Assembly: GCA_022827195.1 (NCBI GenBank)
Contig: JAJDTL010000024.1
Location: forward strand, 62,001 to 126,000
DNA length: 64,000 nt
Direction of reading: 5' to 3'
Source of the DNA: Caldilineaceae bacterium
Lineage (GTDB): Bacteria; Chloroflexota; Anaerolineae; Caldilineales; Caldilineaceae
Position numbers and translations under genes: made by a program. The notes below the pieces were generated by a model that saw nothing but the letters and a program-made list of their open reading frames with translations, had not been told where the DNA came from and did not search any database. Positions 1 to 64,000 of the stretch are shown piece by piece (within the stretch, counting starts at the first letter, position 1; each line of letters opens with the position of its first letter).

Positions 1-1658
1 CGGCCGGTCCCACCAAGGTCCTCAAAGACCGCCGAGGTTATATCTATTTTCTGGAGGGCTCGGGAGCCGGCATGATCATCATGGACCTCCAGAACCAGTT
101 TCGAGGGTTCTTTGGCACCAATCATATCGGCTTCAGCCTGCGCTGGCTCTGGGCCCGCTATCTGACCACAGAGGAGCAGCGAAACAAGCTGCTGCTGGCG
201 CGGCCCACAGCTCACACCGACATGTACCTGGCCGCCGATGGTTTCATCTATACCTGTGCCGCAGGCGAAGAACGTGAACAGATTCAGAAGCTCAGTCCCG
301 TCGGTGTCAATGTCTTTGTGGAAAAGGGCCTCGAACGCAAGCTCTATCAGAACAAGCGCTTCGGCGAGCGGCGGCGAGCCTGGGATCCCCCGTTCCTGTA
401 CGTTTCGATCACTGTCAGCGATGACGGAATCGTCACGGCGCTTGAGCAGACCACCGGGCGTCTCTACCAATTTGACCAGGACCGTAATCTGCTCATGGCG
501 TTCGGCAAGCGAGGAAGGGGCCCTGCCGCCTTCGGGCTGCCCAATCAGGTTGAGACGGACAGCCGCGGTTTTCTCTATGTGGCGGACAGCGCGCGTTCGG
601 TCATTCACGTCTTACGTCCGACACGTTTCACGCAGCTTGTTCATGAGGCCAGCGCACTGCAATTCAATGGGCAATATGAGCGGGCGGCCGACACGTGGCA
701 AGCGGTGCTGCACCTGGCTTCCAACTACCTGCGGGCGCACAGCGGTATCGGCAGAGCGCGCTTTCAGCAGCAGCATTGGCAAGCGGCGATGGACAGGTAT
801 ACGCTTGCCGGCGACCAACTGGGCTATTCGGAGGCCTTTGTCGAACACAGGCAGGAGCTGCTGCGCCGCTATTTCGGCTGGATAACCAGCGGCACGTTTC
901 TGGCTCTTCTCGGTATCCTCGGATGGCCCACGATTGCCCGGCGTGAGCGACGCGACTCTGCCATTGCGCCGGTCCGAGAACGGGAGCTGCCGGCCGTTGT
1001 CGGCATTCTCGTGCGCCCGGTCGAGACGCTGGAACGGGTGGCGCAAGGCAGTTCGCTGTGGCCGGTTCTGCTCTTGTTGGCGGCGGCGGGACTGGCGCGT
1101 GTCGTCAGCCTCTCACTGATCGCTTTCCATATGCGGGCGACACCCTTGGTTGGCTCGATTCTGGATTGGCTGCGACTGTACCGGCCTGTCGCTGCCTCAC
1201 TACTGCCCGAGCTGCGCTGGGAAGATGCCAAGATCTATCTGGAGTTTCTGCGGATAGGCATACCATGGGGGCTTTGGACGCTGGCGAATTTCGGGGTTGC
1301 AACCCTCTTCGACGGCGAGGGAACGGCACGCGGTGTAGCTCGCACCACGGCATTGTGCCTTGTTCCCTACATATTGCTGGCCGTGCCCATCGCATTGTTG
1401 AGCCACGTGCTGATGGCCGGCGAACGCGGCCTTTACGAGACCTTGTGGAGCCTTACCTACTATTGGGTCCTGTTGTTGCTGATCCTGCAGCTGCGTACAG
1501 TCCACAGCTACACCTGGCGCCAGACCGCGCGCGTTGGAATGGTAATCATCTTTGGGGTCGTCGTGCTCAGCGGCGCGACTGTGATGTTCGGCATATTGGG
1601 GGCCGAGGCATTGAGAGCAGTCGGAGATGTGATTTATGACATTGTTCGCCTCTTCTGA
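1..1658 (+). CDS. NHL-repeat / TPR / Yip1-like membrane protein (5' truncated by window edge)
   Basis: The reading frame is open back to base 3, so the true start lies outside the window; the first ATG seen (72) is internal. The N-terminal part reads as beta-propeller blades (for example GFIYTCAAG and GFLYVADSARSVIHVL), typical of NHL repeats. A short helical stretch with NGQYERAADTW and ALLHLASNYL-like spacing follows and resembles a TPR. The C-terminal half has about five hydrophobic segments (residues about 270-290, 330-355, 440-465, 480-495 and 505-525, counted from 72) in the pattern of Yip1-family membrane domains. It is 23 bp upstream of a DUF5696-like gene and an ABC importer, an arrangement I know from Paenibacillus operons. 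Role unknown; membrane location is inferred. Family assignment is moderate. Confidence 0.75.
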   Translation, partial: AGPTKVLKDRRGYIYFLEGSGAGMIIMDLQNQFRGFFGTNHIGFSLRWLWARYLTTEEQRNKLLLARPTAHTDMYLAADGFIYTCAAGEEREQIQKLSPVGVNVFVEKGLERKLYQNKRFGERRRAWDPPFLYVSITVSDDGIVTALEQTTGRLYQFDQDRNLLMAFGKRGRGPAAFGLPNQVETDSRGFLYVADSARSVIHVLRPTRFTQLVHEASALQFNGQYERAADTWQAVLHLASNYLRAHSGIGRARFQQQHWQAAMDRYTLAGDQLGYSEAFVEHRQELLRRYFGWITSGTFLALLGILGWPTIARRERRDSAIAPVRERELPAVVGILVRPVETLERVAQGSSLWPVLLLLAAAGLARVVSLSLIAFHMRATPLVGSILDWLRLYRPVAASLLPELRWEDAKIYLEFLRIGIPWGLWTLANFGVATLFDGEGTARGVARTTALCLVPYILLAVPIALLSHVLMAGERGLYETLWSLTYYWVLLLLILQLRTVHSYTWRQTARVGMVIIFGVVVLSGATVMFGILGAEALRAVGDVIYDIVRLF

Positions 1659-1681
1659 GCCGGGTAGGCTGGAGGAATTAC

Positions 1682-3922
1682 ATGCCTGCTGAAGGACGTC
1701 CTGATCGCCGGCATATTCCTCTCGCTGCCAGGCATCTGTTGATCGTCTTCGTCCTCGTCCTCGTCCTGACCGTTCCCCTCCCCGCCGCGGCCGAGGAAGC
1801 GAATCCTCTTTCCGAGGTCCGCTCGGTCGTAGAGAGTGTGCCTCCCGGCTACGAATTGATGGCCACAAGCACTCATCTGTCACTCTACATGGACGAATCC
1901 ACCGGTCACCTGGCGATCCGTGACCGGCGGGCCGGCCGCGTCTGGCTGACCACGCCCGCACTGCCGAGCGACACTGACATCGCCAGGAACGTCCTGCGTA
2001 CACTGCAAACTGATTTTACGCTGATTATGACGGGCGGAGCCGGCACACAGACCAAGCGCACCGACAGCGTCACCGACGTGTCCGGGCTGACGATTGAACG
2101 GTTGCCCGCCGGCGCAGAGGCGTCCTATGCGATGGATGAATTCGGCGCCGGGCTGACCCTGCGCTACGAAATCGGTCCGGACTATTTGGACGTCACGCTG
2201 GCGGAGGTGAAGCTGAAGGAAACCGAAAACAGCCGATTTGTGGCCCTGGACCTCTTCCCATTGCTGGGGGCGGTACCGTTCCGCGCGGACACGTCGGCCT
2301 ATGTGATATTGCCAGACGGCCCCGGCTCACTGGTGCATCTGGGTGGCGAACACCCGGCCTTTCGCAAGCAGGCGAGCCTGTCCGCCTATGGCGCTACGGT
2401 CTACTCCTTCGCCCAGCCGCCGACCCAACGTACTTCCCTGGCCGCGCTGGGAATCGTCCATCCCGATGATCGGGTGGCCGTGCTGGCGGTCGCCACACAG
2501 GGCGCAGGCGACACCGTCATTGAAGCATCGCTGGCCCGCCGACCCACAATGCTCAGCCAGGCCAAGCTGCGGCTTGTCTACCGGAATTTGACCGAGTATC
2601 CAACGGATCAACAAGACGTCTTTAAGGGCTTTTACGAAACTGAGCGCATCCACGGCGACCGTGCGGTGCGCTACTTTTTTCTGGCTGACGAGGCCGCAGA
2701 CTGGGTGGGGATGGCCCAACGTCTGCGGCGGCACTTTGTGGAGGATCTGGGCATCCCACGGCTCAGCGGCGAAAGTGCGCGGCCGGCCATGCGTCTGCGC
2801 CTCGTGATGGGCGCGGCCAAACCGGGGCTCTTCGGCCGCCGGTTTTTGACAGCCACTACCTTTGAAGAGGCCGGCGAAATCGTCTCGCAGTTCCACCAGC
2901 GCGGCATCAAGAACCTCGACGTGGTTCTCGTGGGCTGGAGCACCGGCGGATACGAAGGCAGACTTCCCCGCCGCTGGCCGCCGGACCGTCGGCTGGGGGG
3001 CGCCAATGGCCTGCGCCGGCTGGCCGACAGGGTCGAAGAGCTGGGCGGGCGGCTGTTGCTGGAAGACGACTACACGCTTGCCTTCCTACGCAATGGCGGC
3101 TTTTTTCCTCCAACCGACGCCGTGATCTTGCCGAATCTGTTGCCAATGACCGACATGATAGCCAGCGCCAGCCGGCTGTATGTCCCGCCTGCCCTGCGCC
3201 GCAATCTGTTTTTCCTCAATCCGGCTTTCGCTCTCGATCGCTATGTAATGACCGATGTTCCCCGGCTGGCTGCGTTGGGGGTTGACGGGCTGGAGCTGCG
3301 CTGGGCCGGGGAACTGGTGCTCAAGGACGCCAATCCGCGCAATCCGTTAGAGCGCACCGAGTTCGGCCAGGCCTGGCGCCAGATACTGAGTACCATACGA
3401 GACAAGACCGGTTCAGCGGCGGCGCAAGGCGGCAATGCCTATGTGCTGGGTGCGGTCGATGCCGTCACCAACCTGCCGCTGGATCGCAACGATTACACTT
3501 TCGGCGAACAGACGGTGCCCTTCTATGCCGTAGCCACCCACGGCCTGGTACGGCTATATGGTGAGCCGTCCAACCTGGACCAGTGGCCGGAACGCGATGC
3601 CCTGCGCCGCCTGGAGTACGGCATGTTGCCCGCATACGAGCTGACCTACAGGGATCCGGTCCTGCTCGCCAGGTCGACCTACTCCGAACTGTACACTTCA
3701 CAGTACGGGGACTGGATCGATCGCGCCGCCACCGAATATGAACGGCTCGTCAGTCAACTTGGCCACACGGTGGGCCAATTCATCATTGCCCACCGCCGGC
3801 TTGGGCCGGACGTTTACGAAATTGAGTATGAAGACGGCACGCGCGTAGCCGTTAACTATGGCGGGAAACCATTTGAGCGAGCCGGACTCTCGATCGAACC
3901 GATGGGGTATAGCATCCGATGA
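1682..3922 (+). CDS. DUF5696-like secreted protein, probable glycoside-hydrolase-fold
   Basis: 746 residues. The ATG at 1682 has the ribosome site GGAGG 7 bases upstream. Residues about 17-38 form a hydrophobic signal segment ending in AAAEE, so export is likely. The body alternates beta-sandwich-like and TIM-barrel-like stretches: FEEAGEIVSQFHQRGIKNLDVVLVGW, then GLRRLADRVEELGGRLLLEDD. This matches what I remember of the DUF5696 proteins encoded next to sugar ABC importers. No catalytic residues can be assigned. The stop overlaps the next start (ATGA at 3919), which implies translational coupling with the permease. Role is unknown; oligosaccharide handling at the cell surface is inferred from context. 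Confidence 0.72.
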   Translation: MPAEGRPDRRHIPLAARHLLIVFVLVLVLTVPLPAAAEEANPLSEVRSVVESVPPGYELMATSTHLSLYMDESTGHLAIRDRRAGRVWLTTPALPSDTDIARNVLRTLQTDFTLIMTGGAGTQTKRTDSVTDVSGLTIERLPAGAEASYAMDEFGAGLTLRYEIGPDYLDVTLAEVKLKETENSRFVALDLFPLLGAVPFRADTSAYVILPDGPGSLVHLGGEHPAFRKQASLSAYGATVYSFAQPPTQRTSLAALGIVHPDDRVAVLAVATQGAGDTVIEASLARRPTMLSQAKLRLVYRNLTEYPTDQQDVFKGFYETERIHGDRAVRYFFLADEAADWVGMAQRLRRHFVEDLGIPRLSGESARPAMRLRLVMGAAKPGLFGRRFLTATTFEEAGEIVSQFHQRGIKNLDVVLVGWSTGGYEGRLPRRWPPDRRLGGANGLRRLADRVEELGGRLLLEDDYTLAFLRNGGFFPPTDAVILPNLLPMTDMIASASRLYVPPALRRNLFFLNPAFALDRYVMTDVPRLAALGVDGLELRWAGELVLKDANPRNPLERTEFGQAWRQILSTIRDKTGSAAAQGGNAYVLGAVDAVTNLPLDRNDYTFGEQTVPFYAVATHGLVRLYGEPSNLDQWPERDALRRLEYGMLPAYELTYRDPVLLARSTYSELYTSQYGDWIDRAATEYERLVSQLGHTVGQFIIAHRRLGPDVYEIEYEDGTRVAVNYGGKPFERAGLSIEPMGYSIR

Positions 3923-4791
3923 AGTTCAATCTGAGAACACAGAGGGCGATCTGGGGCCTTATTTTCGTGAGTCCCTGGATCTTGGGGACGGCACTGCTGT
4001 TTGCCTGGCCGATCATGCGCACCATACTTTTGAGCTTCCAGGACGTGACCGATCTGATGAATCTGCAGACCGAGTGGGTTGGCTTGAAGCATTACCTGGA
4101 GATTGTGCAGAGCGACGTGGACTTTTTGCCGGCACTGGCTCGAACGCTGCGCGATCTGGTGCTCAACGTGCCGCTGATTCTGGTTTTTTCGATGATGATG
4201 GCCGTTCTACTGCAGGGGGTAACGCGCGGCCAGCTCATTTTGCGCGCCGTCTTCTTCCTGCCGGTGATCGTTGCCAGCGGCGGCGTAATCAAGGAAGTAA
4301 TTCGCGCCGGCGCCGCCACCGACATGGTCAGCACCACCATTCAGACCTTTCAGCGGGCGACGGTGGCATCGGATATTCAGTCGACGCTGGTCGTTGCGCC
4401 GGTCCAGATCATTGTGGACCGCCTTTCTTTGATTGTCTGGCACACAGGTGTGCAGATTCTGCTCTTCACTGCCGGACTGAACAGCATTCCCGAGCACTTA
4501 TATGAAGCGGCCAGGGTCGACGGCGCGTCGCCGTGGGAGTCGTTCTGGAAGATCACACTGCCCATGATCTCACCGGTAATCGTGATCGCCATGATCTACA
4601 CCTACGTGGACCTGTTTAGCGACCCCCTCAATCCGGTGGTCGAGTATATCATGCAGCTAACGTTCGGCCCGCTGCGACTGGGGTTCGGGGCGGCGATGAG
4701 CGTCGTCTACTTTGCGTTGGTCTTTCTATTGGTGGGTCTGACCCTGCGTATGATGTCGAATGCCGTCTTTCACCTGGGAGAGCGCGGATGA
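3919..4791 (+). CDS. sugar ABC transporter permease, MalF/UgpA type
   Basis: 290 residues with six predicted membrane segments. It has the inner-membrane permease signature of the CUT1 family near residues 195-220 (YEAARVDGASPWESFWKITLP), which is the EAA loop that contacts the ATPase. It overlaps the upstream gene by ATGA (3919-3922) and the downstream permease by ATGA (4788-4791), so the three are co-translated. It is predicted to import a carbohydrate together with the permease at 4788 and the binding protein at 5859. No ATPase gene lies in this operon. The substrate cannot be told from the sequence. A loop of about 40 residues (RAGAATDMVSTTIQTFQRA onward) between the second and third segments is longer than usual. 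Confidence 0.9.
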   Translation: MKFNLRTQRAIWGLIFVSPWILGTALLFAWPIMRTILLSFQDVTDLMNLQTEWVGLKHYLEIVQSDVDFLPALARTLRDLVLNVPLILVFSMMMAVLLQGVTRGQLILRAVFFLPVIVASGGVIKEVIRAGAATDMVSTTIQTFQRATVASDIQSTLVVAPVQIIVDRLSLIVWHTGVQILLFTAGLNSIPEHLYEAARVDGASPWESFWKITLPMISPVIVIAMIYTYVDLFSDPLNPVVEYIMQLTFGPLRLGFGAAMSVVYFALVFLLVGLTLRMMSNAVFHLGERG

Positions 4792-5717
4792 CAGGTCAGG
4801 TGAAGCGCAGGCAATGGGGCCTTGCATACGCGGACCTGCAAGGTGTGAGCCTTAAAGTCAGGCGGCATCTTGTTACCATTCTGCGCTGGCTGGTCCTGCT
4901 GGAATTGGCCTATGTTTTCCTGTTTCCCGTGCTGTTCATGCTTTCCACATCTTTCAAGCCGCTGATCGAGCTCAGCAACCCGACGGTGCGCTGGATCCCG
5001 CGCAATCCTACGGCCGACGGTTACGTTCTGGCACTGGAACATCTGAATTACTTTCGTTCGCTGCCGGTCAGCGTTGTGACCAGCGCCATTGCCGCCATAG
5101 GACAGACGCTCGTGGGCGCGCTGGTGGGATACGGCTTTGCCAGATTGCCATTTCCCGGGCGTCGGCTTCTCTTCGGTGTGTTACTGTTCACCATAATCGT
5201 TCCACCACAGATGGTCATGATTCCGCAATTCATGCTCTATTCCAAGCTGAATTGGATGAATACCTATCTGCCGCTGCTCGTCCCAACCTACCTGGGGTAC
5301 GGGGTTCGGGGTGGTATTCTGCTCGTTGTCTACCGGCAGTTTTTCAAAGGGTTGCCCTTCGAGCTCGAAGATTCGGCAGCTGTCGACGGCGCCGGGCCCT
5401 TGCGTATCTTTTGGCAGATCATGCTGCCGCTCGCCAAACCGGCCATCCTCGTCGTCTTTCTATTCTCGTTTGTGTGGACGTGGAACGACAGCCTGGGACC
5501 GATCATAGCATTGCGGAACCAGGATCTGTATACACTGCCCCAGTGGATGTTCAACATGACTCGTTTGCTGACGTCATCGTCCTTCACCTACTTCTATTTG
5601 GGCGAAAATCTGTTTATGGCGGCTGTCACCCTTACGATTGCGCCGCTGCTCTTGCTGTTTCTCGTAACGCAGCGTTACTTTACGCGCAGTATCGACCGTA
5701 CCGGGTTGGTGGAGTAA
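4788..5717 (+). CDS. carbohydrate ABC transporter permease, MalG type
   Basis: 309 residues. The EAA loop reads LEDSAAVDGAGPLRIFWQIMLPLAKP (about residues 195-220), the hallmark of CUT1 permeases, with six hydrophobic segments. The start overlaps the previous stop by ATGA. It pairs with the 3919 permease to form the membrane channel of the importer served by the lipoprotein at 5859. The last residues (RYFTRSIDRTGLVE) match the usual C-terminal form QRYFxxGxxxGavKg only partly, which is not unusual. Confidence 0.92.
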   Translation: MTGQVKRRQWGLAYADLQGVSLKVRRHLVTILRWLVLLELAYVFLFPVLFMLSTSFKPLIELSNPTVRWIPRNPTADGYVLALEHLNYFRSLPVSVVTSAIAAIGQTLVGALVGYGFARLPFPGRRLLFGVLLFTIIVPPQMVMIPQFMLYSKLNWMNTYLPLLVPTYLGYGVRGGILLVVYRQFFKGLPFELEDSAAVDGAGPLRIFWQIMLPLAKPAILVVFLFSFVWTWNDSLGPIIALRNQDLYTLPQWMFNMTRLLTSSSFTYFYLGENLFMAAVTLTIAPLLLLFLVTQRYFTRSIDRTGLVE

Positions 5718-5858
5718 TATGGTGCGTCTGCGATCAGGGATTCTCAGACATTTCCAGGTAATAGATCCCTGGTCTTATAAGCTGTTTCCAGCATCAGGCA
5801 GTTCTTCCCGCGTGGCGTGTTTCTGTGGCATTGCGACTCTATTTCAAGGAGGATTCCC

Positions 5859-7301
5859 ATGAGTCACAGTATGAATCGACGGAAGTTCCTTCAACTGTCT
5901 GGCTTCACGGCAGCCGGCACCATGCTGGCCGCCTGTGTCGCACCGACGGCCCCGGCAGCGGAGCCGGCGGCCGAAAGTGAAGAGGCCGCTCCGATGGCGG
6001 AAGAGATCACCATCCAGTACGTGCACCTGTCGAATACCGAGCAGGACATGTGGCACGGTGTACTCAAGGATGACTTCGAAGCCTCCACGGACTACAAAGT
6101 CGAGCTTATCCCGAGCGGTTGGCCGGTGCGCGAGACAGTGCTGCCCCTGCTGGCTGCCGGCACGCCGCCGGATTGCGCGCACGCGGCCTCCTTTGGCTAT
6201 CCACAGTTCTACATCGACGGAACGTACTTGAATTTGGACGACATTTTTGATGCTTCCGGCTACACCCGCGATATGTTTGCGCCGGGTGACCTGGACAGCG
6301 TGTCGTTCAACGGCCAGCTCATGGAGATGCCAATTGCCGGCAGCAATCCGTCCCAGATGCTCATGTACCGCAAGGACTTCTACGATGAGGCCGGACTGCC
6401 TTATCCTGAAGAGTTGAAGAACTGGAGCATTTGGGAGGACATGCTGGCAGAGAGCGCGGAGCTGGTGCAGACGGATGACGCCGGTAACGTCACGCGCTGG
6501 GGGCTTGACCTGCTGAATCCAAACTGGTCCGGTGATTGGATGCTGGGCGCAATCCTGGACATGGGGCAACACTGGTGGGACGCGGAGAATCAGGAGTTCC
6601 AGTTGACCGCCGACAAGACGATAGAAGCGGTACAACGCTTCTATCTGGATCCCGTCTTCAAATTCGGCGTTTCGTTCAGTGAAGAGACCCGTCCGGAGGT
6701 GGCCCGCAACGATCGACTGAGCGAGGGTGTGGCAGCGATATCGTTGCTGGAATCGGCATTGCGCCGGGCGAAGCAGCAGGAAAACATGGAGATGTACGAG
6801 CTGATCGGTTGGAGCGAGCAGCCGGGCCTGGCCCCGGGTGTGCATCACACCGCGACCGTCGGTCCGGGCGGAATCGGCATCATTTCCGCTGCGCCGCAAG
6901 CGCATCTGCCGGCCTCAAGCAAGTTCATCTTCACCCAGTTCAAGGACGAGACCCAGCGCCGATATATGGACATCTTCGGCACCAATACGGCAATTCTTGG
7001 CTGGGCCGGCCAGGACCCGTATGTCCAGAGCCTGTTGGCAGACGGTGAGCCGCTGGCACTGTTCGGCGCAGCCAAGCGCGCGCAGTATGCTGAGGGCCTG
7101 AACAACTTCTACGGCTGGGCGTGGGGCGACTTTGGCAACGCGTACTTCATGGACAACAGGGAGCTGCAACAGGAACTACTCGGCGGCACGATCTGGTCCG
7201 GCACGGTAACCGCAGCGCAGCTCTGCGAAGCCTGGCAGGATGTTGCAACGAAGGGCATGCTGGAGTTCAAGCAGAGTGCCGGCATTGAAGTGATCACGTA
7301 A
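5859..7301 (+). CDS. extracellular solute-binding protein, family 1-type (Tat lipoprotein)
   Basis: Start ATG 5859 is chosen because AAGGAGG lies at 5846-5852; an upstream in-frame GTG at 5817 has no such site. The N-terminus has a twin-arginine motif (RRKFLQ) and a lipobox with Cys26 (TMLAAC), followed by an Ala/Pro/Glu linker. The protein is therefore probably exported folded and anchored as a lipoprotein. About 480 residues with the usual sugar-binder features (LLAAGTPPDCAHA, MLMYRKDFYDEAGLPYP, GWAWGDFGNAYFM). It is the binding subunit for the two permeases just upstream. A strong hairpin follows the stop. Substrate unknown. Confidence 0.9.
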   Translation: MSHSMNRRKFLQLSGFTAAGTMLAACVAPTAPAAEPAAESEEAAPMAEEITIQYVHLSNTEQDMWHGVLKDDFEASTDYKVELIPSGWPVRETVLPLLAAGTPPDCAHAASFGYPQFYIDGTYLNLDDIFDASGYTRDMFAPGDLDSVSFNGQLMEMPIAGSNPSQMLMYRKDFYDEAGLPYPEELKNWSIWEDMLAESAELVQTDDAGNVTRWGLDLLNPNWSGDWMLGAILDMGQHWWDAENQEFQLTADKTIEAVQRFYLDPVFKFGVSFSEETRPEVARNDRLSEGVAAISLLESALRRAKQQENMEMYELIGWSEQPGLAPGVHHTATVGPGGIGIISAAPQAHLPASSKFIFTQFKDETQRRYMDIFGTNTAILGWAGQDPYVQSLLADGEPLALFGAAKRAQYAEGLNNFYGWAWGDFGNAYFMDNRELQQELLGGTIWSGTVTAAQLCEAWQDVATKGMLEFKQSAGIEVIT

Positions 7302-7330
7302 CTGGTACCGGGACGCGCCATGCGGGAAAA

Positions 7331-7377
7331 TCAGACCTTGCCGGAAGCCGCTGACTGGGGTTTCCGGTGAGGTCTGA
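7331..7377 (+). terminator. long hairpin after the solute-binding protein gene
   Basis: Inverted repeat seen directly: TCAGACCT (7331-7338) pairs with AGGTCTGA (7370-7377), and CCGGAA (7341-7346) pairs with TTCCGG (7362-7367). The two bases between the arms can form G-T wobble pairs, giving a stem of about 16-17 bp and a 13-14 base loop. There is no T-run after it. It lies between convergent genes, so it may end transcription from either side or protect the 3' end of the + strand messenger. Confidence 0.55.
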
Positions 7378-7515
7378 AGCATATAAGGAGGCAAACCAAC
7401 GAGAAACAGAATAGGATCGGGGATCTCTCATTCCCAGCCACAGCGGTCAATCGTCGCAGTCGTCCGCCTCGAGTCCCTCCTCAGCTTCTTCTACATCCCC
7501 TCTCCGGCGGCCAAG

Positions 7516-8835
7516 TCAGCTGAACTGGGGCAAATAGCCGGCCAACTCGCCAAAGGTTGTTTCGACCATTTCATGAATCTGGTCGAGGGTGAGCACTGCC
7601 GCCGTCAGCAGATCCAGTGCAACGGCCTGTTCGGCAGCCCTTCTGTCGCCCTCCAACGCGGCCTTTACGGCCAGCTCATCCTGGTTCATGCGGTTCCGAT
7701 TCAGCGCTGCACACTGCGGCGGCAGGTCGCCCACAAAGCGGGGATGAATGCCCATGTTGTCCACGAGGCAGGGCGCTTCGACCCAATATCCATCCGGCAG
7801 GTTCGTGATAAGACCGGTGTTTTCCACGGTGGCATTGAATCGGTAGAGCGTATTCGTCTCGATTGCGTGGATCACTCCGATCGTGTACTCGTCGCTTGGG
7901 CCGATCTCAAGGGGAGCGTCTCCAAAGGCCTCTTCACGCAAAGTCAGTCGCCGCTCCGCCTCCTTCCTTTGATGACGCTCTTTGTTGGTGTATTCATAGC
8001 CCAACCCGCCCCATGACCCTCGCGTAGGCGTATAGCGTCGAATAAGCTCCCCGGACCGACGGAAGTAGGGAACGTATTCGCCGTTGTGATAGCTGGATTC
8101 CGTCACGAAGTAGCCATAGTGCCGCAACATCTCGCAGCGCACAACGTCCTGCTCATAGATGGCCGGGTCCTCCGTCTTTTCCCACAGCAGAGGGTAAGCA
8201 TCCTGCCCCTTCCACTCGAAGCACAAAAACCAGGCTTGGTGATTGAGTCCCGCTACCCAATGCCCTGTTTCCTCGTAGGGCGCGCCGATGTAGCGTGCCA
8301 GGGTCTGGGCGGTACCCTGCACGCTGTGGCACATCCCAAGTACATGGATCGTTGAAACCTTGCTCAGCGCCCAAGGGTTGATGGCGGCGGGGTTACAGTA
8401 GTTAAACATGATGGCGTCGGGACAGAGCGCCTCCATCTCCTTACATATTTCTGCCAGGACGGGCACGTAGCGCAGCGCTATGAAGACGCCGTTTGGCCCC
8501 GTCGTACAACCAACTGCCTGGTCCACACCGTAGGTCCTGGCAATCTCACACGCGCGGTTGAAAATCTCATTGCCGTGCAAAAGCATGACGATCGCCACGT
8601 AGTTCGCCCCGTAAAGAGCGCTGCGGCGGTCGGTGGTGGCCTCAATAACGGTCGGGCGACCCGTCTGCCGCACCATCTTCCGCGCCAGGGCGGCCGCCGC
8701 ATCAAGGTTTTCCTGGCTGATGTCCATCAGCGAGACCGTGGTCGTCTCGGCCAGCTCGGGCCGCGAGAGGATGTCCGCCAGGAACGCCTTGGTAAAGTCC
8801 GTGCTGCCGGCGCCAATGATCGTGATTTTTGGCAT
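7516..8835 (-). CDS. GH4 family glycosidase (alpha-galactosidase/alpha-glucosidase-like)
   Basis: 439 residues, the usual length for glycoside hydrolase family 4. These enzymes cleave glycosides by an NAD+- and metal-dependent redox mechanism. Seen: a Rossmann start IIGAGSTDFTKAF (6-18), the conserved NYCNPAAI (145-152), GMCHSVQG with the metal-ligand Cys169, and GLNHQAW with the metal-ligand His199. The ATG is preceded by AAGGGG about 9 bases upstream. It lies 50 bp downstream of the GH-D-like gene, probably in one transcript. The lack of a signal peptide implies it acts inside the cell on an imported disaccharide. Sugar specificity (galactoside, glucoside or galacturonide) cannot be decided here. 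Confidence 0.9.
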   Translation of the reverse strand: MPKITIIGAGSTDFTKAFLADILSRPELAETTTVSLMDISQENLDAAAALARKMVRQTGRPTVIEATTDRRSALYGANYVAIVMLLHGNEIFNRACEIARTYGVDQAVGCTTGPNGVFIALRYVPVLAEICKEMEALCPDAIMFNYCNPAAINPWALSKVSTIHVLGMCHSVQGTAQTLARYIGAPYEETGHWVAGLNHQAWFLCFEWKGQDAYPLLWEKTEDPAIYEQDVVRCEMLRHYGYFVTESSYHNGEYVPYFRRSGELIRRYTPTRGSWGGLGYEYTNKERHQRKEAERRLTLREEAFGDAPLEIGPSDEYTIGVIHAIETNTLYRFNATVENTGLITNLPDGYWVEAPCLVDNMGIHPRFVGDLPPQCAALNRNRMNQDELAVKAALEGDRRAAEQAVALDLLTAAVLTLDQIHEMVETTFGELAGYLPQFS

Positions 8836-8856
8836 TTGGTCTATCCCCTTCTGACA

Positions 8857-8876
8857 CCGGTCCGCCTCGAGACCGG
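8857..8876 (-). other. short intercistronic hairpin
   Basis: CCGGTC (8857-8862) and GACCGG (8871-8876) form a perfect 6-bp stem with an 8-base loop. It sits in the 50-bp space between the GH-D-like gene and the GH4 gene and lacks a T-run. It may be a processing or stability element; chance cannot be excluded. Confidence 0.3.
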
Positions 8877-8885
8877 ACAGAGCGG

Positions 8886-11336
8886 CTATCTGGCGGGCAG
8901 GTTCCTGTCTTGCTCTCTTGTTATGATGGAGGGCGAAAACTGAAATGCCCCGTATTTGTGCTCAAAGTGGGCGACCGTAGTCTGTCTGTCCAGCTTGACC
9001 TTCCACTTCCTGGTCCCACCGTCGCCGAAGCCGACCGTCACGCGCAGAACGCGCATCTGTACAAGCTCGGCGGTACAGCCCTCGAACGAAAGGGGTCCCA
9101 TGTCTTCGGTGAGATAGAAGAACAGGGAGTGTTCGGTGGACGCAGGCCCCTCTGACTCCCCCGATACCACACCTTCACCAGGGTCGAAGCGCCAACTGTT
9201 GAGGGCGAAAGAACCGCTGATGTGCCGGTCCGAACCTATGAAGGTGACGTCCTTTTCCTTTTCGGTTGCGAAGAGGACCTGGCAGGTGAAGGGGGGCAGC
9301 GCGATGCTGAACTCTTCTTCCAGTGAACCAAGATATCGCTTTGCCCAGAAATCGAACAGGAGGTAGTCCCCCTCATCGCCGGCGACATCCCGGCGCCTGA
9401 ACGACACCGTTCTTGCCTGCTCCTCGGACGACCAGTTGAACAGGCCGATCACCTTGTGATTGCCTCCCCAAGGATGGGAGACGGGGAGCACCCAAACGCT
9501 GAGTGGATTCTCTTCCGCCATCAAGTCGAGTGGATAACCCCGGCCTGGGTAGACTGGCAGGGCGCGGCTCAGTAGGTCAAAGCGTTCGTCCGTGGTTTTC
9601 TCCAGCGCGCCGCCCACGAAAAAGCTCCAACAGGCTATGGCCTGCAGGGAAATCCACGCCTTTGTCTTTTCAAGAGGCGAGATGATCTGATCAAGGGGCG
9701 ACATTCCAGGTAATCCGAAGGCGCCCGAATCATTTGCGAATGGGATTGCTGCCGCGTCGCAGAATTCCGGATCTATTTGAAACCATTTGCCGTGATAGTA
9801 GTAACGCTGGGCCAACTGATGGAGTAGAATCACCTCCCTTCCGCCGCGAAAGTCCAGGGCTACACGGCCGCCGTCAGTTACGCCGGGGGCCGGCGGAATC
9901 GGGAAATGCGCCGTCAGGAAAACGTCTGGACCGATCTCTTCCTTTATTCGTGTAAACCTCCTTCGAAAGGCCTCGATGATCGTCTGGTCTTGCCGCAGAT
10001 TGTAGGGCGGGTAGCCGAGTCCGGCGAACAGGTAGTCAAACCCCCACTCGTCCAGGAATCTCTTTTTCGCGTGCCGGGCTGAAACATCATCCCATTCCGG
10101 CGGACCGCTCTTGACATGGTTCAGCTCCGTATAGTGAAACGCCGCCTTGAACCCCCGATTGTGGATTTCATCGGTGAAACTTCTGATGCCTTCAGGAAAA
10201 TAGTCGAGGAGCTGGTAGTCTTTTTCGGAGCCCCGAAAGTCCGGGTGTGTAACGTCAATCGTCCTCACTGCGTCCTCGGTCAAGAACGCTCTCCAATCAA
10301 AGTCATCCGGCGCATTCTCCGGCGTGATGCCAACACCGAGCGTGAACAAGATGTAGGTCAGGCCATACTTTTGCAACTTTTCTTCCAGGATGCCGATTAT
10401 GGTTGACAATCGCTCGCTGGTGACTGATCGGGCGTCCGTCGTACGGAAGGGTGGGTGACACGAATAGTCGGCAAACACGCCGGCAACGGGATCAAGCGGC
10501 AGCTTTACCTCCAGGTAATCACGCACATGGTTCGTGTAGCTGTCCAGAGCGGAATGGATCGATTCAGAGCACGCGAGCGCGAACCTGGAATCTATTTTGC
10601 CGCCGGTTTTCAAGAGCAGGGGGTTGATGGGTACATTCTCCGATCGTGGGTCCAGAGCGTGTCTGTATGACTCTTTCCAGGGAAACTGTTTGCCGGTTTC
10701 CTGCAGAGCCGATGCATAGACGCCGACGTCGTTTTCCTGTCGGGAAAAGACAAAGCGAATGAAGGCTGACGGCGAGTGGCCCATGCCGATAGCAAAGCAC
10801 AAGTTTCTTGCGGGGACAGATAGCGCCGTAGACCAGTACGCTTCAATCTGTGCGCCTGGGTCCAGGGCAGTGCTTACAGGTTCCACAGTCGAGGGATACC
10901 AGAGGAATCCGCACGCGCCTGGCCCGTTGTTGAGCACGCGGCACCCGTCAGTCGCGTCCAACCCCTGGAGAAGCGTCCCGTCAACGGCAAAGATGTCCTC
11001 GACCAGGAGGTCTGCCGGGCCGTTGTTGGTAACGGAAAAGGAGATCGCCAGGACAGGCTGGCGATCGTAGACGTCAAGTTGCCAGCGGAAGGAGAGCTCA
11101 AGGTCGTCGTTGACGAATTCGACGACGACGCATTCTCCCGTGCCGGCAGGGTCGGAAAGAGGGATCCTCTCGGCGCTCACAAATCTGCCAAGCACCTTGC
11201 GGCCCCCGGCCAGGTGGAGCCCGACCCTGCTGTCGCTGATGGCGACACGCTCCGCCGTGCGGAGACTCCAGCTATTGCGCGCGGGGTCCAGGCGGAGGGA
11301 AGCCCCACTACCAAAGTTGTAGACTCTTGTATTCAT
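8886..11336 (-). CDS. GH36/clan GH-D-like protein, canonical nucleophile motif not seen
   Basis: 816 residues from ATG 11336, chosen because AAAGG lies at 11346-11350; a GTG at 11345 overlaps that site. Architecture resembles family 36: an N-terminal beta-sandwich (to about 270), a TIM barrel (about 285-600) and a C-terminal beta domain. GKWFQIDPEFCDA, the LEKTKAWISLQAIACWSFFVGG stretch and the following LPVYPGRGYPLD fit the late barrel of clan GH-D. The strand that normally carries the nucleophile (Y-L-K-x-D) reads WGFDYLFAGLGY (431-442), with no Lys or Asp. RVALD (491-495) may correspond to the acid/base region. It is upstream of the GH4 gene in the same direction. Function is uncertain: a divergent alpha-galactosidase-like enzyme or a non-catalytic relative. 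Confidence 0.6.
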   Translation of the reverse strand: MNTRVYNFGSGASLRLDPARNSWSLRTAERVAISDSRVGLHLAGGRKVLGRFVSAERIPLSDPAGTGECVVVEFVNDDLELSFRWQLDVYDRQPVLAISFSVTNNGPADLLVEDIFAVDGTLLQGLDATDGCRVLNNGPGACGFLWYPSTVEPVSTALDPGAQIEAYWSTALSVPARNLCFAIGMGHSPSAFIRFVFSRQENDVGVYASALQETGKQFPWKESYRHALDPRSENVPINPLLLKTGGKIDSRFALACSESIHSALDSYTNHVRDYLEVKLPLDPVAGVFADYSCHPPFRTTDARSVTSERLSTIIGILEEKLQKYGLTYILFTLGVGITPENAPDDFDWRAFLTEDAVRTIDVTHPDFRGSEKDYQLLDYFPEGIRSFTDEIHNRGFKAAFHYTELNHVKSGPPEWDDVSARHAKKRFLDEWGFDYLFAGLGYPPYNLRQDQTIIEAFRRRFTRIKEEIGPDVFLTAHFPIPPAPGVTDGGRVALDFRGGREVILLHQLAQRYYYHGKWFQIDPEFCDAAAIPFANDSGAFGLPGMSPLDQIISPLEKTKAWISLQAIACWSFFVGGALEKTTDERFDLLSRALPVYPGRGYPLDLMAEENPLSVWVLPVSHPWGGNHKVIGLFNWSSEEQARTVSFRRRDVAGDEGDYLLFDFWAKRYLGSLEEEFSIALPPFTCQVLFATEKEKDVTFIGSDRHISGSFALNSWRFDPGEGVVSGESEGPASTEHSLFFYLTEDMGPLSFEGCTAELVQMRVLRVTVGFGDGGTRKWKVKLDRQTTVAHFEHKYGAFQFSPSIITREQDRNLPAR

Positions 11337-11504
11337 TTTGGGCACCTTTGTTTGAAGTTCGGCCTTTAAGTCAGGTCATGACCAGGGCCTGCGACGAAGC
11401 GCCGTTGAGCCAAGAAGAGGAGTCGTTGGGAGGCACGGGATGAAGAAGCCAAAGTCCGGAAATCGGGTATGAGGGAGCTTCGTCACGTGATTAGAGGTTG
11501 TAAG

Positions 11505-11526
11505 GGCCGCCTCCGACAAGGCGGTC
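11505..11526 (-). terminator. hairpin just past the PhyH pseudogene
   Basis: GGCCGCCT (11505-11512) pairs with AGGCGGTC (11519-11526) at 7 of 8 positions plus a wobble, around a 6-base loop. It lies directly after the pseudogene stop on the - strand, where a terminator would be expected. There is no T-run. Confidence 0.3.
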
Positions 11527-11531
11527 GGGAT

Positions 11532-11895
11532 TCAGCTCGGTCGTGCGCTACGCACCCCCCATTCGACGTGGTCCGTTTCCCCCATCTCTACCTGCCATGC
11601 CGGGGATCCCCTCCATTCGAAGGGTTTCTCGTTCCGGGTATAGGTCAGTTTCCGACGCAGTTGCATTCCCCGGAACATATACTGCATATGCAACTTCACG
11701 AGAGAATGACTGGCCTGGTACTCATCGATGTACGGGTCGATTGCAAAGGCGCCGAAATAGATCGTGCGTCGCAGCCTCCCGCCGCGGCCGGTCCGTGGCT
11801 ATCTGCAGTTGCGCTACCTCAGCAGAAGAGAGTACGCCTGGCGGGTGCAAATACCCATTGTCGTGGTAGTAATCGACATCTTTCCGACTCAACAT
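11532..11895 (-). pseudogene. phytanoyl-CoA dioxygenase (PhyH) remnant with internal deletion and frame change
   Basis: Translating the - strand from ATG 11895 gives MLSRKDVDYYHDNGYL then PPGVLSSAEVAQLQ, the standard N-terminus of PhyH-family dioxygenases. That frame stops after about 57 codons. From about 11785 down to the stop at 11532-11534 a second frame reads RRTIYFGAFAIDPYI, then LRRKLTYTRNEKPFEWRG, which resembles the C-terminus of the same family. The whole unit is only about 120 codons against the usual 260-300, and the central iron-binding HxD...H part is missing. So this is an internally deleted, frame-broken gene. The junction lies around 11775-11800. The C-terminal assignment is less sure than the N-terminal one. 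Confidence 0.65.
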
Positions 11896-12200
11896 AACTC
11901 AGGCACGCCCCTGGAAGTCAGCACATTTGACCTGCGATGCGAAGAGGTAATCCATTCGCGTTCAACTACCTGTGCACCAGGGAGTTGAGTCACGATCCAA
12001 CTCGCCCTTAGGTAGGCAGGATTGCACCACGGTCCTGATCATAGAGATAAGATGCCCGCAACATCAGAGTGCAACCCGGATTAGGGGAAGACATCATCGC
12101 CTGAGAGACCGGCGGCCAGGACTCCCGGCCTCCGCGTCGCGCAACTGCGCTGGTGCGGTTGCCTGGATGCAGGTCACGCCCTCGCGCATCGAAAGGCAGC
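11896..12200. other. 305-bp intergenic stretch
   Basis: Lies between the PhyH remnant and the stop of the flavoprotein gene. I see no convincing coding frame, no clear promoter and no RNA gene. It may hold the remains of the pseudogene's upstream region. Confidence 0.4.
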
Positions 12201-14135
12201 TCACAGCATGCGACCCACAAGTCCACCTTGCAGGGTCGCCTCCTGAACCGTGCGGGGTACGTTGGCATCGCCGATGGTATGGACCTCGGGCACAATCCCA
12301 CGCAGTTCAAGGGCCAGGCCATTGACGGCCTCGGCCCCGGCGGATACGACAACCGCGTCGATCCCTTGCAGGGCGCGCTCCTCGACAAAGCGGCTGTGCC
12401 GGACCAGAGCGCTCCTTTCATCCCAGGAGACGAGTTCTTGCTCTGCGCTGAACCGGACCCCTCGGTCCTGCAGCCTCGCCAGCATCTCCTCGCGTGTCAT
12501 AGCTTCGATTGCGCTGGCCGCCCGGGCGGCGGGGGTGATGTATTCGACTTCGATCCCGAGAGCTGACAGATAGTCGCTCAGCATCAGGGCGTGCATCGTC
12601 CCTGCGCGATCGACGACCAGTAGTCTCTCGATACCGTCAAGATCGCGATTGAGGGCATCGGAGACAGTCCATGTCTCGCGACCGCCTGGGACCTGGGCGG
12701 TGCGCGGTCTGCAGCCGGTGGCGACGACTACCGCGTCCGGCCCGATTGAAGCGATCGAAGCGGGCGTAGCCTGCGTGGAAAGGCGAATTTCGAACTCGCC
12801 TTTTTGTGCCTGGCGCTGGTAGAACTCAGCGATTCGGCCAAACATTCGGCGCATGGGGCTGGCGGCGGCAAGGAGCACCTGGCCTCCCACCCGGCCGCTC
12901 TTCTCGAACGCGGTCACCTCATGGCCGCGTGCATGGGCAACCAGCGCGGCCTCCATGCCGGCGGGTCCCGCCCCGACAATGACGACCCGTTTTTTCTGCT
13001 GAGCCGGCTTCAGCGCCGCCCAGGTCCGCTCCCGGCCTGTGACGGGGTTGTACACGCACGTCATCTGCTCACTGTCCCCGATGCAGCCTTGGAGGCAGCG
13101 CGTGCAGTAGCGAATGTCTTCAAGCCGGCCTTCCTGGACCTTGCGTGAAAAGTGCGGGTCGGCAATGTGCGACTTGGTCATACAGACGACATCCAACAAG
13201 CCCCCGGCGAGGGCCTCTTCGGCCATCTGGGGGGTGGTGATGCGGCCGGCATGCATGATGGGCAGGGAGGTTGTTTGCCTGATCTGATGCACAAGCGGGA
13301 GCCACTCCCCATCCGGACGGGGCAGGGGGCCGTGGTGCAGGCCGCCGTCTCCTGCCGTGAGGCTGATGTAGTCCGCCAGGCCCATCGACTCCAGCCGGGT
13401 GATCAGCGCTACATAGTCCCCGGTCGTCATCCCGCCTTTTTCCTGGTCGTGGGCCTTTAACCGTATGCCAAGAGGCATATCATCCCCGATGGCATCACGC
13501 ATCGCCTGGAGCGTTTCGACGATGAAACGCATGCGGTTGACAAGCGGTCCCCCGTATTCGTCCGTGCGCCGGTTCCAGATCGGGCTGAGAAACTGGGCAT
13601 GCATGTTGCCCTCGTGCGCATGGAGCTCCAGTCCGTCAATGCCTCCTTCCCTCGCCCGGGCGGCCGCTTCGCCGAATTTGCCGGCGAGGGCGCGAAGTTC
13701 CGCCGCGCTTCGATCAGGGCAGCGCGGCCGGCGGCGTGCGCGCGGAAGGAGTTGGGCCTGCATTCCAAGACGGATGCGATCGGTTGCGGGTGAAGGGAGA
13801 GGGTCACCCGTATGAATGAGTTGGGCAAAGACTTTAGCGCCGTGACGGCGACCCGCCTCGACCAGCATCCGGTAGCGGGGGATGATAGCCTCTGAGGTAT
13901 TCTGTATCCAATCCGGCCCGGCGTCATAGGTCGGGCCGGTGGCACCGATGACGAATAGGCCTATGCCGCCTTTGGCGCGTTCCTCGATGTAGGCCGCAAA
14001 CTCCTCGTTGGGCAGTCCGTCCGTGACCCACCAGCCGGCGAAATGGGCGCTGACCGCGATTCGGTTGCGGAGGGTTACCTTTTTCAGCGTGAAGGGGCGA
14101 AACAGGCGGGGGAATACCCGATGTTGCGTTGGCAC
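12201..14135 (-). CDS. NADH:flavin oxidoreductase / 2,4-dienoyl-CoA reductase-like Fe-S flavoprotein
   Basis: 644 residues, the size of the multidomain Old Yellow Enzyme family (FadH and trimethylamine dehydrogenase relatives). Residues 1-340 form the FMN TIM barrel (NRIAVSAHFAGW near the start, QFLSPIWNRRTDEYGG at 181-196). Cys344, 347, 351 and 360 make a 4Fe-4S site with a shorter last spacing (8 residues) than FadH (11). Residues 383 onward carry a dinucleotide-binding fold with GAGPAG (388-393). The start is GTG at 14135 with AAGGG upstream. It lies 178 bp after the dehydrogenase at 14314, so membership of that operon is possible but not certain. The substrate is unknown; reduction of an activated C=C bond or demethylation are the known family chemistries. 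Confidence 0.85.
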   Translation of the reverse strand: MPTQHRVFPRLFRPFTLKKVTLRNRIAVSAHFAGWWVTDGLPNEEFAAYIEERAKGGIGLFVIGATGPTYDAGPDWIQNTSEAIIPRYRMLVEAGRRHGAKVFAQLIHTGDPLPSPATDRIRLGMQAQLLPRARRRPRCPDRSAAELRALAGKFGEAAARAREGGIDGLELHAHEGNMHAQFLSPIWNRRTDEYGGPLVNRMRFIVETLQAMRDAIGDDMPLGIRLKAHDQEKGGMTTGDYVALITRLESMGLADYISLTAGDGGLHHGPLPRPDGEWLPLVHQIRQTTSLPIMHAGRITTPQMAEEALAGGLLDVVCMTKSHIADPHFSRKVQEGRLEDIRYCTRCLQGCIGDSEQMTCVYNPVTGRERTWAALKPAQQKKRVVIVGAGPAGMEAALVAHARGHEVTAFEKSGRVGGQVLLAAASPMRRMFGRIAEFYQRQAQKGEFEIRLSTQATPASIASIGPDAVVVATGCRPRTAQVPGGRETWTVSDALNRDLDGIERLLVVDRAGTMHALMLSDYLSALGIEVEYITPAARAASAIEAMTREEMLARLQDRGVRFSAEQELVSWDERSALVRHSRFVEERALQGIDAVVVSAGAEAVNGLALELRGIVPEVHTIGDANVPRTVQEATLQGGLVGRML

Positions 14136-14313
14136 GGATTCAGTCCCTTACCTGAAGCGATTTGCCTACAGAAAGCGCGCGATGCCACTGCCCCCAATTG
14201 GCCGATGACGTTTCCGCATCCGGACTGCGCGTTGTACAGCGGCGCTTTCGCCAAGTGGATGTCTGTGCTTGAGAGAGTCCTCGAAGCAAAGACTGCGGTC
14301 CGGCGCTGCTTGC

Positions 14314-15417
14314 TCAGTGTGTTGGTCTTACGGCTACACGGATATGTTTCCCAGAGGACGCAACCCGAACGGCCTCGTTGATTTCCGCCAGAGGGAAAAC
14401 GCTGCCGACCAATTCCCGATAAGGAAGCCTGGCGCAATTCTGTTCCAGGAACCGCAATGCTTGGCCCAAATGCTCGGGGCGGTAATTGTGAATGCCCTTG
14501 ATAGTAAGACACTTCCGTGTCACCTGGTTGCCTTCTATCCCCAAATCGCTACCCGGCGATACGAGACCTGCGATCAGATATCGCCCGCCAATGCGTAACG
14601 CCTCAACCGCCTGTGCAACAGCAACACTGGCGCCACAGGCTTCAAAGGCGACGTCAACACCATGCTCGCCGCTCTGGTCCCGAATCTGCGTCAGGATCTC
14701 TTCGTCGCTTGATGCCGCGATGTCGATGCAAAAGTCGGCCCCAAAGCCGGAGGCCAATTCCAGTCGCTTCGGGTTGACGTCGGTGACAATGATCTGGCGT
14801 GCGCCGGCCTCAGCCAGAGCTGCGACGAGGTTCAGGCCCATGGAACCGGCGCCTTGAATGAGCACCGTTTCTCCTTGTTCGAACCCGATTGTTTCGATCG
14901 CGTTCATAGCGGTTGACAGGGCGCAGTTCGCCGGCGTTGCTATCTCATCGGAGACAGAACTGGGAACTCTGAATATGGCCGTCCCTGGAAAGAGATAGAT
15001 ATACTCGGCGTATCCGCCTGTCAATCCTGGCGGCTCATTGCATCCAGTGTGACCGTATTTATGCAGGTGTGTGCATTTCTGCGGCAGGCCCTTGCGGCAA
15101 TAGAAACAGGCGGCGCAGGATGCCATGATCGACCACGACACTCTGTCGCCCACCCTCAGCCTCTGGCCGAATCCGTCAGCCTCCAATCCATCGCCCAGCG
15201 CTGCGATGTCACCGATTATTTCGTGGCCGAGAATGATCGGAGTCGGCTCTTGGCGCTTTCCGCTGATGGTATGCAGGTCGGAGCCACAGATTGTGCTCAT
15301 TCTTATCCTGCAGACAGCGGCGCCCGGTTCGATAGATTCGGGAAGCGCAAACTGCTGAATCCTCAACGGTTCGCCCGGCCCCGAAAACACTGCTGCACGG
15401 CACGATTCTTCGTTCAT
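14314..15417 (-). CDS. zinc-binding alcohol dehydrogenase, phosphonate-catabolism-associated type
   Basis: 367 residues, medium-chain dehydrogenase/reductase. Catalytic zinc residues Cys44 and His65-Glu66 (GHE) are present, as are the four structural-zinc cysteines 101, 104, 107 and 115. The NAD-binding fold has GAGSMG near residue 195. The stretch GGYAEYIYL...GTAIFRVPSS...ATPANCALSTAMNA resembles the dehydrogenase clade (TIGR03366) repeatedly found beside phosphonate catabolism genes. Here it follows phosphonoacetaldehyde hydrolase by 8 bp, which fits. Likely role: oxidation or reduction of an alcohol or aldehyde formed in the phosphonate pathway, perhaps acetaldehyde. The exact substrate is inferred. 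Confidence 0.85.
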   Translation of the reverse strand: MNEESCRAAVFSGPGEPLRIQQFALPESIEPGAAVCRIRMSTICGSDLHTISGKRQEPTPIILGHEIIGDIAALGDGLEADGFGQRLRVGDRVSWSIMASCAACFYCRKGLPQKCTHLHKYGHTGCNEPPGLTGGYAEYIYLFPGTAIFRVPSSVSDEIATPANCALSTAMNAIETIGFEQGETVLIQGAGSMGLNLVAALAEAGARQIIVTDVNPKRLELASGFGADFCIDIAASSDEEILTQIRDQSGEHGVDVAFEACGASVAVAQAVEALRIGGRYLIAGLVSPGSDLGIEGNQVTRKCLTIKGIHNYRPEHLGQALRFLEQNCARLPYRELVGSVFPLAEINEAVRVASSGKHIRVAVRPTH

Positions 15418-15425
15418 GTTTCAGC

Positions 15426-16259
15426 CTATGGCCTGTCACCCATCTTCAGTCTCAACTCGATTTCGTCAATAACGGCCGGCACTTCCGCTATCGACTCAAC
15501 GACGTAGTGCGCGCCCACTGCGGCCAGACCCTCGGCCGCCCGGGCGACTCTGCGCTCCACCTCTTCCTCAGGCAGCGCGGCCAACTCCCTCTCGTTCAGT
15601 CCCACTTCATTGCCCGTCTTGGAGAGTCCAATCGTCCACGTACCGGCGTTCAGCCCCTCGGCAACACCCGGCTTGGTGTCGTCGACCTTAACGACCGCTG
15701 CCGGAGGAAAGACTCGCGCCTGCTGCATGTTGCTCAAGACCATCCAGGGTTCCGGGCGGCCGGCGGGGACATCGCTGGCACAGGCATTCGCATCAGGTGT
15801 GTAGCCCTGCTTTTTCGCTTCGCGCAGGTTGATCTCCATGGCGGCGGTGAAGTAGCCGCTGGTGGAGCCTATTGTTATTTGGCGGCTTCGCAGATCGTTG
15901 GTTGCTTCAACTGTTCCCGGGATCAGTTGGCTATAGTCGGCAATCGAAGCCACCTGCAACGGTACGAAGTCCTTTTCGTACATCTCCTGCACGTCCGCTT
16001 CCGTGCAATCCCTGCCATGCGTCTCTTTCCAAAGGTCGGCAACCAGATCCTGCCGCGAAATCGCTCGGATGTGATCCGCTTTCTTGAGTCCCATAGGCAG
16101 CCGGGCCTGTTCCATCGAGATCTCCACCCCGCGCTGCCTGAATACCTCAATGAACACGACCGCAGGGGCGTAGCAGCCGTAGTCCAATGTCGTTCCAGCC
16201 CAGTCAAAAATGACCATCTTGACCGGACCTCGGTAGGACCTTTGAAAAACGAATTCCAT
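15426..16259 (-). CDS. phnX: phosphonoacetaldehyde hydrolase
   Basis: 277 residues from ATG 16259, chosen because GGAGGA sits 8 bases upstream and length then matches the family (about 270). Haloacid dehalogenase superfamily: motif I FDWAGTT with nucleophile Asp19, the cap-domain segment PMGLKKADHIRA with Lys60 in the place of the Schiff-base lysine, motif GSTSGYF, and KVDDTKPGV near the C-terminus. Known reaction: phosphonoacetaldehyde plus water gives acetaldehyde and phosphate, cleaving a C-P bond. The start lies 5 bp past the stop of the SDR gene and the dehydrogenase follows by 8 bp, so it is within an operon. No recognisable PhnW transaminase is in the window; the DegT enzyme upstream could provide that step, as a guess. 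Confidence 0.92.
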   Translation of the reverse strand: MEFVFQRSYRGPVKMVIFDWAGTTLDYGCYAPAVVFIEVFRQRGVEISMEQARLPMGLKKADHIRAISRQDLVADLWKETHGRDCTEADVQEMYEKDFVPLQVASIADYSQLIPGTVEATNDLRSRQITIGSTSGYFTAAMEINLREAKKQGYTPDANACASDVPAGRPEPWMVLSNMQQARVFPPAAVVKVDDTKPGVAEGLNAGTWTIGLSKTGNEVGLNERELAALPEEEVERRVARAAEGLAAVGAHYVVESIAEVPAVIDEIELRLKMGDRP

Positions 16260-16263
16260 GCGT

Positions 16264-17187
16264 CTATCCTCCATGCTTTCTTGTGTTTTGCAGGTACGCG
16301 CAATCCCGCCACGAGTAGCGGGGGGCATAGCCCAGCTCCCGGGCGGCCTTGCCATGCGAGACCAGTGTAGCGTAACCGCTGACGTTCCCTCGAACCGGCA
16401 CCTCCGGGAAGAAGCGTTCGAGCAGCGCCGAACTCTCTAACCGGGAGAAGCTGTCCGCGGCGCTGAGAAAGTAGGTGCCATGCTCGACGACCTCGTTGTC
16501 TAACGCAAGACGGACGGCTGCGGCCACGTCTCGGGCATCGACGTAAACCCAGAAGGACCACTCTCCAGCGGCTGGGCGATCGAGTGCCGCGAGAAATCTG
16601 CCCCAAAGCTCCTCCACGGTGGCGGCGCCCCAGTCTTCTGAGGGCACGACGAGGCTGGCGCCCGGCCGGTCCAGATACTTGCCGCCGGCAATCCGCAGAC
16701 AGATTGTGCGCAGGCCGTGCGCCGCGGTGTAGCTCCGGCAGGTCTGTTCGTTGAGACACTTGCTGAGGGCGTAGGCATCGCGCGGCCGGCAGGGATGCTC
16801 CTCATCCAGGGGCAGGTAGTCGGGAGGGATATGGTGCCGGCGCCAATATCCTGTTGCCGCGTTGGACGAGGCCAGGACCACCTGCCCCACCCCCTCCTGT
16901 ACGGCGGCTTCCAGGACATGGATGGTACCCATTACATTGACCTGCAGCACTTGCTCAGGCGGAGATCTGCGCAGATTCGGGATGGCTGCCAGATGCACAA
17001 TGGCGTCCTTGCCGCGGCAGGCTGCCTTCAGCTGCGCTATTTCGAGCACGTCCCCCGCAAAGAGGCCGACGCCCTCCAGAGCCTGCGGACTGCGACTGAA
17101 AACCGTCACCCGATGGTGGTGGGCCAGCAGTTCGCGCACGACGTAGCCGCCAATCATGCCGCTGCCGCCAGTGACCAGCACGTCCAT
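16264..17187 (-). CDS. NAD-dependent epimerase/dehydratase (extended SDR)
   Basis: 307 residues. N-terminal nucleotide-binding motif GGSGMIGG (7-14) and the active-site pair Tyr139-x3-Lys143 (YALSK) with NAATGYW near 109-115. This is the layout of sugar nucleotide epimerases and related dehydratases. It sits 14 bp after the dehydrogenase at 17202 and is immediately followed by phnX; its TAG stop lies inside the phnX ribosome-binding region. The sugar or hydroxy-acid substrate is unknown. Its place in the operon suggests it modifies the carbon part of a phosphonate or an amino sugar. Confidence 0.85.
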   Translation of the reverse strand: MDVLVTGGSGMIGGYVVRELLAHHHRVTVFSRSPQALEGVGLFAGDVLEIAQLKAACRGKDAIVHLAAIPNLRRSPPEQVLQVNVMGTIHVLEAAVQEGVGQVVLASSNAATGYWRRHHIPPDYLPLDEEHPCRPRDAYALSKCLNEQTCRSYTAAHGLRTICLRIAGGKYLDRPGASLVVPSEDWGAATVEELWGRFLAALDRPAAGEWSFWVYVDARDVAAAVRLALDNEVVEHGTYFLSAADSFSRLESSALLERFFPEVPVRGNVSGYATLVSHGKAARELGYAPRYSWRDCAYLQNTRKHGG

Positions 17188-17201
17188 TCCGTTTTCTCAA
17201 C

Positions 17202-18200
17202 TCAGCGAGTCAGGACGATCTTCATCACGCGATCCGGACGGCCGACCACCTCGTCAACTGCCTGCTGCAGCTCCGCCAACGGCCGCGTCGTGATCAGGTT
17301 GTCCAGCCTGAGCCAACCCCGCGCCGCCCAATCCAACCCGATCTGCGCAAACCGGCTATTTCGTTCCCGTCCTCTCGCCGTAGAATCGCGCCAGTTGTTC
17401 AGGAGGCGAAAGGCTTTGTGGTGCCAGGGCCACAGGTCCAGTGTCTCAGGCCAGGCGTGGACGCCGAAGCTATAGATTGTGCCGCCCGGTCGCACCAGCT
17501 CGGCCGCGGTGTCAAGGGAGCCCGGTGCGCCGGCGCTCTCGATCACCAGGTCGAATCCCTGCTCCTGGGTCAACTCTTCGAGCGCTTCGGACACGCCGCC
17601 TTCCCGGATGTTGTAGACCTGGTCCGCCCCCAGCTGTTTGGCGATCTCCAGGCGGCTGGGAAGGAGGTCGAACATGGCCACTTTCCACGCGCCCTGCAAC
17701 CGAATCGACTGCGCCAGAAGTTGTCCGAAGAAACCGGCGCCGACCACCGCCACCAGGTCGGCCGGGCGAATACCCGAAGACAAAGTTGCCTTCACGACCA
17801 TCGCCAGCGGTTCGCACAGCCCCGTGGCAAGGGAGAGATTCTCGGGGACATGAAATACAGCATCCTCATGCTGGACATATCGGTCGGCGAACTGCATGCG
17901 GATGTCAGGGCCGGGCGCGCCGCCGAGGCTGCTGACGCGGTCTCCGAGGCGAAAGCGGGTTACCCCGGGCCCCGCCCCGACCACAACGCCACCCGGTTCG
18001 TGACCGATGTAATCGGTGGGCGGCGTGATGGCTGTGTGCTTGCCGGTGATGACGAGCAGGTCACTGGTGCAAAGTCCGACAGCACGCGTCTCGATCAGTA
18101 CCTCGCGCGGGCCGGGCTGCGGCAGGGGCCGTTGACGGAACTCGATGCTGTTGGGAGCTACACACACCGCGTATCGTGTGTGGCCGGCCTGTGTTGGCAT
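17202..18200 (-). CDS. zinc-type medium-chain dehydrogenase (sorbitol/threonine dehydrogenase-like)
   Basis: 332 residues from ATG 18200 (a GTG directly before it is an alternative). Catalytic-zinc residues Cys and Glu are in VGLCTSDLL and IGHEPGG. The cofactor-binding motif is GAGFFGQL. The usual four-cysteine structural zinc loop is missing: the corresponding region reads SSLGGAPGPDIRMQF. No ribosome site is visible, and the stop of the DegT gene is 15 bp upstream, so expression is probably by coupling. Substrate unknown; likely a polyol or 2-hydroxy compound. Confidence 0.85.
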   Translation of the reverse strand: MPTQAGHTRYAVCVAPNSIEFRQRPLPQPGPREVLIETRAVGLCTSDLLVITGKHTAITPPTDYIGHEPGGVVVGAGPGVTRFRLGDRVSSLGGAPGPDIRMQFADRYVQHEDAVFHVPENLSLATGLCEPLAMVVKATLSSGIRPADLVAVVGAGFFGQLLAQSIRLQGAWKVAMFDLLPSRLEIAKQLGADQVYNIREGGVSEALEELTQEQGFDLVIESAGAPGSLDTAAELVRPGGTIYSFGVHAWPETLDLWPWHHKAFRLLNNWRDSTARGRERNSRFAQIGLDWAARGWLRLDNLITTRPLAELQQAVDEVVGRPDRVMKIVLTR

Positions 18201-18215
18201 CACAATTTTTTCGCG

Positions 18216-19433
18216 CTACGCCCTGCACTCTTGCATTCCATCGGTCAGGGCCTCGATGACGGTGTCAATCTCCCAATCCTCCATCGCAGCGCAGATGGGA
18301 AGATTGATCTGCTGCTCGAACCACACCTTCTCGCAGATGGGGCTTTCGCCGAACCCGTGGCCCTCAGCCCGGTGCTCCGCGCTGAGGTGAAGCGGCCAGA
18401 AGCGCAAAATGATCTGCACGCCTCGCTCATTATCGAGATACTTGGCGAACCTGTCCCGATCGACGCCGGAATCGGGTTCAACAAAGCAGGTGTACAGATG
18501 CCAGGCGCTCTTGTCCCCCTCGGCGACCTTGACCGGTCGTAGACCGGGGATTTCAGCGATGGCCTCCGTGTAAAGCTGCGCCACGCGCGCCCGCGTCGCG
18601 ATAAAGCCGTCCAACTTGCGCAGCTGAACGCGTCCGACGGCGGCCTGCACGGCGCTCAGACGGTAGTGCGTGCCCAATTCCTCGATGCCCGCATAGTCTT
18701 GCGTCCAGCTGATGCCTGCATGATCGAAGACCTTGGAGTCCGGCTTGGCATAGGGACCAATGCGGTCTGTGCCCCGGTCGACCGTCTCGCCGATTACCCC
18801 CATTGTGCGCAGCGCACCTGCCTCGGCCGCCCACTCGTCGTTGTTTGTTGTCAGCATGCCGCCCTCGCCTAGGGTGGTCATGTTCTTGAGAGAGTGAAAT
18901 GAAAAGCAGCACAGATCGCCGGCGCCGATCTTCTGCCCCCTGTATTCCGTGCCCGCGGCGTGCGCACAATCCTCGACAACGGGAATGTCATGCGCGGCGG
19001 CTATCTTTCTGATGGGGTCCATGTCGGCTGGATTGCCGCCGTGATGAACGAGATATATCGCCTTGGTGCGTTCATTTATTTTGCCCTCAATGGAGTCCGG
19101 GGCGATGTTGAGCGTTTTTGGGTCGATGTCAGCGAAGCGCACGCGAACGCCGCGCGCGATGAGGGCCAATGTCGTCGATTGAAAGCTTTGGGGTGTGCAA
19201 ACGACCTCATCGCCCGGCCCGAGCCGCAGCACCTGCGCACAGAGGTGGAGGGCGGCGGTACACGAACTCACCGAGATGGCGTGCCTGGCCTGACAGTAGG
19301 CGCGAAAGTCCTCTTCAAACGCGGTACGCTCGGGACCCCATGCCAAGCTCTGGCCGGAGGAGATCACGCGTCGGATGGCCTCGATTTCCTCTTCCCCCAA
19401 GATGGCGCCAACGCTGTGCTCCACAACTTTCAT
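18216..19433 (-). CDS. DegT/DnrJ/EryC1/StrS-family PLP aminotransferase
   Basis: 405 residues. Family features: SSCTAALHLC near 56-65 for phosphate binding, VVEDCAHAAG with Asp155 pairing with the PLP ring nitrogen, and SFHSLKNMTTLGEGG with the Schiff-base Lys183. These enzymes usually aminate keto sugars on nucleotides. It is the first gene of the - strand operon that runs through two dehydrogenases to phnX. A strong ribosome site (AGGGAGGG) precedes the ATG. In this setting it might transfer the amino group of an aminophosphonate, replacing PhnW, or act on an amino sugar. That is speculation from neighbours. Confidence 0.88.
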   Translation of the reverse strand: MKVVEHSVGAILGEEEIEAIRRVISSGQSLAWGPERTAFEEDFRAYCQARHAISVSSCTAALHLCAQVLRLGPGDEVVCTPQSFQSTTLALIARGVRVRFADIDPKTLNIAPDSIEGKINERTKAIYLVHHGGNPADMDPIRKIAAAHDIPVVEDCAHAAGTEYRGQKIGAGDLCCFSFHSLKNMTTLGEGGMLTTNNDEWAAEAGALRTMGVIGETVDRGTDRIGPYAKPDSKVFDHAGISWTQDYAGIEELGTHYRLSAVQAAVGRVQLRKLDGFIATRARVAQLYTEAIAEIPGLRPVKVAEGDKSAWHLYTCFVEPDSGVDRDRFAKYLDNERGVQIILRFWPLHLSAEHRAEGHGFGESPICEKVWFEQQINLPICAAMEDWEIDTVIEALTDGMQECRA

Positions 19434-20201
19434 TGCATCCCTCCCTGTACGTCATATCATCCCGCCGGGCTGCGGCATCGGCATCTTGACTTGAAGAACT
19501 ATCTGGAAACGGGAGTTGCTCGGTCCTGATTGGCGTGCCATCTACTGCAGATGGAAACCAGCCACCTGATTCTACACTTGAACCAAAGGGAAAGCCAGCG
19601 CGATCGCCGATTTCGGAAAAGCGGCATTTTTTTGCCCTGTGCAGACGGAATCGCCTGGCAACTCTGGTTTCACCGGGGACTGCGGCCAAATCAACACAGA
19701 GTATGGCGAAACAGAGCAGGCTATCGACGGTCGACAAAGGCGCATGCAGGTTTTGAGTGGATGCGGCCACGTGTCGCAGAGGAGTGCGCGGAGGCTGACC
19801 ACCGGTGGAGTCTGGTAATAAAGTCGTGGAGGATACGCAGCTTTAGGAGATGGCCGCGCCCACCGTGCTGGTATGGGCGGACCCGTGCCCGCACAACCGC
19901 CAATCTCGGATTGCGCCGGGATTGGTTCATCGTTCCGGCGTTCGTTGCAGTTGTGATTGCAGTTGTGAGTGTGGTGGTCTACCGCTGGAATAGACGCGGA
20001 CGTACGGCTATCTGATGCTGGTCAACCAGGGGTATGGCATCCGCACATTCACCGACCGGCTGATGGAAACGGCATGGCCGCGGCGCTAGGATAGGATCGC
20101 GCAGCTGTACGAAATGGAACTGTAGAAGGCCCTTCTGCGCTGGGGATCGCTGACATGTCCAGTTCCGGAAGTTGCTTCATTCGCAGTTGCTCTCCGGTCC
20201 T
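19434..20201. other. 768-bp intergenic region upstream of the DegT operon
   Basis: No supported gene. A 161-codon open frame (19530-20015, + strand) has one hydrophobic run near its end but otherwise reads like chance Arg/Trp-rich translation. From about 20003 another + frame reads TYGYLMLVNQGYGIRTFTDRL, followed by two TAG codons, and could be a decayed gene. I cannot name a family. The promoter of the DegT operon should lie here but I could not fix it. Confidence 0.35.
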
Positions 20202-21188
20202 CTACCTCTGCGTCGCGCGAATATATTCTTGGTCTACGGCATCCATGGTTTGTTGGAAACTCTTTTCTTCGAACAGCCGAACCAGCGGTACGTCTTCATC
20301 AGATGGGTGGATTCCACCGTTCGTGGTCGGGTCCACCATGGCCCCAAGCAGCTGCCGGCGTACCGCGCTGCACCTTGCCAGCAGTTCAGGCGAATTCTCA
20401 GTCCGGTCCCCCAGCCGCTGCCACACCGGCGTGTAGACATACCACAAGTTTTTGCGCCGCACCTGCGATCTGTTGGGCGGGACACAGTGCCACAGCGCGT
20501 TGTGAAACAGGACTGCATCGCCGGCTCTGACCGTCACCTGTCGCGCGCCCGGAACGCCGGCGTCGATCTGCTCGACCTGTTTGAATCTCGTATATGAGGT
20601 GATCGTCAAAGCGTGCTCCAGGCCCTGCGACAACTTGGGAAAGCCATTACGATGGCTGCCGGGCACGACCGTAAAGTTGCCCATGTCGGGCCTGTCCACA
20701 TCGGTCAGAAAGAAGCCAATCCGAGCCCATTGCAACGGCGTCAGCCGGTCAACGCTGGCGAAATAGTACGGTTTGGAGCCGTCCTTGTGCCAGCGGTTGC
20801 CCGGCGTCGGACTCGGCGGGCGGACCATCGCCTCCGACCAGCACAGCTGAATCGCCGCGCCAATCAGCTCGCAAACGATGCCCAGATGGCTGGGATGGTC
20901 GATCAGGTTCAGAAAGGCCTCGCACGGTTCATGGCGCAGTATGGTGCCGTTACTTCCCGGTTCGGCTTGGAACAGGTCCTCAGCCGCGGCGTTGATGATG
21001 TTGACAGCGTGGAACTGCGTGTTGGGATCGCGGCCCAGGCGCTGTGACGCCTCATCCAGACGGTCTACCTCGGCGACCAGCTCCCCTACCTCCTCTGCTG
21101 ACAGAGCGTTCTTGATAACCAGATAGCCATCTTCATCCCACTGCTGCCTCTGTTCAGGCGACATGCGCTGGAATGTCATCGTATCCAT
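20202..21188 (-). CDS. phytanoyl-CoA dioxygenase (PhyH) family protein
   Basis: 328 residues from ATG 21188, preceded by AAGGGAG; an upstream ATG at 21251 adds 21 residues with no ribosome site, so the start is uncertain. Fe(II)/2-oxoglutarate oxygenase core: GYLVIKNALSAEEVGELV at the N-terminus, the iron ligands in WHKDG, the distal His in LWHCV, and the 2-oxoglutarate-binding Arg just after it (RRKNLWYVYTP). Known family members hydroxylate fatty acyl-CoA, ectoine, phosphonates and natural products. The substrate is unknown. It lies downstream of two TIM-barrel isomerases on the same strand. Confidence 0.88.
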   Translation of the reverse strand: MDTMTFQRMSPEQRQQWDEDGYLVIKNALSAEEVGELVAEVDRLDEASQRLGRDPNTQFHAVNIINAAAEDLFQAEPGSNGTILRHEPCEAFLNLIDHPSHLGIVCELIGAAIQLCWSEAMVRPPSPTPGNRWHKDGSKPYYFASVDRLTPLQWARIGFFLTDVDRPDMGNFTVVPGSHRNGFPKLSQGLEHALTITSYTRFKQVEQIDAGVPGARQVTVRAGDAVLFHNALWHCVPPNRSQVRRKNLWYVYTPVWQRLGDRTENSPELLARCSAVRRQLLGAMVDPTTNGGIHPSDEDVPLVRLFEEKSFQQTMDAVDQEYIRATQR

Positions 21189-21310
21189 CCGCTCCCTTGA
21201 CCTTTGAGCATTCAGGTCAGGTACCTCAACCGGCTGCAAAGGTTCCGACATTCAATGCCAGCATCATTCAATTCTAGTCTTCGGCAGGATAGCCGTTTCG
21301 ATGGCCGCAC

Positions 21311-22210
21311 CTATCCGAGACCAATCTGCCGGAAGTATTCACGTGTCCGCTTGGCGATAGGCAACGGTCTGTCGAACGGTGTCGGGTACATGTCCTGCTC
21401 CACAATCGCAAAGCTGTCGTAGTTCAACTCGGCCAACAGGTCGCGCAGCGCCGGAAAGTCGACGGCGCCCCGCCACGGCTCGCAGAAGTAGCCCTGTATG
21501 GTCGTGATTGCGATCGGGGCGCCCTGGCGCGCTACCTCGCGTTGCATTGCCGGATCGACACTCTTGAAATGAAGGTACTCAAGCCTCTCATGGTGTTTTC
21601 GAATGAAGGCCACCGGATCGCTGCCGTGGTAGGCGTGATGGCCGGTGTCCAGCGCCAGACCAATCAGCGCCGGGTCCGTTTCGTCCAGGAGCTTCTCGAT
21701 CTGCTCCTCGTACTCGACGTGCGAGTCGGCGTGAGGATGGAAGACGGTGCGCAGGCCGAAATTCTGCTTGGCGAGGAGCGCGATGGCGTGACTCGTGTCG
21801 ATCAGCGTACGCCAGGATTCCGCGTCGAGTGTGGGCGCCGCTATAGGTTCGCCGCTGTGCTGATCGGTATAGAGGTCATCGATCAGAACGAGATATTTGG
21901 CCCCCAGGCCGGCAAGCAACGCACCCAGGTCGAGAACCGCTTGCTCGATCTCAGGCCACGCCTCGCGTTCTTCCAGCACCGGCATGAAGGCTGCGCCGGT
22001 CAATTTGAGATTGCGTTGGCCCAGTTCGCGCGCCAGCCTGCTGCGGTCGGTTGGAAGATAGCCGTATGGGCCGAGCTCCGTCCACGTATAGCCGGCCTCG
22101 GCAACCTCGTCAAGATAGCGTGTCCAGGGCGTCTGTTTGGGGTCGCTGGCGAACGAGATGCCCCAAGAGGCGGGCGCGCTTCCAAGTTTGACATTCATCT
22201 TCATTCCCAT
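21311..22210 (-). CDS. TIM-barrel sugar isomerase/epimerase, IolE-like
   Basis: 299 residues, AP-endonuclease-2/xylose-isomerase-like TIM barrel. Metal-site segments are visible: TVFHPHADSHVE, LALDTGHHAYHG, LHFKSVDP and IVEQDMYP. SAPASWGI at the start and the DTGHH segment recall inosose dehydratase (IolE), which dehydrates 2-keto-myo-inositol. Start codon choice among ATG 22210, 22204 and 22198 is uncertain. It follows another isomerase (22367) with a 156-bp gap. An inositol role is possible, but no other inositol genes are in the window. Confidence 0.82.
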   Translation of the reverse strand: MGMKMNVKLGSAPASWGISFASDPKQTPWTRYLDEVAEAGYTWTELGPYGYLPTDRSRLARELGQRNLKLTGAAFMPVLEEREAWPEIEQAVLDLGALLAGLGAKYLVLIDDLYTDQHSGEPIAAPTLDAESWRTLIDTSHAIALLAKQNFGLRTVFHPHADSHVEYEEQIEKLLDETDPALIGLALDTGHHAYHGSDPVAFIRKHHERLEYLHFKSVDPAMQREVARQGAPIAITTIQGYFCEPWRGAVDFPALRDLLAELNYDSFAIVEQDMYPTPFDRPLPIAKRTREYFRQIGLG

Positions 22211-22366
22211 CTGGCCCGACGGTCTATCTGCTGATAGGAAACAAGACGTTCGACCTTGCGCCAGCGCGAGACATGACCTTCAGGGTTACAACTGTGCCAC
22301 AAAGCCGTTGAATCAAATAGGACCTCGGTCGGAATTGCGGCACAGGTGCAGTTGCCAAGCCACCCC

Positions 22367-23227
22367 TTATGCTTCGAGGGTTTGCATCAGTTCCAGCATA
22401 TATTCGCGGCCCTGGTAAAGGGCCCGTTCCCATTCATCTGCGTGCGAGTGCAATTCGATACTCAGATAGTGCTCATAGTTCGCTTCTTTGAGTACTTCCA
22501 AAACAGAACGCAGGTCTATGTCCCCTTCTCCCGGAATCTCGTGATGGTGCACCTTTCCCTTTATGTCTGCGATGTGGATGTGCCTGGTATACGGCAACGC
22601 ATCTGCGACTCGCTGCAACAGATCGTCCTCACAACACTGAACATGGGTAATATCCATATTCAGTCTGAATCGGGGAGAACTGATCTCCTCGATAATGGGA
22701 ACTGCTTGAGTCGTCGTTTCTATGAAGCAGCGGCCGCCGCCCATCGATTCCGGCAGCTGCGCCTCCGGCTCGAGTACCAGGACCGCCTCGCCTGAATTTT
22801 GGAGACAGGCGCGTACTCCTTCCGTCAACATCTCCGTCGCTTCTTCAGCCGAAACGCCCGGCTGCCGGATGCCGCTCACGAACTGCACGACCGGAATGGA
22901 GAGGTCGTCAGCCATCTCCAGCGCGGCGCTGATGAGGTCAATTCTTTTCTCGCGTGCTTTCCGGTCGGGCGAAATCAGCGAGGGCTCGAAGGGATCGTCG
23001 CCGAGCAAAAGCGGCCCACCGGAAGACAGAGCCGCCGGCTTGAGCGGCAGCCTCGCAAACAGGTCTTTCAGCTCGTCCAACTCCTTTCGCGTGACATCGA
23101 AAGGGTGCAGGTGGCCGGCGAGATAGGCCAGGTCTATCCCCTCGTATCCAGCTTTAGCGGTCTCTTCGATCGCTCTGTCGAGGGGGAGATTCCGCAAACA
23201 TTGGGTGTTAAAGCTCAACGGAAACAC
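22367..23227 (-). CDS. TIM-barrel sugar phosphate isomerase/epimerase
   Basis: 286 residues from GTG 23227, which has AGGAGG about 6 bases upstream; a TTG at 23242 lies within that site and is rejected. Likely metal ligands lie in VLEPEAQ, NMDITHVQ, HIHIADIKGK and SIELHSH, spaced as in the xylose-isomerase-like family. It probably interconverts a ketose and an epimer or aldose. It lies about 45 bp after the M20 peptidase gene. Substrate unknown. Confidence 0.85.
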   Translation of the reverse strand: MFPLSFNTQCLRNLPLDRAIEETAKAGYEGIDLAYLAGHLHPFDVTRKELDELKDLFARLPLKPAALSSGGPLLLGDDPFEPSLISPDRKAREKRIDLISAALEMADDLSIPVVQFVSGIRQPGVSAEEATEMLTEGVRACLQNSGEAVLVLEPEAQLPESMGGGRCFIETTTQAVPIIEEISSPRFRLNMDITHVQCCEDDLLQRVADALPYTRHIHIADIKGKVHHHEIPGEGDIDLRSVLEVLKEANYEHYLSIELHSHADEWERALYQGREYMLELMQTLEA

Positions 23228-23272
23228 GGGTATCCTCCTCAACTTCCATTAGGAGTTCTGCGCGGCAAGTCG

Positions 23273-24670
23273 TCACAGGCAGAGTCTCGTGATCAGCTCG
23301 TAGAGGATGTGCAGGGCGCGGTTGATGCTGTAGAGGGCGACGCGTTCGTTGGTGCAGTGGCCGCCGCTGTTTCGCCCGGCGGGCGTCATGCTGATCGAGG
23401 GGAAGAAGCCGTATACGGCCCGGTCCGGCGCGCGCAGAAAGCGCACGTCGGTGGCGCCGCCCAGAAGCAAAGGAACGACAACTGTGCCGGGCGAGAGGTC
23501 CTCGTAGAGGTCGCGGATGGCGCGAAAGAGGGCGGTGTCGCTGGATGATTCCCAGGCAAAGAAGCTCTCCTCGACTTCGCCGATCTCAAGATCATCGATC
23601 CCGTCGAGGCGGGCGCGTATCAGGTCGAGCACGTTTTCGATGCTCTCTCCTGGCAGGAAGCGGACGTTGCAGTGGAGCTTCACTTCGGTCGGGTAGGCGT
23701 GCTCGCTCTCACCGCCCTGCACCATCGTCGGCACGATTGAGTTGTAGAGCGACGGTTCGAACCAGCCGGCCAGGCCCGGGGAGGAGCGGCGGAGGGCGGC
23801 CATGCCCCCTTCGCGTGTGTCGTCCTTTAGCAGGGCGTAGAGAGCATTCTGGACGGGCGCGGTCTGGCCGGGCGCAAGCGTCTCGATCGAGAGAGCGACG
23901 GTCTCCGTCAGGGTCGATGAGAGCCGCATCTCTTCCAGCCGGGCGAGGACCTGTCCCAGCCTGCTCATGGCGCCGTTGGGGATGATGCGGAGGGAGTGGC
24001 CGCCCGGGGCGCGCAGGGTGATGGTCAGCTCGAAGGCGCCCTTCTCGGCCGTGGCGACAGCGCAATATTTGCCCTGTGGCGCAGGCACCTCACCGCCGCC
24101 GCCTTCGCCGAGGACGTACTCGGCATCGACTTCGTCACGGCGGTTTTCGGCCAGCCAGCCCATCCCGTTCTGCCCGCCGGTCTCTTCGTCGGCACAGGCT
24201 GCCAGGACGAGGTCGCGTTTGAGATTGAGCCCGCGGCGTTTGGCCAGGACGAGCATCATGGCCTGCGTGGCGACGCGGTGTTTGCAGTCCATGGCGCCGC
24301 GTCCCCACACGAAGCCGTCCCTGAGCGTAGCCGAGAAGGGCTCGACATCCCAGCCGGCGGGCGTGGCGGGCACGACGTCGAGGTGGGAGACGAGGAGCAG
24401 GGGACGGCCGCCGCTGCCGTCGCCGGGCACGCGCGCCAGCACACTGCTGCGATGGGGCTGGGGCCCGGCGACCTCAGATTCGATGCCCTCGCTGACGAGA
24501 ATATCGTGGAGGAACTGGGCGGCGGGGCGCTCGTTGCCGGGGGGATTGGAGGTGTCGAAGCGCACCAGGTTTTGCAGCCAGCCGGTTGTCTCCTCGAGGA
24601 CATCCTGCCAGTGGGCCGGGGCCCAGTCGTCGGTGTTTCCGACCGTTACGCCGTGGTCCTGGTTGGCCAT
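23273..24670 (-). CDS. M20-family metallopeptidase (ArgE/DapE/carboxypeptidase-like)
   Basis: 465 residues. Two-zinc amidohydrolase motifs: SHLDVVP with His96 and Asp98, GRGAMDCK with bridging Asp128, and DEETGG with catalytic Glu162 and ligand Glu163. The dimerisation domain contains RAPGGHSLRIIPNGA. GAGGAG-type ribosome site (GAGGAG) precedes the ATG. No signal peptide, so cytoplasmic. These enzymes release an acyl or amino acid group from N-acyl amino acids or dipeptides. It sits between an isomerase and an aldo/keto reductase and not far from a peptide-type ABC importer, so a dipeptide substrate is plausible. Confidence 0.9.
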   Translation of the reverse strand: MANQDHGVTVGNTDDWAPAHWQDVLEETTGWLQNLVRFDTSNPPGNERPAAQFLHDILVSEGIESEVAGPQPHRSSVLARVPGDGSGGRPLLLVSHLDVVPATPAGWDVEPFSATLRDGFVWGRGAMDCKHRVATQAMMLVLAKRRGLNLKRDLVLAACADEETGGQNGMGWLAENRRDEVDAEYVLGEGGGGEVPAPQGKYCAVATAEKGAFELTITLRAPGGHSLRIIPNGAMSRLGQVLARLEEMRLSSTLTETVALSIETLAPGQTAPVQNALYALLKDDTREGGMAALRRSSPGLAGWFEPSLYNSIVPTMVQGGESEHAYPTEVKLHCNVRFLPGESIENVLDLIRARLDGIDDLEIGEVEESFFAWESSSDTALFRAIRDLYEDLSPGTVVVPLLLGGATDVRFLRAPDRAVYGFFPSISMTPAGRNSGGHCTNERVALYSINRALHILYELITRLCL

Positions 24671-24718
24671 GCCGTTTTCTCCTCAGTTTGCTGGCAGATT
24701 GCGCCGCTTCTGTCGCGA

Positions 24719-25753
24719 TCAGTCGCGATGGCCGCCGTAAAAGGGGCTATCCCGGTAACAGAAAAGGTCCCAGAAGTTCATCGGGTAGGGGGCGGGCAGT
24801 TTGCTGGCCTCGTTCAATTGCTGCATCTCCTCGTCGGAGAGGCACAGGTCGAGCGCGGCCATGTTCGCGTCGTACTGCTGCTGGTTTCTGGCTCCGATGA
24901 GGACAACGTCGCAGGTCCCCGATTGCAGCAGCCAGCGAATGGCAACCGTGGGAATCGTCGCTCCGTGACGGCCGGCGATGGCTTCCACCAGGTCGAGGGT
25001 ATTCCAGTTGCGCTCGACGGCCAGGCTCTTCCAGGAGCTGCTCTCGGTGTCGATGTTCGCTGCCGTGCGCGATTCGGGGGGAGGTCCTTCGTCGCCGCGG
25101 CTGTAGCGGCCGGTGAGAAAACCCTGGGCGAGCGCGCCCCAGGCGATGATGGAGACGTTCTGATCGCGGCAGGCGGGAATGACGGCGAACTCGGCTACGC
25201 GGTCGGCCAGCGTGTACCAGATCTGGTTGGATACGAGCGGTGTGAGGCCGAACTGGCGGGCATACATATTGGCCTTGACCACCTGCCAGCCGCCCCAGTT
25301 GCTGACGCCGGCGTAGCGGATTTTGCCGGCGCGCACGAAGTCGTCGAGGACGCGCATCGTCTCTTCGATCGGTGTGTAAGGGTCCTGCACGTGGCACTGG
25401 TAGAGATCGATGTAGTCGGTGCCGAGGCGTCTGAGACTGTCCTCGACATTGGTTGTCAGATACGCGCGCGAGAGGCCGAATGCGTTGGGCCGCATCGGTT
25501 TTTCCACCAGCCAGGCGCCCTTTGAGCCGACGACGAAGCGGTCGCGGCGGCCGCGGATGATTCTGCCCACGGAGAGCTCGGAGAGACCGCCGCCGTAGAT
25601 GTTGGAGGTGTCGAGGAAGTTGCCGCCGGCGTCCAGGTAGATGTCGGCCATGTCGCGGCTTTCCTGGTCGGTCATCCAGGTGCCGAAGGGGATGGCCCCG
25701 AGGGCGAGGCGCGAAACCTCCAGGCCTGAGTGCCCCAGATTGCAGTATTCCAC
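24719..25753 (-). CDS. aldo/keto reductase
   Basis: 344 residues; GTG start at 25753 with AGGAGG 6-7 bases upstream. Standard barrel with the catalytic tetrad: Asp in FLDTSNIYG, Tyr in NIYGG, Lys in VGSKGAW and His in LYQCHVQ. NADP(H)-dependent reduction of sugar aldehydes or ketones is usual for the group. It follows the GH127-like gene by about 50 bp and precedes the M20 peptidase by about 48 bp, so it is probably co-transcribed. Confidence 0.9.
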   Translation of the reverse strand: MEYCNLGHSGLEVSRLALGAIPFGTWMTDQESRDMADIYLDAGGNFLDTSNIYGGGLSELSVGRIIRGRRDRFVVGSKGAWLVEKPMRPNAFGLSRAYLTTNVEDSLRRLGTDYIDLYQCHVQDPYTPIEETMRVLDDFVRAGKIRYAGVSNWGGWQVVKANMYARQFGLTPLVSNQIWYTLADRVAEFAVIPACRDQNVSIIAWGALAQGFLTGRYSRGDEGPPPESRTAANIDTESSSWKSLAVERNWNTLDLVEAIAGRHGATIPTVAIRWLLQSGTCDVVLIGARNQQQYDANMAALDLCLSDEEMQQLNEASKLPAPYPMNFWDLFCYRDSPFYGGHRD

Positions 25754-25804
25754 GGTTGACCTCCTGCCGGTTCAGGACGGAATTCCGCTACGGCGCGCGC
25801 GGCG

Positions 25805-27682
25805 CTACCAGTCGAGGGTCTGCTCGTCCATGTAGCGGGTCGTCTTTTTCCAGAGCGTAACGTTGTCGCGGTAGTGGTCGCGCTGGTAGAGCGGGCAGAG
25901 TTTGCCCGGCGGATCGATGTAGACGATGTCGTGCCCCTTGCGCACGAGAAGGTACCAGCGGTTGTTGATGGTCACGCGGTCGGTGCGTTCGCCGATGGGA
26001 AAGTTGAGGCGCACCGACTGCTTGCCGCGCACGTCGCCGACCTGGGCGTAGCGGCCGTCGAAGGTGATCTCTCTCGCGCTGTCGTCAACGAAGCAGCTCA
26101 CCTGGCCCAGGTCGACCCAGGCCGGCATCCGCACGGCCAGCCTGCAGTCGCGTTTGACGTGGAGGTCGACCTGCCCGTTGTAGGGGATGTGGCTGTCGAC
26201 GTCAACGGCCCCGTGCGTGCGGTTGAGCAATAGGTTGACGTTGACGCGGTCCCCATTCGTGCCGACGATGCCGCGCCAAACTTCGTATAGACCGCGGACA
26301 GCGTTGGCGGTGCAGCAGTGCATGATGCCCTGCACGTGGCCGAGGCGGTCGCCGAAAGGGGTGCCTTCGAGGAAGCGGGTGAGCATGAAGTCGATCCAGT
26401 CGTTGGGGGCTTGCCAGCCGGCGTAGGCGCCGATGTTGCGCTCGCCGACCCGTTCGGTGGTCATAGGCCAGCGGGCACTGCTGTCGCGGTCGATCTGTGA
26501 GGGCGGTTGGCCTAGGTGGAGGCGGTAAATCCAGTCGGCGCGGGTCAGCTGCCCCTCGGCGAGCTGGTTTCGGGTCCAGTGGTCGGCGTCGTCCCAGTAG
26601 TGGTCGCCTAATCCGGCCTCGGCCTGGCGCACGGCAATGCGGACCATGTCTCCGACCTCGCACAGCTCGCAGGACTGGTGATGGTCTATGACCGATTCGG
26701 GGAAGAATCCGGTGATCGGCTCGCCGTGCTGGATGGCAACGGGGAAGGCCTGCGCGGCAAAATCAAGGATCTCCTGGTCGCCGCTGGCGAGGGCGTATTC
26801 GAGGCAGGTGAGGATGGTCATGGCGTGGTGGTGGAAGTGGACGACGTCGTGGCGGGGGCCGCTGGGGTCGGGGTTGTCGGGCAGAAAGCGGTAGTTGGCG
26901 TCGAAGTACTGGCCCTCGCGGACGATGTAGCGGCAAATCTTTCCGGCCAGATCGAGCGAAGGCTGGTAGCCGCTGACGCGGTAGAAGTCGATCAGGCGGC
27001 GGCCCGGCCAGGTGGCGTAGGCGGCGAAGGTGCCGAGGGGTCGGGGCTGCGCGGGGTCGCCGCGCTGGCCTGGGGCGAAGACCCACTGGGGAATGTAGGC
27101 CATGTCCTCTTTGTATGGCACGGAGAGCCTGCCGAGCCCGTCGACAATGTCGCGGCCGATCGGTTCCCAGAAGGAGCGATCGTCGAGGACGGCAAGCGTG
27201 GAGGCGACGCCGAGCGCGATGCCGTTGACCTGCTGGTCGATCATCTGGTCGCCTTCGAGGCCGCCGGGGATGTCGGGCCGGATCAGCCCGGGTCCATTGA
27301 CCGGCGAGGCGACCTGCCCGTCGGAGCCAATCATGCGCAGCAGCACCTCGCGCCAGCGGTCCTCGACGTGGATGCCCTGTTCCGACCCGCACATGATGCG
27401 CATGCGCGGCATGGCTTCGAGGAACTTGAGCGTGATGCCGGTGTCGGAGCCGTCATGGTACATGACGGGCGGGTTGAAGCGGAACGAGGCCTTCCAATAG
27501 ACCCGGTAGTCGGCTTCGGGGTCGGTCGGTTCCACCATGCCGTTGACGGCGAGCCGGGCGCGTTCGGCGAGGTCGAGGGTGGCGGGCGTCCAGGCTTCGT
27601 TCCGGAGCCCTCGCCGCAGGCTCTGCGGCGGAAGAGGCGCGTCGGGCCGGATGTATAAGAGCTCGTGAGAGGTATCTGCCAT
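25805..27682 (-). CDS. GH127-like protein (beta-L-arabinofuranosidase family, zinc-cysteine site intact)
   Basis: 625 residues; ATG with AGGAG upstream. The central part is an alpha/alpha barrel (long helices with HFHHHAMTI, HHQSCELCEVGD). Glu339-x-Cys341 and Cys456-Cys457 (HCCTANAVRGLYEVW) match the Zn(Cys)3-Glu site of HypBA1, where the first Cys of the CC pair is the nucleophile. So the enzyme is probably active on an L-arabinofuranoside-like or related sugar. No signal peptide. It lies 31 bp after the OppF gene stop region on the same transcript direction, linking it to the importer at 27714-34532. Confidence 0.78.
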   Translation of the reverse strand: MADTSHELLYIRPDAPLPPQSLRRGLRNEAWTPATLDLAERARLAVNGMVEPTDPEADYRVYWKASFRFNPPVMYHDGSDTGITLKFLEAMPRMRIMCGSEQGIHVEDRWREVLLRMIGSDGQVASPVNGPGLIRPDIPGGLEGDQMIDQQVNGIALGVASTLAVLDDRSFWEPIGRDIVDGLGRLSVPYKEDMAYIPQWVFAPGQRGDPAQPRPLGTFAAYATWPGRRLIDFYRVSGYQPSLDLAGKICRYIVREGQYFDANYRFLPDNPDPSGPRHDVVHFHHHAMTILTCLEYALASGDQEILDFAAQAFPVAIQHGEPITGFFPESVIDHHQSCELCEVGDMVRIAVRQAEAGLGDHYWDDADHWTRNQLAEGQLTRADWIYRLHLGQPPSQIDRDSSARWPMTTERVGERNIGAYAGWQAPNDWIDFMLTRFLEGTPFGDRLGHVQGIMHCCTANAVRGLYEVWRGIVGTNGDRVNVNLLLNRTHGAVDVDSHIPYNGQVDLHVKRDCRLAVRMPAWVDLGQVSCFVDDSAREITFDGRYAQVGDVRGKQSVRLNFPIGERTDRVTINNRWYLLVRKGHDIVYIDPPGKLCPLYQRDHYRDNVTLWKKTTRYMDEQTLDW

Positions 27683-27713
27683 GTTGGATTCTCCTGAGCT
27701 GATCGACGACGGG

Positions 27714-28766
27714 TTATGGGTGGGCAGCGGGTGAAATCTGTGCGTCGAGCGTTCCGGTCAGCTGCAGCTCGTGGGCGCGGTGGCAGCTGACGGCGTGGCC
27801 GGGCGAGATCTCTTCGAGCACGGGTGTCTCTTCGCGGCAGACGTCCTCGGCGTAGCGGCAGCGCGGGTGGAAGTAGCAGCCGGACGGCGGGTTGGACGGA
27901 TCGGCGACCTCACCTTCGAGGATGATTCGCTGCGAGCGCATGCGCGGGTCGGGCTGCGGCACGGCTGAGAGGAGTGCTTCCGTGTAGGGATGTTTGGGCG
28001 ACTCGAAGAGCTCCTTGGTCTCCGCTGTTTCGACGACGCGGCCGACGTACATGACCGCGACGCGGTCGCAGATATGCTTGACGACGCTGAGGTCGTGGGC
28101 GACGAAGAGGTAGGTCAGACCGAGCCGGTTTTGCAGCTCCAGCATCAGGTTGAGGATCTGCGCCTGGACGGAGACGTCGAGCGCGGAGACCGGCTCGTCG
28201 GCGACGACGAGGCTGGGGCTGAGCGCGAGCGCTCGGGCGATACCGATGCGCTGGCGCTGGCCGCCGCTGAAGGCATGGGGAAAACGCTGGAGGAATTCGG
28301 GACGGAGCCCGACCAGGCCGAGCAGCTCCTCCACGCGATCGATGCGCTCCTGGCGGTTGGTGACGCCGTTGACGAGCAGCGGCTCGCCTATAATGTCGAA
28401 TAGGGTCATGCGGGGGTTTAGCGACGAGAAGGGGTCCTGGAAGATCATCTGCATCTGGCGGCGCAAGGGCTGCAGCTCGTCCCGCGAGAGATTGGCGATG
28501 TCGACCATGGCGCCGTCGTCGGTGCGGAAGTGGACCTCGCCATCGGAGGGTTGAAGGGCGCGCACGATGCAACGGGAGGCCGTCGTTTTGCCGCAACCGC
28601 TCTCACCCACGAGGCCGAATGTCTCGCCGCGGTTGACGCTGAAGTCGATGCCGTCAACCGCGCGGACCTGCCCAACAACGCGCTGAAGGAAGCCCTTTCG
28701 AATCGGGAAGTGTTTACGCAACTCTTTGACTTCGAGTAGAACCTGTTCGTCTTGCATATCACTCAT
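27714..28766 (-). CDS. oligopeptide/dipeptide ABC transporter ATPase, OppF/DppF type
   Basis: 350 residues. Walker [10 protein letters not shown] (54-62), signature SGGQRQR (167-173), Walker B VVADEP (187-192). The C-terminal extension typical of Opp ATPases includes the cysteine-containing motif [17 protein letters not shown], which can bind an Fe-S cluster in relatives. It follows OppD by 8 bp. Energises the importer whose permeases are at 30191 and 31382. Confidence 0.95.
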
Positions 28767-28774
28767 GGCAGCAG

Positions 28775-29827
28775 CTAACCGTCCGCGCCGCCCTCCGGCT
28801 CCTGCTCGTCGTGCGGGTGATAGAGAAAACAGCTTACCTGGCGTTCATCGCCCACCGTGTGCAGCTCGGGCTCATGCCGGTCGCAGACTCCTTCAATGAC
28901 GTCAGGGCAGCGCGGGTGGAAAGGGCAGCCGACGGGCCGGTTGTAAGGATGGGGAATGGTGCCGGTAATGGTTGGAAGTTGCACCTTGGGCGTCGAGTGA
29001 ATGCTAGGGATCGAGCGCAGCAGCGACTGCGTGTAGGGATGCTTTGAATCACCGAAGACAGCGTCGACGGGGCCCTCCTCGACGACGCGGCCCAGGTACA
29101 TCACCACGACCTGATCGGCCATCTCCGCGATTACCCCCATGTCGTGGGTGATCAGCATGATTGCCATCCCATTCTGTTCCTGGAGGGAGCGCAGAAGATC
29201 GAGAATCTGCGCCTGGGTAGTCACGTCCAGGGCGGTCGTGGGTTCGTCGGCGATGAGTAGTCTTGGTTCACAGGAGAGCGCGAGCGCAATCAGGGCGCGC
29301 TGACGCAGGCCGCCGCTAAGTTGGAACGGATAGGCGTCAATGGCCCCCTCGGCCCGGGGAATACCTACCAGGCTGAGCAGTTCGACCGCCAACTCGCTGG
29401 CTTCCTGCTTGGTGAGTTTGCGGTGCAGGCGGGCAGCGGCCATTATCTGGTTGCCGATCGTGTGAACGGGGCTGAGCGAGGTCATCGGCTCCTGGAAAAC
29501 GAGCGCGATCTCGGCGCCGCGGATCGAACGCATCTCTCTGCTGCTGTCGCCAAGAGAGGTCAGCGCGATCTCGTGCGCCTGGCCGTTTTCGGATTCGCGG
29601 CGCAGCAGGATTTCCCCTTCGACGATTCGGCCCGGGCGGGGCACGATGCCGAGAATGGAGAGCGCGGTAACGCTCTTGCCGCAACCGCTCTCACCGACGA
29701 TGCCGAGTGTCTGTCCAAGGTGAACGTCGAAGCTGGCGCCATCCACGGCGCGGACCACGCCCTCGTCGGTGAAGAAGCTTGTTTTGAGGTTGCGAACGGA
29801 CAGAATTGGTTTGACGTCGTTCTGCAT
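28775..29827 (-). CDS. oligopeptide/dipeptide ABC transporter ATPase, OppD/DppD type
   Basis: 350 residues. Walker A GESGCGKS (45-52), signature [10 protein letters not shown], Walker [13 protein letters not shown], and the C-terminal [18 protein letters not shown] motif. Partner of the OppF-type ATPase just downstream. It is separated from the permease genes by 363 bp that contain an antitoxin-like remnant, which is unusual in an Opp operon. Confidence 0.95.
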
Positions 29828-30006
29828 GGTTGCAGTGGCTAGTGGTCAGTGGCCAGCGACGGGCCTACGTCAGATTCCTCACTTGTTATTTCTTGCGAGG
29901 CAGAGTCGTCGGGATTCCGTATCCTTTGAGTGTTTGTTTGACGGACTCCGACGGCCGGGGACGACTTGCCTCTGGCGACTAACTTGCCCTTGACTCGAAG
30001 AATGGC
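29828..30006. repeat. intergenic stretch with TGGTCAGTGG-type repeat words
   Basis: The part nearest the OppD start (about 29830-29860) reads GCAGTGGCTAGTGGTCAGTGGCCAGCG, built from degenerate GTGG(T/C)(C/A)A words. The same kind of words occurs at 36985-37030. The rest holds no gene that I can support. Confidence 0.35.
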
Positions 30007-30126
30007 TCAAGACAATTGAGCTGCCGTGATTTCGGGAATCCCGCTGAGGTCGATGTCGTCATCTTCCATTTCTATCAGCGCTTTCCAATTCGTCTGCGAA
30101 TCCTTCAATGTAGGGGCTTCGTTCAT
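30007..30126 (-). pseudogene. CopG/BrnA-type antitoxin fragment
   Basis: A 39-codon frame from ATG 30126 reads MNEAPTLKDSQTNWKALIEM then DDDIDLSGIPEITAAQLS before a stop. The string TNWKAL...DDDIDLSGIPEIT closely resembles the N-terminal half of BrnA/CopG-type antitoxins. The ribbon-helix-helix DNA-binding half that should follow is absent. No toxin gene is adjacent. I read it as a truncated, probably dead antitoxin gene inserted within the Opp operon. Confidence 0.4.
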
Positions 30127-30190
30127 CTTTACGGTGGTCTGACTATAGAGAAAGTCTTTTTCATTGCAACGTCGATTCCCACCTGACACA

Positions 30191-31309
30191 TCAAACGCCA
30201 TACGGGTCGGCAGCGTCGCGCAGACCATCGCCCATGAAGTTGAAGGCCAGGGTCACCACGATCACGGGGACGGCCGAGACCAGCAGCCAGGGCGATAGCG
30301 CGACGGCCTCGACATTCTGCACCTGTTGCAGCATGACGCCCCAGCTGATAGCCGGTGGGCGCAGGCCCAATCCCAGATAGCTCAACGCCGTCTCCGCCAG
30401 GATCATGGCCGGGATGGACAGCGTGGCGGCGGCGATGATATGGCTCTGGAAGGAGGGTATCATGTGCCGGAAAATGATGCGCCTGCGGCTGCAACCTGCC
30501 AAGTCCGCGGCCGTCACAAAGTCCTCCTCGCGCAGGGAAAGAAAGCGGCCGCGCACCTCGCGTGCCAACCCTGTCCAGCCGCGTAAGGCGATGACAATCG
30601 TAATGGCAAAGTAGATCTGCTCGACGCTCCATTCGCGGGGAAAGGCGGCGGCCATGCCCATCCACAACGGGATGGTGGGAATCGAACGCAGAATCTCGAT
30701 GAGGCGCTGGATAGTGGAGTCAATCGCGCCGCCATAGAAGCCGGAAATCCCGCCCAACAGCACGCCGAGCACGAGGCTGAGCGCCACCGCCACCAGGCCG
30801 ATGGTGAGCGAAGTGCGGGTCGCGACCATCATGCGCGACCAGACATCGCGCCCCTTTTCGTCCGTGCCAAGCAGGAAGAGTGACTCCGCGGCTGTAGCGC
30901 CCTCGACGCCGATCAGATGGCGGTCCGTGCGGATGAAGCCGAAAAGCTTGTACTTGTAGCCGCGCGCGAAAAAGCGCACTGGCAGCTTATTGTTGGGGTC
31001 TGCCACGTAAACGCGTTTGAAGGTTTTCAGATCACGCTCGCCGGATACTGCGTAGACATGGGGTCGGAAGCTGCCATTGTCGAAGAGGCGTATCGGCTGG
31101 GGCGGCATCAGCAAGCGGTAGGCCTCGGTCGTGTTGGGATCGGTGTAGGCGAGGAAGTCGGCGCCCAGCACGACGACATAGAAGGCGACGACGACAAAGG
31201 TAGCCACCACCGCCACGCGGTGCTTGCGGAAGCGCCACCACATCAGTTGCATCTGACCGGCAACGAAGATCCGCTCCTCGCTGTCGGCAATTGCGTGTTC
31301 TTCGCTCAC
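30191..31309 (-). CDS. peptide-type ABC transporter permease, OppC/DppC
   Basis: 372 residues, GTG start with AGGTG upstream. An N-terminal membrane segment (residues about 33-52) precedes a periplasmic region of about 100 residues, longer than usual. The LLGTDEKGRDVWSRMM motif is the standard OppC signature, followed by five membrane segments and the EAA-type loop AADLAGCSRRRIIFRHMIPS. Forms the channel with the permease at 31382. Confidence 0.93.
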   Translation of the reverse strand: MSEEHAIADSEERIFVAGQMQLMWWRFRKHRVAVVATFVVVAFYVVVLGADFLAYTDPNTTEAYRLLMPPQPIRLFDNGSFRPHVYAVSGERDLKTFKRVYVADPNNKLPVRFFARGYKYKLFGFIRTDRHLIGVEGATAAESLFLLGTDEKGRDVWSRMMVATRTSLTIGLVAVALSLVLGVLLGGISGFYGGAIDSTIQRLIEILRSIPTIPLWMGMAAAFPREWSVEQIYFAITIVIALRGWTGLAREVRGRFLSLREEDFVTAADLAGCSRRRIIFRHMIPSFQSHIIAAATLSIPAMILAETALSYLGLGLRPPAISWGVMLQQVQNVEAVALSPWLLVSAVPVIVVTLAFNFMGDGLRDAADPYGV

Positions 31310-31381
31310 GATTCACCTGTTATGCGCGGCACGCACGGGTGGGTGGGAACCGGCGCCCCGGCACACGCCACTGATTTCCGG

Positions 31382-32374
31382 TTACTGAACCATTCCAAAT
31401 CGGATGCGCGGGTCGATCCACATCAGCAGCAGGTCGGATAAAAATGTGCCGATGACGGTCAGGGCGCCGAGCATCATGACGATTGTCCCCGCCAGGAACA
31501 TGTCCTGGGCGACAAGGGAGCCTAGGAGCAGAGGGCCGAGCGTGGGCAGGCCCAGCACGACGGAGACGATTACGCTGCCCGACAAGATATAGGGCAGAAG
31601 ATAACCGATGGTGCTGGCGAACGGATTCAGGGCCACGCGCACCGGGTATTTCAGGACGAGACTGCGCTCCGACATGCCCGCGGCGCGGGCGGTGATCACG
31701 TATGGTTTGCGCAGTTCATCCAGCAGGTTGGCGCGCATCACGCGGATCAGTTCGGCGGTGCCGCTCAGGCCGATAATGATGGCAGGCAGCGGAAGATGAT
31801 AGAGCAGGTCCTTCACTTTGCCCCAACTCCACGGCTCCAACTGGTATTCGGGCGAGAAGAGCCCGCCGATGTCGGAGTCGAAGAGGGTGAAACCGAGATA
31901 CATCAGCACCAGGGCGAGGAGGAAACTGGGCACCCCCAGCCCGATGAACCCGATGAAGGTGAAGACGTAGTCGCCAACCGAGTACTGGCGCACGGCCGAA
32001 TAGATGCCAATTGGCAGGGCGATGGCCCAGGTCAGAATGATCGCGCCCAGCGAGAGTACCATGGTCATGGCGAGGCGGTCGCCGATCACGTCGAGCACCG
32101 ACTTGCGCCACATCATCGAGGTACCGAAATCGCCGCTGAAGACGCCGCCCATCCATTTGAGGTACTGCACGTACATCGGTCTGTCGAGCGCGTACTGGCG
32201 GCGCAGGGACTCGAAGTGCTGCTCCGAGACGTTGGACTGCGTGGCAGACAGCTGGGCCATGTAGGCGTCGACGAAGTCACCGGGCGGCAGCTGGATGATG
32301 ACGAATGAGAGCACCGTAACCGTCCACAGGGTGAAGATGGCGAGGACAAGTCTCCGGGCGGCGTAGGCGAGCAT
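31382..32374 (-). CDS. peptide-type ABC transporter permease, OppB/DppB
   Basis: 330 residues from ATG 32374, chosen for CGGAG about 6 bases upstream; the frame extends 17 codons further without a ribosome site. N-terminus MLAYAARRLVLAIFTLW is the classical OppB start. PPGDFVDAYM and the cytoplasmic loop TARAAGMSERSLVLKYPVRVALNP are family hallmarks, and six membrane segments are visible. It follows the binding protein by 73 bp. Confidence 0.93.
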   Translation of the reverse strand: MLAYAARRLVLAIFTLWTVTVLSFVIIQLPPGDFVDAYMAQLSATQSNVSEQHFESLRRQYALDRPMYVQYLKWMGGVFSGDFGTSMMWRKSVLDVIGDRLAMTMVLSLGAIILTWAIALPIGIYSAVRQYSVGDYVFTFIGFIGLGVPSFLLALVLMYLGFTLFDSDIGGLFSPEYQLEPWSWGKVKDLLYHLPLPAIIIGLSGTAELIRVMRANLLDELRKPYVITARAAGMSERSLVLKYPVRVALNPFASTIGYLLPYILSGSVIVSVVLGLPTLGPLLLGSLVAQDMFLAGTIVMMLGALTVIGTFLSDLLLMWIDPRIRFGMVQ

Positions 32375-32447
32375 TGGGACTCCGGCGGCTAGAGGCCGGC
32401 AGCCAGGGGGAACTCCCCTGACCACCGGCTCTGCGGTTCAGAACAGA

Positions 32448-34532
32448 CTAATCCTTGAAGTAGTAGGTGGGCGGATGGCTGGTTGCGGGCGTGCGGCAAT
32501 GCTGCGCCGGGCACTGGTTGCGCGGCACATTGCCCAGCCTGTTGCTGGTGACAGCGATGCCTGCGCCCTGGCCGACGGTGCCGATCTGCCAGACCTCATC
32601 GACGACGAGCGACCAGATCTCCTGGGCGAGCTTGTTGCGTTCGTCGCCGCCGACGCCGTAACCCTGGCGGAAGAGATCAAGCGCGTGCTCCATCTCGGGA
32701 TAGGGCGGCGCCATGCCTTCCTCGCCGCCGCTGTTGTACCAGCGGGCGATTTCGGGGCCCATGTAGGCTTCAACAAGGTTGACCGGCAGCACGTGGCGCG
32801 GGTAGAGCCAGAGCGCCGAAGAGCCACCGTTGGTCCAGACTGCGAGCTGATGATTGTTGGCGCGCGACTCGGTCTCGAACAGGCTGCGCTCCTGGATCTT
32901 GAGGTCGGCCCACACGCCGATCGCCGTCCAGTGGTCTTTGATCATCTCAAGCATGCCGTCCCATTCCCAGCCGATGTTGGCGGGAGCGGCAAGTTCGATG
33001 CGCAGCCGGTCGCCGGAGCCGTCGGGTCGCAGGCGCCAGCCTTCGTCATCCTTGGCCTCGAGGCCGACCGAGTCGAGCAGTGCGTTGGCCTGGTCAGGGT
33101 CGAAGGTGGCCCATTTTTCGACGTACTCTTCGCCGGGCGTGGAGGGCAGGCTGGCCGCGATCATGGACGAGCCGGGCACGCCCAGGCCGAGGAAGATGGC
33201 CTCATTGATCTGGTCGCGCCGGATGCCCATCGAGAGCGCGCGGCGGAAGTCACGGTTTTGGATCAGTTTCTGGATTTCGGCGTCCCCGTCGTAGCTGTGA
33301 TTGAAGCTGACAACGTTGTTGTGGAAGAACGCGCGGCTCATGTCGATGCGGTAGTTGCCCTCCTCCATGTTTTCGAGGAAGACGGGCAGTTTCGAGATCG
33401 AAATGTGGCGGGCCTGGTGGTCGTATTCGCCGGCGATGGCGCGCAGCGCCAGCACCTCGCTGTCCTGCGCCAGCGTCACCACGATTTCGTCGATGTAGGG
33501 CAGCTGGTTGCCCTCGGTGTCGACCGCCCAGTAGTAGGGGTTGCGGACCTCGGACCAGACGGCCTCATTTACGGGCGTAACCGTCTTCCACGGCCCCATC
33601 GTCGGCACTTCGGGGTTCTGTGGCAGGTAGGCCATGTAGCTGAACATCTCCAGCCAGCTGTCGAAGCCTTCGGCCTCGGCCTTGGCTGTCACCTCCTCCT
33701 CGGAGGAGTACGCGGGCAGGAACTGGCTCATGTAATGCTTGGGCATGTAGCCGCCGCCGTTCCACGCGCCCTCCGTGTCCGGGCCGACGCCGACTGCGTT
33801 GTGGCCGGCGAGGATGTCCAGGAACAACGGATAGGGCGAGGAGAATGTCCAACGTACCGTGAAGTCGTCGATCGCTTCCAGCAGGCCGACTTCGCCGTCG
33901 ATCACCATCTCATTCGGCGGGGTGGGCCAGATCTCTTCGTTCAGCGCCACGTCCTCGTACCAGAAGAGGATGTCATCGGCGGTGTAGGGGTGGCCGTCAG
34001 ACCACTTGGCGCCGCGGCGCAGATGGAGCGTGTACGTGGTGTGGTCCTCGTTGATCTCCCAGTCTTTGATCAGGCTGGGGATGATCTTGGAGGCATCGTA
34101 GTTCCAGGTGAGCAGACGCGACGAGGAGTTGATCCGCATCAGGTTCTCGCCGTCGGCGGGCCCGGTGAAGCCGCGCCGCCACGTGCCGCCGTACTTCCCG
34201 ATCTCATGCAACGGCTCGATGACGTAGATGTCTGAGGGATCGGGCAGCCGTTCCTCGACGGGCGGCAGCTCGCCCGCGGCCACCATCTCGGCCAGCATCG
34301 GTGCCTCACTGAACTCGGTCGGGAACATCGCCGGGTCGAGAATCACCTCCGGTCCTTCGATCGGCACAATCTGCGGTAACGCCGCTGGGCCTGATGTCTC
34401 CTCTTCCTCGGCTGGGGCCTCGGCCATCTCCTCGGCCGGGGCTTCCGGCGCGGCTGGCGTCCCACAGGCCCCAAGCACAAGGGAAACAACCAGCACGATG
34501 CCCAACAGCCACGAATACTTCGTCCGTTTCAT
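32448..34532 (-). CDS. peptide/oligosaccharide ABC transporter solute-binding protein, family 5
   Basis: 694 residues; AAGGAGG precedes the ATG. Sec lipoprotein signal with Cys23 (LVLGAC) and a long Ala/Glu linker. Family 5 features: LHEIGKYGGTWRRG, YTLHLRRGAKWSDGHPYTADDILFWYED, and DFRRALSMGIRRDQINEA. Larger than typical OppA/DppA (about 540), as in the Chloroflexota-type group. First gene of the transporter operon that runs to 27714. Despite the peptide label, many members bind oligosaccharides, and the GH127-like gene in the same run fits that. Confidence 0.92.
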   Translation of the reverse strand: MKRTKYSWLLGIVLVVSLVLGACGTPAAPEAPAEEMAEAPAEEEETSGPAALPQIVPIEGPEVILDPAMFPTEFSEAPMLAEMVAAGELPPVEERLPDPSDIYVIEPLHEIGKYGGTWRRGFTGPADGENLMRINSSSRLLTWNYDASKIIPSLIKDWEINEDHTTYTLHLRRGAKWSDGHPYTADDILFWYEDVALNEEIWPTPPNEMVIDGEVGLLEAIDDFTVRWTFSSPYPLFLDILAGHNAVGVGPDTEGAWNGGGYMPKHYMSQFLPAYSSEEEVTAKAEAEGFDSWLEMFSYMAYLPQNPEVPTMGPWKTVTPVNEAVWSEVRNPYYWAVDTEGNQLPYIDEIVVTLAQDSEVLALRAIAGEYDHQARHISISKLPVFLENMEEGNYRIDMSRAFFHNNVVSFNHSYDGDAEIQKLIQNRDFRRALSMGIRRDQINEAIFLGLGVPGSSMIAASLPSTPGEEYVEKWATFDPDQANALLDSVGLEAKDDEGWRLRPDGSGDRLRIELAAPANIGWEWDGMLEMIKDHWTAIGVWADLKIQERSLFETESRANNHQLAVWTNGGSSALWLYPRHVLPVNLVEAYMGPEIARWYNSGGEEGMAPPYPEMEHALDLFRQGYGVGGDERNKLAQEIWSLVVDEVWQIGTVGQGAGIAVTSNRLGNVPRNQCPAQHCRTPATSHPPTYYFKD

Positions 34533-34630
34533 CTCTATCCCTCCTTATGGGATGTTGAGTAAGAACTGCGGTTCGTTTCGATGGTTCCACCTCGGGATGG
34601 TTGTCTGGTTGCTAACGGTGGGAATCCCCG

Positions 34631-35099
34631 TCAGGCAAGCGCCTCCTGCTCCTGCCCGCGCGGCACCTTCCGATAGAATTCATCCCACCATGCGGCCCTG
34701 GGCAGGGCCTGGTCGCGCTCAATGATTGCCTGGTAGCGTGCGCGTACCTCCTCGTAGCGCTGCTGCAATTCTTCCATAGATTCGAACTCGGGCAGCAGCC
34801 ATTTGCGGCCGAACTGGGCGTGCAGGACCTCATCGGCCCAGTCGTAGTCCTGGAACGTGATCGAGAGCGGGTCTTCCGCCTTGCGGGCGACCTCGTATTC
34901 GCGCCGCTTGCCGTCCGGCTTCATCAGGCCCTGTTCGACCCCCCAGAGGAGGACCTGGCGGTCTACAGGCTCCAGCTGGGTATTGGGGTACTCGGCGAAG
35001 CTGATCTCGTGCGGCACGGCGGCCCAGTCGGCGCCCGCTCCCAAAGAAGTCCATGCACTCCGCGACTCCAAAGTCCTGCTCTTTGCCACTTTCTCCCAA
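34631..35099 (-). pseudogene. unrecognised gene with a one-base frameshift
   Basis: From TTG 35099 (AAGGG six bases upstream, 8 bp after the NHL gene stop) the frame reads MGESGKEQDFGVAECMDFFG, then shifts. Dropping one G from the GGG run at 35040-35042 joins it to the frame that continues AGADWAAVPHEISFAEYP and runs to 34631. The joined product is about 156 residues. It contains YDWADEVLHAQFGRKWL, an ExxH-like pattern on a helix, and a coiled-coil-like tail (MEELQQRYEEVRARYQ). I do not recognise the family. Either a real mutation or a base-call error explains the shift. Confidence 0.55.
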
Positions 35100-35107
35100 T
35101 CGGTCCC

Positions 35108-36004
35108 TTATACTTTGGCCAGCTTACGCGCTTTGTTGCCGTCGGTGCCGAGCTCGGCCACAAAGACGTTGCCCTTGGAATCGCACCAGATGCCGTGCGG
35201 CATGGTCAGGCCGGTCTCGAAGCCGCGCAGTCGTCCTACGAGCTCGCCCTCCTCGGTGAAGATCGAGACGCCGATCGGCGCCGGCCCTTTGCCGAGCGAG
35301 CCACCCTGTTCGGCGACGTAGACGAGCCCTTCGGGGCTGCAGTAGACATCGCCCGGGCCGTTCACGTCCTCCCACATGGTGATGAACTGGCCCTCGCGAT
35401 CGAAGATCTGGATGCGGCTCGACTCGCGGTCGCAGATGAGGACCCGTCCCTGCGAGTCGATGCCGATGTTATGTACCAGGGCGAACTGTCCCGGCTCCAT
35501 GCCGGAGGTGCCCCAGGAGATTTCGAGGTCGCCTTCGGCCGAGAAGCGGTGGACCTGGCGGTTGCCGTAGCCGTCCGCCGTGAAGATGCAGCCGTCCTCG
35601 GCAATGGCGACGCCGGCCGGCATGTTGAAGGGCGGATCGAGGGTCGTGCCATAGGGCGTGACGGTCATCATGGCCCAGCCGCGGCGGCCGAGCTCAAGCA
35701 GCTTTTCCCCGTGCTGGGTGTGCTTGGTGACGACGTGCTCCTGGCGGTCGGTGACCCATACATAGTCGTCGGCGTCGATATAGATTCCGTGCGGCTCGGT
35801 GAATTCGCCCTCGCCCCAGGATGTGATGAAGTTGCCGGAATCCGCCTCGAAAGCCACAACCGGATGCTTGTGTCGGCAAAAGACGAAGACACGGTCGCGC
35901 GAGTCGATGGCCACGTCGGGCACTGAGCCGAGCGACCAGCCTTCGGGCACTCTCGGCCAGCTATCATCCAATTCGTAGCGAAAATCGCCGTATCCAAGTG
36001 CCAT
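35108..36004 (-). CDS. six-bladed NHL-repeat beta-propeller protein
   Basis: 298 residues with repeated blades of the type GVAIAEDGCIFTADGYGNRQVHRF, NIGIDSQGRVLICDRESSRIQIF and GIWCDSKGNVFVAELG. The number and order of blades resemble the peptidyl-alpha-hydroxyglycine lyase-like and other six-bladed propellers. No signal peptide is seen. AAGAGG-type ribosome site precedes the ATG. It is 49 bp downstream of the SDR gene at 36054. Function unknown; a lyase, lactonase or binding role are all possible. Confidence 0.85.
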   Translation of the reverse strand: MALGYGDFRYELDDSWPRVPEGWSLGSVPDVAIDSRDRVFVFCRHKHPVVAFEADSGNFITSWGEGEFTEPHGIYIDADDYVWVTDRQEHVVTKHTQHGEKLLELGRRGWAMMTVTPYGTTLDPPFNMPAGVAIAEDGCIFTADGYGNRQVHRFSAEGDLEISWGTSGMEPGQFALVHNIGIDSQGRVLICDRESSRIQIFDREGQFITMWEDVNGPGDVYCSPEGLVYVAEQGGSLGKGPAPIGVSIFTEEGELVGRLRGFETGLTMPHGIWCDSKGNVFVAELGTDGNKARKLAKV

Positions 36005-36053
36005 AGTCGGTTTTCCTCTTATGTGGCGCGCGCTTGAGCGCGCAAGGGTAAGT

Positions 36054-36845
36054 TTACTCTTTGCGCCAGCGGTCTTCGGCGCTGTCCACCGGCATGAAGC
36101 CCAGCAGCTCCCAGGCGTACGGCGTGTCGTAGATCTTCCACCTGTTGTTGGACGCGCCGTAAATTATTTCATACTTGATGTTGGGGCGCTCGACGCACGC
36201 GCGGAAGAAGCCCTTGGCGTCGCGATGGCTGAACCAGCTCACCAGCGAGCGGTAATCTTTGCCCGGCCCGTCCCACGGGGGCAGCGTCCCGAGACGGACG
36301 CAGATGACCTCCATCGGGCGCTCGTCGGGCCGGTCGATGTTGGCGCCCTCGGTATAGTAGCGGCCGAGCGACTCGCCGAAGACCTTGGTTGCGCCGTAGC
36401 GGCTGTCCGGTCTCGCGTCATCGTCGCCCTTGACGAGCGGGACGGAAGCCGGATCGAGGCCGTCGAGGCGGCCGGCGACGATCGAGGCGTAGGGCTCGTC
36501 GAATTCGTAGCAGCCCATCACGTGCATCGAGCTGGCGAATATGACGCGGCGCACGCCCGCGTCGTGGGCCGCGTCGAACATTCGCGCCGTAGCGATAAGG
36601 TTGGGGTTGGTCAGTACGTCCCAGCCGATTTCGACCTCGTGGCGCGGGTCTGCTGCCAGGTGGATGACCACGTCGACGCCTTCGAAGATCGGCGGCAGCG
36701 CGGCCGGGTCACAGAGGTCGGCCTGGGTCGAGTTGGGCCAGTCGGAGGGTTTCAGGTCGATGCCGTATACATAGTGGTCGCGGCCGAGTTCGGGCGCGAG
36801 GAAAGTGCCGATGGTACCGCTGATGCCGGTGATCAGAATCTTCAT
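36054..36845 (-). CDS. uronate dehydrogenase-like SDR, copy 1
   Basis: 263 residues. Nucleotide-binding GISGTIGTF (7-15), Ser105 in FASSMHVMG, and catalytic Tyr150-x3-Lys154 (YGATK). SMHVMGCYE, YRSLVSWFSHRDA and IIYGASNNRWKIYD line up with the pattern of bacterial uronate dehydrogenase (Udh), which oxidises D-galacturonate or D-glucuronate with NAD+ to the aldarolactone. It is a close duplicate of the gene at 37347. A consensus promoter lies just upstream (36872-36899). Substrate assignment is inferred. Confidence 0.82.
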   Translation of the reverse strand: MKILITGISGTIGTFLAPELGRDHYVYGIDLKPSDWPNSTQADLCDPAALPPIFEGVDVVIHLAADPRHEVEIGWDVLTNPNLIATARMFDAAHDAGVRRVIFASSMHVMGCYEFDEPYASIVAGRLDGLDPASVPLVKGDDDARPDSRYGATKVFGESLGRYYTEGANIDRPDERPMEVICVRLGTLPPWDGPGKDYRSLVSWFSHRDAKGFFRACVERPNIKYEIIYGASNNRWKIYDTPYAWELLGFMPVDSAEDRWRKE

Positions 36846-36871
36846 TGAGGTCTCCTTGTGGGTCTGCGCAC

Positions 36872-36899
36872 ATTATAGGCGGAACAGGTCGACTGTCAA
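36872..36899 (-). promoter_or_regulatory. consensus sigma-70-type promoter
   Basis: On the - strand, TTGACA (36894-36899) and TATAAT (36872-36877) are separated by 16 bp: both hexamers are perfect. The expected start point is near 36865, giving a leader of about 20 bases with AAGGAG before the ATG at 36845. It should drive the SDR copy 1 and the NHL gene. Confidence 0.85.
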
Positions 36900-37050
36900 A
36901 CGGCCGTCACTCCCGGCTGCAGTCCAGAGTCGACGTGCAAATTCCCTCACCTCACCTAGCAACGGAGTCATTCCCGGCCCCCCCAGTTCCTGACCACTGG
37001 CCACTGACCACTGCCAACTGCCAACCGCCCACTGCCGTTGGACGGCCGGG
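36900..37050. repeat. intergenic stretch with CCACTGNCCA-type words
   Basis: Between the two SDR copies. At about 36985-37030 the + strand reads TGACCACTGGCCACTGACCACTGCCAACTGCC, a run of degenerate 7-8 base words. The reverse-complement form occurs near 29830-29860. No gene seen. Confidence 0.5.
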
Positions 37051-37258
37051 CCGTTCCGGCCCTCCCTTGTGCGGGGTGACACCCCCTGCAACGCCCCCCT
37101 GTAGCTATGCCACCGTGCGTGCGCGTCGCCCGCAGTTCGAATCACGAATCACGGCCGTTCCGGCCCTCCCTTGTGCGGGGTGACACCCCCCGCAACGCCC
37201 CCCTGTAGCTATGCCACCGTGCGTGCGCGTCGCCCGCAGTTCGAATCACGAATCACGA
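37051..37258. repeat. 104-bp tandem direct repeat (two copies)
   Basis: Copy 1 is 37051-37154 and copy 2 is 37155-37258. They differ at a single base in a C-run (CCCCCT versus CCCCCC). Each ends in TTCGAATCACGAATCACG; copy 2 is followed by one more AATCACG heptad. Near-identity points to a recent duplication. Confidence 0.85.
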
Positions 37259-37346
37259 ATCACGGCAGTTCCAGCCCCAGGCCAGAACGAGTCCTGCCGT
37301 CTGTTGAGGCCCCCGCGACAATTCGTCAGCACTGTACTAGCTTTTG

Positions 37347-38138
37347 CTAGTCCTTGTGCCAGTGATCCGAGGCATTGTCCGAGGGAACGAATCCCAGCAG
37401 GTCCCAGGCGTACGGCGTGTCGTAGATCTTCCACGTGTTGTTGGACGCGCCATAGAGGATCTCATAGCTGACGCCGGGTCGTTCGACGCAGGCGCGGAAA
37501 AAGCCGATGGCGTCGCGCTGGCTGAACCAGCTGACGAGCGAGCGGTAGTCGCGTTCCGGTCTGTCGGAGCGCGGCAAGGTGCCGAGGCGGGCGCAGATGA
37601 CCTCCATCGGGCGTTCGTCGGGTCGGTCGATGTTGGCCCCCTCGGTATAGTAGCGGCCGAGCGATTCCCCAAAGATCTTGGTTGCGCCGTAGCGGCTGTC
37701 GGGCCTCCCCGGGTCGTCGCCCTTGACGAGCGGGATCGAGTCCGGGTCGAGGCCGTCGAGGCGGCCGGAGACGATCGAGGCGTAGGGTTCGTCAAACTCG
37801 TAGCAGCCCATGGTGTGCATCGAGCTGGCGAAGATGACGCGGCGCACGCCCGCGTCGTGGGCCGCGTCGAACATGCGCGCGGTGGCGATCAGGTTGGGGT
37901 TGGTAAGCTCTTCCCAGCCGATCTCGATCTCGTGGCGGGGCTCGGCAGCAAGGTGGACGACGACTTCGACGCCCTCAAAGACCGGCGGCAACGCGGCCGG
38001 ATCGCAGAGGTCGGCTTGGACGGTTTTGGGCCAGTCGGAGGGCCTCAGGTCGATGCCGTAAACGTCGTGATCGCGCGCGAGCGCGGGCGCAAGAAATGTG
38101 CCGATCGTACCGCTGATGCCGGTTATGAGAATCTTCAT
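37347..38138 (-). CDS. uronate dehydrogenase-like SDR, copy 2
   Basis: 263 residues, the same length as the gene at 36054 and differing at only about one residue in six. The same motifs are present: GISGTIGTF, FASSMHTMG, YGATK and WFSQRDA. The most divergent parts are the stretch near residues 192-200 (LPRSDRPERD versus LPPWDGPGKD) and the C-terminus. No promoter as good as that of copy 1 is visible upstream. Same predicted role, NAD-dependent oxidation of a uronic acid or similar sugar. Confidence 0.82.
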   Translation of the reverse strand: MKILITGISGTIGTFLAPALARDHDVYGIDLRPSDWPKTVQADLCDPAALPPVFEGVEVVVHLAAEPRHEIEIGWEELTNPNLIATARMFDAAHDAGVRRVIFASSMHTMGCYEFDEPYASIVSGRLDGLDPDSIPLVKGDDPGRPDSRYGATKIFGESLGRYYTEGANIDRPDERPMEVICARLGTLPRSDRPERDYRSLVSWFSQRDAIGFFRACVERPGVSYEILYGASNNTWKIYDTPYAWDLLGFVPSDNASDHWHKD

Positions 38139-38252
38139 TGGTGTCTCCCGATGGAGTGCTGCGGTGAATGGGATACTGAGTGAAGGTGGAATTCAAGCGT
38201 TCGAAGGCGGTCGCCGCGGGAGTTGGCACCGACGCCGGCAACCTCAGAGCTG

Positions 38253-39137
38253 TCAATCCAGAGGCGGCAACCCTGCGGCAACTCCTTCCGGCCAGCGGAG
38301 ACGCTCGTCCGGCACGCGGTTCTGCACCATCGGCTCCGCCCCGCCGCGATAGTCCGGGATCAGCGGCCCGAGTTTGGCCAGCGCCTCCTGCGGCCAGTTC
38401 GCGTGCTTCCTGTGCATAGAGTCGTGGATCCAGCTCTGCGTCGGCTCCTGCAGGTCGGAGAAGAAGGGGTGGAACCAGATGGTGATCACTGTGCGCTTGT
38501 GGGCCGAGCGGTTGGCATGCGCCGAGTGAAACATACGGGCGTCGCCGACGACCAGGTCGCCGGCCTTCACCGGCACGTCGATCTCGCCGGGGTAGTCGCG
38601 GAAGCGGGGGTCGTCAGGATCGTCGATGCGGTTGATCTCGCGCGTGTGGGCCTCGCCCATCCCATGCAGGACGTGACGATGACGGTGCGTGCCCGGCAGC
38701 AGGCGCAGGCAGCCGTTTTCCCGTTCGGTGTCCTCGAGATAGTACATGAGAAAGATCATCGGCGGCCTGTCGCTGTACGCCCGCGGGTCCTGCCACATCA
38801 GGCAGTCCTGGTGCCAGTAGAGACGCGGCCCGCCCGGCGGCTTGCTGATGATGACCGCCTTCCAGAATTTGACGTCGTCGAAGCCCATGCGCTCGAGCTC
38901 CTCCTGCGCGCGCCGGTTGCCGATCAGGTCGGCCAGCTCAGGGTAGTTGTCGGAGTCGATGAGGCTGCCGGGCGCCTTGGTCTTAGCCAGCCGTTCGGTG
39001 TCGACCTCGGCCAGCGCATTGTCGACACAGGCGCGCGTCCGGTTCAGGAGCGATTCGCCGGCCACGTTCTGAATCAAGCAGTAGCCGTCCTGCTTGAGCT
39101 GGGCCATGCGTCTCTCTGGAGTAACGTTGTTCGTCAT
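38253..39137 (-). CDS. phytanoyl-CoA dioxygenase (PhyH) family protein
   Basis: 294 residues. Typical N-terminus (MAQLKQDGYCLIQNV), iron ligands in YWHQDCLMW (HxD), LRLLPGTHRHRH in the core, distal His in MFHSAHANRSAHKR with a nearby Arg for 2-oxoglutarate. The CDS begins 48 bp after the 2-hydroxyacid dehydrogenase stop region. It likely hydroxylates a small metabolite in the same pathway as the two SDRs downstream. Substrate unknown. Confidence 0.9.
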   Translation of the reverse strand: MTNNVTPERRMAQLKQDGYCLIQNVAGESLLNRTRACVDNALAEVDTERLAKTKAPGSLIDSDNYPELADLIGNRRAQEELERMGFDDVKFWKAVIISKPPGGPRLYWHQDCLMWQDPRAYSDRPPMIFLMYYLEDTERENGCLRLLPGTHRHRHVLHGMGEAHTREINRIDDPDDPRFRDYPGEIDVPVKAGDLVVGDARMFHSAHANRSAHKRTVITIWFHPFFSDLQEPTQSWIHDSMHRKHANWPQEALAKLGPLIPDYRGGAEPMVQNRVPDERLRWPEGVAAGLPPLD

Positions 39138-39185
39138 CTGAGTTCCACTCTGCCGCGTCTGGCGGTCGATTGGGAATGCACGCAG

Positions 39186-40193
39186 CTAGTCTCGGGGCTT
39201 GAAGCGGGCGATCTGGTCTTCGACCCAGGCGCGGTTGGCGTCGATCGTGCGGCCGGCGTTGTGCGGCGTATGCACGACGTTGTCGCGGCCGAGCAGGGGT
39301 GAGTCGAGCGGGACCGGTTCGACGTCGTAGACGTCGGCCGCGAGCGCAAGCTCATCATTGAGGACGCGACGGTAGAGCGCCTCCGTGTCGCAGACGGCCG
39401 CGCGCGTCGCCTGGACGACCAGGCTGCCGTGGGGCAGGGCATCGATGGTCTCGCGCGGAATCAGGCCGCGCGTGCTCTCGGTCAGCGGCACCATCGGGGC
39501 GAAGATCTGCGAGTCCTTGATGAGCTCCGAGAGGTGGAAGCAGCGGCGGGCGCGTGCCACCGCAAAGGAGGCGTCGTGTGCATAGGGGTCCCAGATCGCG
39601 ACCTCTGCGCCCATCGCGGCGCAGAACGATGCGTAGCGGCCGCCGATGTTGCCGGCGCCGACGATTCGGACGCGTTTGCCCGCGATCGTGCCGTTGGTGA
39701 AGCGGCTATCGTCGCCGAACTGGGCGCCCCGCTGCCCCGGGCGGCCGGTCTGCGGGTGGTAGTCCCAGGGCTCGTGGCTGCGCATCATGGCCGCGTAGGT
39801 CTGGGGGATGCGGCGCAGGGCGCAGATGGTCAGGCCCAGCGCAAACTCGGCGACCGACTGGCCCCAGTAAACGTCCTCGCGGTGGGGAATGAAGCTGACA
39901 CCGCGCGCGGCCGCTTCGCCGATGCCGGCGCCCGACACCGTTCGCTGCGCGTTGTGGAAGCACTCTTCCAGCGCGCTGAAGGGCGCGAGGTCCTCGCTTT
40001 CGGCCGGAAGGCCGAGGAGAACCAGCCGTTGCACCGAGGCCGGGTCGGGCACGATCTGCGGTGCACGGGCCTCCGGTTCCCGCGTGCGGTAGAGTTCGCA
40101 TCCGTGGGTCTGCCGCCAGCGTTCCTGCCAGTAGTCGGCGGCGAAGGGCCATATCGCGTCGAACCGTTCGTGGACACAGATTACAGACCGCAT
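39186..40193 (-). CDS. D-isomer-specific 2-hydroxyacid dehydrogenase, NAD-binding
   Basis: 335 residues. Cofactor-binding GAGNIGGRYASF with an acidic residue after the second strand (IWDPYAHD), catalytic Arg in VVQATRAAV, and catalytic His in VVHTPHNAGRT. The N-terminal substrate domain is divergent (FDAIWPFAADYWQERW). The predicted reaction is NAD(H)-linked interconversion of a 2-hydroxy acid and a 2-keto acid. It lies 206 bp after the permease gene stop at 40400, so it may or may not share that transcript. Confidence 0.88.
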   Translation of the reverse strand: MRSVICVHERFDAIWPFAADYWQERWRQTHGCELYRTREPEARAPQIVPDPASVQRLVLLGLPAESEDLAPFSALEECFHNAQRTVSGAGIGEAAARGVSFIPHREDVYWGQSVAEFALGLTICALRRIPQTYAAMMRSHEPWDYHPQTGRPGQRGAQFGDDSRFTNGTIAGKRVRIVGAGNIGGRYASFCAAMGAEVAIWDPYAHDASFAVARARRCFHLSELIKDSQIFAPMVPLTESTRGLIPRETIDALPHGSLVVQATRAAVCDTEALYRRVLNDELALAADVYDVEPVPLDSPLLGRDNVVHTPHNAGRTIDANRAWVEDQIARFKPRD

Positions 40194-40399
40194 TTGATTC
40201 AGTTCCGTGGCGGGCGCGGCAACAGCGGGATGAGTTGGTCTTCCGGCGCATGATATATGCTACCGCGCTCTGCGCGCAAAGTTTTGCAGGCCGTTGTGCA
40301 TGGAGATTGGAGTGGACGTGAAGTGGCGCAGGCGCGCAGTTCCAGACCGTCAGAGAGGCGATTCGCAAGTTGGGGCTGTGCGCTCCAGACGGCAGGAGA

Positions 40400-41281
40400 C
40401 TAGCCCTTCACCGCGCCGAGCATGATGCCCTTGGTGAAGTAGCGCTGGAGGAAGGGATACACGAGGAGAACGGGGACGATGTTGATGACGATGACGGCCA
40501 TCTGCGCCTGGATCCAGAAGCCGGCCGACTGGTACATGTCTGCAGGGCCGGCCTCGCCCTGGGGGAAGGTGGCCAGCATCACGACGTTGCGCAGGACGAT
40601 GGTGAGCGGCCAGAACTCCTTGTCCTGCAGGTATAGGAGCGGGCTGAAGAAGTCGTTCCACGCGCGCACGCCGGCGAAGAGCCCGATCGTGGCCAGGATC
40701 GGCTTCGAGAGGGGCAGGACGATGCGGCTGAATACGGTCCAGTTGCTGGCGCCGTCGATGTAGGCCGACTCCTTCAACTCATCCGGAATGGAAGCGAAGC
40801 TTGTGCGCAGCAGAATGACGTACCAGAAGCTGAAGAGCTGCGGAATGATGATCGCCCAGCGCGTGTTGAGCAGGCCGGCCCAGCGCACGACCATGTACAT
40901 CGGAATCATGCCGGCGCCGAAGAGCATCGTAATCAGCAGGAGCACGGTTAGAAAGTTGCGCCCGCGCAGTTTTCGCTCGGATAGCGCGTAGGCGAGCGGC
41001 GCGAGCAAGGCGAGTGTGAGGAGGGCGCGGCTGGCAGAGTAGAAGGCGCTGTTGAGGAATGCCCTGACCATCGGCTTCTGCGCGATGATGAACTGGTAGG
41101 AGCTGAACTCGAGCCCCACCGGCAGGAGGCGCACCTGGCCCTGTTCGAGCGCCAGCCAGTCGCTTATCGAGCTGGAAAGGATGAAGAGCAGGGGGTAGAG
41201 CCAGACAACCAGGGCAAGCGTGAGGGCTATGTAAACGCCCACGCTGAACGCCATCCCGCCGAATCCCATTTTGTATCTCAT
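40400..41281 (-). CDS. carbohydrate ABC transporter permease, LplC/YtcP type
   Basis: 293 residues from ATG 41281 (AGAGG about 9 bases upstream); the open frame extends far beyond this start but only as a shadow of the neighbouring permease. KESAYIDGASNWTVFSRIVLPLSKP is the EAA loop, and the tail QRYFTKGIMLGAVKG is the classical CUT1 C-terminus. Pairs with the permease at 41308 and the lipoprotein at 42464. Confidence 0.93.
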   Translation of the reverse strand: MRYKMGFGGMAFSVGVYIALTLALVVWLYPLLFILSSSISDWLALEQGQVRLLPVGLEFSSYQFIIAQKPMVRAFLNSAFYSASRALLTLALLAPLAYALSERKLRGRNFLTVLLLITMLFGAGMIPMYMVVRWAGLLNTRWAIIIPQLFSFWYVILLRTSFASIPDELKESAYIDGASNWTVFSRIVLPLSKPILATIGLFAGVRAWNDFFSPLLYLQDKEFWPLTIVLRNVVMLATFPQGEAGPADMYQSAGFWIQAQMAVIVINIVPVLLVYPFLQRYFTKGIMLGAVKG

Positions 41282-41307
41282 GCCGTTGCGCCTCTCGAAG
41301 CGACGAG

Positions 41308-42261
41308 TTACCAGATGGTGGCGGTGGAGTCGCTGCCCCTGCCGATTCTGCGCAGGATCGTGTTGGCGGACAGGACCATAATGGTGGCGGCGAGCGAGTC
41401 GATCAGGCCGACCGCAGTGGCGTAGCTGAAGTTGTAACCCATGATGCCGCGGCGGTAAACATAGGTGGGCAGGACATCGGCAGTCTCGTAGGTGGCCGGG
41501 CTGTAGAGCAGGAAGACCCTCTCGAATCCGACCGATACGATCATGCCCACCGAGAGGATGAAGAGGATCGTGATCGTGGGCAGGATGCCCGGCAGCGTGA
41601 TGTTCCAGATCCTCTGCCAGCGGTTGGCGCCGTCCATGATGGCGGCCTCGTAGAGCACAGGGTCGATGGCAGTCAGCGCGGCCAGGTAGATGGTGGCGAA
41701 GTAGCCGGTGTACTGCCAGATGTCGGAGCCGATATACATCGTCCTGAACCAGGCCGGGTCGGTCAGAAAGCCGACGTGCTCCTCGGTGATGGGAGCCAGG
41801 ATGCGATTGACGATGCCGTCCGAGCGGAAGAGCATCCACATGATGCTGACGACGGTGATGACTGCGATGAAGTAGGGGAAGAAGCTGACACTCTGGACCA
41901 GCCGCCTGAACCAGATGATCCTGATCTCGTTGAGCAGGAGGGCGAGAATAATCGGCATCGGGAAGCCCCATACCAGGTTGAAGGCCCCGAGCAGCAGCGT
42001 GTTGCGGATCAACCGGAAAAAATATGGATCGTTGTAGAAGTCGTCAAACCACCTGAAGCCGACCCAGGCGCTCTCGGCCAGACCCCTGACCAGATTGAAG
42101 TCCTTGAAGGCCATGGTCAGGCCGTACATCGGGCCGTAACCGAAGAGGAGGAACCCGGCCAACCCGGGTAGGAGCATCAGGTAGAGGTCGTAGTCGCGCC
42201 AAATGTCGGCAAGGAGCTTGGATAGGCCCTTCTTTTTGGCCAGGGCGGCTTGTTGGCTCAT
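41308..42261 (-). CDS. sugar ABC transporter permease, LplB/YteP type
   Basis: 317 residues. DYDLYLMLLPGLAGFLLFGYGPMYGLTMAFKDFN is the typical first segment of the LplB group, and YEAAIMDGANRWQRIWNITLPGI is the ATPase-contact loop. The LplB/LplC type usually imports complex oligosaccharides such as polygalacturonate fragments. It lies 26 bp before the next permease. No ATPase gene is near. Confidence 0.93.
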   Translation of the reverse strand: MSQQAALAKKKGLSKLLADIWRDYDLYLMLLPGLAGFLLFGYGPMYGLTMAFKDFNLVRGLAESAWVGFRWFDDFYNDPYFFRLIRNTLLLGAFNLVWGFPMPIILALLLNEIRIIWFRRLVQSVSFFPYFIAVITVVSIMWMLFRSDGIVNRILAPITEEHVGFLTDPAWFRTMYIGSDIWQYTGYFATIYLAALTAIDPVLYEAAIMDGANRWQRIWNITLPGILPTITILFILSVGMIVSVGFERVFLLYSPATYETADVLPTYVYRRGIMGYNFSYATAVGLIDSLAATIMVLSANTILRRIGRGSDSTATIW

Positions 42262-42419
42262 TGCTTTCTCGAAAAGGGAGGGCTGTCTACACGCCCGCGT
42301 GTAATGAAATTGAGTATGCCAACGGCGCCGATGGACAGGAGCGGTCTTCTGGCGCGACGACGGGCCTCTGCGCGCCCGGCATCGATCGAAGCGCCGGAAC
42401 GGATGTGGCCGGCGGCAAC

Positions 42420-42463
42420 CGCAAGCCGCCAGCCACTATCCACTATCCACTATCCACTGACAA
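42420..42463. repeat. CACTATC tandem words before the binding-protein stop
   Basis: The + strand carries CCACTATC three times in a row (AGCCACTATCCACTATCCACTATCCACTGAC, about 42433-42463). The reverse-complement word GTGGATAG also occurs in the hairpin at 58263-58302. Confidence 0.5.
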
Positions 42464-44284
42464 CTACTTCGCCTTGTACCGCTCCAGCGAGATGTTGAAT
42501 AGCTCGATGATTCTGGGGATGTCGAACTTTTCCATCTCGGACTGGAAGGCGTCCCACTCGCTGAACGAGCGCCTTCCGGTAATGAAGGCGATCGTCTGCT
42601 CGTCGATGTAGGTCTCGAGCGGCAGGAGCTTCTGCTGCAGCTCCTGGACCTCGCTGCGCGTGAAGCCGAGGATCGGCGGCGCCGGTTGGACTGCGCCTTC
42701 GGCCTGCGACACGACGTTGAAGGTGTCGTAGTGGGTCCAGTCGAGCTCGAGGTTGCCTTCGCCGGAGTGGACAATCGGCTTGCGGAACTCTGTCCAACCC
42801 TCGGGAGTCTGCGTCCATTCGCCCATCGACAGCAGGTTACCGTTGGCGTCGTGGAAGCCTGCGCCGGTCAGGGGCTGGCGGCCGTGCATGTAGACGCCCA
42901 TGATCTCGTGTTTCATAATCTCGAGGTAGGCGCCGATGCCGCTGTTGGGGCGGTTATAGAGCTCGGTGTCGTAGTCGGCGTACCAGACGCCCATGTGGCC
43001 CCACCAGCCGTCGCCCCAGCCGGGGAAGTCGGCCTCGCTCCAGCGGGTAATCTTGTCCAGCGGGGGATTGCCGCGGAACCAGTTGATGTTCTCCTGGCCG
43101 AAGGAGGACTTGAACGCGCCCTCGGGGCTGTATCCGCGGTCGATAAGCGACAGGATCCTGTCCTGGTTCTTGGCCTCGGCGTTGACGATCCAGGACTTCC
43201 AGACGGCTTGGACCGGGTTGCCCATCACGTAGTAGCCCTGTGAGCCGTCAGGGTGTGAGGGCGGCGGAACGGGATGGAACAGCCCTCTCGCGCCGTGCGA
43301 CATCGTCTCGCTGGGCGTAATCGTCGAGATGCCGATTTTGCGCGGGCGGTTGTGCGCCAGCTCAAGGTACTTCTTCTTGTCCTTGCCCATCAGGACCCAC
43401 TCGGGGAAGAACATGTCTTCCGACGAGAGCATCGCCAGGTATTCGACCATGCGCTGGTACTCAGGCATGCCGGGACCGAAGACATACTGCTCTTCGTCGT
43501 AGTTAAAGAATGGGCGGTGGCTGGTGCGGAAGATCGAGCCCCAGACCGCGAGAGTGCTGTCGGTCGGGCTGCCGAGAACAGGCTCAGCGCTGAAGGACCA
43601 CTGCGGACAGTAGACGAAGCCGCCCTGGCCTTCGGGGCCATCATCGCCCAACCCTTTGACTGCGCGGAACATCTCGGTGAAGTCGTCGAGCGTCTTGATG
43701 TCGGCCGGGTTCACACCGATGGCTGCTGCATAGTCGGCGTCCAGTGTGAAGTACATCCAGGGCGCCAGCCGGGCGGAGGGACTGATGTAGGGGAACATGT
43801 AGACTTTCCCGTCCTCGTCGCTGACCATCGCCTTCCCCATGGCCGGGTATTGGTCCATCAGCGCTGCAACGCTCGGCATCGTCTCCCTGATGTGGTCGAC
43901 CTCGAAGCCGGCGAAAACGCCTTCAGGTCCATACTGGTCGACGAGCATCTTGTCGAGCGTTTCGGCCATATCGGGCATGTCGCCGGAGAGGACGATCGTC
44001 GCCAGTTTGGTGTTGTACTCCGGCTTGAGTGAAACGGAGGGGTTGATCTTGACGTTGGTGCCCTCCGTCCAGGCCTTGATCCAGGGCGTCTCGGAGTTGT
44101 GATCGGCGTCCCACCACATCGAGTAGAGGAATGAGACCTCTACTTCGCTCGGGCCCGCGGCGGGCGCGGCCATATCGCCGGGTGCGGCGGCCTGCGGGAC
44201 ACAGGCCGCGGCAGCCAGTCCGGCTGCGCCTGCCGTCGAAATGCGCAGAAAATCACGTCGGTTCATCCGTGTTCTCGCTGACAT
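42464..44284 (-). CDS. extracellular solute-binding protein, LplA/LipO-like (Tat lipoprotein)
   Basis: 606 residues; ATG with AGGAG/GAGG upstream. Twin-arginine motif RRDFLR and lipobox Cys28 (AAAAC). Size and features (WIKAWTEGTNVKINPS, LATIVLSGDMPDM, DGKVYMFPYI) fit the large binding proteins that go with LplB/LplC permeases. First gene of the importer that runs to 40400. A possible terminator precedes it on the same strand (44323-44360). Confidence 0.9.
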   Translation of the reverse strand: MSARTRMNRRDFLRISTAGAAGLAAAACVPQAAAPGDMAAPAAGPSEVEVSFLYSMWWDADHNSETPWIKAWTEGTNVKINPSVSLKPEYNTKLATIVLSGDMPDMAETLDKMLVDQYGPEGVFAGFEVDHIRETMPSVAALMDQYPAMGKAMVSDEDGKVYMFPYISPSARLAPWMYFTLDADYAAAIGVNPADIKTLDDFTEMFRAVKGLGDDGPEGQGGFVYCPQWSFSAEPVLGSPTDSTLAVWGSIFRTSHRPFFNYDEEQYVFGPGMPEYQRMVEYLAMLSSEDMFFPEWVLMGKDKKKYLELAHNRPRKIGISTITPSETMSHGARGLFHPVPPPSHPDGSQGYYVMGNPVQAVWKSWIVNAEAKNQDRILSLIDRGYSPEGAFKSSFGQENINWFRGNPPLDKITRWSEADFPGWGDGWWGHMGVWYADYDTELYNRPNSGIGAYLEIMKHEIMGVYMHGRQPLTGAGFHDANGNLLSMGEWTQTPEGWTEFRKPIVHSGEGNLELDWTHYDTFNVVSQAEGAVQPAPPILGFTRSEVQELQQKLLPLETYIDEQTIAFITGRRSFSEWDAFQSEMEKFDIPRIIELFNISLERYKAK

Positions 44285-44322
44285 AGATCCTCTCCTGTTT
44301 GACTCTGCGGTTCTAAAATGGC

Positions 44323-44360
44323 TCCCGGTCCAGCCGCACGAGGCGGCCGGCCAACCGGGA
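44323..44360 (-). terminator. hairpin with T-run between the BNR gene and the binding-protein gene
   Basis: TCCCGGT (44323-44329) pairs with ACCGGGA (44354-44360); a GCCGC/GCGGC inner stem lies between. On the - strand the hairpin is followed by CCATTTTAG. This fits a rho-independent terminator that separates the BNR gene from the lipoprotein gene, or an attenuator. Confidence 0.45.
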
Positions 44361-44503
44361 CTACAAACTACGTCCGCTTACGCAAAAAAAGCTGCGTTGC
44401 CAGAAACGCTGGTTCTGCGCCGAGCGCCTCCTTTCGTCCCTTGCGGGACAGTTTCGTTTGGGCCGACGGTCGACCCTGATCCTGCGGCCGAAAGCCGCGA
44501 AAG

Positions 44504-45661
44504 CTATGATGCCGTGACCGTGCGCACAAGGAGCGACTTGCGTTTCCGTCCCTGCGCGTCGGGGTAGTTGAAGTCCGAGTAGGCGAGCAGCGCGGTACGC
44601 TCGTCCAGCGCCAGCAAACGAGAGTAGGAGCAGGTGTCGGCGCGCTTCTCCAACGGCTCGACTACGGTCACGCGCGGATCCCATTCAAGGCCGGAGGGAT
44701 CCGCGGTCGCCCGGACGAAGAGTCCGGGGCGGCCGTATGAGGCCAGTGTCACGCCGTTGTCGAGGGTCAACATGCGCGGCAGGACGCCGCGGTCGTCGAA
44801 GACGCGGGGTCTGTTCCAGGTTCTGCCCCCGTCCTGCGAGCGGCACCAGTAGGAAGGGCCGACGCCCGATATGTGGTCATGGGTACGGATGAGGCAGAGC
44901 ACCGAGCCGTCGGGCATGAAGTTGACATCCGGTTCGGTGAAGCCGTTGCGTCGTTCGGCGTGCGGGTCGGCCTCGCTGTCCCCCTGGTAGAGAATTTCGC
45001 TGAGCACGTCCCAAGTGTAACCCGCATCGACCGAGCGCAGGATCAGAACGTTGCTGGCAGGCTGAACCTTGCCATCAACGATGCGCCTGAAGTGGATCAC
45101 GTCCCAGATCGAGCCGTCGGGCGCAATCTGCGTGTGGCCGTGAGCGAAGGAGGGCCAGAAAGGGAAGACGCCCTCGCGCACGATGCGAATCTCGCCGGGG
45201 ATGCGCACGGTCGCCGTCTCCTCTGCCCATTCGGTTTCCCCGCTTCGCAGGCGGAGGAAGCGCCAGCCTGACAGTTCCGCCGGCAGATCGGCCGCGCGGT
45301 ACACGTAAAACGGCTGACCAAGCAGCGCGTCCTCCTCGACGAACGGTTCGGGCAACTCTACTTCCTCATACCTGAGCGATGGGAGCTGAAACGGCATGAG
45401 GCGATCGCCGTTGGCCAGGAGCAGCCCGCCGCGCGCGTCCTCTTCCGCCGCCTGCTGCCACGTAAGCCCTTCATCAGCGGAGAGGAAATGCTTGGCGGGC
45501 AGTCCATAGGAGGTCGCCGAATCTGCCTCGACATTGAATTTGAGGTGGATGCGGCCGTCCGGGAGGCGTTCGAGATGGGGGAACTGCCACGGGCCCCACC
45601 GTGTCAGACCCAAAGGGCCCTGGTCGATCAGGACCGGTTCACCCAGCGTAATCTGCGGCAT
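44504..45661 (-). CDS. sialidase-like BNR/Asp-box protein 1
   Basis: 385 residues from ATG 45661, preceded by GGAGGTG about 9 bases upstream; the frame extends upstream only as a shadow of the gene at 45724. Three Asp boxes: SADEGLTW, SVDAGYTW and SQDGGRTW, marking a six-bladed propeller of the sialidase superfamily. No clear signal peptide, so probably cytoplasmic or released by other means. The catalytic Arg triad and Tyr cannot be assigned with certainty. It is downstream of the large TIM-barrel protein, with 62 bp between stop and start. Confidence 0.8.
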   Translation of the reverse strand: MPQITLGEPVLIDQGPLGLTRWGPWQFPHLERLPDGRIHLKFNVEADSATSYGLPAKHFLSADEGLTWQQAAEEDARGGLLLANGDRLMPFQLPSLRYEEVELPEPFVEEDALLGQPFYVYRAADLPAELSGWRFLRLRSGETEWAEETATVRIPGEIRIVREGVFPFWPSFAHGHTQIAPDGSIWDVIHFRRIVDGKVQPASNVLILRSVDAGYTWDVLSEILYQGDSEADPHAERRNGFTEPDVNFMPDGSVLCLIRTHDHISGVGPSYWCRSQDGGRTWNRPRVFDDRGVLPRMLTLDNGVTLASYGRPGLFVRATADPSGLEWDPRVTVVEPLEKRADTCSYSRLLALDERTALLAYSDFNYPDAQGRKRKSLLVRTVTAS

Positions 45662-45712
45662 GGGAATCTTCACCTCCGGCGGCGCCAAGGGCCGCGCACT
45701 GCTAATGTGAAA

Positions 45713-45726
45713 TGTAAGCGCTTCTA
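45713..45726. promoter_or_regulatory. AAGCGCTT palindrome, LacI-family operator-like
   Basis: TGTAAGCGCTTCTA (45713-45726) contains the perfect 8-bp palindrome AAGCGCTT (45716-45723). It resembles catabolite or LacI-type operators (TGWAAGCGNTTNCA). It sits about 52 bp before the BNR gene start and overlaps the upstream stop codon. A similar site overlaps the -35 box at 56633. Confidence 0.4.
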
Positions 45727-47472
45727 TACCAGCCCAAGCTCCTGCGAGCGATCCCGCACCGCCTCGGTCAGCCCCGGCAGGAACTCGAGCCTGCCGCCGA
45801 CGTCCGTCGCCATGCGGTCGTACATCGCGGCCGATTCGTACATCGTGTATCCGGCCAACTGGTTGCTGCGATATGCGATCTCGATCTGGTCGGCCAGGCG
45901 GTCGCCGTCCTGGCGCGATATCCCCACCGGCAGGCTCAGGTGGCCGGGCACGCCGTGCGCGTTGATCTCGTCCAGCGTTTCCCGTATAAACTCGTCGGCG
46001 AGGATGCGTTCGGGCTGCCACTGGCGGCCGAAGAGTGTAACCTCGTCGACCAGCCCGTTCTCTAGCCAGCCGCGCCAGTGGAAGTTGATATGCCCCGGCC
46101 GCGAACGGGTGCGAGACGGCGCCGCGTCGGGGCGGAAGGACTCGATCTCGACGTGGTGGTGAAACGCCAGCCCGGCCGCGGTGAGGCGCTCGCGCGCGGC
46201 GCGCACGAACCGGTCGTAGAGGTCCCCGCGCAGGTCTGCCAGCAGCTGCGGGTCGTACGGCTCCACGTCCGGGTTGACGCCGTAGCGACGCTCGTATTCC
46301 TCACAGACCGGCCGGTTGAAGCCGTAAATCTCGGGCGAATCGGTCCACGAGCTGTGGCACGAGATGCGAATGTCGACGCCGTCCACACCGGCCGCGATGC
46401 AGTCGCTGACCCACTCCATCCAGTAGGCGCGTACCTCCGCTTCACCCTCGCACAACGAGCCTGAAAGGTGGCGGTTGCGACCCTTGGCAAAGGCAACGAC
46501 GCCGTCGGGCGCGTCGTCGGCGCGGCTGAGCCAGTTTTCAAAAGCGGCCTCACTGTTCGAGACGTCGAGGCGAACGGTTGCCGAGCCGAGCCCGGTGTCG
46601 TATTCGAGATCGCCGCTGCGGAAATCACGATTGATCCGCCAGATCGCCTTGTGGCTGGCGACGACGATCGGCAGCGGCTCGTCGTCGGGACCGAAGGCGC
46701 GTACCATCTCGACCGGGGTGTTGGCAAAGGTACCGTCGCGGTCCTGGAAGTTGGTCGTTACGGCGATGAACGGGTCGAGCAGATTGAGGCCGCTGATGTC
46801 GAGCACGCGCACCTCGTCGCCCGCGCTCGTGACCGGGTTGCCGTCGATTTCGACGACGTCGTGAGGGCAGGTGTCTACGCCTTCACTGAGATTGAAGTCC
46901 AGGTCCCGTTTGCGGTAGCCGTCATTGTTGTCGCTGGTCCAGATCTCCAGGTTTTCCTTCTTGATTCTGACCGAGGCCATGTCCTTTTGGCGCAGCTGGA
47001 TGCGGGTGACCGGCACGTTTTCGAGACCCACGGGAAGGTCGGCCTGGCGGACGCGCACCCGCATCTCCGGTCGTGCGAGCGTCCAGGACTCCACTCTGTA
47101 GATGCCCCCGATGCCGGGCAGCCCGGTCCAGCCGTTCTCCAACATAACCGACCGCGGGGTGGCGTGGCTGGGACCGTTCTCATATGGCTTGAGCACGCCG
47201 ATAAACTCCATGCCGCGTTCGTGCGCCATACGGCAGCCCGCCGCCATCGGATCGCCGAGATTGTCGAGCGTGCCGGTCGTTCCTCCGTCCGGCCTGTGCG
47301 CAATGAACCACGGCCAGTGACCCGGGCCGTAGTAGTTCCAGTAGACCCGGCGTACGCCCATCCAGTGCAGCCGGTCTATCAGCTGCGCGAGCAGGTCCTC
47401 AGTGAATGTGATTTCACTGCAGTCGTCGGGAAAGTCGACGAGCGTTGAGAGGAGAAATGGACGGTCGCTCAT
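45724..47472 (-). CDS. predicted large TIM-barrel glycoside-hydrolase-like protein
   Basis: 582 residues. The N-terminal TIM-barrel strand/helix pattern (LLAQLIDRLHWMGVRRVYWNYYGPGHW), HERGMEFIGVLKPYENG, and GVDGVDIRISCHS in the middle look like GH-type barrels with acidic residues at strand ends. A beta-rich insert (about 150-300) breaks the barrel. I cannot place it in a named family. It follows the OppC gene start region by 116 bp and precedes BNR protein 1, so a role in glycan breakdown is likely. Confidence 0.6.
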   Translation of the reverse strand: MSDRPFLLSTLVDFPDDCSEITFTEDLLAQLIDRLHWMGVRRVYWNYYGPGHWPWFIAHRPDGGTTGTLDNLGDPMAAGCRMAHERGMEFIGVLKPYENGPSHATPRSVMLENGWTGLPGIGGIYRVESWTLARPEMRVRVRQADLPVGLENVPVTRIQLRQKDMASVRIKKENLEIWTSDNNDGYRKRDLDFNLSEGVDTCPHDVVEIDGNPVTSAGDEVRVLDISGLNLLDPFIAVTTNFQDRDGTFANTPVEMVRAFGPDDEPLPIVVASHKAIWRINRDFRSGDLEYDTGLGSATVRLDVSNSEAAFENWLSRADDAPDGVVAFAKGRNRHLSGSLCEGEAEVRAYWMEWVSDCIAAGVDGVDIRISCHSSWTDSPEIYGFNRPVCEEYERRYGVNPDVEPYDPQLLADLRGDLYDRFVRAARERLTAAGLAFHHHVEIESFRPDAAPSRTRSRPGHINFHWRGWLENGLVDEVTLFGRQWQPERILADEFIRETLDEINAHGVPGHLSLPVGISRQDGDRLADQIEIAYRSNQLAGYTMYESAAMYDRMATDVGGRLEFLPGLTEAVRDRSQELGLV

Positions 47473-47588
47473 GGTGGGAATCTCTCCGGTTCAGTTCCTG
47501 TTTTCGGCAGTGGATCGAGGCTCTCTTTGATACCGTGCTGCCGTTGGTCGCAACGGTCTTGCTCTGTGCCAACCTTCTTGCCCTGCGG

Positions 47589-48494
47589 TCAGTCGAGCGT
47601 CATGCGAGGGTCGAAGGCGTCGCGCAGGCCGTCGCCGACGAAATTGATTGCCAGCACGGTAAACAGGATCGCGATACCGGGCGGCAGCCACATCCACCAG
47701 AAACGTTCGAGAATGTAGATCGACTGTGCCCCGGTGAGCATGTTGCCCCAGGACGGCGTCGGCGGCAGCACGCCCAGCCCGAGGAAGGAGAGGCCGGCCT
47801 CGGTCAGGATGGCCGACGCGACGCCGAAGGTCGCGGCCACCAGCAGCGGGGCCAGCACGTGCGGCAGGATGTGGCGGAACATAATACGCTGGTCTTCCAC
47901 ACCCAGGCAGCGCGCCGCCATGACAAAGTCCCACTCGCGCACCGACAGGATCTGGCCGCGCACGAGGCGCGCCGAACTGGGCCATCCCAACAGACCGATG
48001 ACTGCCATAACGTTCCAGATGTTCGGTCCAAGCACAGCCACCACGGTCATGATCAGGATGAGACCGGGAAAGACCATCATGACGTCGGTGAAGCGCATGA
48101 TGATCATGTCGACTGTGCCGCCGTAGTAGCCCGACAGCGTTCCTAATATGAGTGCGATGAGAACTGAGATCGAGACGGCGACAATGCCGACCGAAAGTGA
48201 GACTCGTCCGCCGTACAGGAGGCGCGCCCAGATGTCGCGGGCCGCCCCGTCCAACCCCAGGAGGTGCTCAGTTGTCGGCGCGTCGCGTGCCCGGCCCTCC
48301 TGCATGTCGGTCGGCGAATGGGGCGTAATCACGGGCGCCAGGGCAGCCAACGAGACGACGAGCAGGATGAAGGCCGCGCCGGCCAGGGCCATCTTGTGGC
48401 GGCGGAATCGCCGCCACGTGCGCGCGCGCGGGGTGGCGGTTGAGCTTCTGTGTTCTTCGAATAGATTGTCGGTAGCCGCCGCTTCTTTCGCCAT
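47589..48494 (-). CDS. peptide-type ABC transporter permease, OppC/DppC (second system)
   Basis: 301 residues from ATG 48494. TTEHLLGLDGAARDIWARLLYGGRVSLSVG is the OppC signature, with six membrane segments and the loop AARCLGVEDQRIMFRHILPHV. The open frame to 49220 upstream is a shadow of OppB. Partner of the permease at 48512, 17 bp away. No ATPases follow, unlike in the first system. Confidence 0.93.
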   Translation of the reverse strand: MAKEAAATDNLFEEHRSSTATPRARTWRRFRRHKMALAGAAFILLVVSLAALAPVITPHSPTDMQEGRARDAPTTEHLLGLDGAARDIWARLLYGGRVSLSVGIVAVSISVLIALILGTLSGYYGGTVDMIIMRFTDVMMVFPGLILIMTVVAVLGPNIWNVMAVIGLLGWPSSARLVRGQILSVREWDFVMAARCLGVEDQRIMFRHILPHVLAPLLVAATFGVASAILTEAGLSFLGLGVLPPTPSWGNMLTGAQSIYILERFWWMWLPPGIAILFTVLAINFVGDGLRDAFDPRMTLD

Positions 48495-48511
48495 CGACGG
48501 GCACTCTCCCT

Positions 48512-49474
48512 CTAGTCGTAGCGGATGCGCGGGTCGGCCCACGCGTAGGACAGATCGGCTGCCAGGTTGCTCAGCAGCACCAGGATCGCGGTCATCAGCA
48601 CGCCCCCCATCAGCAGAGGATAGTCCCGCATCCCGGTCGCGTCGACCATGATCTTGCCGATGCCGGGATAGTTGAAGACTGTCTCGATCAGGACCGCGCC
48701 GCCGAAGATGCTCGGCATACGCAGTCCCACAATGGTGATGATCGGCAGCAGCGCGTTGCGCAGACCGTGCCGGATTACGACCAGGTAGTAGGCAAGGCCC
48801 TTGGCGCGCGCAGTCGTCATGTAGTCCTGGTGCATCACCTCCAGCAGGCTGGCGCGCGTATAGCGCATCAGGCTTCCGGTCGTTTCGTAGGCCAGCGCCA
48901 GCCCCGGCAGGATGATGTGGGCGAGGCGATTGCCGATGGTCGGTTCCGCGCCCGGCGTCGTGACACCGCCGGTCGGCAGCAGGTCCAGCCTGATCGCCAC
49001 CGCGTAGATCAGCAGCAGCGCGAAGAAGAAGCCGGGTACGGCGACGCCGGTGAACGCGACCGTCGTCAGCACGTTGTCGATCAGCGAATAGGGTTTCAGC
49101 GCCGACACGATCCCCAATAGCATACCGGCTACGGTCGAGACCACCAGCGCCAGCGCCATGATCGGAATGCTGAGACCCAGCGCACGCAACATGACGCTGA
49201 CGACCGGCGTGTTGAACCATATCGAGTAGCCCAGGTTGCCCTGCAGCGCCTTCCCCAGCCAGATCAGGTAGCGCACCGGCACCGGCTTGTTCAACCCCAG
49301 CGCCTCGCGTCGAATCTCCATCTCTTCCGGCGTCATCTCACGCAACTCTTCGGGGTTGATCATGGCCGAGACCGGATCCCCTGGGGCCAGGGCGTAGATC
49401 GTGTAGTTGATGATCGAAACGCCGAACATCAGCGGGATGATCAGGAGTATACGGCGCAGAACGTATTGGGACAT
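48512..49474 (-). CDS. peptide-type ABC transporter permease, OppB/DppB (second system)
   Basis: 320 residues. MSQYVLRRILLIIPLMFGVSIINYTIYALAPGDPV is a classical OppB start. The cytoplasmic loop MTTARAKGLAYYLVVIRHGLRNALLPI and the late NLAADLSYAWADPRIRYD are typical. It follows the binding protein by 103 bp, in the gene order binding protein, OppB, OppC. Confidence 0.94.
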   Translation of the reverse strand: MSQYVLRRILLIIPLMFGVSIINYTIYALAPGDPVSAMINPEELREMTPEEMEIRREALGLNKPVPVRYLIWLGKALQGNLGYSIWFNTPVVSVMLRALGLSIPIMALALVVSTVAGMLLGIVSALKPYSLIDNVLTTVAFTGVAVPGFFFALLLIYAVAIRLDLLPTGGVTTPGAEPTIGNRLAHIILPGLALAYETTGSLMRYTRASLLEVMHQDYMTTARAKGLAYYLVVIRHGLRNALLPIITIVGLRMPSIFGGAVLIETVFNYPGIGKIMVDATGMRDYPLLMGGVLMTAILVLLSNLAADLSYAWADPRIRYD

Positions 49475-49577
49475 CCGATTCTACCTGTCTTTCGATTTGG
49501 AGTTGGAGCTGTGCGCACAGACGCCGCGCCCCCGCGGCTCGATCTCCCCGGGGGCGCGGCGGCCATGCGTTGCTGAC

Positions 49578-51284
49578 TTAAGACTCCACGTAGACGTTCA
49601 CCCAGTCGATCCAGTCGGTGCGCGGGCCGTAGACCGGCACCACGTTGCCGCTCTTGACGGCGTTGTTGACGATGTGGATGCCGGGCAGCTGGCTGATCAC
49701 GCCGTGCCGTTGGAACTCGGCCAGGAACTCCTGCAGCCGCAGCACGGCCTGCTTGATCTCCTCCTCGTCCTCCATGACCAGGATCTCGTTGATCATCTCG
49801 ATCCCCTCGGTCGTGTCGGGCCCGAAGCGTTCGTAGCTGAGCGCCGGGATGAAGGAGCCGGGCGTCACGCCCCAGCCGTAGCCGCTGAACTGCGTGTCGT
49901 AATCATACGGCGGGTTGCTGACCACGTTGCTGAACTCCGCGCCCAGGATCTGGTATTCGGTCTGCACGCCCACGTCGGCAAACATCTCGCTGCACATCGC
50001 CAGCAGCGGCTCCCAGGTCGGGCTGATCGACTGCACCGCGTAGCGTAGCTTGTAGTCAAAGTCCCAGCCGCCCTCCTCCAGCAGCTGCCGCGCCAATTCC
50101 GGGTTGTACTCGTACCATTTGGCGCAGTCGGGGCTGATTCCGTAGTCGGCATACTGCACCGGCGCGTACAGCGGCGGCACCGTGTCGAAGAAGAAGTCCT
50201 TGGCGATCCGTTCGCGGTCGAGCGCCAGGCTCAGGCCCTGCCGCACCCGCATGTCCGCCAGCTCGTAGCGGAACTGCCAGTAGAATACGACCGCGCTCGG
50301 GCCGTGGTTGAGCACCACGTGAAGGTGGTCCATCGCCTTGAAGCGCTCATACTCCGACTGCGGCGTGCGGATACCGATGTGGCACTCCCCCTTCTCCAGC
50401 GCCGCCGCCATCGCCAGATGGTCGGTGTAAGGCACGAAGACCAGCTTGTCCAGCTGCGGCGTGCCGCCCCAGTATTCGTCGAACGGCTCGTACTCGACGA
50501 CCTGGTCGGGAATGAAGTTTGTGACCCGGTACGGGCCCGTCCCGGTTCCCTGCTTGAGGGCGTATTCGGTGCTCTTCAGCCCCTGCTGCCCCTGCTCGTC
50601 GACCGCCCACTGCTCCTCCGGGATCGCGCCCAGCAGATGCTTGGGCATGATTGGATGGCTCAGCAACCGCTCCAGGAAGGCCGCACGGAACGGCTTCTTC
50701 AACTCGAAGACAAATGTGTGGTCATCGGGAGCGGAGACGCCCGACACCTCGTCCGCCTCGCCCAGCGAGAACTCCTCCAGGCCGACAACCATGTCCTTCA
50801 GGTTGCGCACCCCGTTCCACCTTAACACGTTGGGATGGCCCGTCAGCCGCCCGATGGTGAACAGCACGTCGTCCGACGAGAAAGGCTCGCCGTCGTGCCA
50901 CTTCACGTCCTTGCGCAGGTGGAAGATCGCCTTGTTGCCGTCGAACTCCCAGCTTTCCGCCAGCTCGGGCAGCCAGGTCGTGTAGTCGGCGGTAATGTTG
51001 ACGAGGCAGTTGTGCGTCAGGCCGATCAGGTAGTAGCGGCGGTTGCCGGCGTTGTGCTCCATCGCCAGCAGGTTCTGGTAGCTGGTCTTCTGCGGGTAAC
51101 CGAAGACCAGGGTGCCGCCCTTGCGCATCGGCATGTCGTCGGCACCCTCGTCCGCTGCGGGCGCGGTGCCGGTAGCAGGCGCCGCCGCCGGCGCACAGGC
51201 TGCCAGCACGCCGCCGGCTGCGGCCAGCGCCGCCCCCTTCAGGAAGTTGCGGCGTGTAACGTTGTGTTCGTCCAAGCGTTGCAT
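49578..51284 (-). CDS. solute-binding protein, family 5 (Tat lipoprotein)
   Basis: 568 residues; ATG with AGGAGG upstream. Twin-arginine motif RRNFLK and lipobox Cys30 (VLAAC). Family 5 features: GTLVFGYPQ near the mature start, AIFHLRKDVKWHDGEPFSSDDVLFTIGRLT, and MRVRQGLSLALDRERIAKDFF. Binding subunit of the second Opp-type system. The sialidase-like gene upstream suggests a glycan ligand, but a peptide ligand cannot be excluded. Confidence 0.92.
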   Translation of the reverse strand: MQRLDEHNVTRRNFLKGAALAAAGGVLAACAPAAAPATGTAPAADEGADDMPMRKGGTLVFGYPQKTSYQNLLAMEHNAGNRRYYLIGLTHNCLVNITADYTTWLPELAESWEFDGNKAIFHLRKDVKWHDGEPFSSDDVLFTIGRLTGHPNVLRWNGVRNLKDMVVGLEEFSLGEADEVSGVSAPDDHTFVFELKKPFRAAFLERLLSHPIMPKHLLGAIPEEQWAVDEQGQQGLKSTEYALKQGTGTGPYRVTNFIPDQVVEYEPFDEYWGGTPQLDKLVFVPYTDHLAMAAALEKGECHIGIRTPQSEYERFKAMDHLHVVLNHGPSAVVFYWQFRYELADMRVRQGLSLALDRERIAKDFFFDTVPPLYAPVQYADYGISPDCAKWYEYNPELARQLLEEGGWDFDYKLRYAVQSISPTWEPLLAMCSEMFADVGVQTEYQILGAEFSNVVSNPPYDYDTQFSGYGWGVTPGSFIPALSYERFGPDTTEGIEMINEILVMEDEEEIKQAVLRLQEFLAEFQRHGVISQLPGIHIVNNAVKSGNVVPVYGPRTDWIDWVNVYVES

Positions 51285-51450
51285 GGTCTTTCCTCCTGAG
51301 TTCTACTGTGATTGCCGTGATACCTCTGTCGAACTGACTCCATCACGCGAAACAGGTGAGTCCTTGAAAGAAAGAATGGCTGCGGCTTCCAACCGCTTCA
51401 GGGCATCCTTTCATCTGCATGTTCCGCTCTGGGCGTAATCCTCCTCCTTT

Positions 51451-51469
51451 CCGAGAACCGGTCTCTCGG
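51451..51469 (-). other. intercistronic hairpin before the second Opp binding-protein gene
   Basis: CCGAGA (51451-51456) pairs with TCTCGG (51464-51469) with a 7-base loop. On the - strand it lies after BNR protein 2 and is followed by AAAGGAGGAGG with no start codon at proper distance. No T-run. Confidence 0.3.
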
Positions 51470-51500
51470 CGCTGTCCGGCGATAGCCTGCGGCCGGTCTT

Positions 51501-52751
51501 CTACTGGCGTTCGATATCGATCTCCAGGATGTAGATTCGTTCCCGCTCGTTCGGGATCATGCTGTCCGGTGGCAGCGCAAAGGTGGGATAGCGCTGCAGG
51601 ATGCGGCTGCGTACCTCGGCGTCGGTCGGCACCGGCATCCAGCCGTACGGGATGCGGTCGTAGACCATCAGCAGGCGGCCCGGCTCCACCTCAAGAATCG
51701 ATGTGTAGGAAGTGGTCTGGTCGGGCTGGTCGAAGTCGTGGTGAACGGAACGGTACTGCTCACGCGTGATCGGCTCGAGTCCGTACTTGCCCGGGCTGAT
51801 CTGGTGGGCGGAATCCATCTCGGCGTTGTGGTGGGCCATCACGTCGAAGGGCTCCCAATGTTCGCCGCGCCGGTCGGTCGACAGCCACAGGAAGAGGCCG
51901 GGACGCCCGGTCGACAGCGCCAGCACGCCGTTGCTCATGCGCATGATGTCGGGCAGAACGCTCCACGCCGGCAGCCGGTCGATCGGCGTCCATGTCTTGC
52001 CCTCGTCGCTCGAATAGGTGCGCGCCAGCAGCTGATCCCGTCCCCCGCCCATGCGGCCGACGCACATAAGGTCGCCGTCCTCCAGCCGCACCAGCGAGGA
52101 CTCGCAGAAGCCCTCGCGCGCGCCCGCGCCCGCCTCCGCCCCGCAGACCGTCGAAAGATAGTGCCACGTGCGCCCCTCGTCCTCGGAGACCGTCACCACC
52201 GTGCTGTAACGTTCGTCGCCGTCGAAGGTCATGTAGGAGGTGCTCATCAAGCGCCCGGGTTCAAGTTCGATCGTGTCTCGGAACGGCGACAGTTGCGCCC
52301 AGCGCGTCCGGCTCTGCACAGCATGCGGCTTGACGTCGCGCGGCAGCCCCTCGATTCGTGTGCCCCACAGCTCGACCGTGTAGCGCTGCCCGCCCTGCTC
52401 GAAGCGGCCGTAGTGGCCGACAAAGCTACGCCACTGGCCGGGCGGGTCCGGTTTGAAGGGCTGGTTGGGGCCGGCCAGGGTGCCGTCAGGCAGCGATATG
52501 TCCAGCCGTCCGCTCAGCCCGGTGACATCGCAGTGCCGCGCCCAAGTGGCCCCATTGTCGCTGGAGAGCGAGATTCCAGTGACGTTGACAAGGTTCTCGT
52601 TCGAGTCCGGGTTGAGGCTGTAGCCGATCATCAGTTCGCCAGATGAGAAACGGCGAATGGCGGGATACCAGCAAAACCCGACCCCTTCGGCCACGACGCG
52701 CGGCGTCCCCGCCGTGAACTGTAGGCCTTCCAGACTGTATTCCTGTGCCAT
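51501..52751 (-). CDS. sialidase-like BNR/Asp-box protein 2
   Basis: 416 residues from ATG 52751, just inside the repeat field; an upstream ATG in the same frame would read through the repeats and is rejected. Three Asp boxes are seen: SSDNGATW, SEDEGRTW and SSDEGKTW. No signal peptide. Like BNR 1 and 3 it belongs to the sialidase/neuraminidase superfamily fold; true sialidase activity is unproven. It is first of the run towards the second Opp system. Confidence 0.8.
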   Translation of the reverse strand: MAQEYSLEGLQFTAGTPRVVAEGVGFCWYPAIRRFSSGELMIGYSLNPDSNENLVNVTGISLSSDNGATWARHCDVTGLSGRLDISLPDGTLAGPNQPFKPDPPGQWRSFVGHYGRFEQGGQRYTVELWGTRIEGLPRDVKPHAVQSRTRWAQLSPFRDTIELEPGRLMSTSYMTFDGDERYSTVVTVSEDEGRTWHYLSTVCGAEAGAGAREGFCESSLVRLEDGDLMCVGRMGGGRDQLLARTYSSDEGKTWTPIDRLPAWSVLPDIMRMSNGVLALSTGRPGLFLWLSTDRRGEHWEPFDVMAHHNAEMDSAHQISPGKYGLEPITREQYRSVHHDFDQPDQTTSYTSILEVEPGRLLMVYDRIPYGWMPVPTDAEVRSRILQRYPTFALPPDSMIPNERERIYILEIDIERQ

Positions 52752-52756
52752 GTCGA

Positions 52757-53095
52757 GACCCCCGTGATTCGTGAATCGTGATTCGTGAATCGACCACCTA
52801 TAAACCAGCTGAATCTTCACAAGGATGCCAAGAGTCCAGAGCAATCACAACCCGAACCCCCGTGAATCGTGAATCGACCACCTACAAACTAGCTGCTTCA
52901 GCACAAAAGTGCTATAAGTCAAGAGTAATCAAAATTCAACCCCCGGTGAATCGTGAATCGAAAACCGGCACCTAGGCTCCGCAAGTACGACAGCTTGCCG
53001 CATTTCAAGCCTTTCGCCGGCCAATTCTGGTCGACGCCTTGGCCGTTGCCTTTCGAATCACGAATCACGATTCACGAATCACTGCCGTTCAATGG
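52757..53095. repeat. field of GTGAATC heptad repeats, left of the four-helix-bundle gene
   Basis: Heptads GTGAATC or GTGATTC occur at 52763-52795, 52862-52878 and 52945-52961, and in inverse form (CGAATCAC, CGATTCAC) at 53055-53083. Two units of about 90 bp, each starting CCCCCGTGAATCGTGAATCGACCACCTA-like (about 52758 and 52857), share many bases in their bodies and read as diverged tandem copies. No gene lies in the stretch. Confidence 0.75.
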
Positions 53096-53105
53096 AGGAT
53101 CCCCC

Positions 53106-53462
53106 ATGCTCCACAAAGACCTGGACGTCTGGCAGAAAGCTATGCTGGCTGCCAAAAAGACTTACAGCATCGCTCCACAACTACCGCGCGAAGAAACCTA
53201 TGGCATACGCTCACAACTCACCCGTGCCTGCTTATCGGTCCCTTGCAACATCGCCGAGGGCATGGCCCGCGAAACTTCAGCCGACAGGGCACACTTCCTC
53301 ACCATCGCCCGCGGATCAGTCGCCGAAGCCAACACTCTGTTCGAAATCTGCGACGACCTCGACTGGCTGCCCAAAGACAAGACCTCCGAAATCCTCAGTC
53401 TACTCGACGACGTAGGCAAGATGCTCACAGCTATGCTCCGCCGCTACCGAAAGAAGCCGTGA
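53106..53462 (+). CDS. four-helix-bundle protein (23S rRNA intervening-sequence protein / Avd-like)
   Basis: 118 residues from ATG 53106, with GGAGG about 8 bases upstream; the frame is open further left only through the repeats. Family signatures: DLDVWQKAM at the start, YGIRSQLTRACLSVPCNIAEGMAR in the middle, FLTIARGSVAEANT, and LDDVGKMLTAMLR at the end. Relatives are encoded in 23S rRNA intervening sequences or, as Avd, next to diversity-generating retroelements. No reverse transcriptase or rRNA is here. It is the only + strand gene in the block 7516-56517 and is framed by heptad repeats on both sides, which suggests that it moved in with them. Confidence 0.88.
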   Translation: MLHKDLDVWQKAMLAAKKTYSIAPQLPREETYGIRSQLTRACLSVPCNIAEGMARETSADRAHFLTIARGSVAEANTLFEICDDLDWLPKDKTSEILSLLDDVGKMLTAMLRRYRKKP

Positions 53463-53597
53463 ATCGTGAATCGTGAATCGAAAACCGCGCAAAGTGCGGC
53501 AGATTGTCCTGTTCGAGAGCCAATCCCCAACCAACGCCCCATCCCCTCAAACGCGGCTGCAGTCCGAGTCACGAATCACGAATCACGGCCGTTCACT
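53458..53597. repeat. GTGAATC heptad repeats, right of the four-helix-bundle gene
   Basis: GTGAATCGTGAATCGTGAATCGAAAACCG starts at about 53459 at the stop codon. The inverse form GAGTCACGAATCACGAATCACGGCCGTTCA ends near 53597. The pair bounds about 130 bp, similar to the unit at 52945-53091 that also starts GTGAATCGTGAATCGAAAACCG and ends near CCGTTCA. The same CGAATCACGGCCGTTC string occurs at 37146-37160. Confidence 0.7.
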
Positions 53598-54882
53598 GTT
53601 CGCCCCTCACGTGCCTTTCCAGCTGGGCCAGAGTTGAATTCTCGGTCGTCGGGTCCTGGCCCCCGTAGAACCAGGACAGCGGCAGGACCTTTAGCCGGTG
53701 GCCGCGCGACTGCTCGCCGGCAATGTCGCGAATAAAGTGGTTGTACTGGATCAGGACCCGGTCTTCGGCCACCAGCACCGCCGGATAGGACCACATGCCG
53801 TATCCTTCCGGCAGGGGCTTGACGGAATCGAAGTCGCACACAACGCCACCACCCGGCGCGCCGTAGGCCCCCTCCGGGCGGACCGGATAGAGTGGGCCGG
53901 GTTCGACATGGGTCTCTTCGTGTATAGATTCCAGGTTCTGGAAGTATTCCCAGATTCCGCCCCCATTTCGGCTAATTGCGGTCGACAGTCGCGTGCGGAT
54001 CAGGCCGCGCTTGATCTCCTGCTCGCTCTGCTGCGTCCAGACAACAAGCAGGTGCCCCGTTCCGGGAAACTTGCGAATCTGGGCCGGTGCCTGCGTGCCC
54101 GCCAGCTGCGTCGGTTCCGGGCGCGTCCAGGTGGTGCCGTCGTCCTCCGACCAGGCCTGGTACATCCGCCCCAGCCGCGAGCGCAGAATCATCAGCAGCT
54201 TGCCGGGCGCATACTCCACGAGCGTCGGTTCATTGGTCAGCTCCCAGCGCCCGCCGTGCTCCATGATAATCAGCAGTTCGCCGTCGCTGTTCTTCTGCCA
54301 GGTCTCGCCTTCGTCATCGCTGTAGATGACATAGCTTGCGGTGAAGTGGGGGTCGTAGAAATGCGCGCTGGTCGAAACGAAGACGCCGTCGACATAGCCG
54401 CCGGGAAAGGGTGCGCCCGCCTGGTGGAATCCGCCCTGGCCGATGCCGAAATAGACCGGCAGGAGGATGCGGCCCGACTGGGTGCGGATCATCGTGTCGT
54501 TGAGCGCGTGCGCCGCCAGCATCCAGTGGTTCATCAGCGTCAACGCCGACCAGGTGCGGCCCTCGTCCTCCGAACGCCGGAATACCATCTGCGACTCGTA
54601 GATGCGCTCCGTCCCGGGACGCGTGCGCTTGGTCGCCATGCCGATGCCGCCGCCCGAAAGCGGCACCAGCGAGGCGTTTGTGAGCGTGAGCGGGTCGCCG
54701 TTTTCGTCCAGCCCCGTGTAGGGCTCGCTCCAGGTGACGCCCCCGTCAGAGCTGACAGTGAACTCTGTGCCGTTGGTGAAGAGGATACGCCCGCCTTCAA
54801 GGGCCAGAAATGCGTTGCCTCGGAACTGTCCGTCGTGGAAGGCCAGCATCTCTTCAGGTCGCGTCATCGGCACGTTGCTCAC
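53593..54882 (-). CDS. sialidase-like BNR/Asp-box protein 3
   Basis: 429 residues; GTG start at 54882 with AAGGGAGG about 5 bases upstream. Four Asp boxes: SSDGGVTW, SEDEGRTW, SDDEGETW and SEDDGTTW. No signal peptide. The C-terminal end reaches into the right repeat unit (its stop is at 53593). It is a distinct paralogue of BNR 1 and 2. Sialidase-fold propeller; substrate unknown. Confidence 0.82.
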   Translation of the reverse strand: MSNVPMTRPEEMLAFHDGQFRGNAFLALEGGRILFTNGTEFTVSSDGGVTWSEPYTGLDENGDPLTLTNASLVPLSGGGIGMATKRTRPGTERIYESQMVFRRSEDEGRTWSALTLMNHWMLAAHALNDTMIRTQSGRILLPVYFGIGQGGFHQAGAPFPGGYVDGVFVSTSAHFYDPHFTASYVIYSDDEGETWQKNSDGELLIIMEHGGRWELTNEPTLVEYAPGKLLMILRSRLGRMYQAWSEDDGTTWTRPEPTQLAGTQAPAQIRKFPGTGHLLVVWTQQSEQEIKRGLIRTRLSTAISRNGGGIWEYFQNLESIHEETHVEPGPLYPVRPEGAYGAPGGGVVCDFDSVKPLPEGYGMWSYPAVLVAEDRVLIQYNHFIRDIAGEQSRGHRLKVLPLSWFYGGQDPTTENSTLAQLERHVRGEQ

Positions 54883-55284
54883 GTCCGCCTCCCTTTCGAA
54901 TGCCTGCTCTCGTTATCGCCGGATATAACTGCGTTTGCCTGTGCGCAACTGCTCGTCGCAGCCGATTTTCCCCGCCGAACAGGCCATCTTCTGTTTTCTT
55001 GAGGTGTAGTATTCAGTGTGAAACGAGGTATCAAAGGCCGCGAATACCGGGTAAGATTCCCTGCGGTGCGGGGGTAAGTCGCTGGCCTTCGCCCAGGCGG
55101 CGGTAGTTGAAGTCTGTGAGAGCTTCCCGGCCGTCTGTCGATAATCGCCCCCCTTTCTCGGCTGCAACTTGCTGCACCTGCTGCCTCGCCCGCCATTTTG
55201 CGGACTTTATAGCATATTGGAGGGTCCTCGTCAAAGGGGCGAAATCTGCCCCCGTTTCCCTTAAGCAGCGGCGTTAAGGCAATG
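54883..55284. other. 402-bp intergenic stretch
   Basis: Between BNR 3 and the PhyH gene. On the - strand around 55040-55130 a short frame reads GREALTDFNYRRLGEGQ, faintly like the end of the BNR proteins (SDFNYPDAQGR), so it may hold a tiny relic. No gene, promoter or RNA could be supported. Confidence 0.35.
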
Positions 55285-56517
55285 TTACGACCAGCTGGCG
55301 ATGAACTCTTCGACGTCGAAGTTTTCGGGCATCTCGTAGACGCGGTACTTCGTCGGTTTTGCCTGCGTGCCGGCCACCATCTGCTCGGCGTCGTCCTGCA
55401 GCTTGGCGTCAAGCACGCCAAACCGCAGCCACAGCCGCTCGAATTCAGCCGGCGTGAAGCGGCGGGCAAGGTCCTCGTACAGGTGGCGGAAGTTCGGATT
55501 GACCAGCTGCGCCTGCTCATCCGCCGTCTTGGCCCCGAACTCAGGCCGGGTAAAAGCGTGCAGGGTCTGGGCCTCCTTGCACAGGATTGCGGCGCACACC
55601 ATGCGCCCCTTCTCACCGGGATGCAGCGCGTCCAGCCCCGCGCGAAAGCCCTTCGCGTCGCGGTCGAGCATCGCGCGGTAAATCGCCTCGATCATGTAAT
55701 GGTCGCGGTCTATCGCGCGCGCCCAGCGCTCAAACGGCTCGCGCACAGCCTGCGGCAGATTCCTGGTGAAATCCAGGTCCCACCACAGATGGAAATAGCG
55801 GTAAAGCGGGCCGCCGAACGACTGATAGCCCAGGTGAATTGTGCGGCGCAGCTTGCTGCTGTAGTTGCTTCCCCAGTGGAGAATGAAGTTCGTGTACACG
55901 ACACCGTCGCCGGCCCGCAGCTTCACCGGTATGCCGCCCGGCAGCGGCGCGCGGTCGTCTTTCTCCAGCTGTAGGTTCTCGGCCTCGGTATTGGCGCGGC
56001 GATGGCTGCCGGGGACCACCCACAGCACGTCATCGTCATAGAGAGGAATGTTCCACTGCACGTAGCCGGGGCCGTTCTCCATCATGTCGTAGTGCAGCCC
56101 CTGCAGCGGCGCATCGGTGTCCGGGCCGGTGTCCCGGTGCCACCGCGCCGGCCCGTGATCGCGCACCGGGCTGCACATCAGCATCAGCGCATGCAGGCCG
56201 ACCTCCGGCCCGCGCATCAGCTGGCTGCTCACGCCCAGCGTGTTCTCGTGCAGGCAAAACGCGACCGTTTCGGCCGTCGCCTCGTCCACGTTGTTGTTGA
56301 AGAACAACCGCGGCTGCGGCGCGGTCTCCCACACGCTGCCGGGCAGATTGTCGCGCCGGCGCTCCTCCTCCCAAATCGCCTTCTGCCGTTCGACCAGCAC
56401 CTCGAAGCTGGCCCGCAGTCCGGCCAGGCGGTCCGGGGGAATGACGTTGCGCACGACGATGTAGCCGTCGTCCAACATCTGCTGCGGATCGACCTGGATG
56501 CTGGAATTCGAAGACAT
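55285..56517 (-). CDS. phytanoyl-CoA dioxygenase (PhyH) family protein, long form
   Basis: 410 residues; ATG with AAGGGAG upstream. Core: DDGYIVVRNVIPPDRLAGL, iron ligands in RWHRDTG, DVLWVVPGSHRR, and the distal part ILHWGSNYSSKLRRTIHLGY with His and Arg. It is longer than the other PhyH proteins by a C-terminal helical region (RMVCAAILCKEAQTLHAF onward). It is transcribed away from the importer gene at 56854 and may share its regulatory region. Substrate unknown. Confidence 0.88.
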   Translation of the reverse strand: MSSNSSIQVDPQQMLDDGYIVVRNVIPPDRLAGLRASFEVLVERQKAIWEEERRRDNLPGSVWETAPQPRLFFNNNVDEATAETVAFCLHENTLGVSSQLMRGPEVGLHALMLMCSPVRDHGPARWHRDTGPDTDAPLQGLHYDMMENGPGYVQWNIPLYDDDVLWVVPGSHRRANTEAENLQLEKDDRAPLPGGIPVKLRAGDGVVYTNFILHWGSNYSSKLRRTIHLGYQSFGGPLYRYFHLWWDLDFTRNLPQAVREPFERWARAIDRDHYMIEAIYRAMLDRDAKGFRAGLDALHPGEKGRMVCAAILCKEAQTLHAFTRPEFGAKTADEQAQLVNPNFRHLYEDLARRFTPAEFERLWLRFGVLDAKLQDDAEQMVAGTQAKPTKYRVYEMPENFDVEEFIASWS

Positions 56518-56624
56518 TTCGGCACGCTCCCTTTCTTTGACTGCAATCTGCGCCCGGCTCCGGCCGCCCGCCGCAAGGTTCGTAGCGCTGCCGGGCCGGT
56601 CAACAGGCGCCGGAGGGCCGGGAA

Positions 56625-56634
56625 AAAGCGCTTT
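56625..56634. promoter_or_regulatory. AAAGCGCTTT palindrome overlapping the -35 box
   Basis: Perfect 10-bp palindrome whose last two bases are the first two of the -35 hexamer (TTGACG). LacI-family repressors of sugar genes often bind AAGCGCTT-centred sites. Binding here would block RNA polymerase. Confidence 0.5.
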
Positions 56635-56661
56635 GACGGACTCCGGTAATCTTTATATAAT
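56633..56661 (+). promoter_or_regulatory. sigma-70-type promoter of the 56854 operon
   Basis: TTGACG (56633-56638), 17-bp spacer, TATAAT (56656-56661). Five of six and six of six matches to consensus with the ideal spacing. Start of transcription is expected near 56668. Confidence 0.85.
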
Positions 56662-56853
56662 GTAGCCGCCCATTCTCAAAGTCAAAGAGGCCGCGTATAG
56701 TGACTGCGTGACGTGAAAACAAGGTTACCGCCGTTTCCTGTTGTCGGAGGTCCCACGGTGACTTAATGGTCGGCCGTGACCGGCAACCGTTTCAGCTTGT
56801 GATGTTAAGGTACCGTTCTGTTTCCAGCACCACAGGTGCGAAGGAGAAAAACC

Positions 56854-58248
56854 ATGGAAGAGAAGAGGACACTGAGCAGGCGCCGCTTTCTGCAGCTTTC
56901 GGCGGTGGGCGCCGCGGGGGCCGCACTGGCCGCGTGCGCGGTGCCGGCAGCCGACACCGCAACGGGAGGCGAGATGGCCGAGGCGCCGATGGACGAGACC
57001 GTCGAGCTGCGGTTGAGCCACTGGTGGGGCGAGCTGATCACGCCCAGCATCCCCCTGATCGAAGAGAAGCACAACGTCAGCATCACCGAGGAATCCGCGA
57101 CCTGGGGCGAGTATTTCGACAAGCTGCTGACGCAGTTCGCCGGCGGCGTCGCACCCGACGTGATGATGACCTCGATCCTCAAGGTGGGCCCCTTCTATAC
57201 CGCCGGCCTGCTCCAGCCGCTGGCGCCGGCGATGGAGCGCAATGACATCGACCCGGCCCTCTGGGCGCTCGACCTCGACAGCCTCGCCTTCAAGGGAGAC
57301 ATCTTCGGGCTGCCGATGTTCCTCAACTTCCCGCTCGGCTTCGCCGTCAACCTCGATCTGATCGAGGCGGAGGGCTTCGACGTTCCGCACGAGTGGCCGT
57401 TCTGGGGCACGGAGGCGTTCGACAACTTCAGCTACGAGAAGCTGACCGAGAACTTCGAGGCCTGCACCAAGCGCTCGGCCACCGGCGAAATCGAGATCTA
57501 CGGCAGTGCCGGGACCTGGGGCTCGGTCAATCAGCAGAGCCTCTTCGAGAACGGCGGCGACTTCTTCGACTCCTATGAGTTCGACGAGACCGAGTGCCTA
57601 CTCAACTCGCCCGAGGTGGTCGAAGCGGTCGAGGCCTACACCGACTGGGTCATCAAGTTTGAAGTAGCGCCGGACCTGGGCGCGGCGCAGGCCTTCAAGG
57701 AAGGGGTCTGGCGGGCGCAGAAGGGCGTTGTTCAGTACTCCTGGCTTTGCTACAACTGCTTCCAATCGCCCGAACAGACAGGATTCAACTGGCGCATGTT
57801 CCATCTACCGCAGCTGCCCAGCTTCAAGGCGCGTCGGAACCTGATCATGGCCGACATGGTGACCGCCAATCCCGAGTCCGATCATGCCGACCTGGCCGCG
57901 GACATCGCCATCACTTTCACCACCGACTGGGACTTCACCCAGAAACTCTACCTGACGTGGCTCAATCTGCCGGCCTACAACTCGGGTGCCCATCTCAGCC
58001 TTGTCGAGGACGACCCCCACATCGTCGAAGCGATGAAGGTCTACCTCTCCCGCTACGCCGCGTTCTCGGAGGACATGCGCTCGACCGAGGGCTTTGCGCT
58101 CGCGCCGGGCACGCGCGGCCGCCACGCCGGTTTCGTCGATAACACGGTCAGAACGGAGATCGAGGCCGTGCTTGTCGGCGACAAGACCGCTCAGCAAGCG
58201 ATGGACGACGCCAAAGCGCTGATCGACGCCCAACTCGCCAAATCCTGA
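56854..58248 (+). CDS. extracellular solute-binding protein, family 1 (Tat lipoprotein)
   Basis: 464 residues from ATG 56854 with AAGGAG about 8 bases upstream; the in-frame codons from 56836 are rejected. Twin-arginine motif SRRRFLQ and lipobox Cys28 (ALAAC). Sugar-binder features: LLTQFAGGVAPDVMMTS, GDIFGLPMFLNFPLGFAVN, GVVQYSWLCYNCF. First gene of the operon that continues with two permeases, an isomerase, an SDR and a further isomerase. Expression is likely controlled by the operator at 56625. Confidence 0.92.
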   Translation: MEEKRTLSRRRFLQLSAVGAAGAALAACAVPAADTATGGEMAEAPMDETVELRLSHWWGELITPSIPLIEEKHNVSITEESATWGEYFDKLLTQFAGGVAPDVMMTSILKVGPFYTAGLLQPLAPAMERNDIDPALWALDLDSLAFKGDIFGLPMFLNFPLGFAVNLDLIEAEGFDVPHEWPFWGTEAFDNFSYEKLTENFEACTKRSATGEIEIYGSAGTWGSVNQQSLFENGGDFFDSYEFDETECLLNSPEVVEAVEAYTDWVIKFEVAPDLGAAQAFKEGVWRAQKGVVQYSWLCYNCFQSPEQTGFNWRMFHLPQLPSFKARRNLIMADMVTANPESDHADLAADIAITFTTDWDFTQKLYLTWLNLPAYNSGAHLSLVEDDPHIVEAMKVYLSRYAAFSEDMRSTEGFALAPGTRGRHAGFVDNTVRTEIEAVLVGDKTAQQAMDDAKALIDAQLAKS

Positions 58249-58262
58249 ACGTGGCCGCTGAA

Positions 58263-58302
58263 TCGTGGATAGCGGGGACAGATTGCTCGCCGCTATCCAC
58301 GA
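58263..58302 (+). repeat. perfect 13-bp-stem hairpin between binding protein and permease genes
   Basis: TCGTGGATAGCGG (58263-58275) and CCGCTATCCACGA (58290-58302) are exact inverse complements with a 14-base loop. Such hairpins after binding-protein genes stabilise the upstream messenger and lower expression of the permeases. The stem contains the GTGGATAG word seen in repeats at 42433-42463. Confidence 0.75.
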
Positions 58303-58332
58303 GCTGCGATTCATCCATCAAAGGATGGCGCC

Positions 58333-59247
58333 TTGCTCAAACTCTACAACCCGTGGCGCGCCTCGTGGCGGAGTAAGCTGCTGCGCGAAGAGATGCTGTT
58401 CGGATACGCCGCACTGATTCCCTACCTGGCCGGATTCCTGATCTTCGTCGCCGGGCCGCTCGCCTACTCCCTCTGGCTCTCTTTCACCCAGTACAACATT
58501 CTGCAACCGCCCGTTCCCGTCGGCCTGGACAACTACGCCGCGCTGATTGAGGACCCGCTGATGTGGAAGTCGTTGCAGAATACCGCCGTCTACAGCCTGG
58601 TATCGGTGCCCCTGCAGGTCGTCCTCGGCTATGCACTGGCGCTCATGCTCAATCAGAAGGTGAAAGGGCTGTCAGCCTGGCGCACCATCTACTATGTGCC
58701 GGCCGTCGTGCCGATCGTGGCCTCGGCTTACCTCTTTTCCTATCTTTTCAACGTCGATACCGGGCTGGTCAACCTGCTGCTGAAGATGGTCAGCATAACC
58801 GGGCCGAACTGGTTCGGCAGCCCCGACTGGGCGCTGCGCACCTTCATCATTATGAACCTGTGGGTGAGCGGCGGGGGCATGATCGTCTACCTGGCCGCGC
58901 TGCAGGGCGTACCCACCGCGCTCTACGACGCCGCCAAAATCGACGGCGCCAACGGCTGGCAGCGGTTGTGGGCCGTAACCGTCCCGATGACGTCGCCGGC
59001 CCTGCTCTTCATGTTTATGATAGGCATTATCGGCTCGTTTCAGGTATTCACCAGCGTCTTCATCATCACCAGCGGCGGCCCGGTCAACGCTACGCTCATG
59101 TACGTGCTCTATCTCTATCGCCACGGCTGGAGCTATCTGCAAATGGGCTACGCCAGCGCGCTGGCCTGGGTGCTGTTCGCCATCATATTCGGCCTCACCT
59201 ATCTGAGTCTGCGCGTCTCGGGGCGGCTGGTCCACTACGAGGTCTGA
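58333..59247 (+). CDS. sugar ABC transporter permease, MalF/UgpA type
   Basis: 304 residues; TTG start at 58333 with AAAGGAT upstream (an ATG at 58325 is out of frame). EAA loop LYDAAKIDGANGWQRLWAVTVPM, six membrane segments, start EEMLFGYAALIPYLAGFLIFVAGPL. Partner of the permease at 59429 and the lipoprotein at 56854. Confidence 0.92.
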   Translation: MLKLYNPWRASWRSKLLREEMLFGYAALIPYLAGFLIFVAGPLAYSLWLSFTQYNILQPPVPVGLDNYAALIEDPLMWKSLQNTAVYSLVSVPLQVVLGYALALMLNQKVKGLSAWRTIYYVPAVVPIVASAYLFSYLFNVDTGLVNLLLKMVSITGPNWFGSPDWALRTFIIMNLWVSGGGMIVYLAALQGVPTALYDAAKIDGANGWQRLWAVTVPMTSPALLFMFMIGIIGSFQVFTSVFIITSGGPVNATLMYVLYLYRHGWSYLQMGYASALAWVLFAIIFGLTYLSLRVSGRLVHYEV

Positions 59248-59428
59248 ACCGCAGAGGACGGCGGTTGGATTCTGTCATCCGCCCGCCGGGCTTTCGCATT
59301 GCAACAGATCTTCGCGTTGCGCAGGACTCTCGCGTTGATGGAGATTCAGATGCCTCGCCGCAGGAACAGGCGGATATTTCGGAGTTGTGCCGGAGGACGG
59401 CTTGAGCAGGAGTCAAGGTAGCGGGCAA

Positions 59429-60313
59429 ATGGGTCAAACAATTCGCAGGTCTGATACTGAGTTGCTACTGGGCCGTTACGCAGGGCGGGTCGCGCTCTAC
59501 TTCGCCCTGTTCGGTTTGGGCTTTGTCTTCGTATCGCCCCTGCTGTGGCTGGTCTCCAGCTCTCTCAAGCCGGAAAGCCAGGTGCTGGCCTATCCGCCGC
59601 AGTGGATACCGCGCCCGGTGCGTTTCATCAACTACGCCGAGGTCATGCAGACCTTTCCTTTCTGGCGCTCCGCCTGGAATACCATGGTCATCGTCACCGG
59701 AACAATGGTTGGCCATCTCTTCACCTGCAGCCTGACCGCATACGCATTCGCCCGCATTCGCTTCCCGCTGCGCGAGGCGCTTTTTGTAATGGTGCTGGCC
59801 ACGCTGATGATCCCCTATCATGTCTACCTGATCCCGCAGTATCTCTTGTTCAGAGAGTTGGACTGGCTCAACTCGAGCAAGCCGCTGATCGTGCCCTTCC
59901 TGCTGGGTCAGGCGCCCTTCTACATCTTCCTCATGCGACAGTTCTTCCGCACCATACCGAAGGAGTATGACGACGCCGCGCGCATCGACGGCTGCGGCTG
60001 GATTGGCATCTACTGGCGCATCCTGCTGCCGCTGTCCTATCCGGTGCTGGGCGCGGTCGCGATCTTCACCTTCATGGCGCACTGGAACGACTTCCTGGCG
60101 CCCCTCATCTACCTCAACGAGCCCAAGAAGCAGACCCTCGCGATCGCAATCCGCACTTGGGAGGCGCTGCGCCTGCAGGCGGGCGCCAAACCGGCCTCGT
60201 GGAACCACATCATGGCTGTTTCCGTGCTATTGACATTGCCGCCAATGCTGGTATTCTTCTTTGCTCAGCGCTACTTCATCCAGGGCGTGGTGATGACCGG
60301 CATCAAGGGCTGA
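59429..60313 (+). CDS. carbohydrate ABC transporter permease, MalG type
   Basis: About 294 residues. Start is uncertain: ATG 59429 (MGQTIRRSD) is chosen; GTG 59387 in frame would add 14 residues. EAA loop YDDAARIDGCGWIGIYWRILLPLSYP, tail QRYFIQGVVMTGIKG as in CUT1 permeases. A 180-bp space separates it from the first permease. No ATPase is encoded in the operon. Confidence 0.92.
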   Translation: MGQTIRRSDTELLLGRYAGRVALYFALFGLGFVFVSPLLWLVSSSLKPESQVLAYPPQWIPRPVRFINYAEVMQTFPFWRSAWNTMVIVTGTMVGHLFTCSLTAYAFARIRFPLREALFVMVLATLMIPYHVYLIPQYLLFRELDWLNSSKPLIVPFLLGQAPFYIFLMRQFFRTIPKEYDDAARIDGCGWIGIYWRILLPLSYPVLGAVAIFTFMAHWNDFLAPLIYLNEPKKQTLAIAIRTWEALRLQAGAKPASWNHIMAVSVLLTLPPMLVFFFAQRYFIQGVVMTGIKG

Positions 60314-60388
60314 TCAACAGCGCCGCCGCTCCCGAATGGAAAAAAGAGATTCGCATAGGCAACGGGCAACAGGAATTGGAGCTTTGGA

Positions 60389-61246
60389 ATGAGGCTTGGG
60401 GCAACGATTGGCGACTACCTGGAAACCGAGGACCCCGACGCGCACGTCGCGGAGTGCCGGCGGCAGGGCTATCGCGCCGCGCCCTGCCCCGAGGTGGACT
60501 TCGGCGACCGCGAGCGCATCCGCGACATCAAGCGCGCTTTCGGCGACGCCGATATCGTGATCGGGGAGGTGGCCGCCTGGGTCAACGCGCTCCACCCGGA
60601 CGAGACCAAGCGGCGCGCCAACCGCAATACGATCGCACAGACGCTCGCCCTCGCCGACGAGTTGGAGGCGGTCTGCTGCGCCACCATCGTCGGCTCCTAC
60701 GACGGCAGCGACAACTGGGACTCGCACGTCGGGCATCATCCCCACAACTTCAGCCAGGAGGGGTTCGACGCAGTCGTCGAGTGGGTGCGGCAGGTGCTGA
60801 ACGAGGTCAATCCGCAGCGGACCAGGCTGACGCTGGAGATGTCGCCCTGGACGCTGCTCGACAGCCCCGAAATCTACCTGACGCTGCTCCAAACGATCGA
60901 CCACCCCGGTCTCGCCGTCCATCTCGACCCGGCCAACGCGGTCCGCGAGCCGCGCATCTACTATAACACCGCCGAAATGATCAACCGCTGCTTCGATCTC
61001 CTCGGCCCCTGGATCCGCTCCTGTCACGCCAAGGATGTCCACTTCGCGCTCGACGCGCGCACCGTCGCCATCGAAGAAGTGCTGCCCGGCCGCGGTGTGC
61101 TCGACTACCGCACCTACGTTTCGCGCATCGAGCAGCTTTCGCCGGATATGCCGCTGATCATCGAGCACCTCGCGACCGAGCCGGAGTACAAGGAAGTGTC
61201 AGACTTCATTCGCGGCGTCGCCGCCGAAGTGGGTGCTACGGTGTAG
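60389..61246 (+). CDS. TIM-barrel sugar phosphate isomerase/epimerase
   Basis: 285 residues. Metal-site segments: TLEMSPWTLLDS (Glu), VHLDPANAV (Asp), SCHAKDVHF (His) and LIIEHLAT (Glu). Typical of the xylose-isomerase-like barrel. It lies 75 bp after the permease and is probably co-transcribed. The predicted reaction is isomerisation or epimerisation of an imported sugar or its acid. Confidence 0.87.
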   Translation: MRLGATIGDYLETEDPDAHVAECRRQGYRAAPCPEVDFGDRERIRDIKRAFGDADIVIGEVAAWVNALHPDETKRRANRNTIAQTLALADELEAVCCATIVGSYDGSDNWDSHVGHHPHNFSQEGFDAVVEWVRQVLNEVNPQRTRLTLEMSPWTLLDSPEIYLTLLQTIDHPGLAVHLDPANAVREPRIYYNTAEMINRCFDLLGPWIRSCHAKDVHFALDARTVAIEEVLPGRGVLDYRTYVSRIEQLSPDMPLIIEHLATEPEYKEVSDFIRGVAAEVGATV

Positions 61247-61341
61247 CTGGTGCCGGTTGACTCTAGCCAGTAGCCGGTGGCCCGTGGATAATGGAGATCG
61301 ACCGCCGAGTGCAGGTTCGCTTGCATCAGGGAGATTGAGTG

Positions 61342-62142
61342 ATGGGAAAGCTATCGGGGAAGGTGGTGCTGGTAACGGGGGCGAGCAAAGGGATCGGCCA
61401 GGGACTGGCGATCGGGCTGGCCGCGGCCGGCGCGCAGGTCGCGGTCAACTTCAAGACCGACGCCGAGGGCGCGCAGAGCACATTGGCGAGCATCCGCGAA
61501 GCGGGCGGCGAGGCGGCCGGATTTCAGGCCGACATCGGCGCAAAGTCCGAGTTCGAGGCGCTCGTGGACGCCGTCTGCGCACGCTTCGGCCGGCTGGATG
61601 TGCTGGTCAACAACGCGGCCCGCACCCGTTTCGGCCATGTCTTCGAGATCACCGAAGAGGACTTCGACGACGTGGTCAACACCAATCTGCGCGGCCCCTT
61701 CTTCGGCTCGGTCGCGGCCGCGCGCAAGATGCAGGAACAGGGCAGCGGCTCGATCATCAACATCAGCTCGATCGCAGCCAAATTGATGATCCCGGCGCAC
61801 TCCAGCTACACGATGGCCAAGGGCGGCCTGGAGGCGCTCACCCGACAGTTGGCGCTCGAACTCGCGCCCTCGGTGCGCGTCAACGCGATCGCGCCGACCG
61901 CCACCAGCACCGAGCGCAACCGCGGCTACGACCCCGACTTTGACAAGAAGTGGAACGCGATCACGCCGGCCGGCCGTCTCGCCTACGTCGAAGACTACGT
62001 CGGCCCGTGTGTCTTTCTGGCCAGCGAAGACGCGGCAATGGTCACCGGCCAGATCATCTACGTCGACGGTGGCTGGACGCTGCAAGGCTTCACCCCGGAT
62101 ATGTCAAACTTCGATTTCGCCCAGGACCGGGAACGCGACTGA
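61342..62142 (+). CDS. SDR-family oxidoreductase (classical, FabG/glucose dehydrogenase-like)
   Basis: 266 residues from ATG 61342 (AGGGAG about 9 bases upstream; GTG 61339 also in frame). NAD(P)-binding GASKGIGQG, NNAA, NISSIAA, and active-site SYTMAKGG (Tyr-x3-Lys). Near the C-terminus ITGQIIYVDGGW-like text (MVTGQIIYVDGGW) is standard. Probably oxidises or reduces a sugar hydroxyl or lactone. Confidence 0.9.
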   Translation: MGKLSGKVVLVTGASKGIGQGLAIGLAAAGAQVAVNFKTDAEGAQSTLASIREAGGEAAGFQADIGAKSEFEALVDAVCARFGRLDVLVNNAARTRFGHVFEITEEDFDDVVNTNLRGPFFGSVAAARKMQEQGSGSIINISSIAAKLMIPAHSSYTMAKGGLEALTRQLALELAPSVRVNAIAPTATSTERNRGYDPDFDKKWNAITPAGRLAYVEDYVGPCVFLASEDAAMVTGQIIYVDGGWTLQGFTPDMSNFDFAQDRERD

Positions 62143-62709
62143 GCCAAAGGGAACTTTGCCGGCAAGCACCGGTGTGCGCAGGCCGCCCGCCAGCCGTGAA
62201 AGCGGCCCAAGCGCCGCGCGGCACCAGGTGTGATCCGGTCGTGAACATCGTCAGCGACTGGGTCACGTTGATGACCCTCCAAATCCGGCCGATAACGTTC
62301 CCAGCGTGCGGCATTTCGGAGCCAATTCAGTGCCAAAGATGGCCGGCCGGCAACGCGGTGCCGGGGCACAAGGAGAGAGTGTCCTCCGGAAACGCCCTGG
62401 AAGTCGACGCCCCGGCTGTGCTTCAATATTGCGTTTTCGGCCGTGCACGTCCGAGATCGCGACCGCTGCTTCCCGAACCTTGAGCGGGTATGGCATCCGC
62501 CAAATCACGCCGCCGGATCGAAGGACTGTGTGCTGAGGTACTGGAGATCGTTCAACCTAGCCGGGATATTCAAGAGCACTTCCATGGCAGGCCTCAACCT
62601 TGCCCCTCCTACCAGGGTGGCGAGATGAACAGTGAATGACTTCCCGTTTACATCATCATGCGCAATCTTTCCGCAAAGGAGAGCAAAAAGAGGGGAAAGG
62701 GATTGAACG
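62143..62709. other. 567-bp intergenic stretch
   Basis: No recognised gene. A 49-residue frame (62490-62639, + strand, MASAKSRRRIEGLCAEVLEI...) is the best of the small ORFs and has alpha-helical spacing, but its start lacks a ribosome site. It may be a relic of a lost gene of the operon. Confidence 0.35.
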
Positions 62710-63591
62710 ATGCAGTGCCGCATTACGATGACCGAATTCAACGCAGACTGGCACATGATCGAGGGCATTACCCAACCCAGGGAGCATGCCGGAACCTACA
62801 GCCGTGAGCAGGCGCTCGAGCTCTGCGGAACGCTCGAAGTTGACGGCCTCGAGCTGATGGCCCAGTACTGGGACGACTGCACGCCGGCCTACGTCAGGGC
62901 GCTGGCCGCGGACGCCGGTCTGCCGATCATCTCCTACATCTTCTTCGTCGATATGGCGCTGCCCCCGGAGGCGCGCGCGGCCGCGATCGACGACGCGTAC
63001 GCGCAGATCGACAGGTTCGCCGAGATGGGCGCGGCGCTGGGCATGATCATACCGGGCGTGGCCAAAGATGACTGGCCCTTGGAGCAGCAGCAGGGCTGGA
63101 TGGTGGAGGGGCTGCGCGTCTGCGCCGAGCGGGCGCACTCCGTCGGCGTCACGCTGATCTCTGAAAACGTCGACTACCCGCCCAGCCGTGCGCTGATGGG
63201 CCGCGGGGCAGTCTGCCGCGACATCTGCGCGCAGGTCGATTCGCCCGGCTTCCGCCTGATCTACGACACCTGCGCTTCGCTGTTCGTCGGCGAGGACCCG
63301 CTGGAGACGCTGCAGGTCATGGCGCCGCACGTCGCGCACGTGCATATCAAGAACAGCCGCCCGCTGCAGCCCGGCGAGCCGTGGCCCCGCTACTTCGAGG
63401 CGGACAGCGGCCAGCGCTACACAGGGACCGACATCGACGCCGGCGTGGTCGATCTGCCGCCGATACTGGCGGAACTGGACCGGCTGGGCTATGATGGCTA
63501 CATGATGCTCGAATACCAGGGCTTGGAGGAGCCGGACACGGCCCTGCCGCGCAATGTCGCCGCCCTGCGCCGGCTGCTCGCGGAAGTGTGA
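62710..63591 (+). CDS. TIM-barrel sugar isomerase/epimerase
   Basis: 293 residues. Metal-site segments: TLISENVDYPP (Glu), LIYDTCASLF (Asp), HVHIKNSRP (His) and MMLEYQG (Glu). It belongs to the same superfamily as 21311, 22367 and 60389 but is not a close copy. GGGAAAGGG lies about 8-16 bases before the ATG. Followed after 39 bp by the PhyH gene that runs off the window. Confidence 0.87.
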   Translation: MQCRITMTEFNADWHMIEGITQPREHAGTYSREQALELCGTLEVDGLELMAQYWDDCTPAYVRALAADAGLPIISYIFFVDMALPPEARAAAIDDAYAQIDRFAEMGAALGMIIPGVAKDDWPLEQQQGWMVEGLRVCAERAHSVGVTLISENVDYPPSRALMGRGAVCRDICAQVDSPGFRLIYDTCASLFVGEDPLETLQVMAPHVAHVHIKNSRPLQPGEPWPRYFEADSGQRYTGTDIDAGVVDLPPILAELDRLGYDGYMMLEYQGLEEPDTALPRNVAALRRLLAEV

Positions 63592-63630
63592 AGCGAAGCG
63601 TCTCTCCAGGTAAAATCACGGGGGTCTGCA

Positions 63631-64000
63631 ATGATTACGGATGAGCAAATCGCCTTTTTTCAGGCCTTTGGCTATCTGGTGGTGCGACAAGCGTTCAACC
63701 GGCAGGAGGCCGATGCCATTGTGCGCGAGTTCGACCGCTTGATGACGTCGGACCGGCAGGGGCAGCCATTCGACGGCGAAAAGCGCCAGTCCCTCTACAG
63801 CATCGCCGAGCTGAGCCCCCTCCTGACCGATATGGTGGCCGACGACCGTATCTATGGCACGGTTGAAACGCTACTTGGCGACGGTTTCCTCTGGCTCTGC
63901 TCGGAAGGGCAGCTCTACGTGGAAGATACGGAGTGGCACCCCGACGGCACGCGGCTGGACTGCCGGCCGATGAAGGTCTCACTCTACCTGGACAGCCTGA
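63631..64000 (+). CDS. phytanoyl-CoA dioxygenase (PhyH) family protein (3' truncated by window edge)
   Basis: First 123 residues only. N-terminus MITDEQIAFFQAFGYLVVRQAF is typical of PhyH proteins, and the iron ligands appear in EWHPDG (HxD). It continues past base 64000. Fifth PhyH locus in the window, counting the pseudogene. Confidence 0.87.
   Translation, partial: MITDEQIAFFQAFGYLVVRQAFNRQEADAIVREFDRLMTSDRQGQPFDGEKRQSLYSIAELSPLLTDMVADDRIYGTVETLLGDGFLWLCSEGQLYVEDTEWHPDGTRLDCRPMKVSLYLDSL

Follow-up and report, generated by a model that had tools for sequence, protein, structure and literature searches.

A PhnX-type phosphonate operon within a probable carbohydrate-catabolism island of a Caldilineaceae bacterium, with a candidate 2-hydroxyethylphosphonate dehydrogenase

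A compact operon of five genes, including phnX, was found in a 64,000 nucleotide stretch of the genome of a Caldilineaceae bacterium, hereafter the window. The locus is preferably read as a PhnX-type phosphonate operon within a carbohydrate-catabolism island, in which the dehydrogenase MDR2 would make phosphonoacetaldehyde from 2-hydroxyethylphosphonate (HEP), PhnX would cleave it and DegT, MDR1 and SDR would handle a sugar. The genes, their residues and their arrangement are seen in the DNA and we infer all the substrates; the probability of this reading is put at roughly 0.4.

Gene arrangement and flanking genes

The five open reading frames follow each other on the minus strand in the order DegT-MDR1-SDR-phnX-MDR2. 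The sequence-only reading had described their tight packing on one strand with gaps of 5-15 bp, and all five are present with measured gaps of 12, 14, 4 and 8 bp. The operon and its surroundings are listed below.

18216..19433, minus strand: DegT/DnrJ/EryC1/StrS aminotransferase, 405 aa, heads the operon, PLP lysine conserved (FSFHSLKN)
17202..18203, minus strand: MDR1, medium-chain dehydrogenase, 333 aa, GTG start
16264..17187, minus strand: SDR, extended short-chain dehydrogenase/epimerase (PF01370), 307 aa
15426..16259, minus strand: phnX, predicted phosphonoacetaldehyde hydrolase, 277 aa, ATG at 16259 behind GGAGGAT
14314..15417, minus strand: MDR2, zinc-type alcohol dehydrogenase (TIGR03366, HpnZ_proposed), 367 aa, candidate 2-hydroxyethylphosphonate dehydrogenase
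12201..14135, minus strand: Old-Yellow-Enzyme-like flavoprotein, 482 bits on TIGR03997 (cut-off 793), 178 bp downstream of MDR2
20202..21251, minus strand: PhyH-type dioxygenase, 768 bp upstream of DegT
21311..25753, minus strand: flanking block of an IolE-like gene, a xylose-isomerase-like TIM barrel, an M20 peptidase and an aldo/keto reductase

It is the spacing that suggests co-transcription of the five genes. Consensus scans gave counts little above those of shuffled sequence both for promoters (3; shuffle mean 1.9, sd 1.4) and for terminators (10; shuffle mean 6.2, sd 2.3). The longest open reading frame of phnX begins at 16355, as compared with the ATG taken as its start.

Membership of the Old-Yellow-Enzyme-like gene in the operon is doubtful; no specific phosphonate link was found for the flavoprotein, which had been suggested to act in the same pathway, and a gap of 178 bp sets its gene apart. 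The PhyH-type dioxygenase probably belongs to the flanking block, since both a sister species and a paralogous cluster conserve it together with the flanking genes. No 2-aminoethylphosphonate transporter was recognised by eye next to the operon. An Opp-type ABC system, likewise read by eye, is located at 27714-34532 and is tied to the flanking block in G004, a genome with no PhnX over cut-off.

PhnX and the adjoining zinc-type dehydrogenase

PhnX passed TIGR01422 with 325.4 bits (cut-off 220), as against only 70.6 bits on the PhnX-like model TIGR03351 (cut-off 218.9). The nearest solved chains (2iof and others) are phosphonoacetaldehyde hydrolase, which we take to be that of Bacillus cereus, and the lysine mutated to Arg in 2ioh, presumably the Schiff-base lysine, is kept in the window. 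Residues D19, C29, M56, K60, H63, Y136, R168 and D194 match the phosphonatase catalytic set, and the catalytic Asp, Schiff-base Lys, Met, His, Arg and second Asp are all retained. Score and residues thus bear out the clear PhnX motifs seen earlier. A phosphonate-catabolic PhnX is supported by family and residues, and hydrolytic activity would be expected of it. The best plasmid match of PhnX was at 50.5%.

MDR2 narrowly passed TIGR03366, the model of a phosphonate-associated alcohol dehydrogenase (346.9 bits, cut-off 328.1), in agreement with the phosphonate-type zinc dehydrogenase that had been proposed beside phnX. It was the sole pass in 400 genomes of the phylum, in which ten other proteins reached 286-310 bits. 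The best plasmid relative was 38.7% identical. Plasmid surroundings were sampled for five MDR2 matches (H2, H3, H6, H8 and H17) and one PhnX match (H61), three of the six stretches being without listed genes; the MDR2 relatives (below 40% identity) had varied, non-phosphonate surroundings in all three cases where annotation could be read. TIGR03366 alcohol dehydrogenases are associated with a TIGR03364 oxidoreductase. MDR2 is like them in exceeding the curated cut-off, but no TIGR03364 protein over cut-off was found in this genome (best 57.8 bits, cut-off 285.1), and the neighbour of MDR2 is a true PhnX, not the PhnX-like protein of TIGR03351.

In the favoured route, HEP would be oxidised to phosphonoacetaldehyde by MDR2, encoded 8 bp behind phnX, and PhnX would hydrolyse the product to acetaldehyde and phosphate. 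A dehydrogenase oxidising a hydroxyphosphonate had been one earlier suggestion for the missing step; it is likelier than DegT as the feeder, with MDR2 preferred for the part over MDR1 or SDR. PMC12366243 states that oxidation of HEP would directly yield phosphonoacetaldehyde; discussing a different enzyme, it regards the role of a HEP dehydrogenase feeding the hydrolytic pathway as 'less likely', the only mention of such a feeder in the literature consulted. According to PMC9381506, HEP occurs as esters on marine polysaccharides, and phpC sometimes belongs to 2-AEP catabolic operons.

The genome G081 displayed an Fe-type alcohol dehydrogenase directly after PhnX (best model TIGR03405 Phn_Fe-ADH, 227 bits, below the cut-off of 423.7) and no PhnW over cut-off (158.6 bits), a pairing analogous to that of PhnX and MDR2. 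The PhpC/Phn_Fe-ADH phosphonoacetaldehyde reductases would interconvert HEP and phosphonoacetaldehyde, as proposed for MDR2, but are iron-type enzymes with no relationship to MDR2, which is of the zinc type.

Several points weigh against the MDR2 route. TIGR03366 is a hypothetical equivalog, and MDR2 exceeds its cut-off by a margin of only 19 bits. Reduction of the acetaldehyde released by PhnX would be an equally plausible role for MDR2. A tblastn search of 33 other PhnX loci, which span 3.9-19.9 kb (five are shorter than 10 kb and several stop at contig ends), found a single MDR, in L050, with 24% identity to MDR1 and 26% to MDR2, so that the PhnX-MDR2 pairing rests on one genome.

Absence of PhnW and the role of DegT

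The operon resembles the PhnW-PhnX pathway for 2-aminoethylphosphonate in its compactness and in a PhnX with the full catalytic set, and differs from it by the absence of PhnW. The cluster had been correctly read as lacking this enzyme; a PhnW outside the window, offered as one explanation, was not found in the 97%-complete genome, where the best TIGR03301 score was 160 bits against a cut-off of 360.8. Over long stretches, class V aminotransferases (8 loci fetched of 19 matches) shared no more than 24-31% identity with four PhnWs of the class. PhnJ of the C-P lyase pathway had no match in the genome, so the proposed genome check for phnW and phnJ returned neither.

PhnX without a PhnW over cut-off or beside it occurred in 18 of 34 PhnX-positive genomes, five of which had other feeder-type genes beside PhnX. 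The genome G147 has PbfA (623 bits, cut-off 525) and TIGR03364 at this position, and TIGR03364 lies directly before phnX elsewhere (three f91 loci; Pararhizobium qamdonense and Rhizobium tumorigenes plasmids). The operon has PhnX without PhnW in common with such clusters, in which PbfA or FAD enzymes (PbfB/C/D; TIGR03364) are the feeders, but is without TIGR03364 and a class III enzyme. Phosphonoacetaldehyde might still come from a recognised enzyme elsewhere in the genome, e.g. a PbfA-type lyase, leaving MDR2 only to reduce the released acetaldehyde. The G147 locus demonstrates that such enzymes co-occur with PhnX in this phylum. However, TIGR03364 and PhnW are both below cut-off in the genome, and in the loci seen such enzymes adjoin PhnX, while no PbfA, TIGR03364 or class III enzyme was present among the ten window proteins scanned; a feeder elsewhere is possible but rather unlikely.

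The absence of PhnW can be accounted for without DegT, given how common the PhnW-less genomes are and that five of them have other feeder-type genes beside PhnX. The sequence-only reading had placed DegT in the role of PhnW, transaminating 2-aminoethylphosphonate to phosphonoacetaldehyde for PhnX, with MDR2 disposing of the acetaldehyde. In favour of this, none of the other four genes encodes a PLP enzyme, DegT has kept its PLP lysine and is encoded first with a gap of 12 bp, and the genome yielded no PhnW. Its family points elsewhere. DegT passed Pfam PF01041 (330.2 bits, cut-off 19.8), its PLP lysine aligns with that of ArnB, and it scored below every NCBIfam equivalog cut-off (PseC, the best, 268.8/423.5; PRK11658 235.5/631; PRK11706 201/375; wecE 166.2/434.85). 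It thus shares sequence family and PLP lysine with the ArnB/PseC-type sugar aminotransferases, but is a long-branched relative of a group from mostly carbohydrate-type loci. In the tree it joined six such relatives with support of 99/95, which became 100/98 once four long rows had been removed, although the long branch makes its place unsure. The six loci were judged mostly carbohydrate-type from unannotated open reading frames; in one (L076), threonine-dehydrogenase-like and ketobutyrate-ligase-like genes also adjoin DegT.

The genome carries a second, paralogous cluster of PhyH and DegT, which has no PhnX. The best DegT relative in the phylum was 42% identical (400 genomes). Across the genome collection (84,980 species), 80 of 356 relatives were taken, with listed identities of 32-41% and fetched loci of 3.5-17.2 kb (18 of the 80 under 10 kb). 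A search for PhnX (E 1e-5) covered 90 DegT loci, these 80 included, and found none, and no DegT homologue (tblastn, E 1e-3) was detected in the 33 other PhnX loci. A literature search at the level of titles, for DegT with phosphonoacetaldehyde hydrolase or aminoethylphosphonate, gave soil metagenome work only. Taken with the frequency of PhnX without PhnW, this makes a DegT substitute for PhnW distinctly improbable.

Sugar-type genes and the substrate of PhnX

DegT, MDR1 and SDR appear to be sugar- or cyclitol-type enzymes, to judge from the families they belong to, the genes around them and the paralogous cluster, and probably process the sugar carrying the phosphonate, or one co-imported with it. 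Among NCBIfam models MDR1 came closest to IolM (scyllo-inosose 3-dehydrogenase), but its score of 108.7 is far short of the cut-off of 450. MDR1 is an orphan, with a best score of 111 bits against 100 relatives, listed identities of 30-42% and plasmid matches of about 31-32%. The solved chain nearest to SDR is 4id9, and others include uronate dehydrogenases.

PhnX may have been recruited into a sugar operon for another beta-oxo phosphonate, e.g. the phosphonate of a keto-sugar or cyclitol that DegT, MDR1 and SDR would prepare. The tight packing of phnX with sugar-type enzymes and the orphan MDR1 are consistent with this, but the kept catalytic set and a family score far above cut-off argue for phosphonoacetaldehyde, and such a recruitment is very unlikely. 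The five genes may also make up a complete route by themselves: DegT, MDR1 and SDR would take apart a sugar or cyclitol that bears a phosphonate, or DegT itself would transaminate 2-aminoethylphosphonate, and phosphonoacetaldehyde would be released for PhnX. This is unlikely as well; if true, it would give the hydrolytic phosphonate pathway a new point of entry, coupling glycan breakdown to phosphorus release.

The five-gene set was not seen elsewhere. A conserved five-gene operon was considered and rejected, as tblastn against the 33 other PhnX loci gave no DegT or SDR match. The sister species G012 retains just the first 54 bp of degT, and comparison with it did not show that the whole operon was recently acquired as a single cassette.

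PhnX is usually taken as a sign of 2-aminoethylphosphonate use via PhnW. With 18 of 34 PhnX-positive genomes lacking PhnW, this inference would frequently point to the wrong substrate, and the operon with MDR2 behind phnX is a concrete case in which the substrate of the PhnX pathway may be 2-hydroxyethylphosphonate.

The phnX operon

The compact single-strand cluster DegT-MDR-SDR-phnX-MDR of the sequence-only reading was recovered as five open reading frames with gaps of 4-14 bp, presumably co-transcribed. The features considered are as follows.

19433-14314, minus strand: five tightly packed genes, in the order DegT (DegT/DnrJ/EryC1/StrS aminotransferase), MDR1 (medium-chain dehydrogenase), SDR (extended short-chain dehydrogenase/epimerase), phnX (phosphonoacetaldehyde hydrolase) and MDR2 (medium-chain dehydrogenase); gaps 12, 14, 4 and 8 bp
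36054-36845 and 37347-38138, carbohydrate island: two close, highly alike epimerase-like SDR genes of 263 aa that look like a duplication
25805-27682 (625 aa) and 8886-11345 (819 aa), carbohydrate island: no NCBIfam family match at E 1e-20

Curated phosphonate models were passed by far by PhnX (325.4 bits, cut-off 220) and narrowly by MDR2 (346.9 bits, cut-off 328.1); above cut-off, DegT, MDR1 and SDR reached broad family models only. The closest solved structure to PhnX was a phosphonoacetaldehyde hydrolase, and the active-site lysine is retained. PhnX was aligned in 35 rows, comprising the window, 33 loci of the phylum and one plasmid. Among the residues which we take to be the catalytic set, the catalytic Asp, Met, Lys, His, Arg and second Asp were identical in all 35 rows, the Tyr was present in the window protein and in 31 rows overall, and the Cys position was variable. 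The window PhnX grouped weakly (83/93) with that of f64, another family of the phylum, and not with that of its own family.

Supply of PhnX in the genome and the phylum

PhnW, previously read as absent from the cluster, was not found in the genome either, which is 97% complete with 5.3% contamination: the best match to the PhnW model TIGR03301 reached 160 bits vs a cut-off of 360.8. Of 19 class V aminotransferase matches, eight loci were fetched; over long stretches these shared 24-31% identity with four PhnWs of the same class, whose identity to one another was 61-71%. The genome-wide check for PhnJ gave no match, and the best hits to the FAD oxidoreductase model TIGR03364 (57.8 bits vs 285.1) and to the PEP mutase model (111 bits vs 319.55) were below cut-off. 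Synteny with the sister species G012 and with the genome G004 supports assignment of the contig to this genome.

PhnX-positive genomes were pooled from 11 of 100 relatives (own included) and 23 further ones from the 25 among 400 phylum genomes. In 16 of these 34, PhnX had a PhnW-type gene no more than about 200 bp away; nine were above the TIGR03301 cut-off, five scored 298-315 bits, one was truncated by the contig end and one had a split frame. PhnX without PhnW is not unusual, as 18 of the 34, own included, had no PhnW above cut-off. Among these 18, TIGR03364 was directly 5′ of PhnX in three, and PbfA with TIGR03364 was 3′ of it in one; at L196, L200, L201 and L203 the oxidoreductases beside PhnX scored 328-406 bits (cut-off 285.1) with no PhnW, and PbfA at L203 scored 623 bits vs 525 (NF049939). 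In one further genome without PhnW above cut-off (L049, 7053-8981), an Fe-type alcohol dehydrogenase, with TIGR03405 as best model (below cut-off), directly followed PhnX, a possible second route of the 2-hydroxyethylphosphonate (HEP) type. No feeder was recognised in the other 13, own included, with reading frames judged by eye and family scans covering the window and two L186 genes; one of the 13 loci (L050) stops at a contig edge next to an aminotransferase-like fragment. Of 50 PhnX-matching plasmid records six were examined, with annotated PhnW beside phnX in three, a TIGR03364 enzyme in two and the sixth unannotated.

Two other arrangements were observed. At L186 (6984-10462), in a genome with no PhnW match, HMG-CoA synthase, thiolase-domain and small DUF35-like genes (the last by eye) directly precede PhnX. 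In f64 (L194 5842-7443, L195, L197, L199, L202), a PhnW-like domain lies in open frames of 533-669 aa directly 5′ of phnX; its C-terminal place in L194 (residues 167-518 of 533) suggests fusion to an N-terminal domain.

The DegT aminotransferase and its surroundings

The solved structures nearest to DegT were ArnB and other sugar aminotransferases. From 356 matches in the genome collection 80 loci were kept (listed identities 32-41%), and PhnX was absent from the fetched flanks of all 80. A tree of 91 rows placed the window DegT as sister to six proteins (99/95; 100/98 with four long rows removed), on a branch so long that its position is unsure. The six come from Bacteroidota, Bacillota, Lentisphaerota (two), Actinomycetota and one unassigned bacterium. 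Their neighbours appear mostly of carbohydrate type; those at L078 and L079 had no clear type.

Neighbours of sister DegT genes, from unannotated reading frames read by eye
L075: pectinase-like gene, esterases, Gfo/Idh/MocA oxidoreductase
L101: glucosamine-6-phosphate-deaminase-like genes, Gfo/Idh/MocA
L077: TIM-barrel and ROK genes
L076: threonine-dehydrogenase-like MDR, ketobutyrate-ligase-like gene

On present evidence, the earlier proposal that DegT takes the place of PhnW is unlikely.

A second carbohydrate cluster was found on another contig of the genome (C30, 160000-192000; L226, L227). Its PhyH, IolE-like and TIM-barrel genes have 80-81% DNA identity to those beside the operon, and its DegT, 32% identical to the window DegT, adjoins an aldolase-like gene and another with distant similarity to inositol dehydrogenase (81.5 bits, cut-off 355). 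This cluster is without PhnX, the window copy being the only one above cut-off in the genome.

No other genome of the genus, out of 16, had a PhnX above cut-off. The sister species retains part of M20, TIM barrel, IolE and PhyH at 86-91% DNA identity, with IolE and TIM barrel in broken pieces. Because it also retains the degT leader (L224 13072-13526; 298/401 bases, 74%) as well as the initial 54 bp of the gene itself (53/54 same, homology ending at window 19380), degT probably stood behind PhyH before the two species separated. G012 has probably lost or displaced the rest, and the break may also be an assembly error.

A candidate route from 2-hydroxyethylphosphonate

In the preferred reading, MDR2 would oxidise HEP to phosphonoacetaldehyde, which PhnX would cleave to phosphate and acetaldehyde; DegT, MDR1 and SDR would act on a sugar, and this part would be connected with the phosphonate part. 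Marine organic matter is reported to contain HEP esterified to polysaccharides (PMC9381506), and PMC12366243 considers that its own enzyme might oxidise HEP to phosphonoacetaldehyde but rates this role as less likely. Beyond the latter, papers matching HEP dehydrogenase terms mentioned "phosphonoacetaldehyde reductase" only, and mention of TIGR03366, the phosphonate-associated alcohol dehydrogenase model, was not found in the literature searched. Against HEP oxidation stand the occurrence of the MDR2-PhnX pairing in this genome only and the absence of phosphonate genes from the annotated plasmid surroundings of MDR2 relatives (3/3). MDR2 may instead reduce acetaldehyde. Found nowhere else in the data searched, the gene set is unusual, and the PhnX operon is real.
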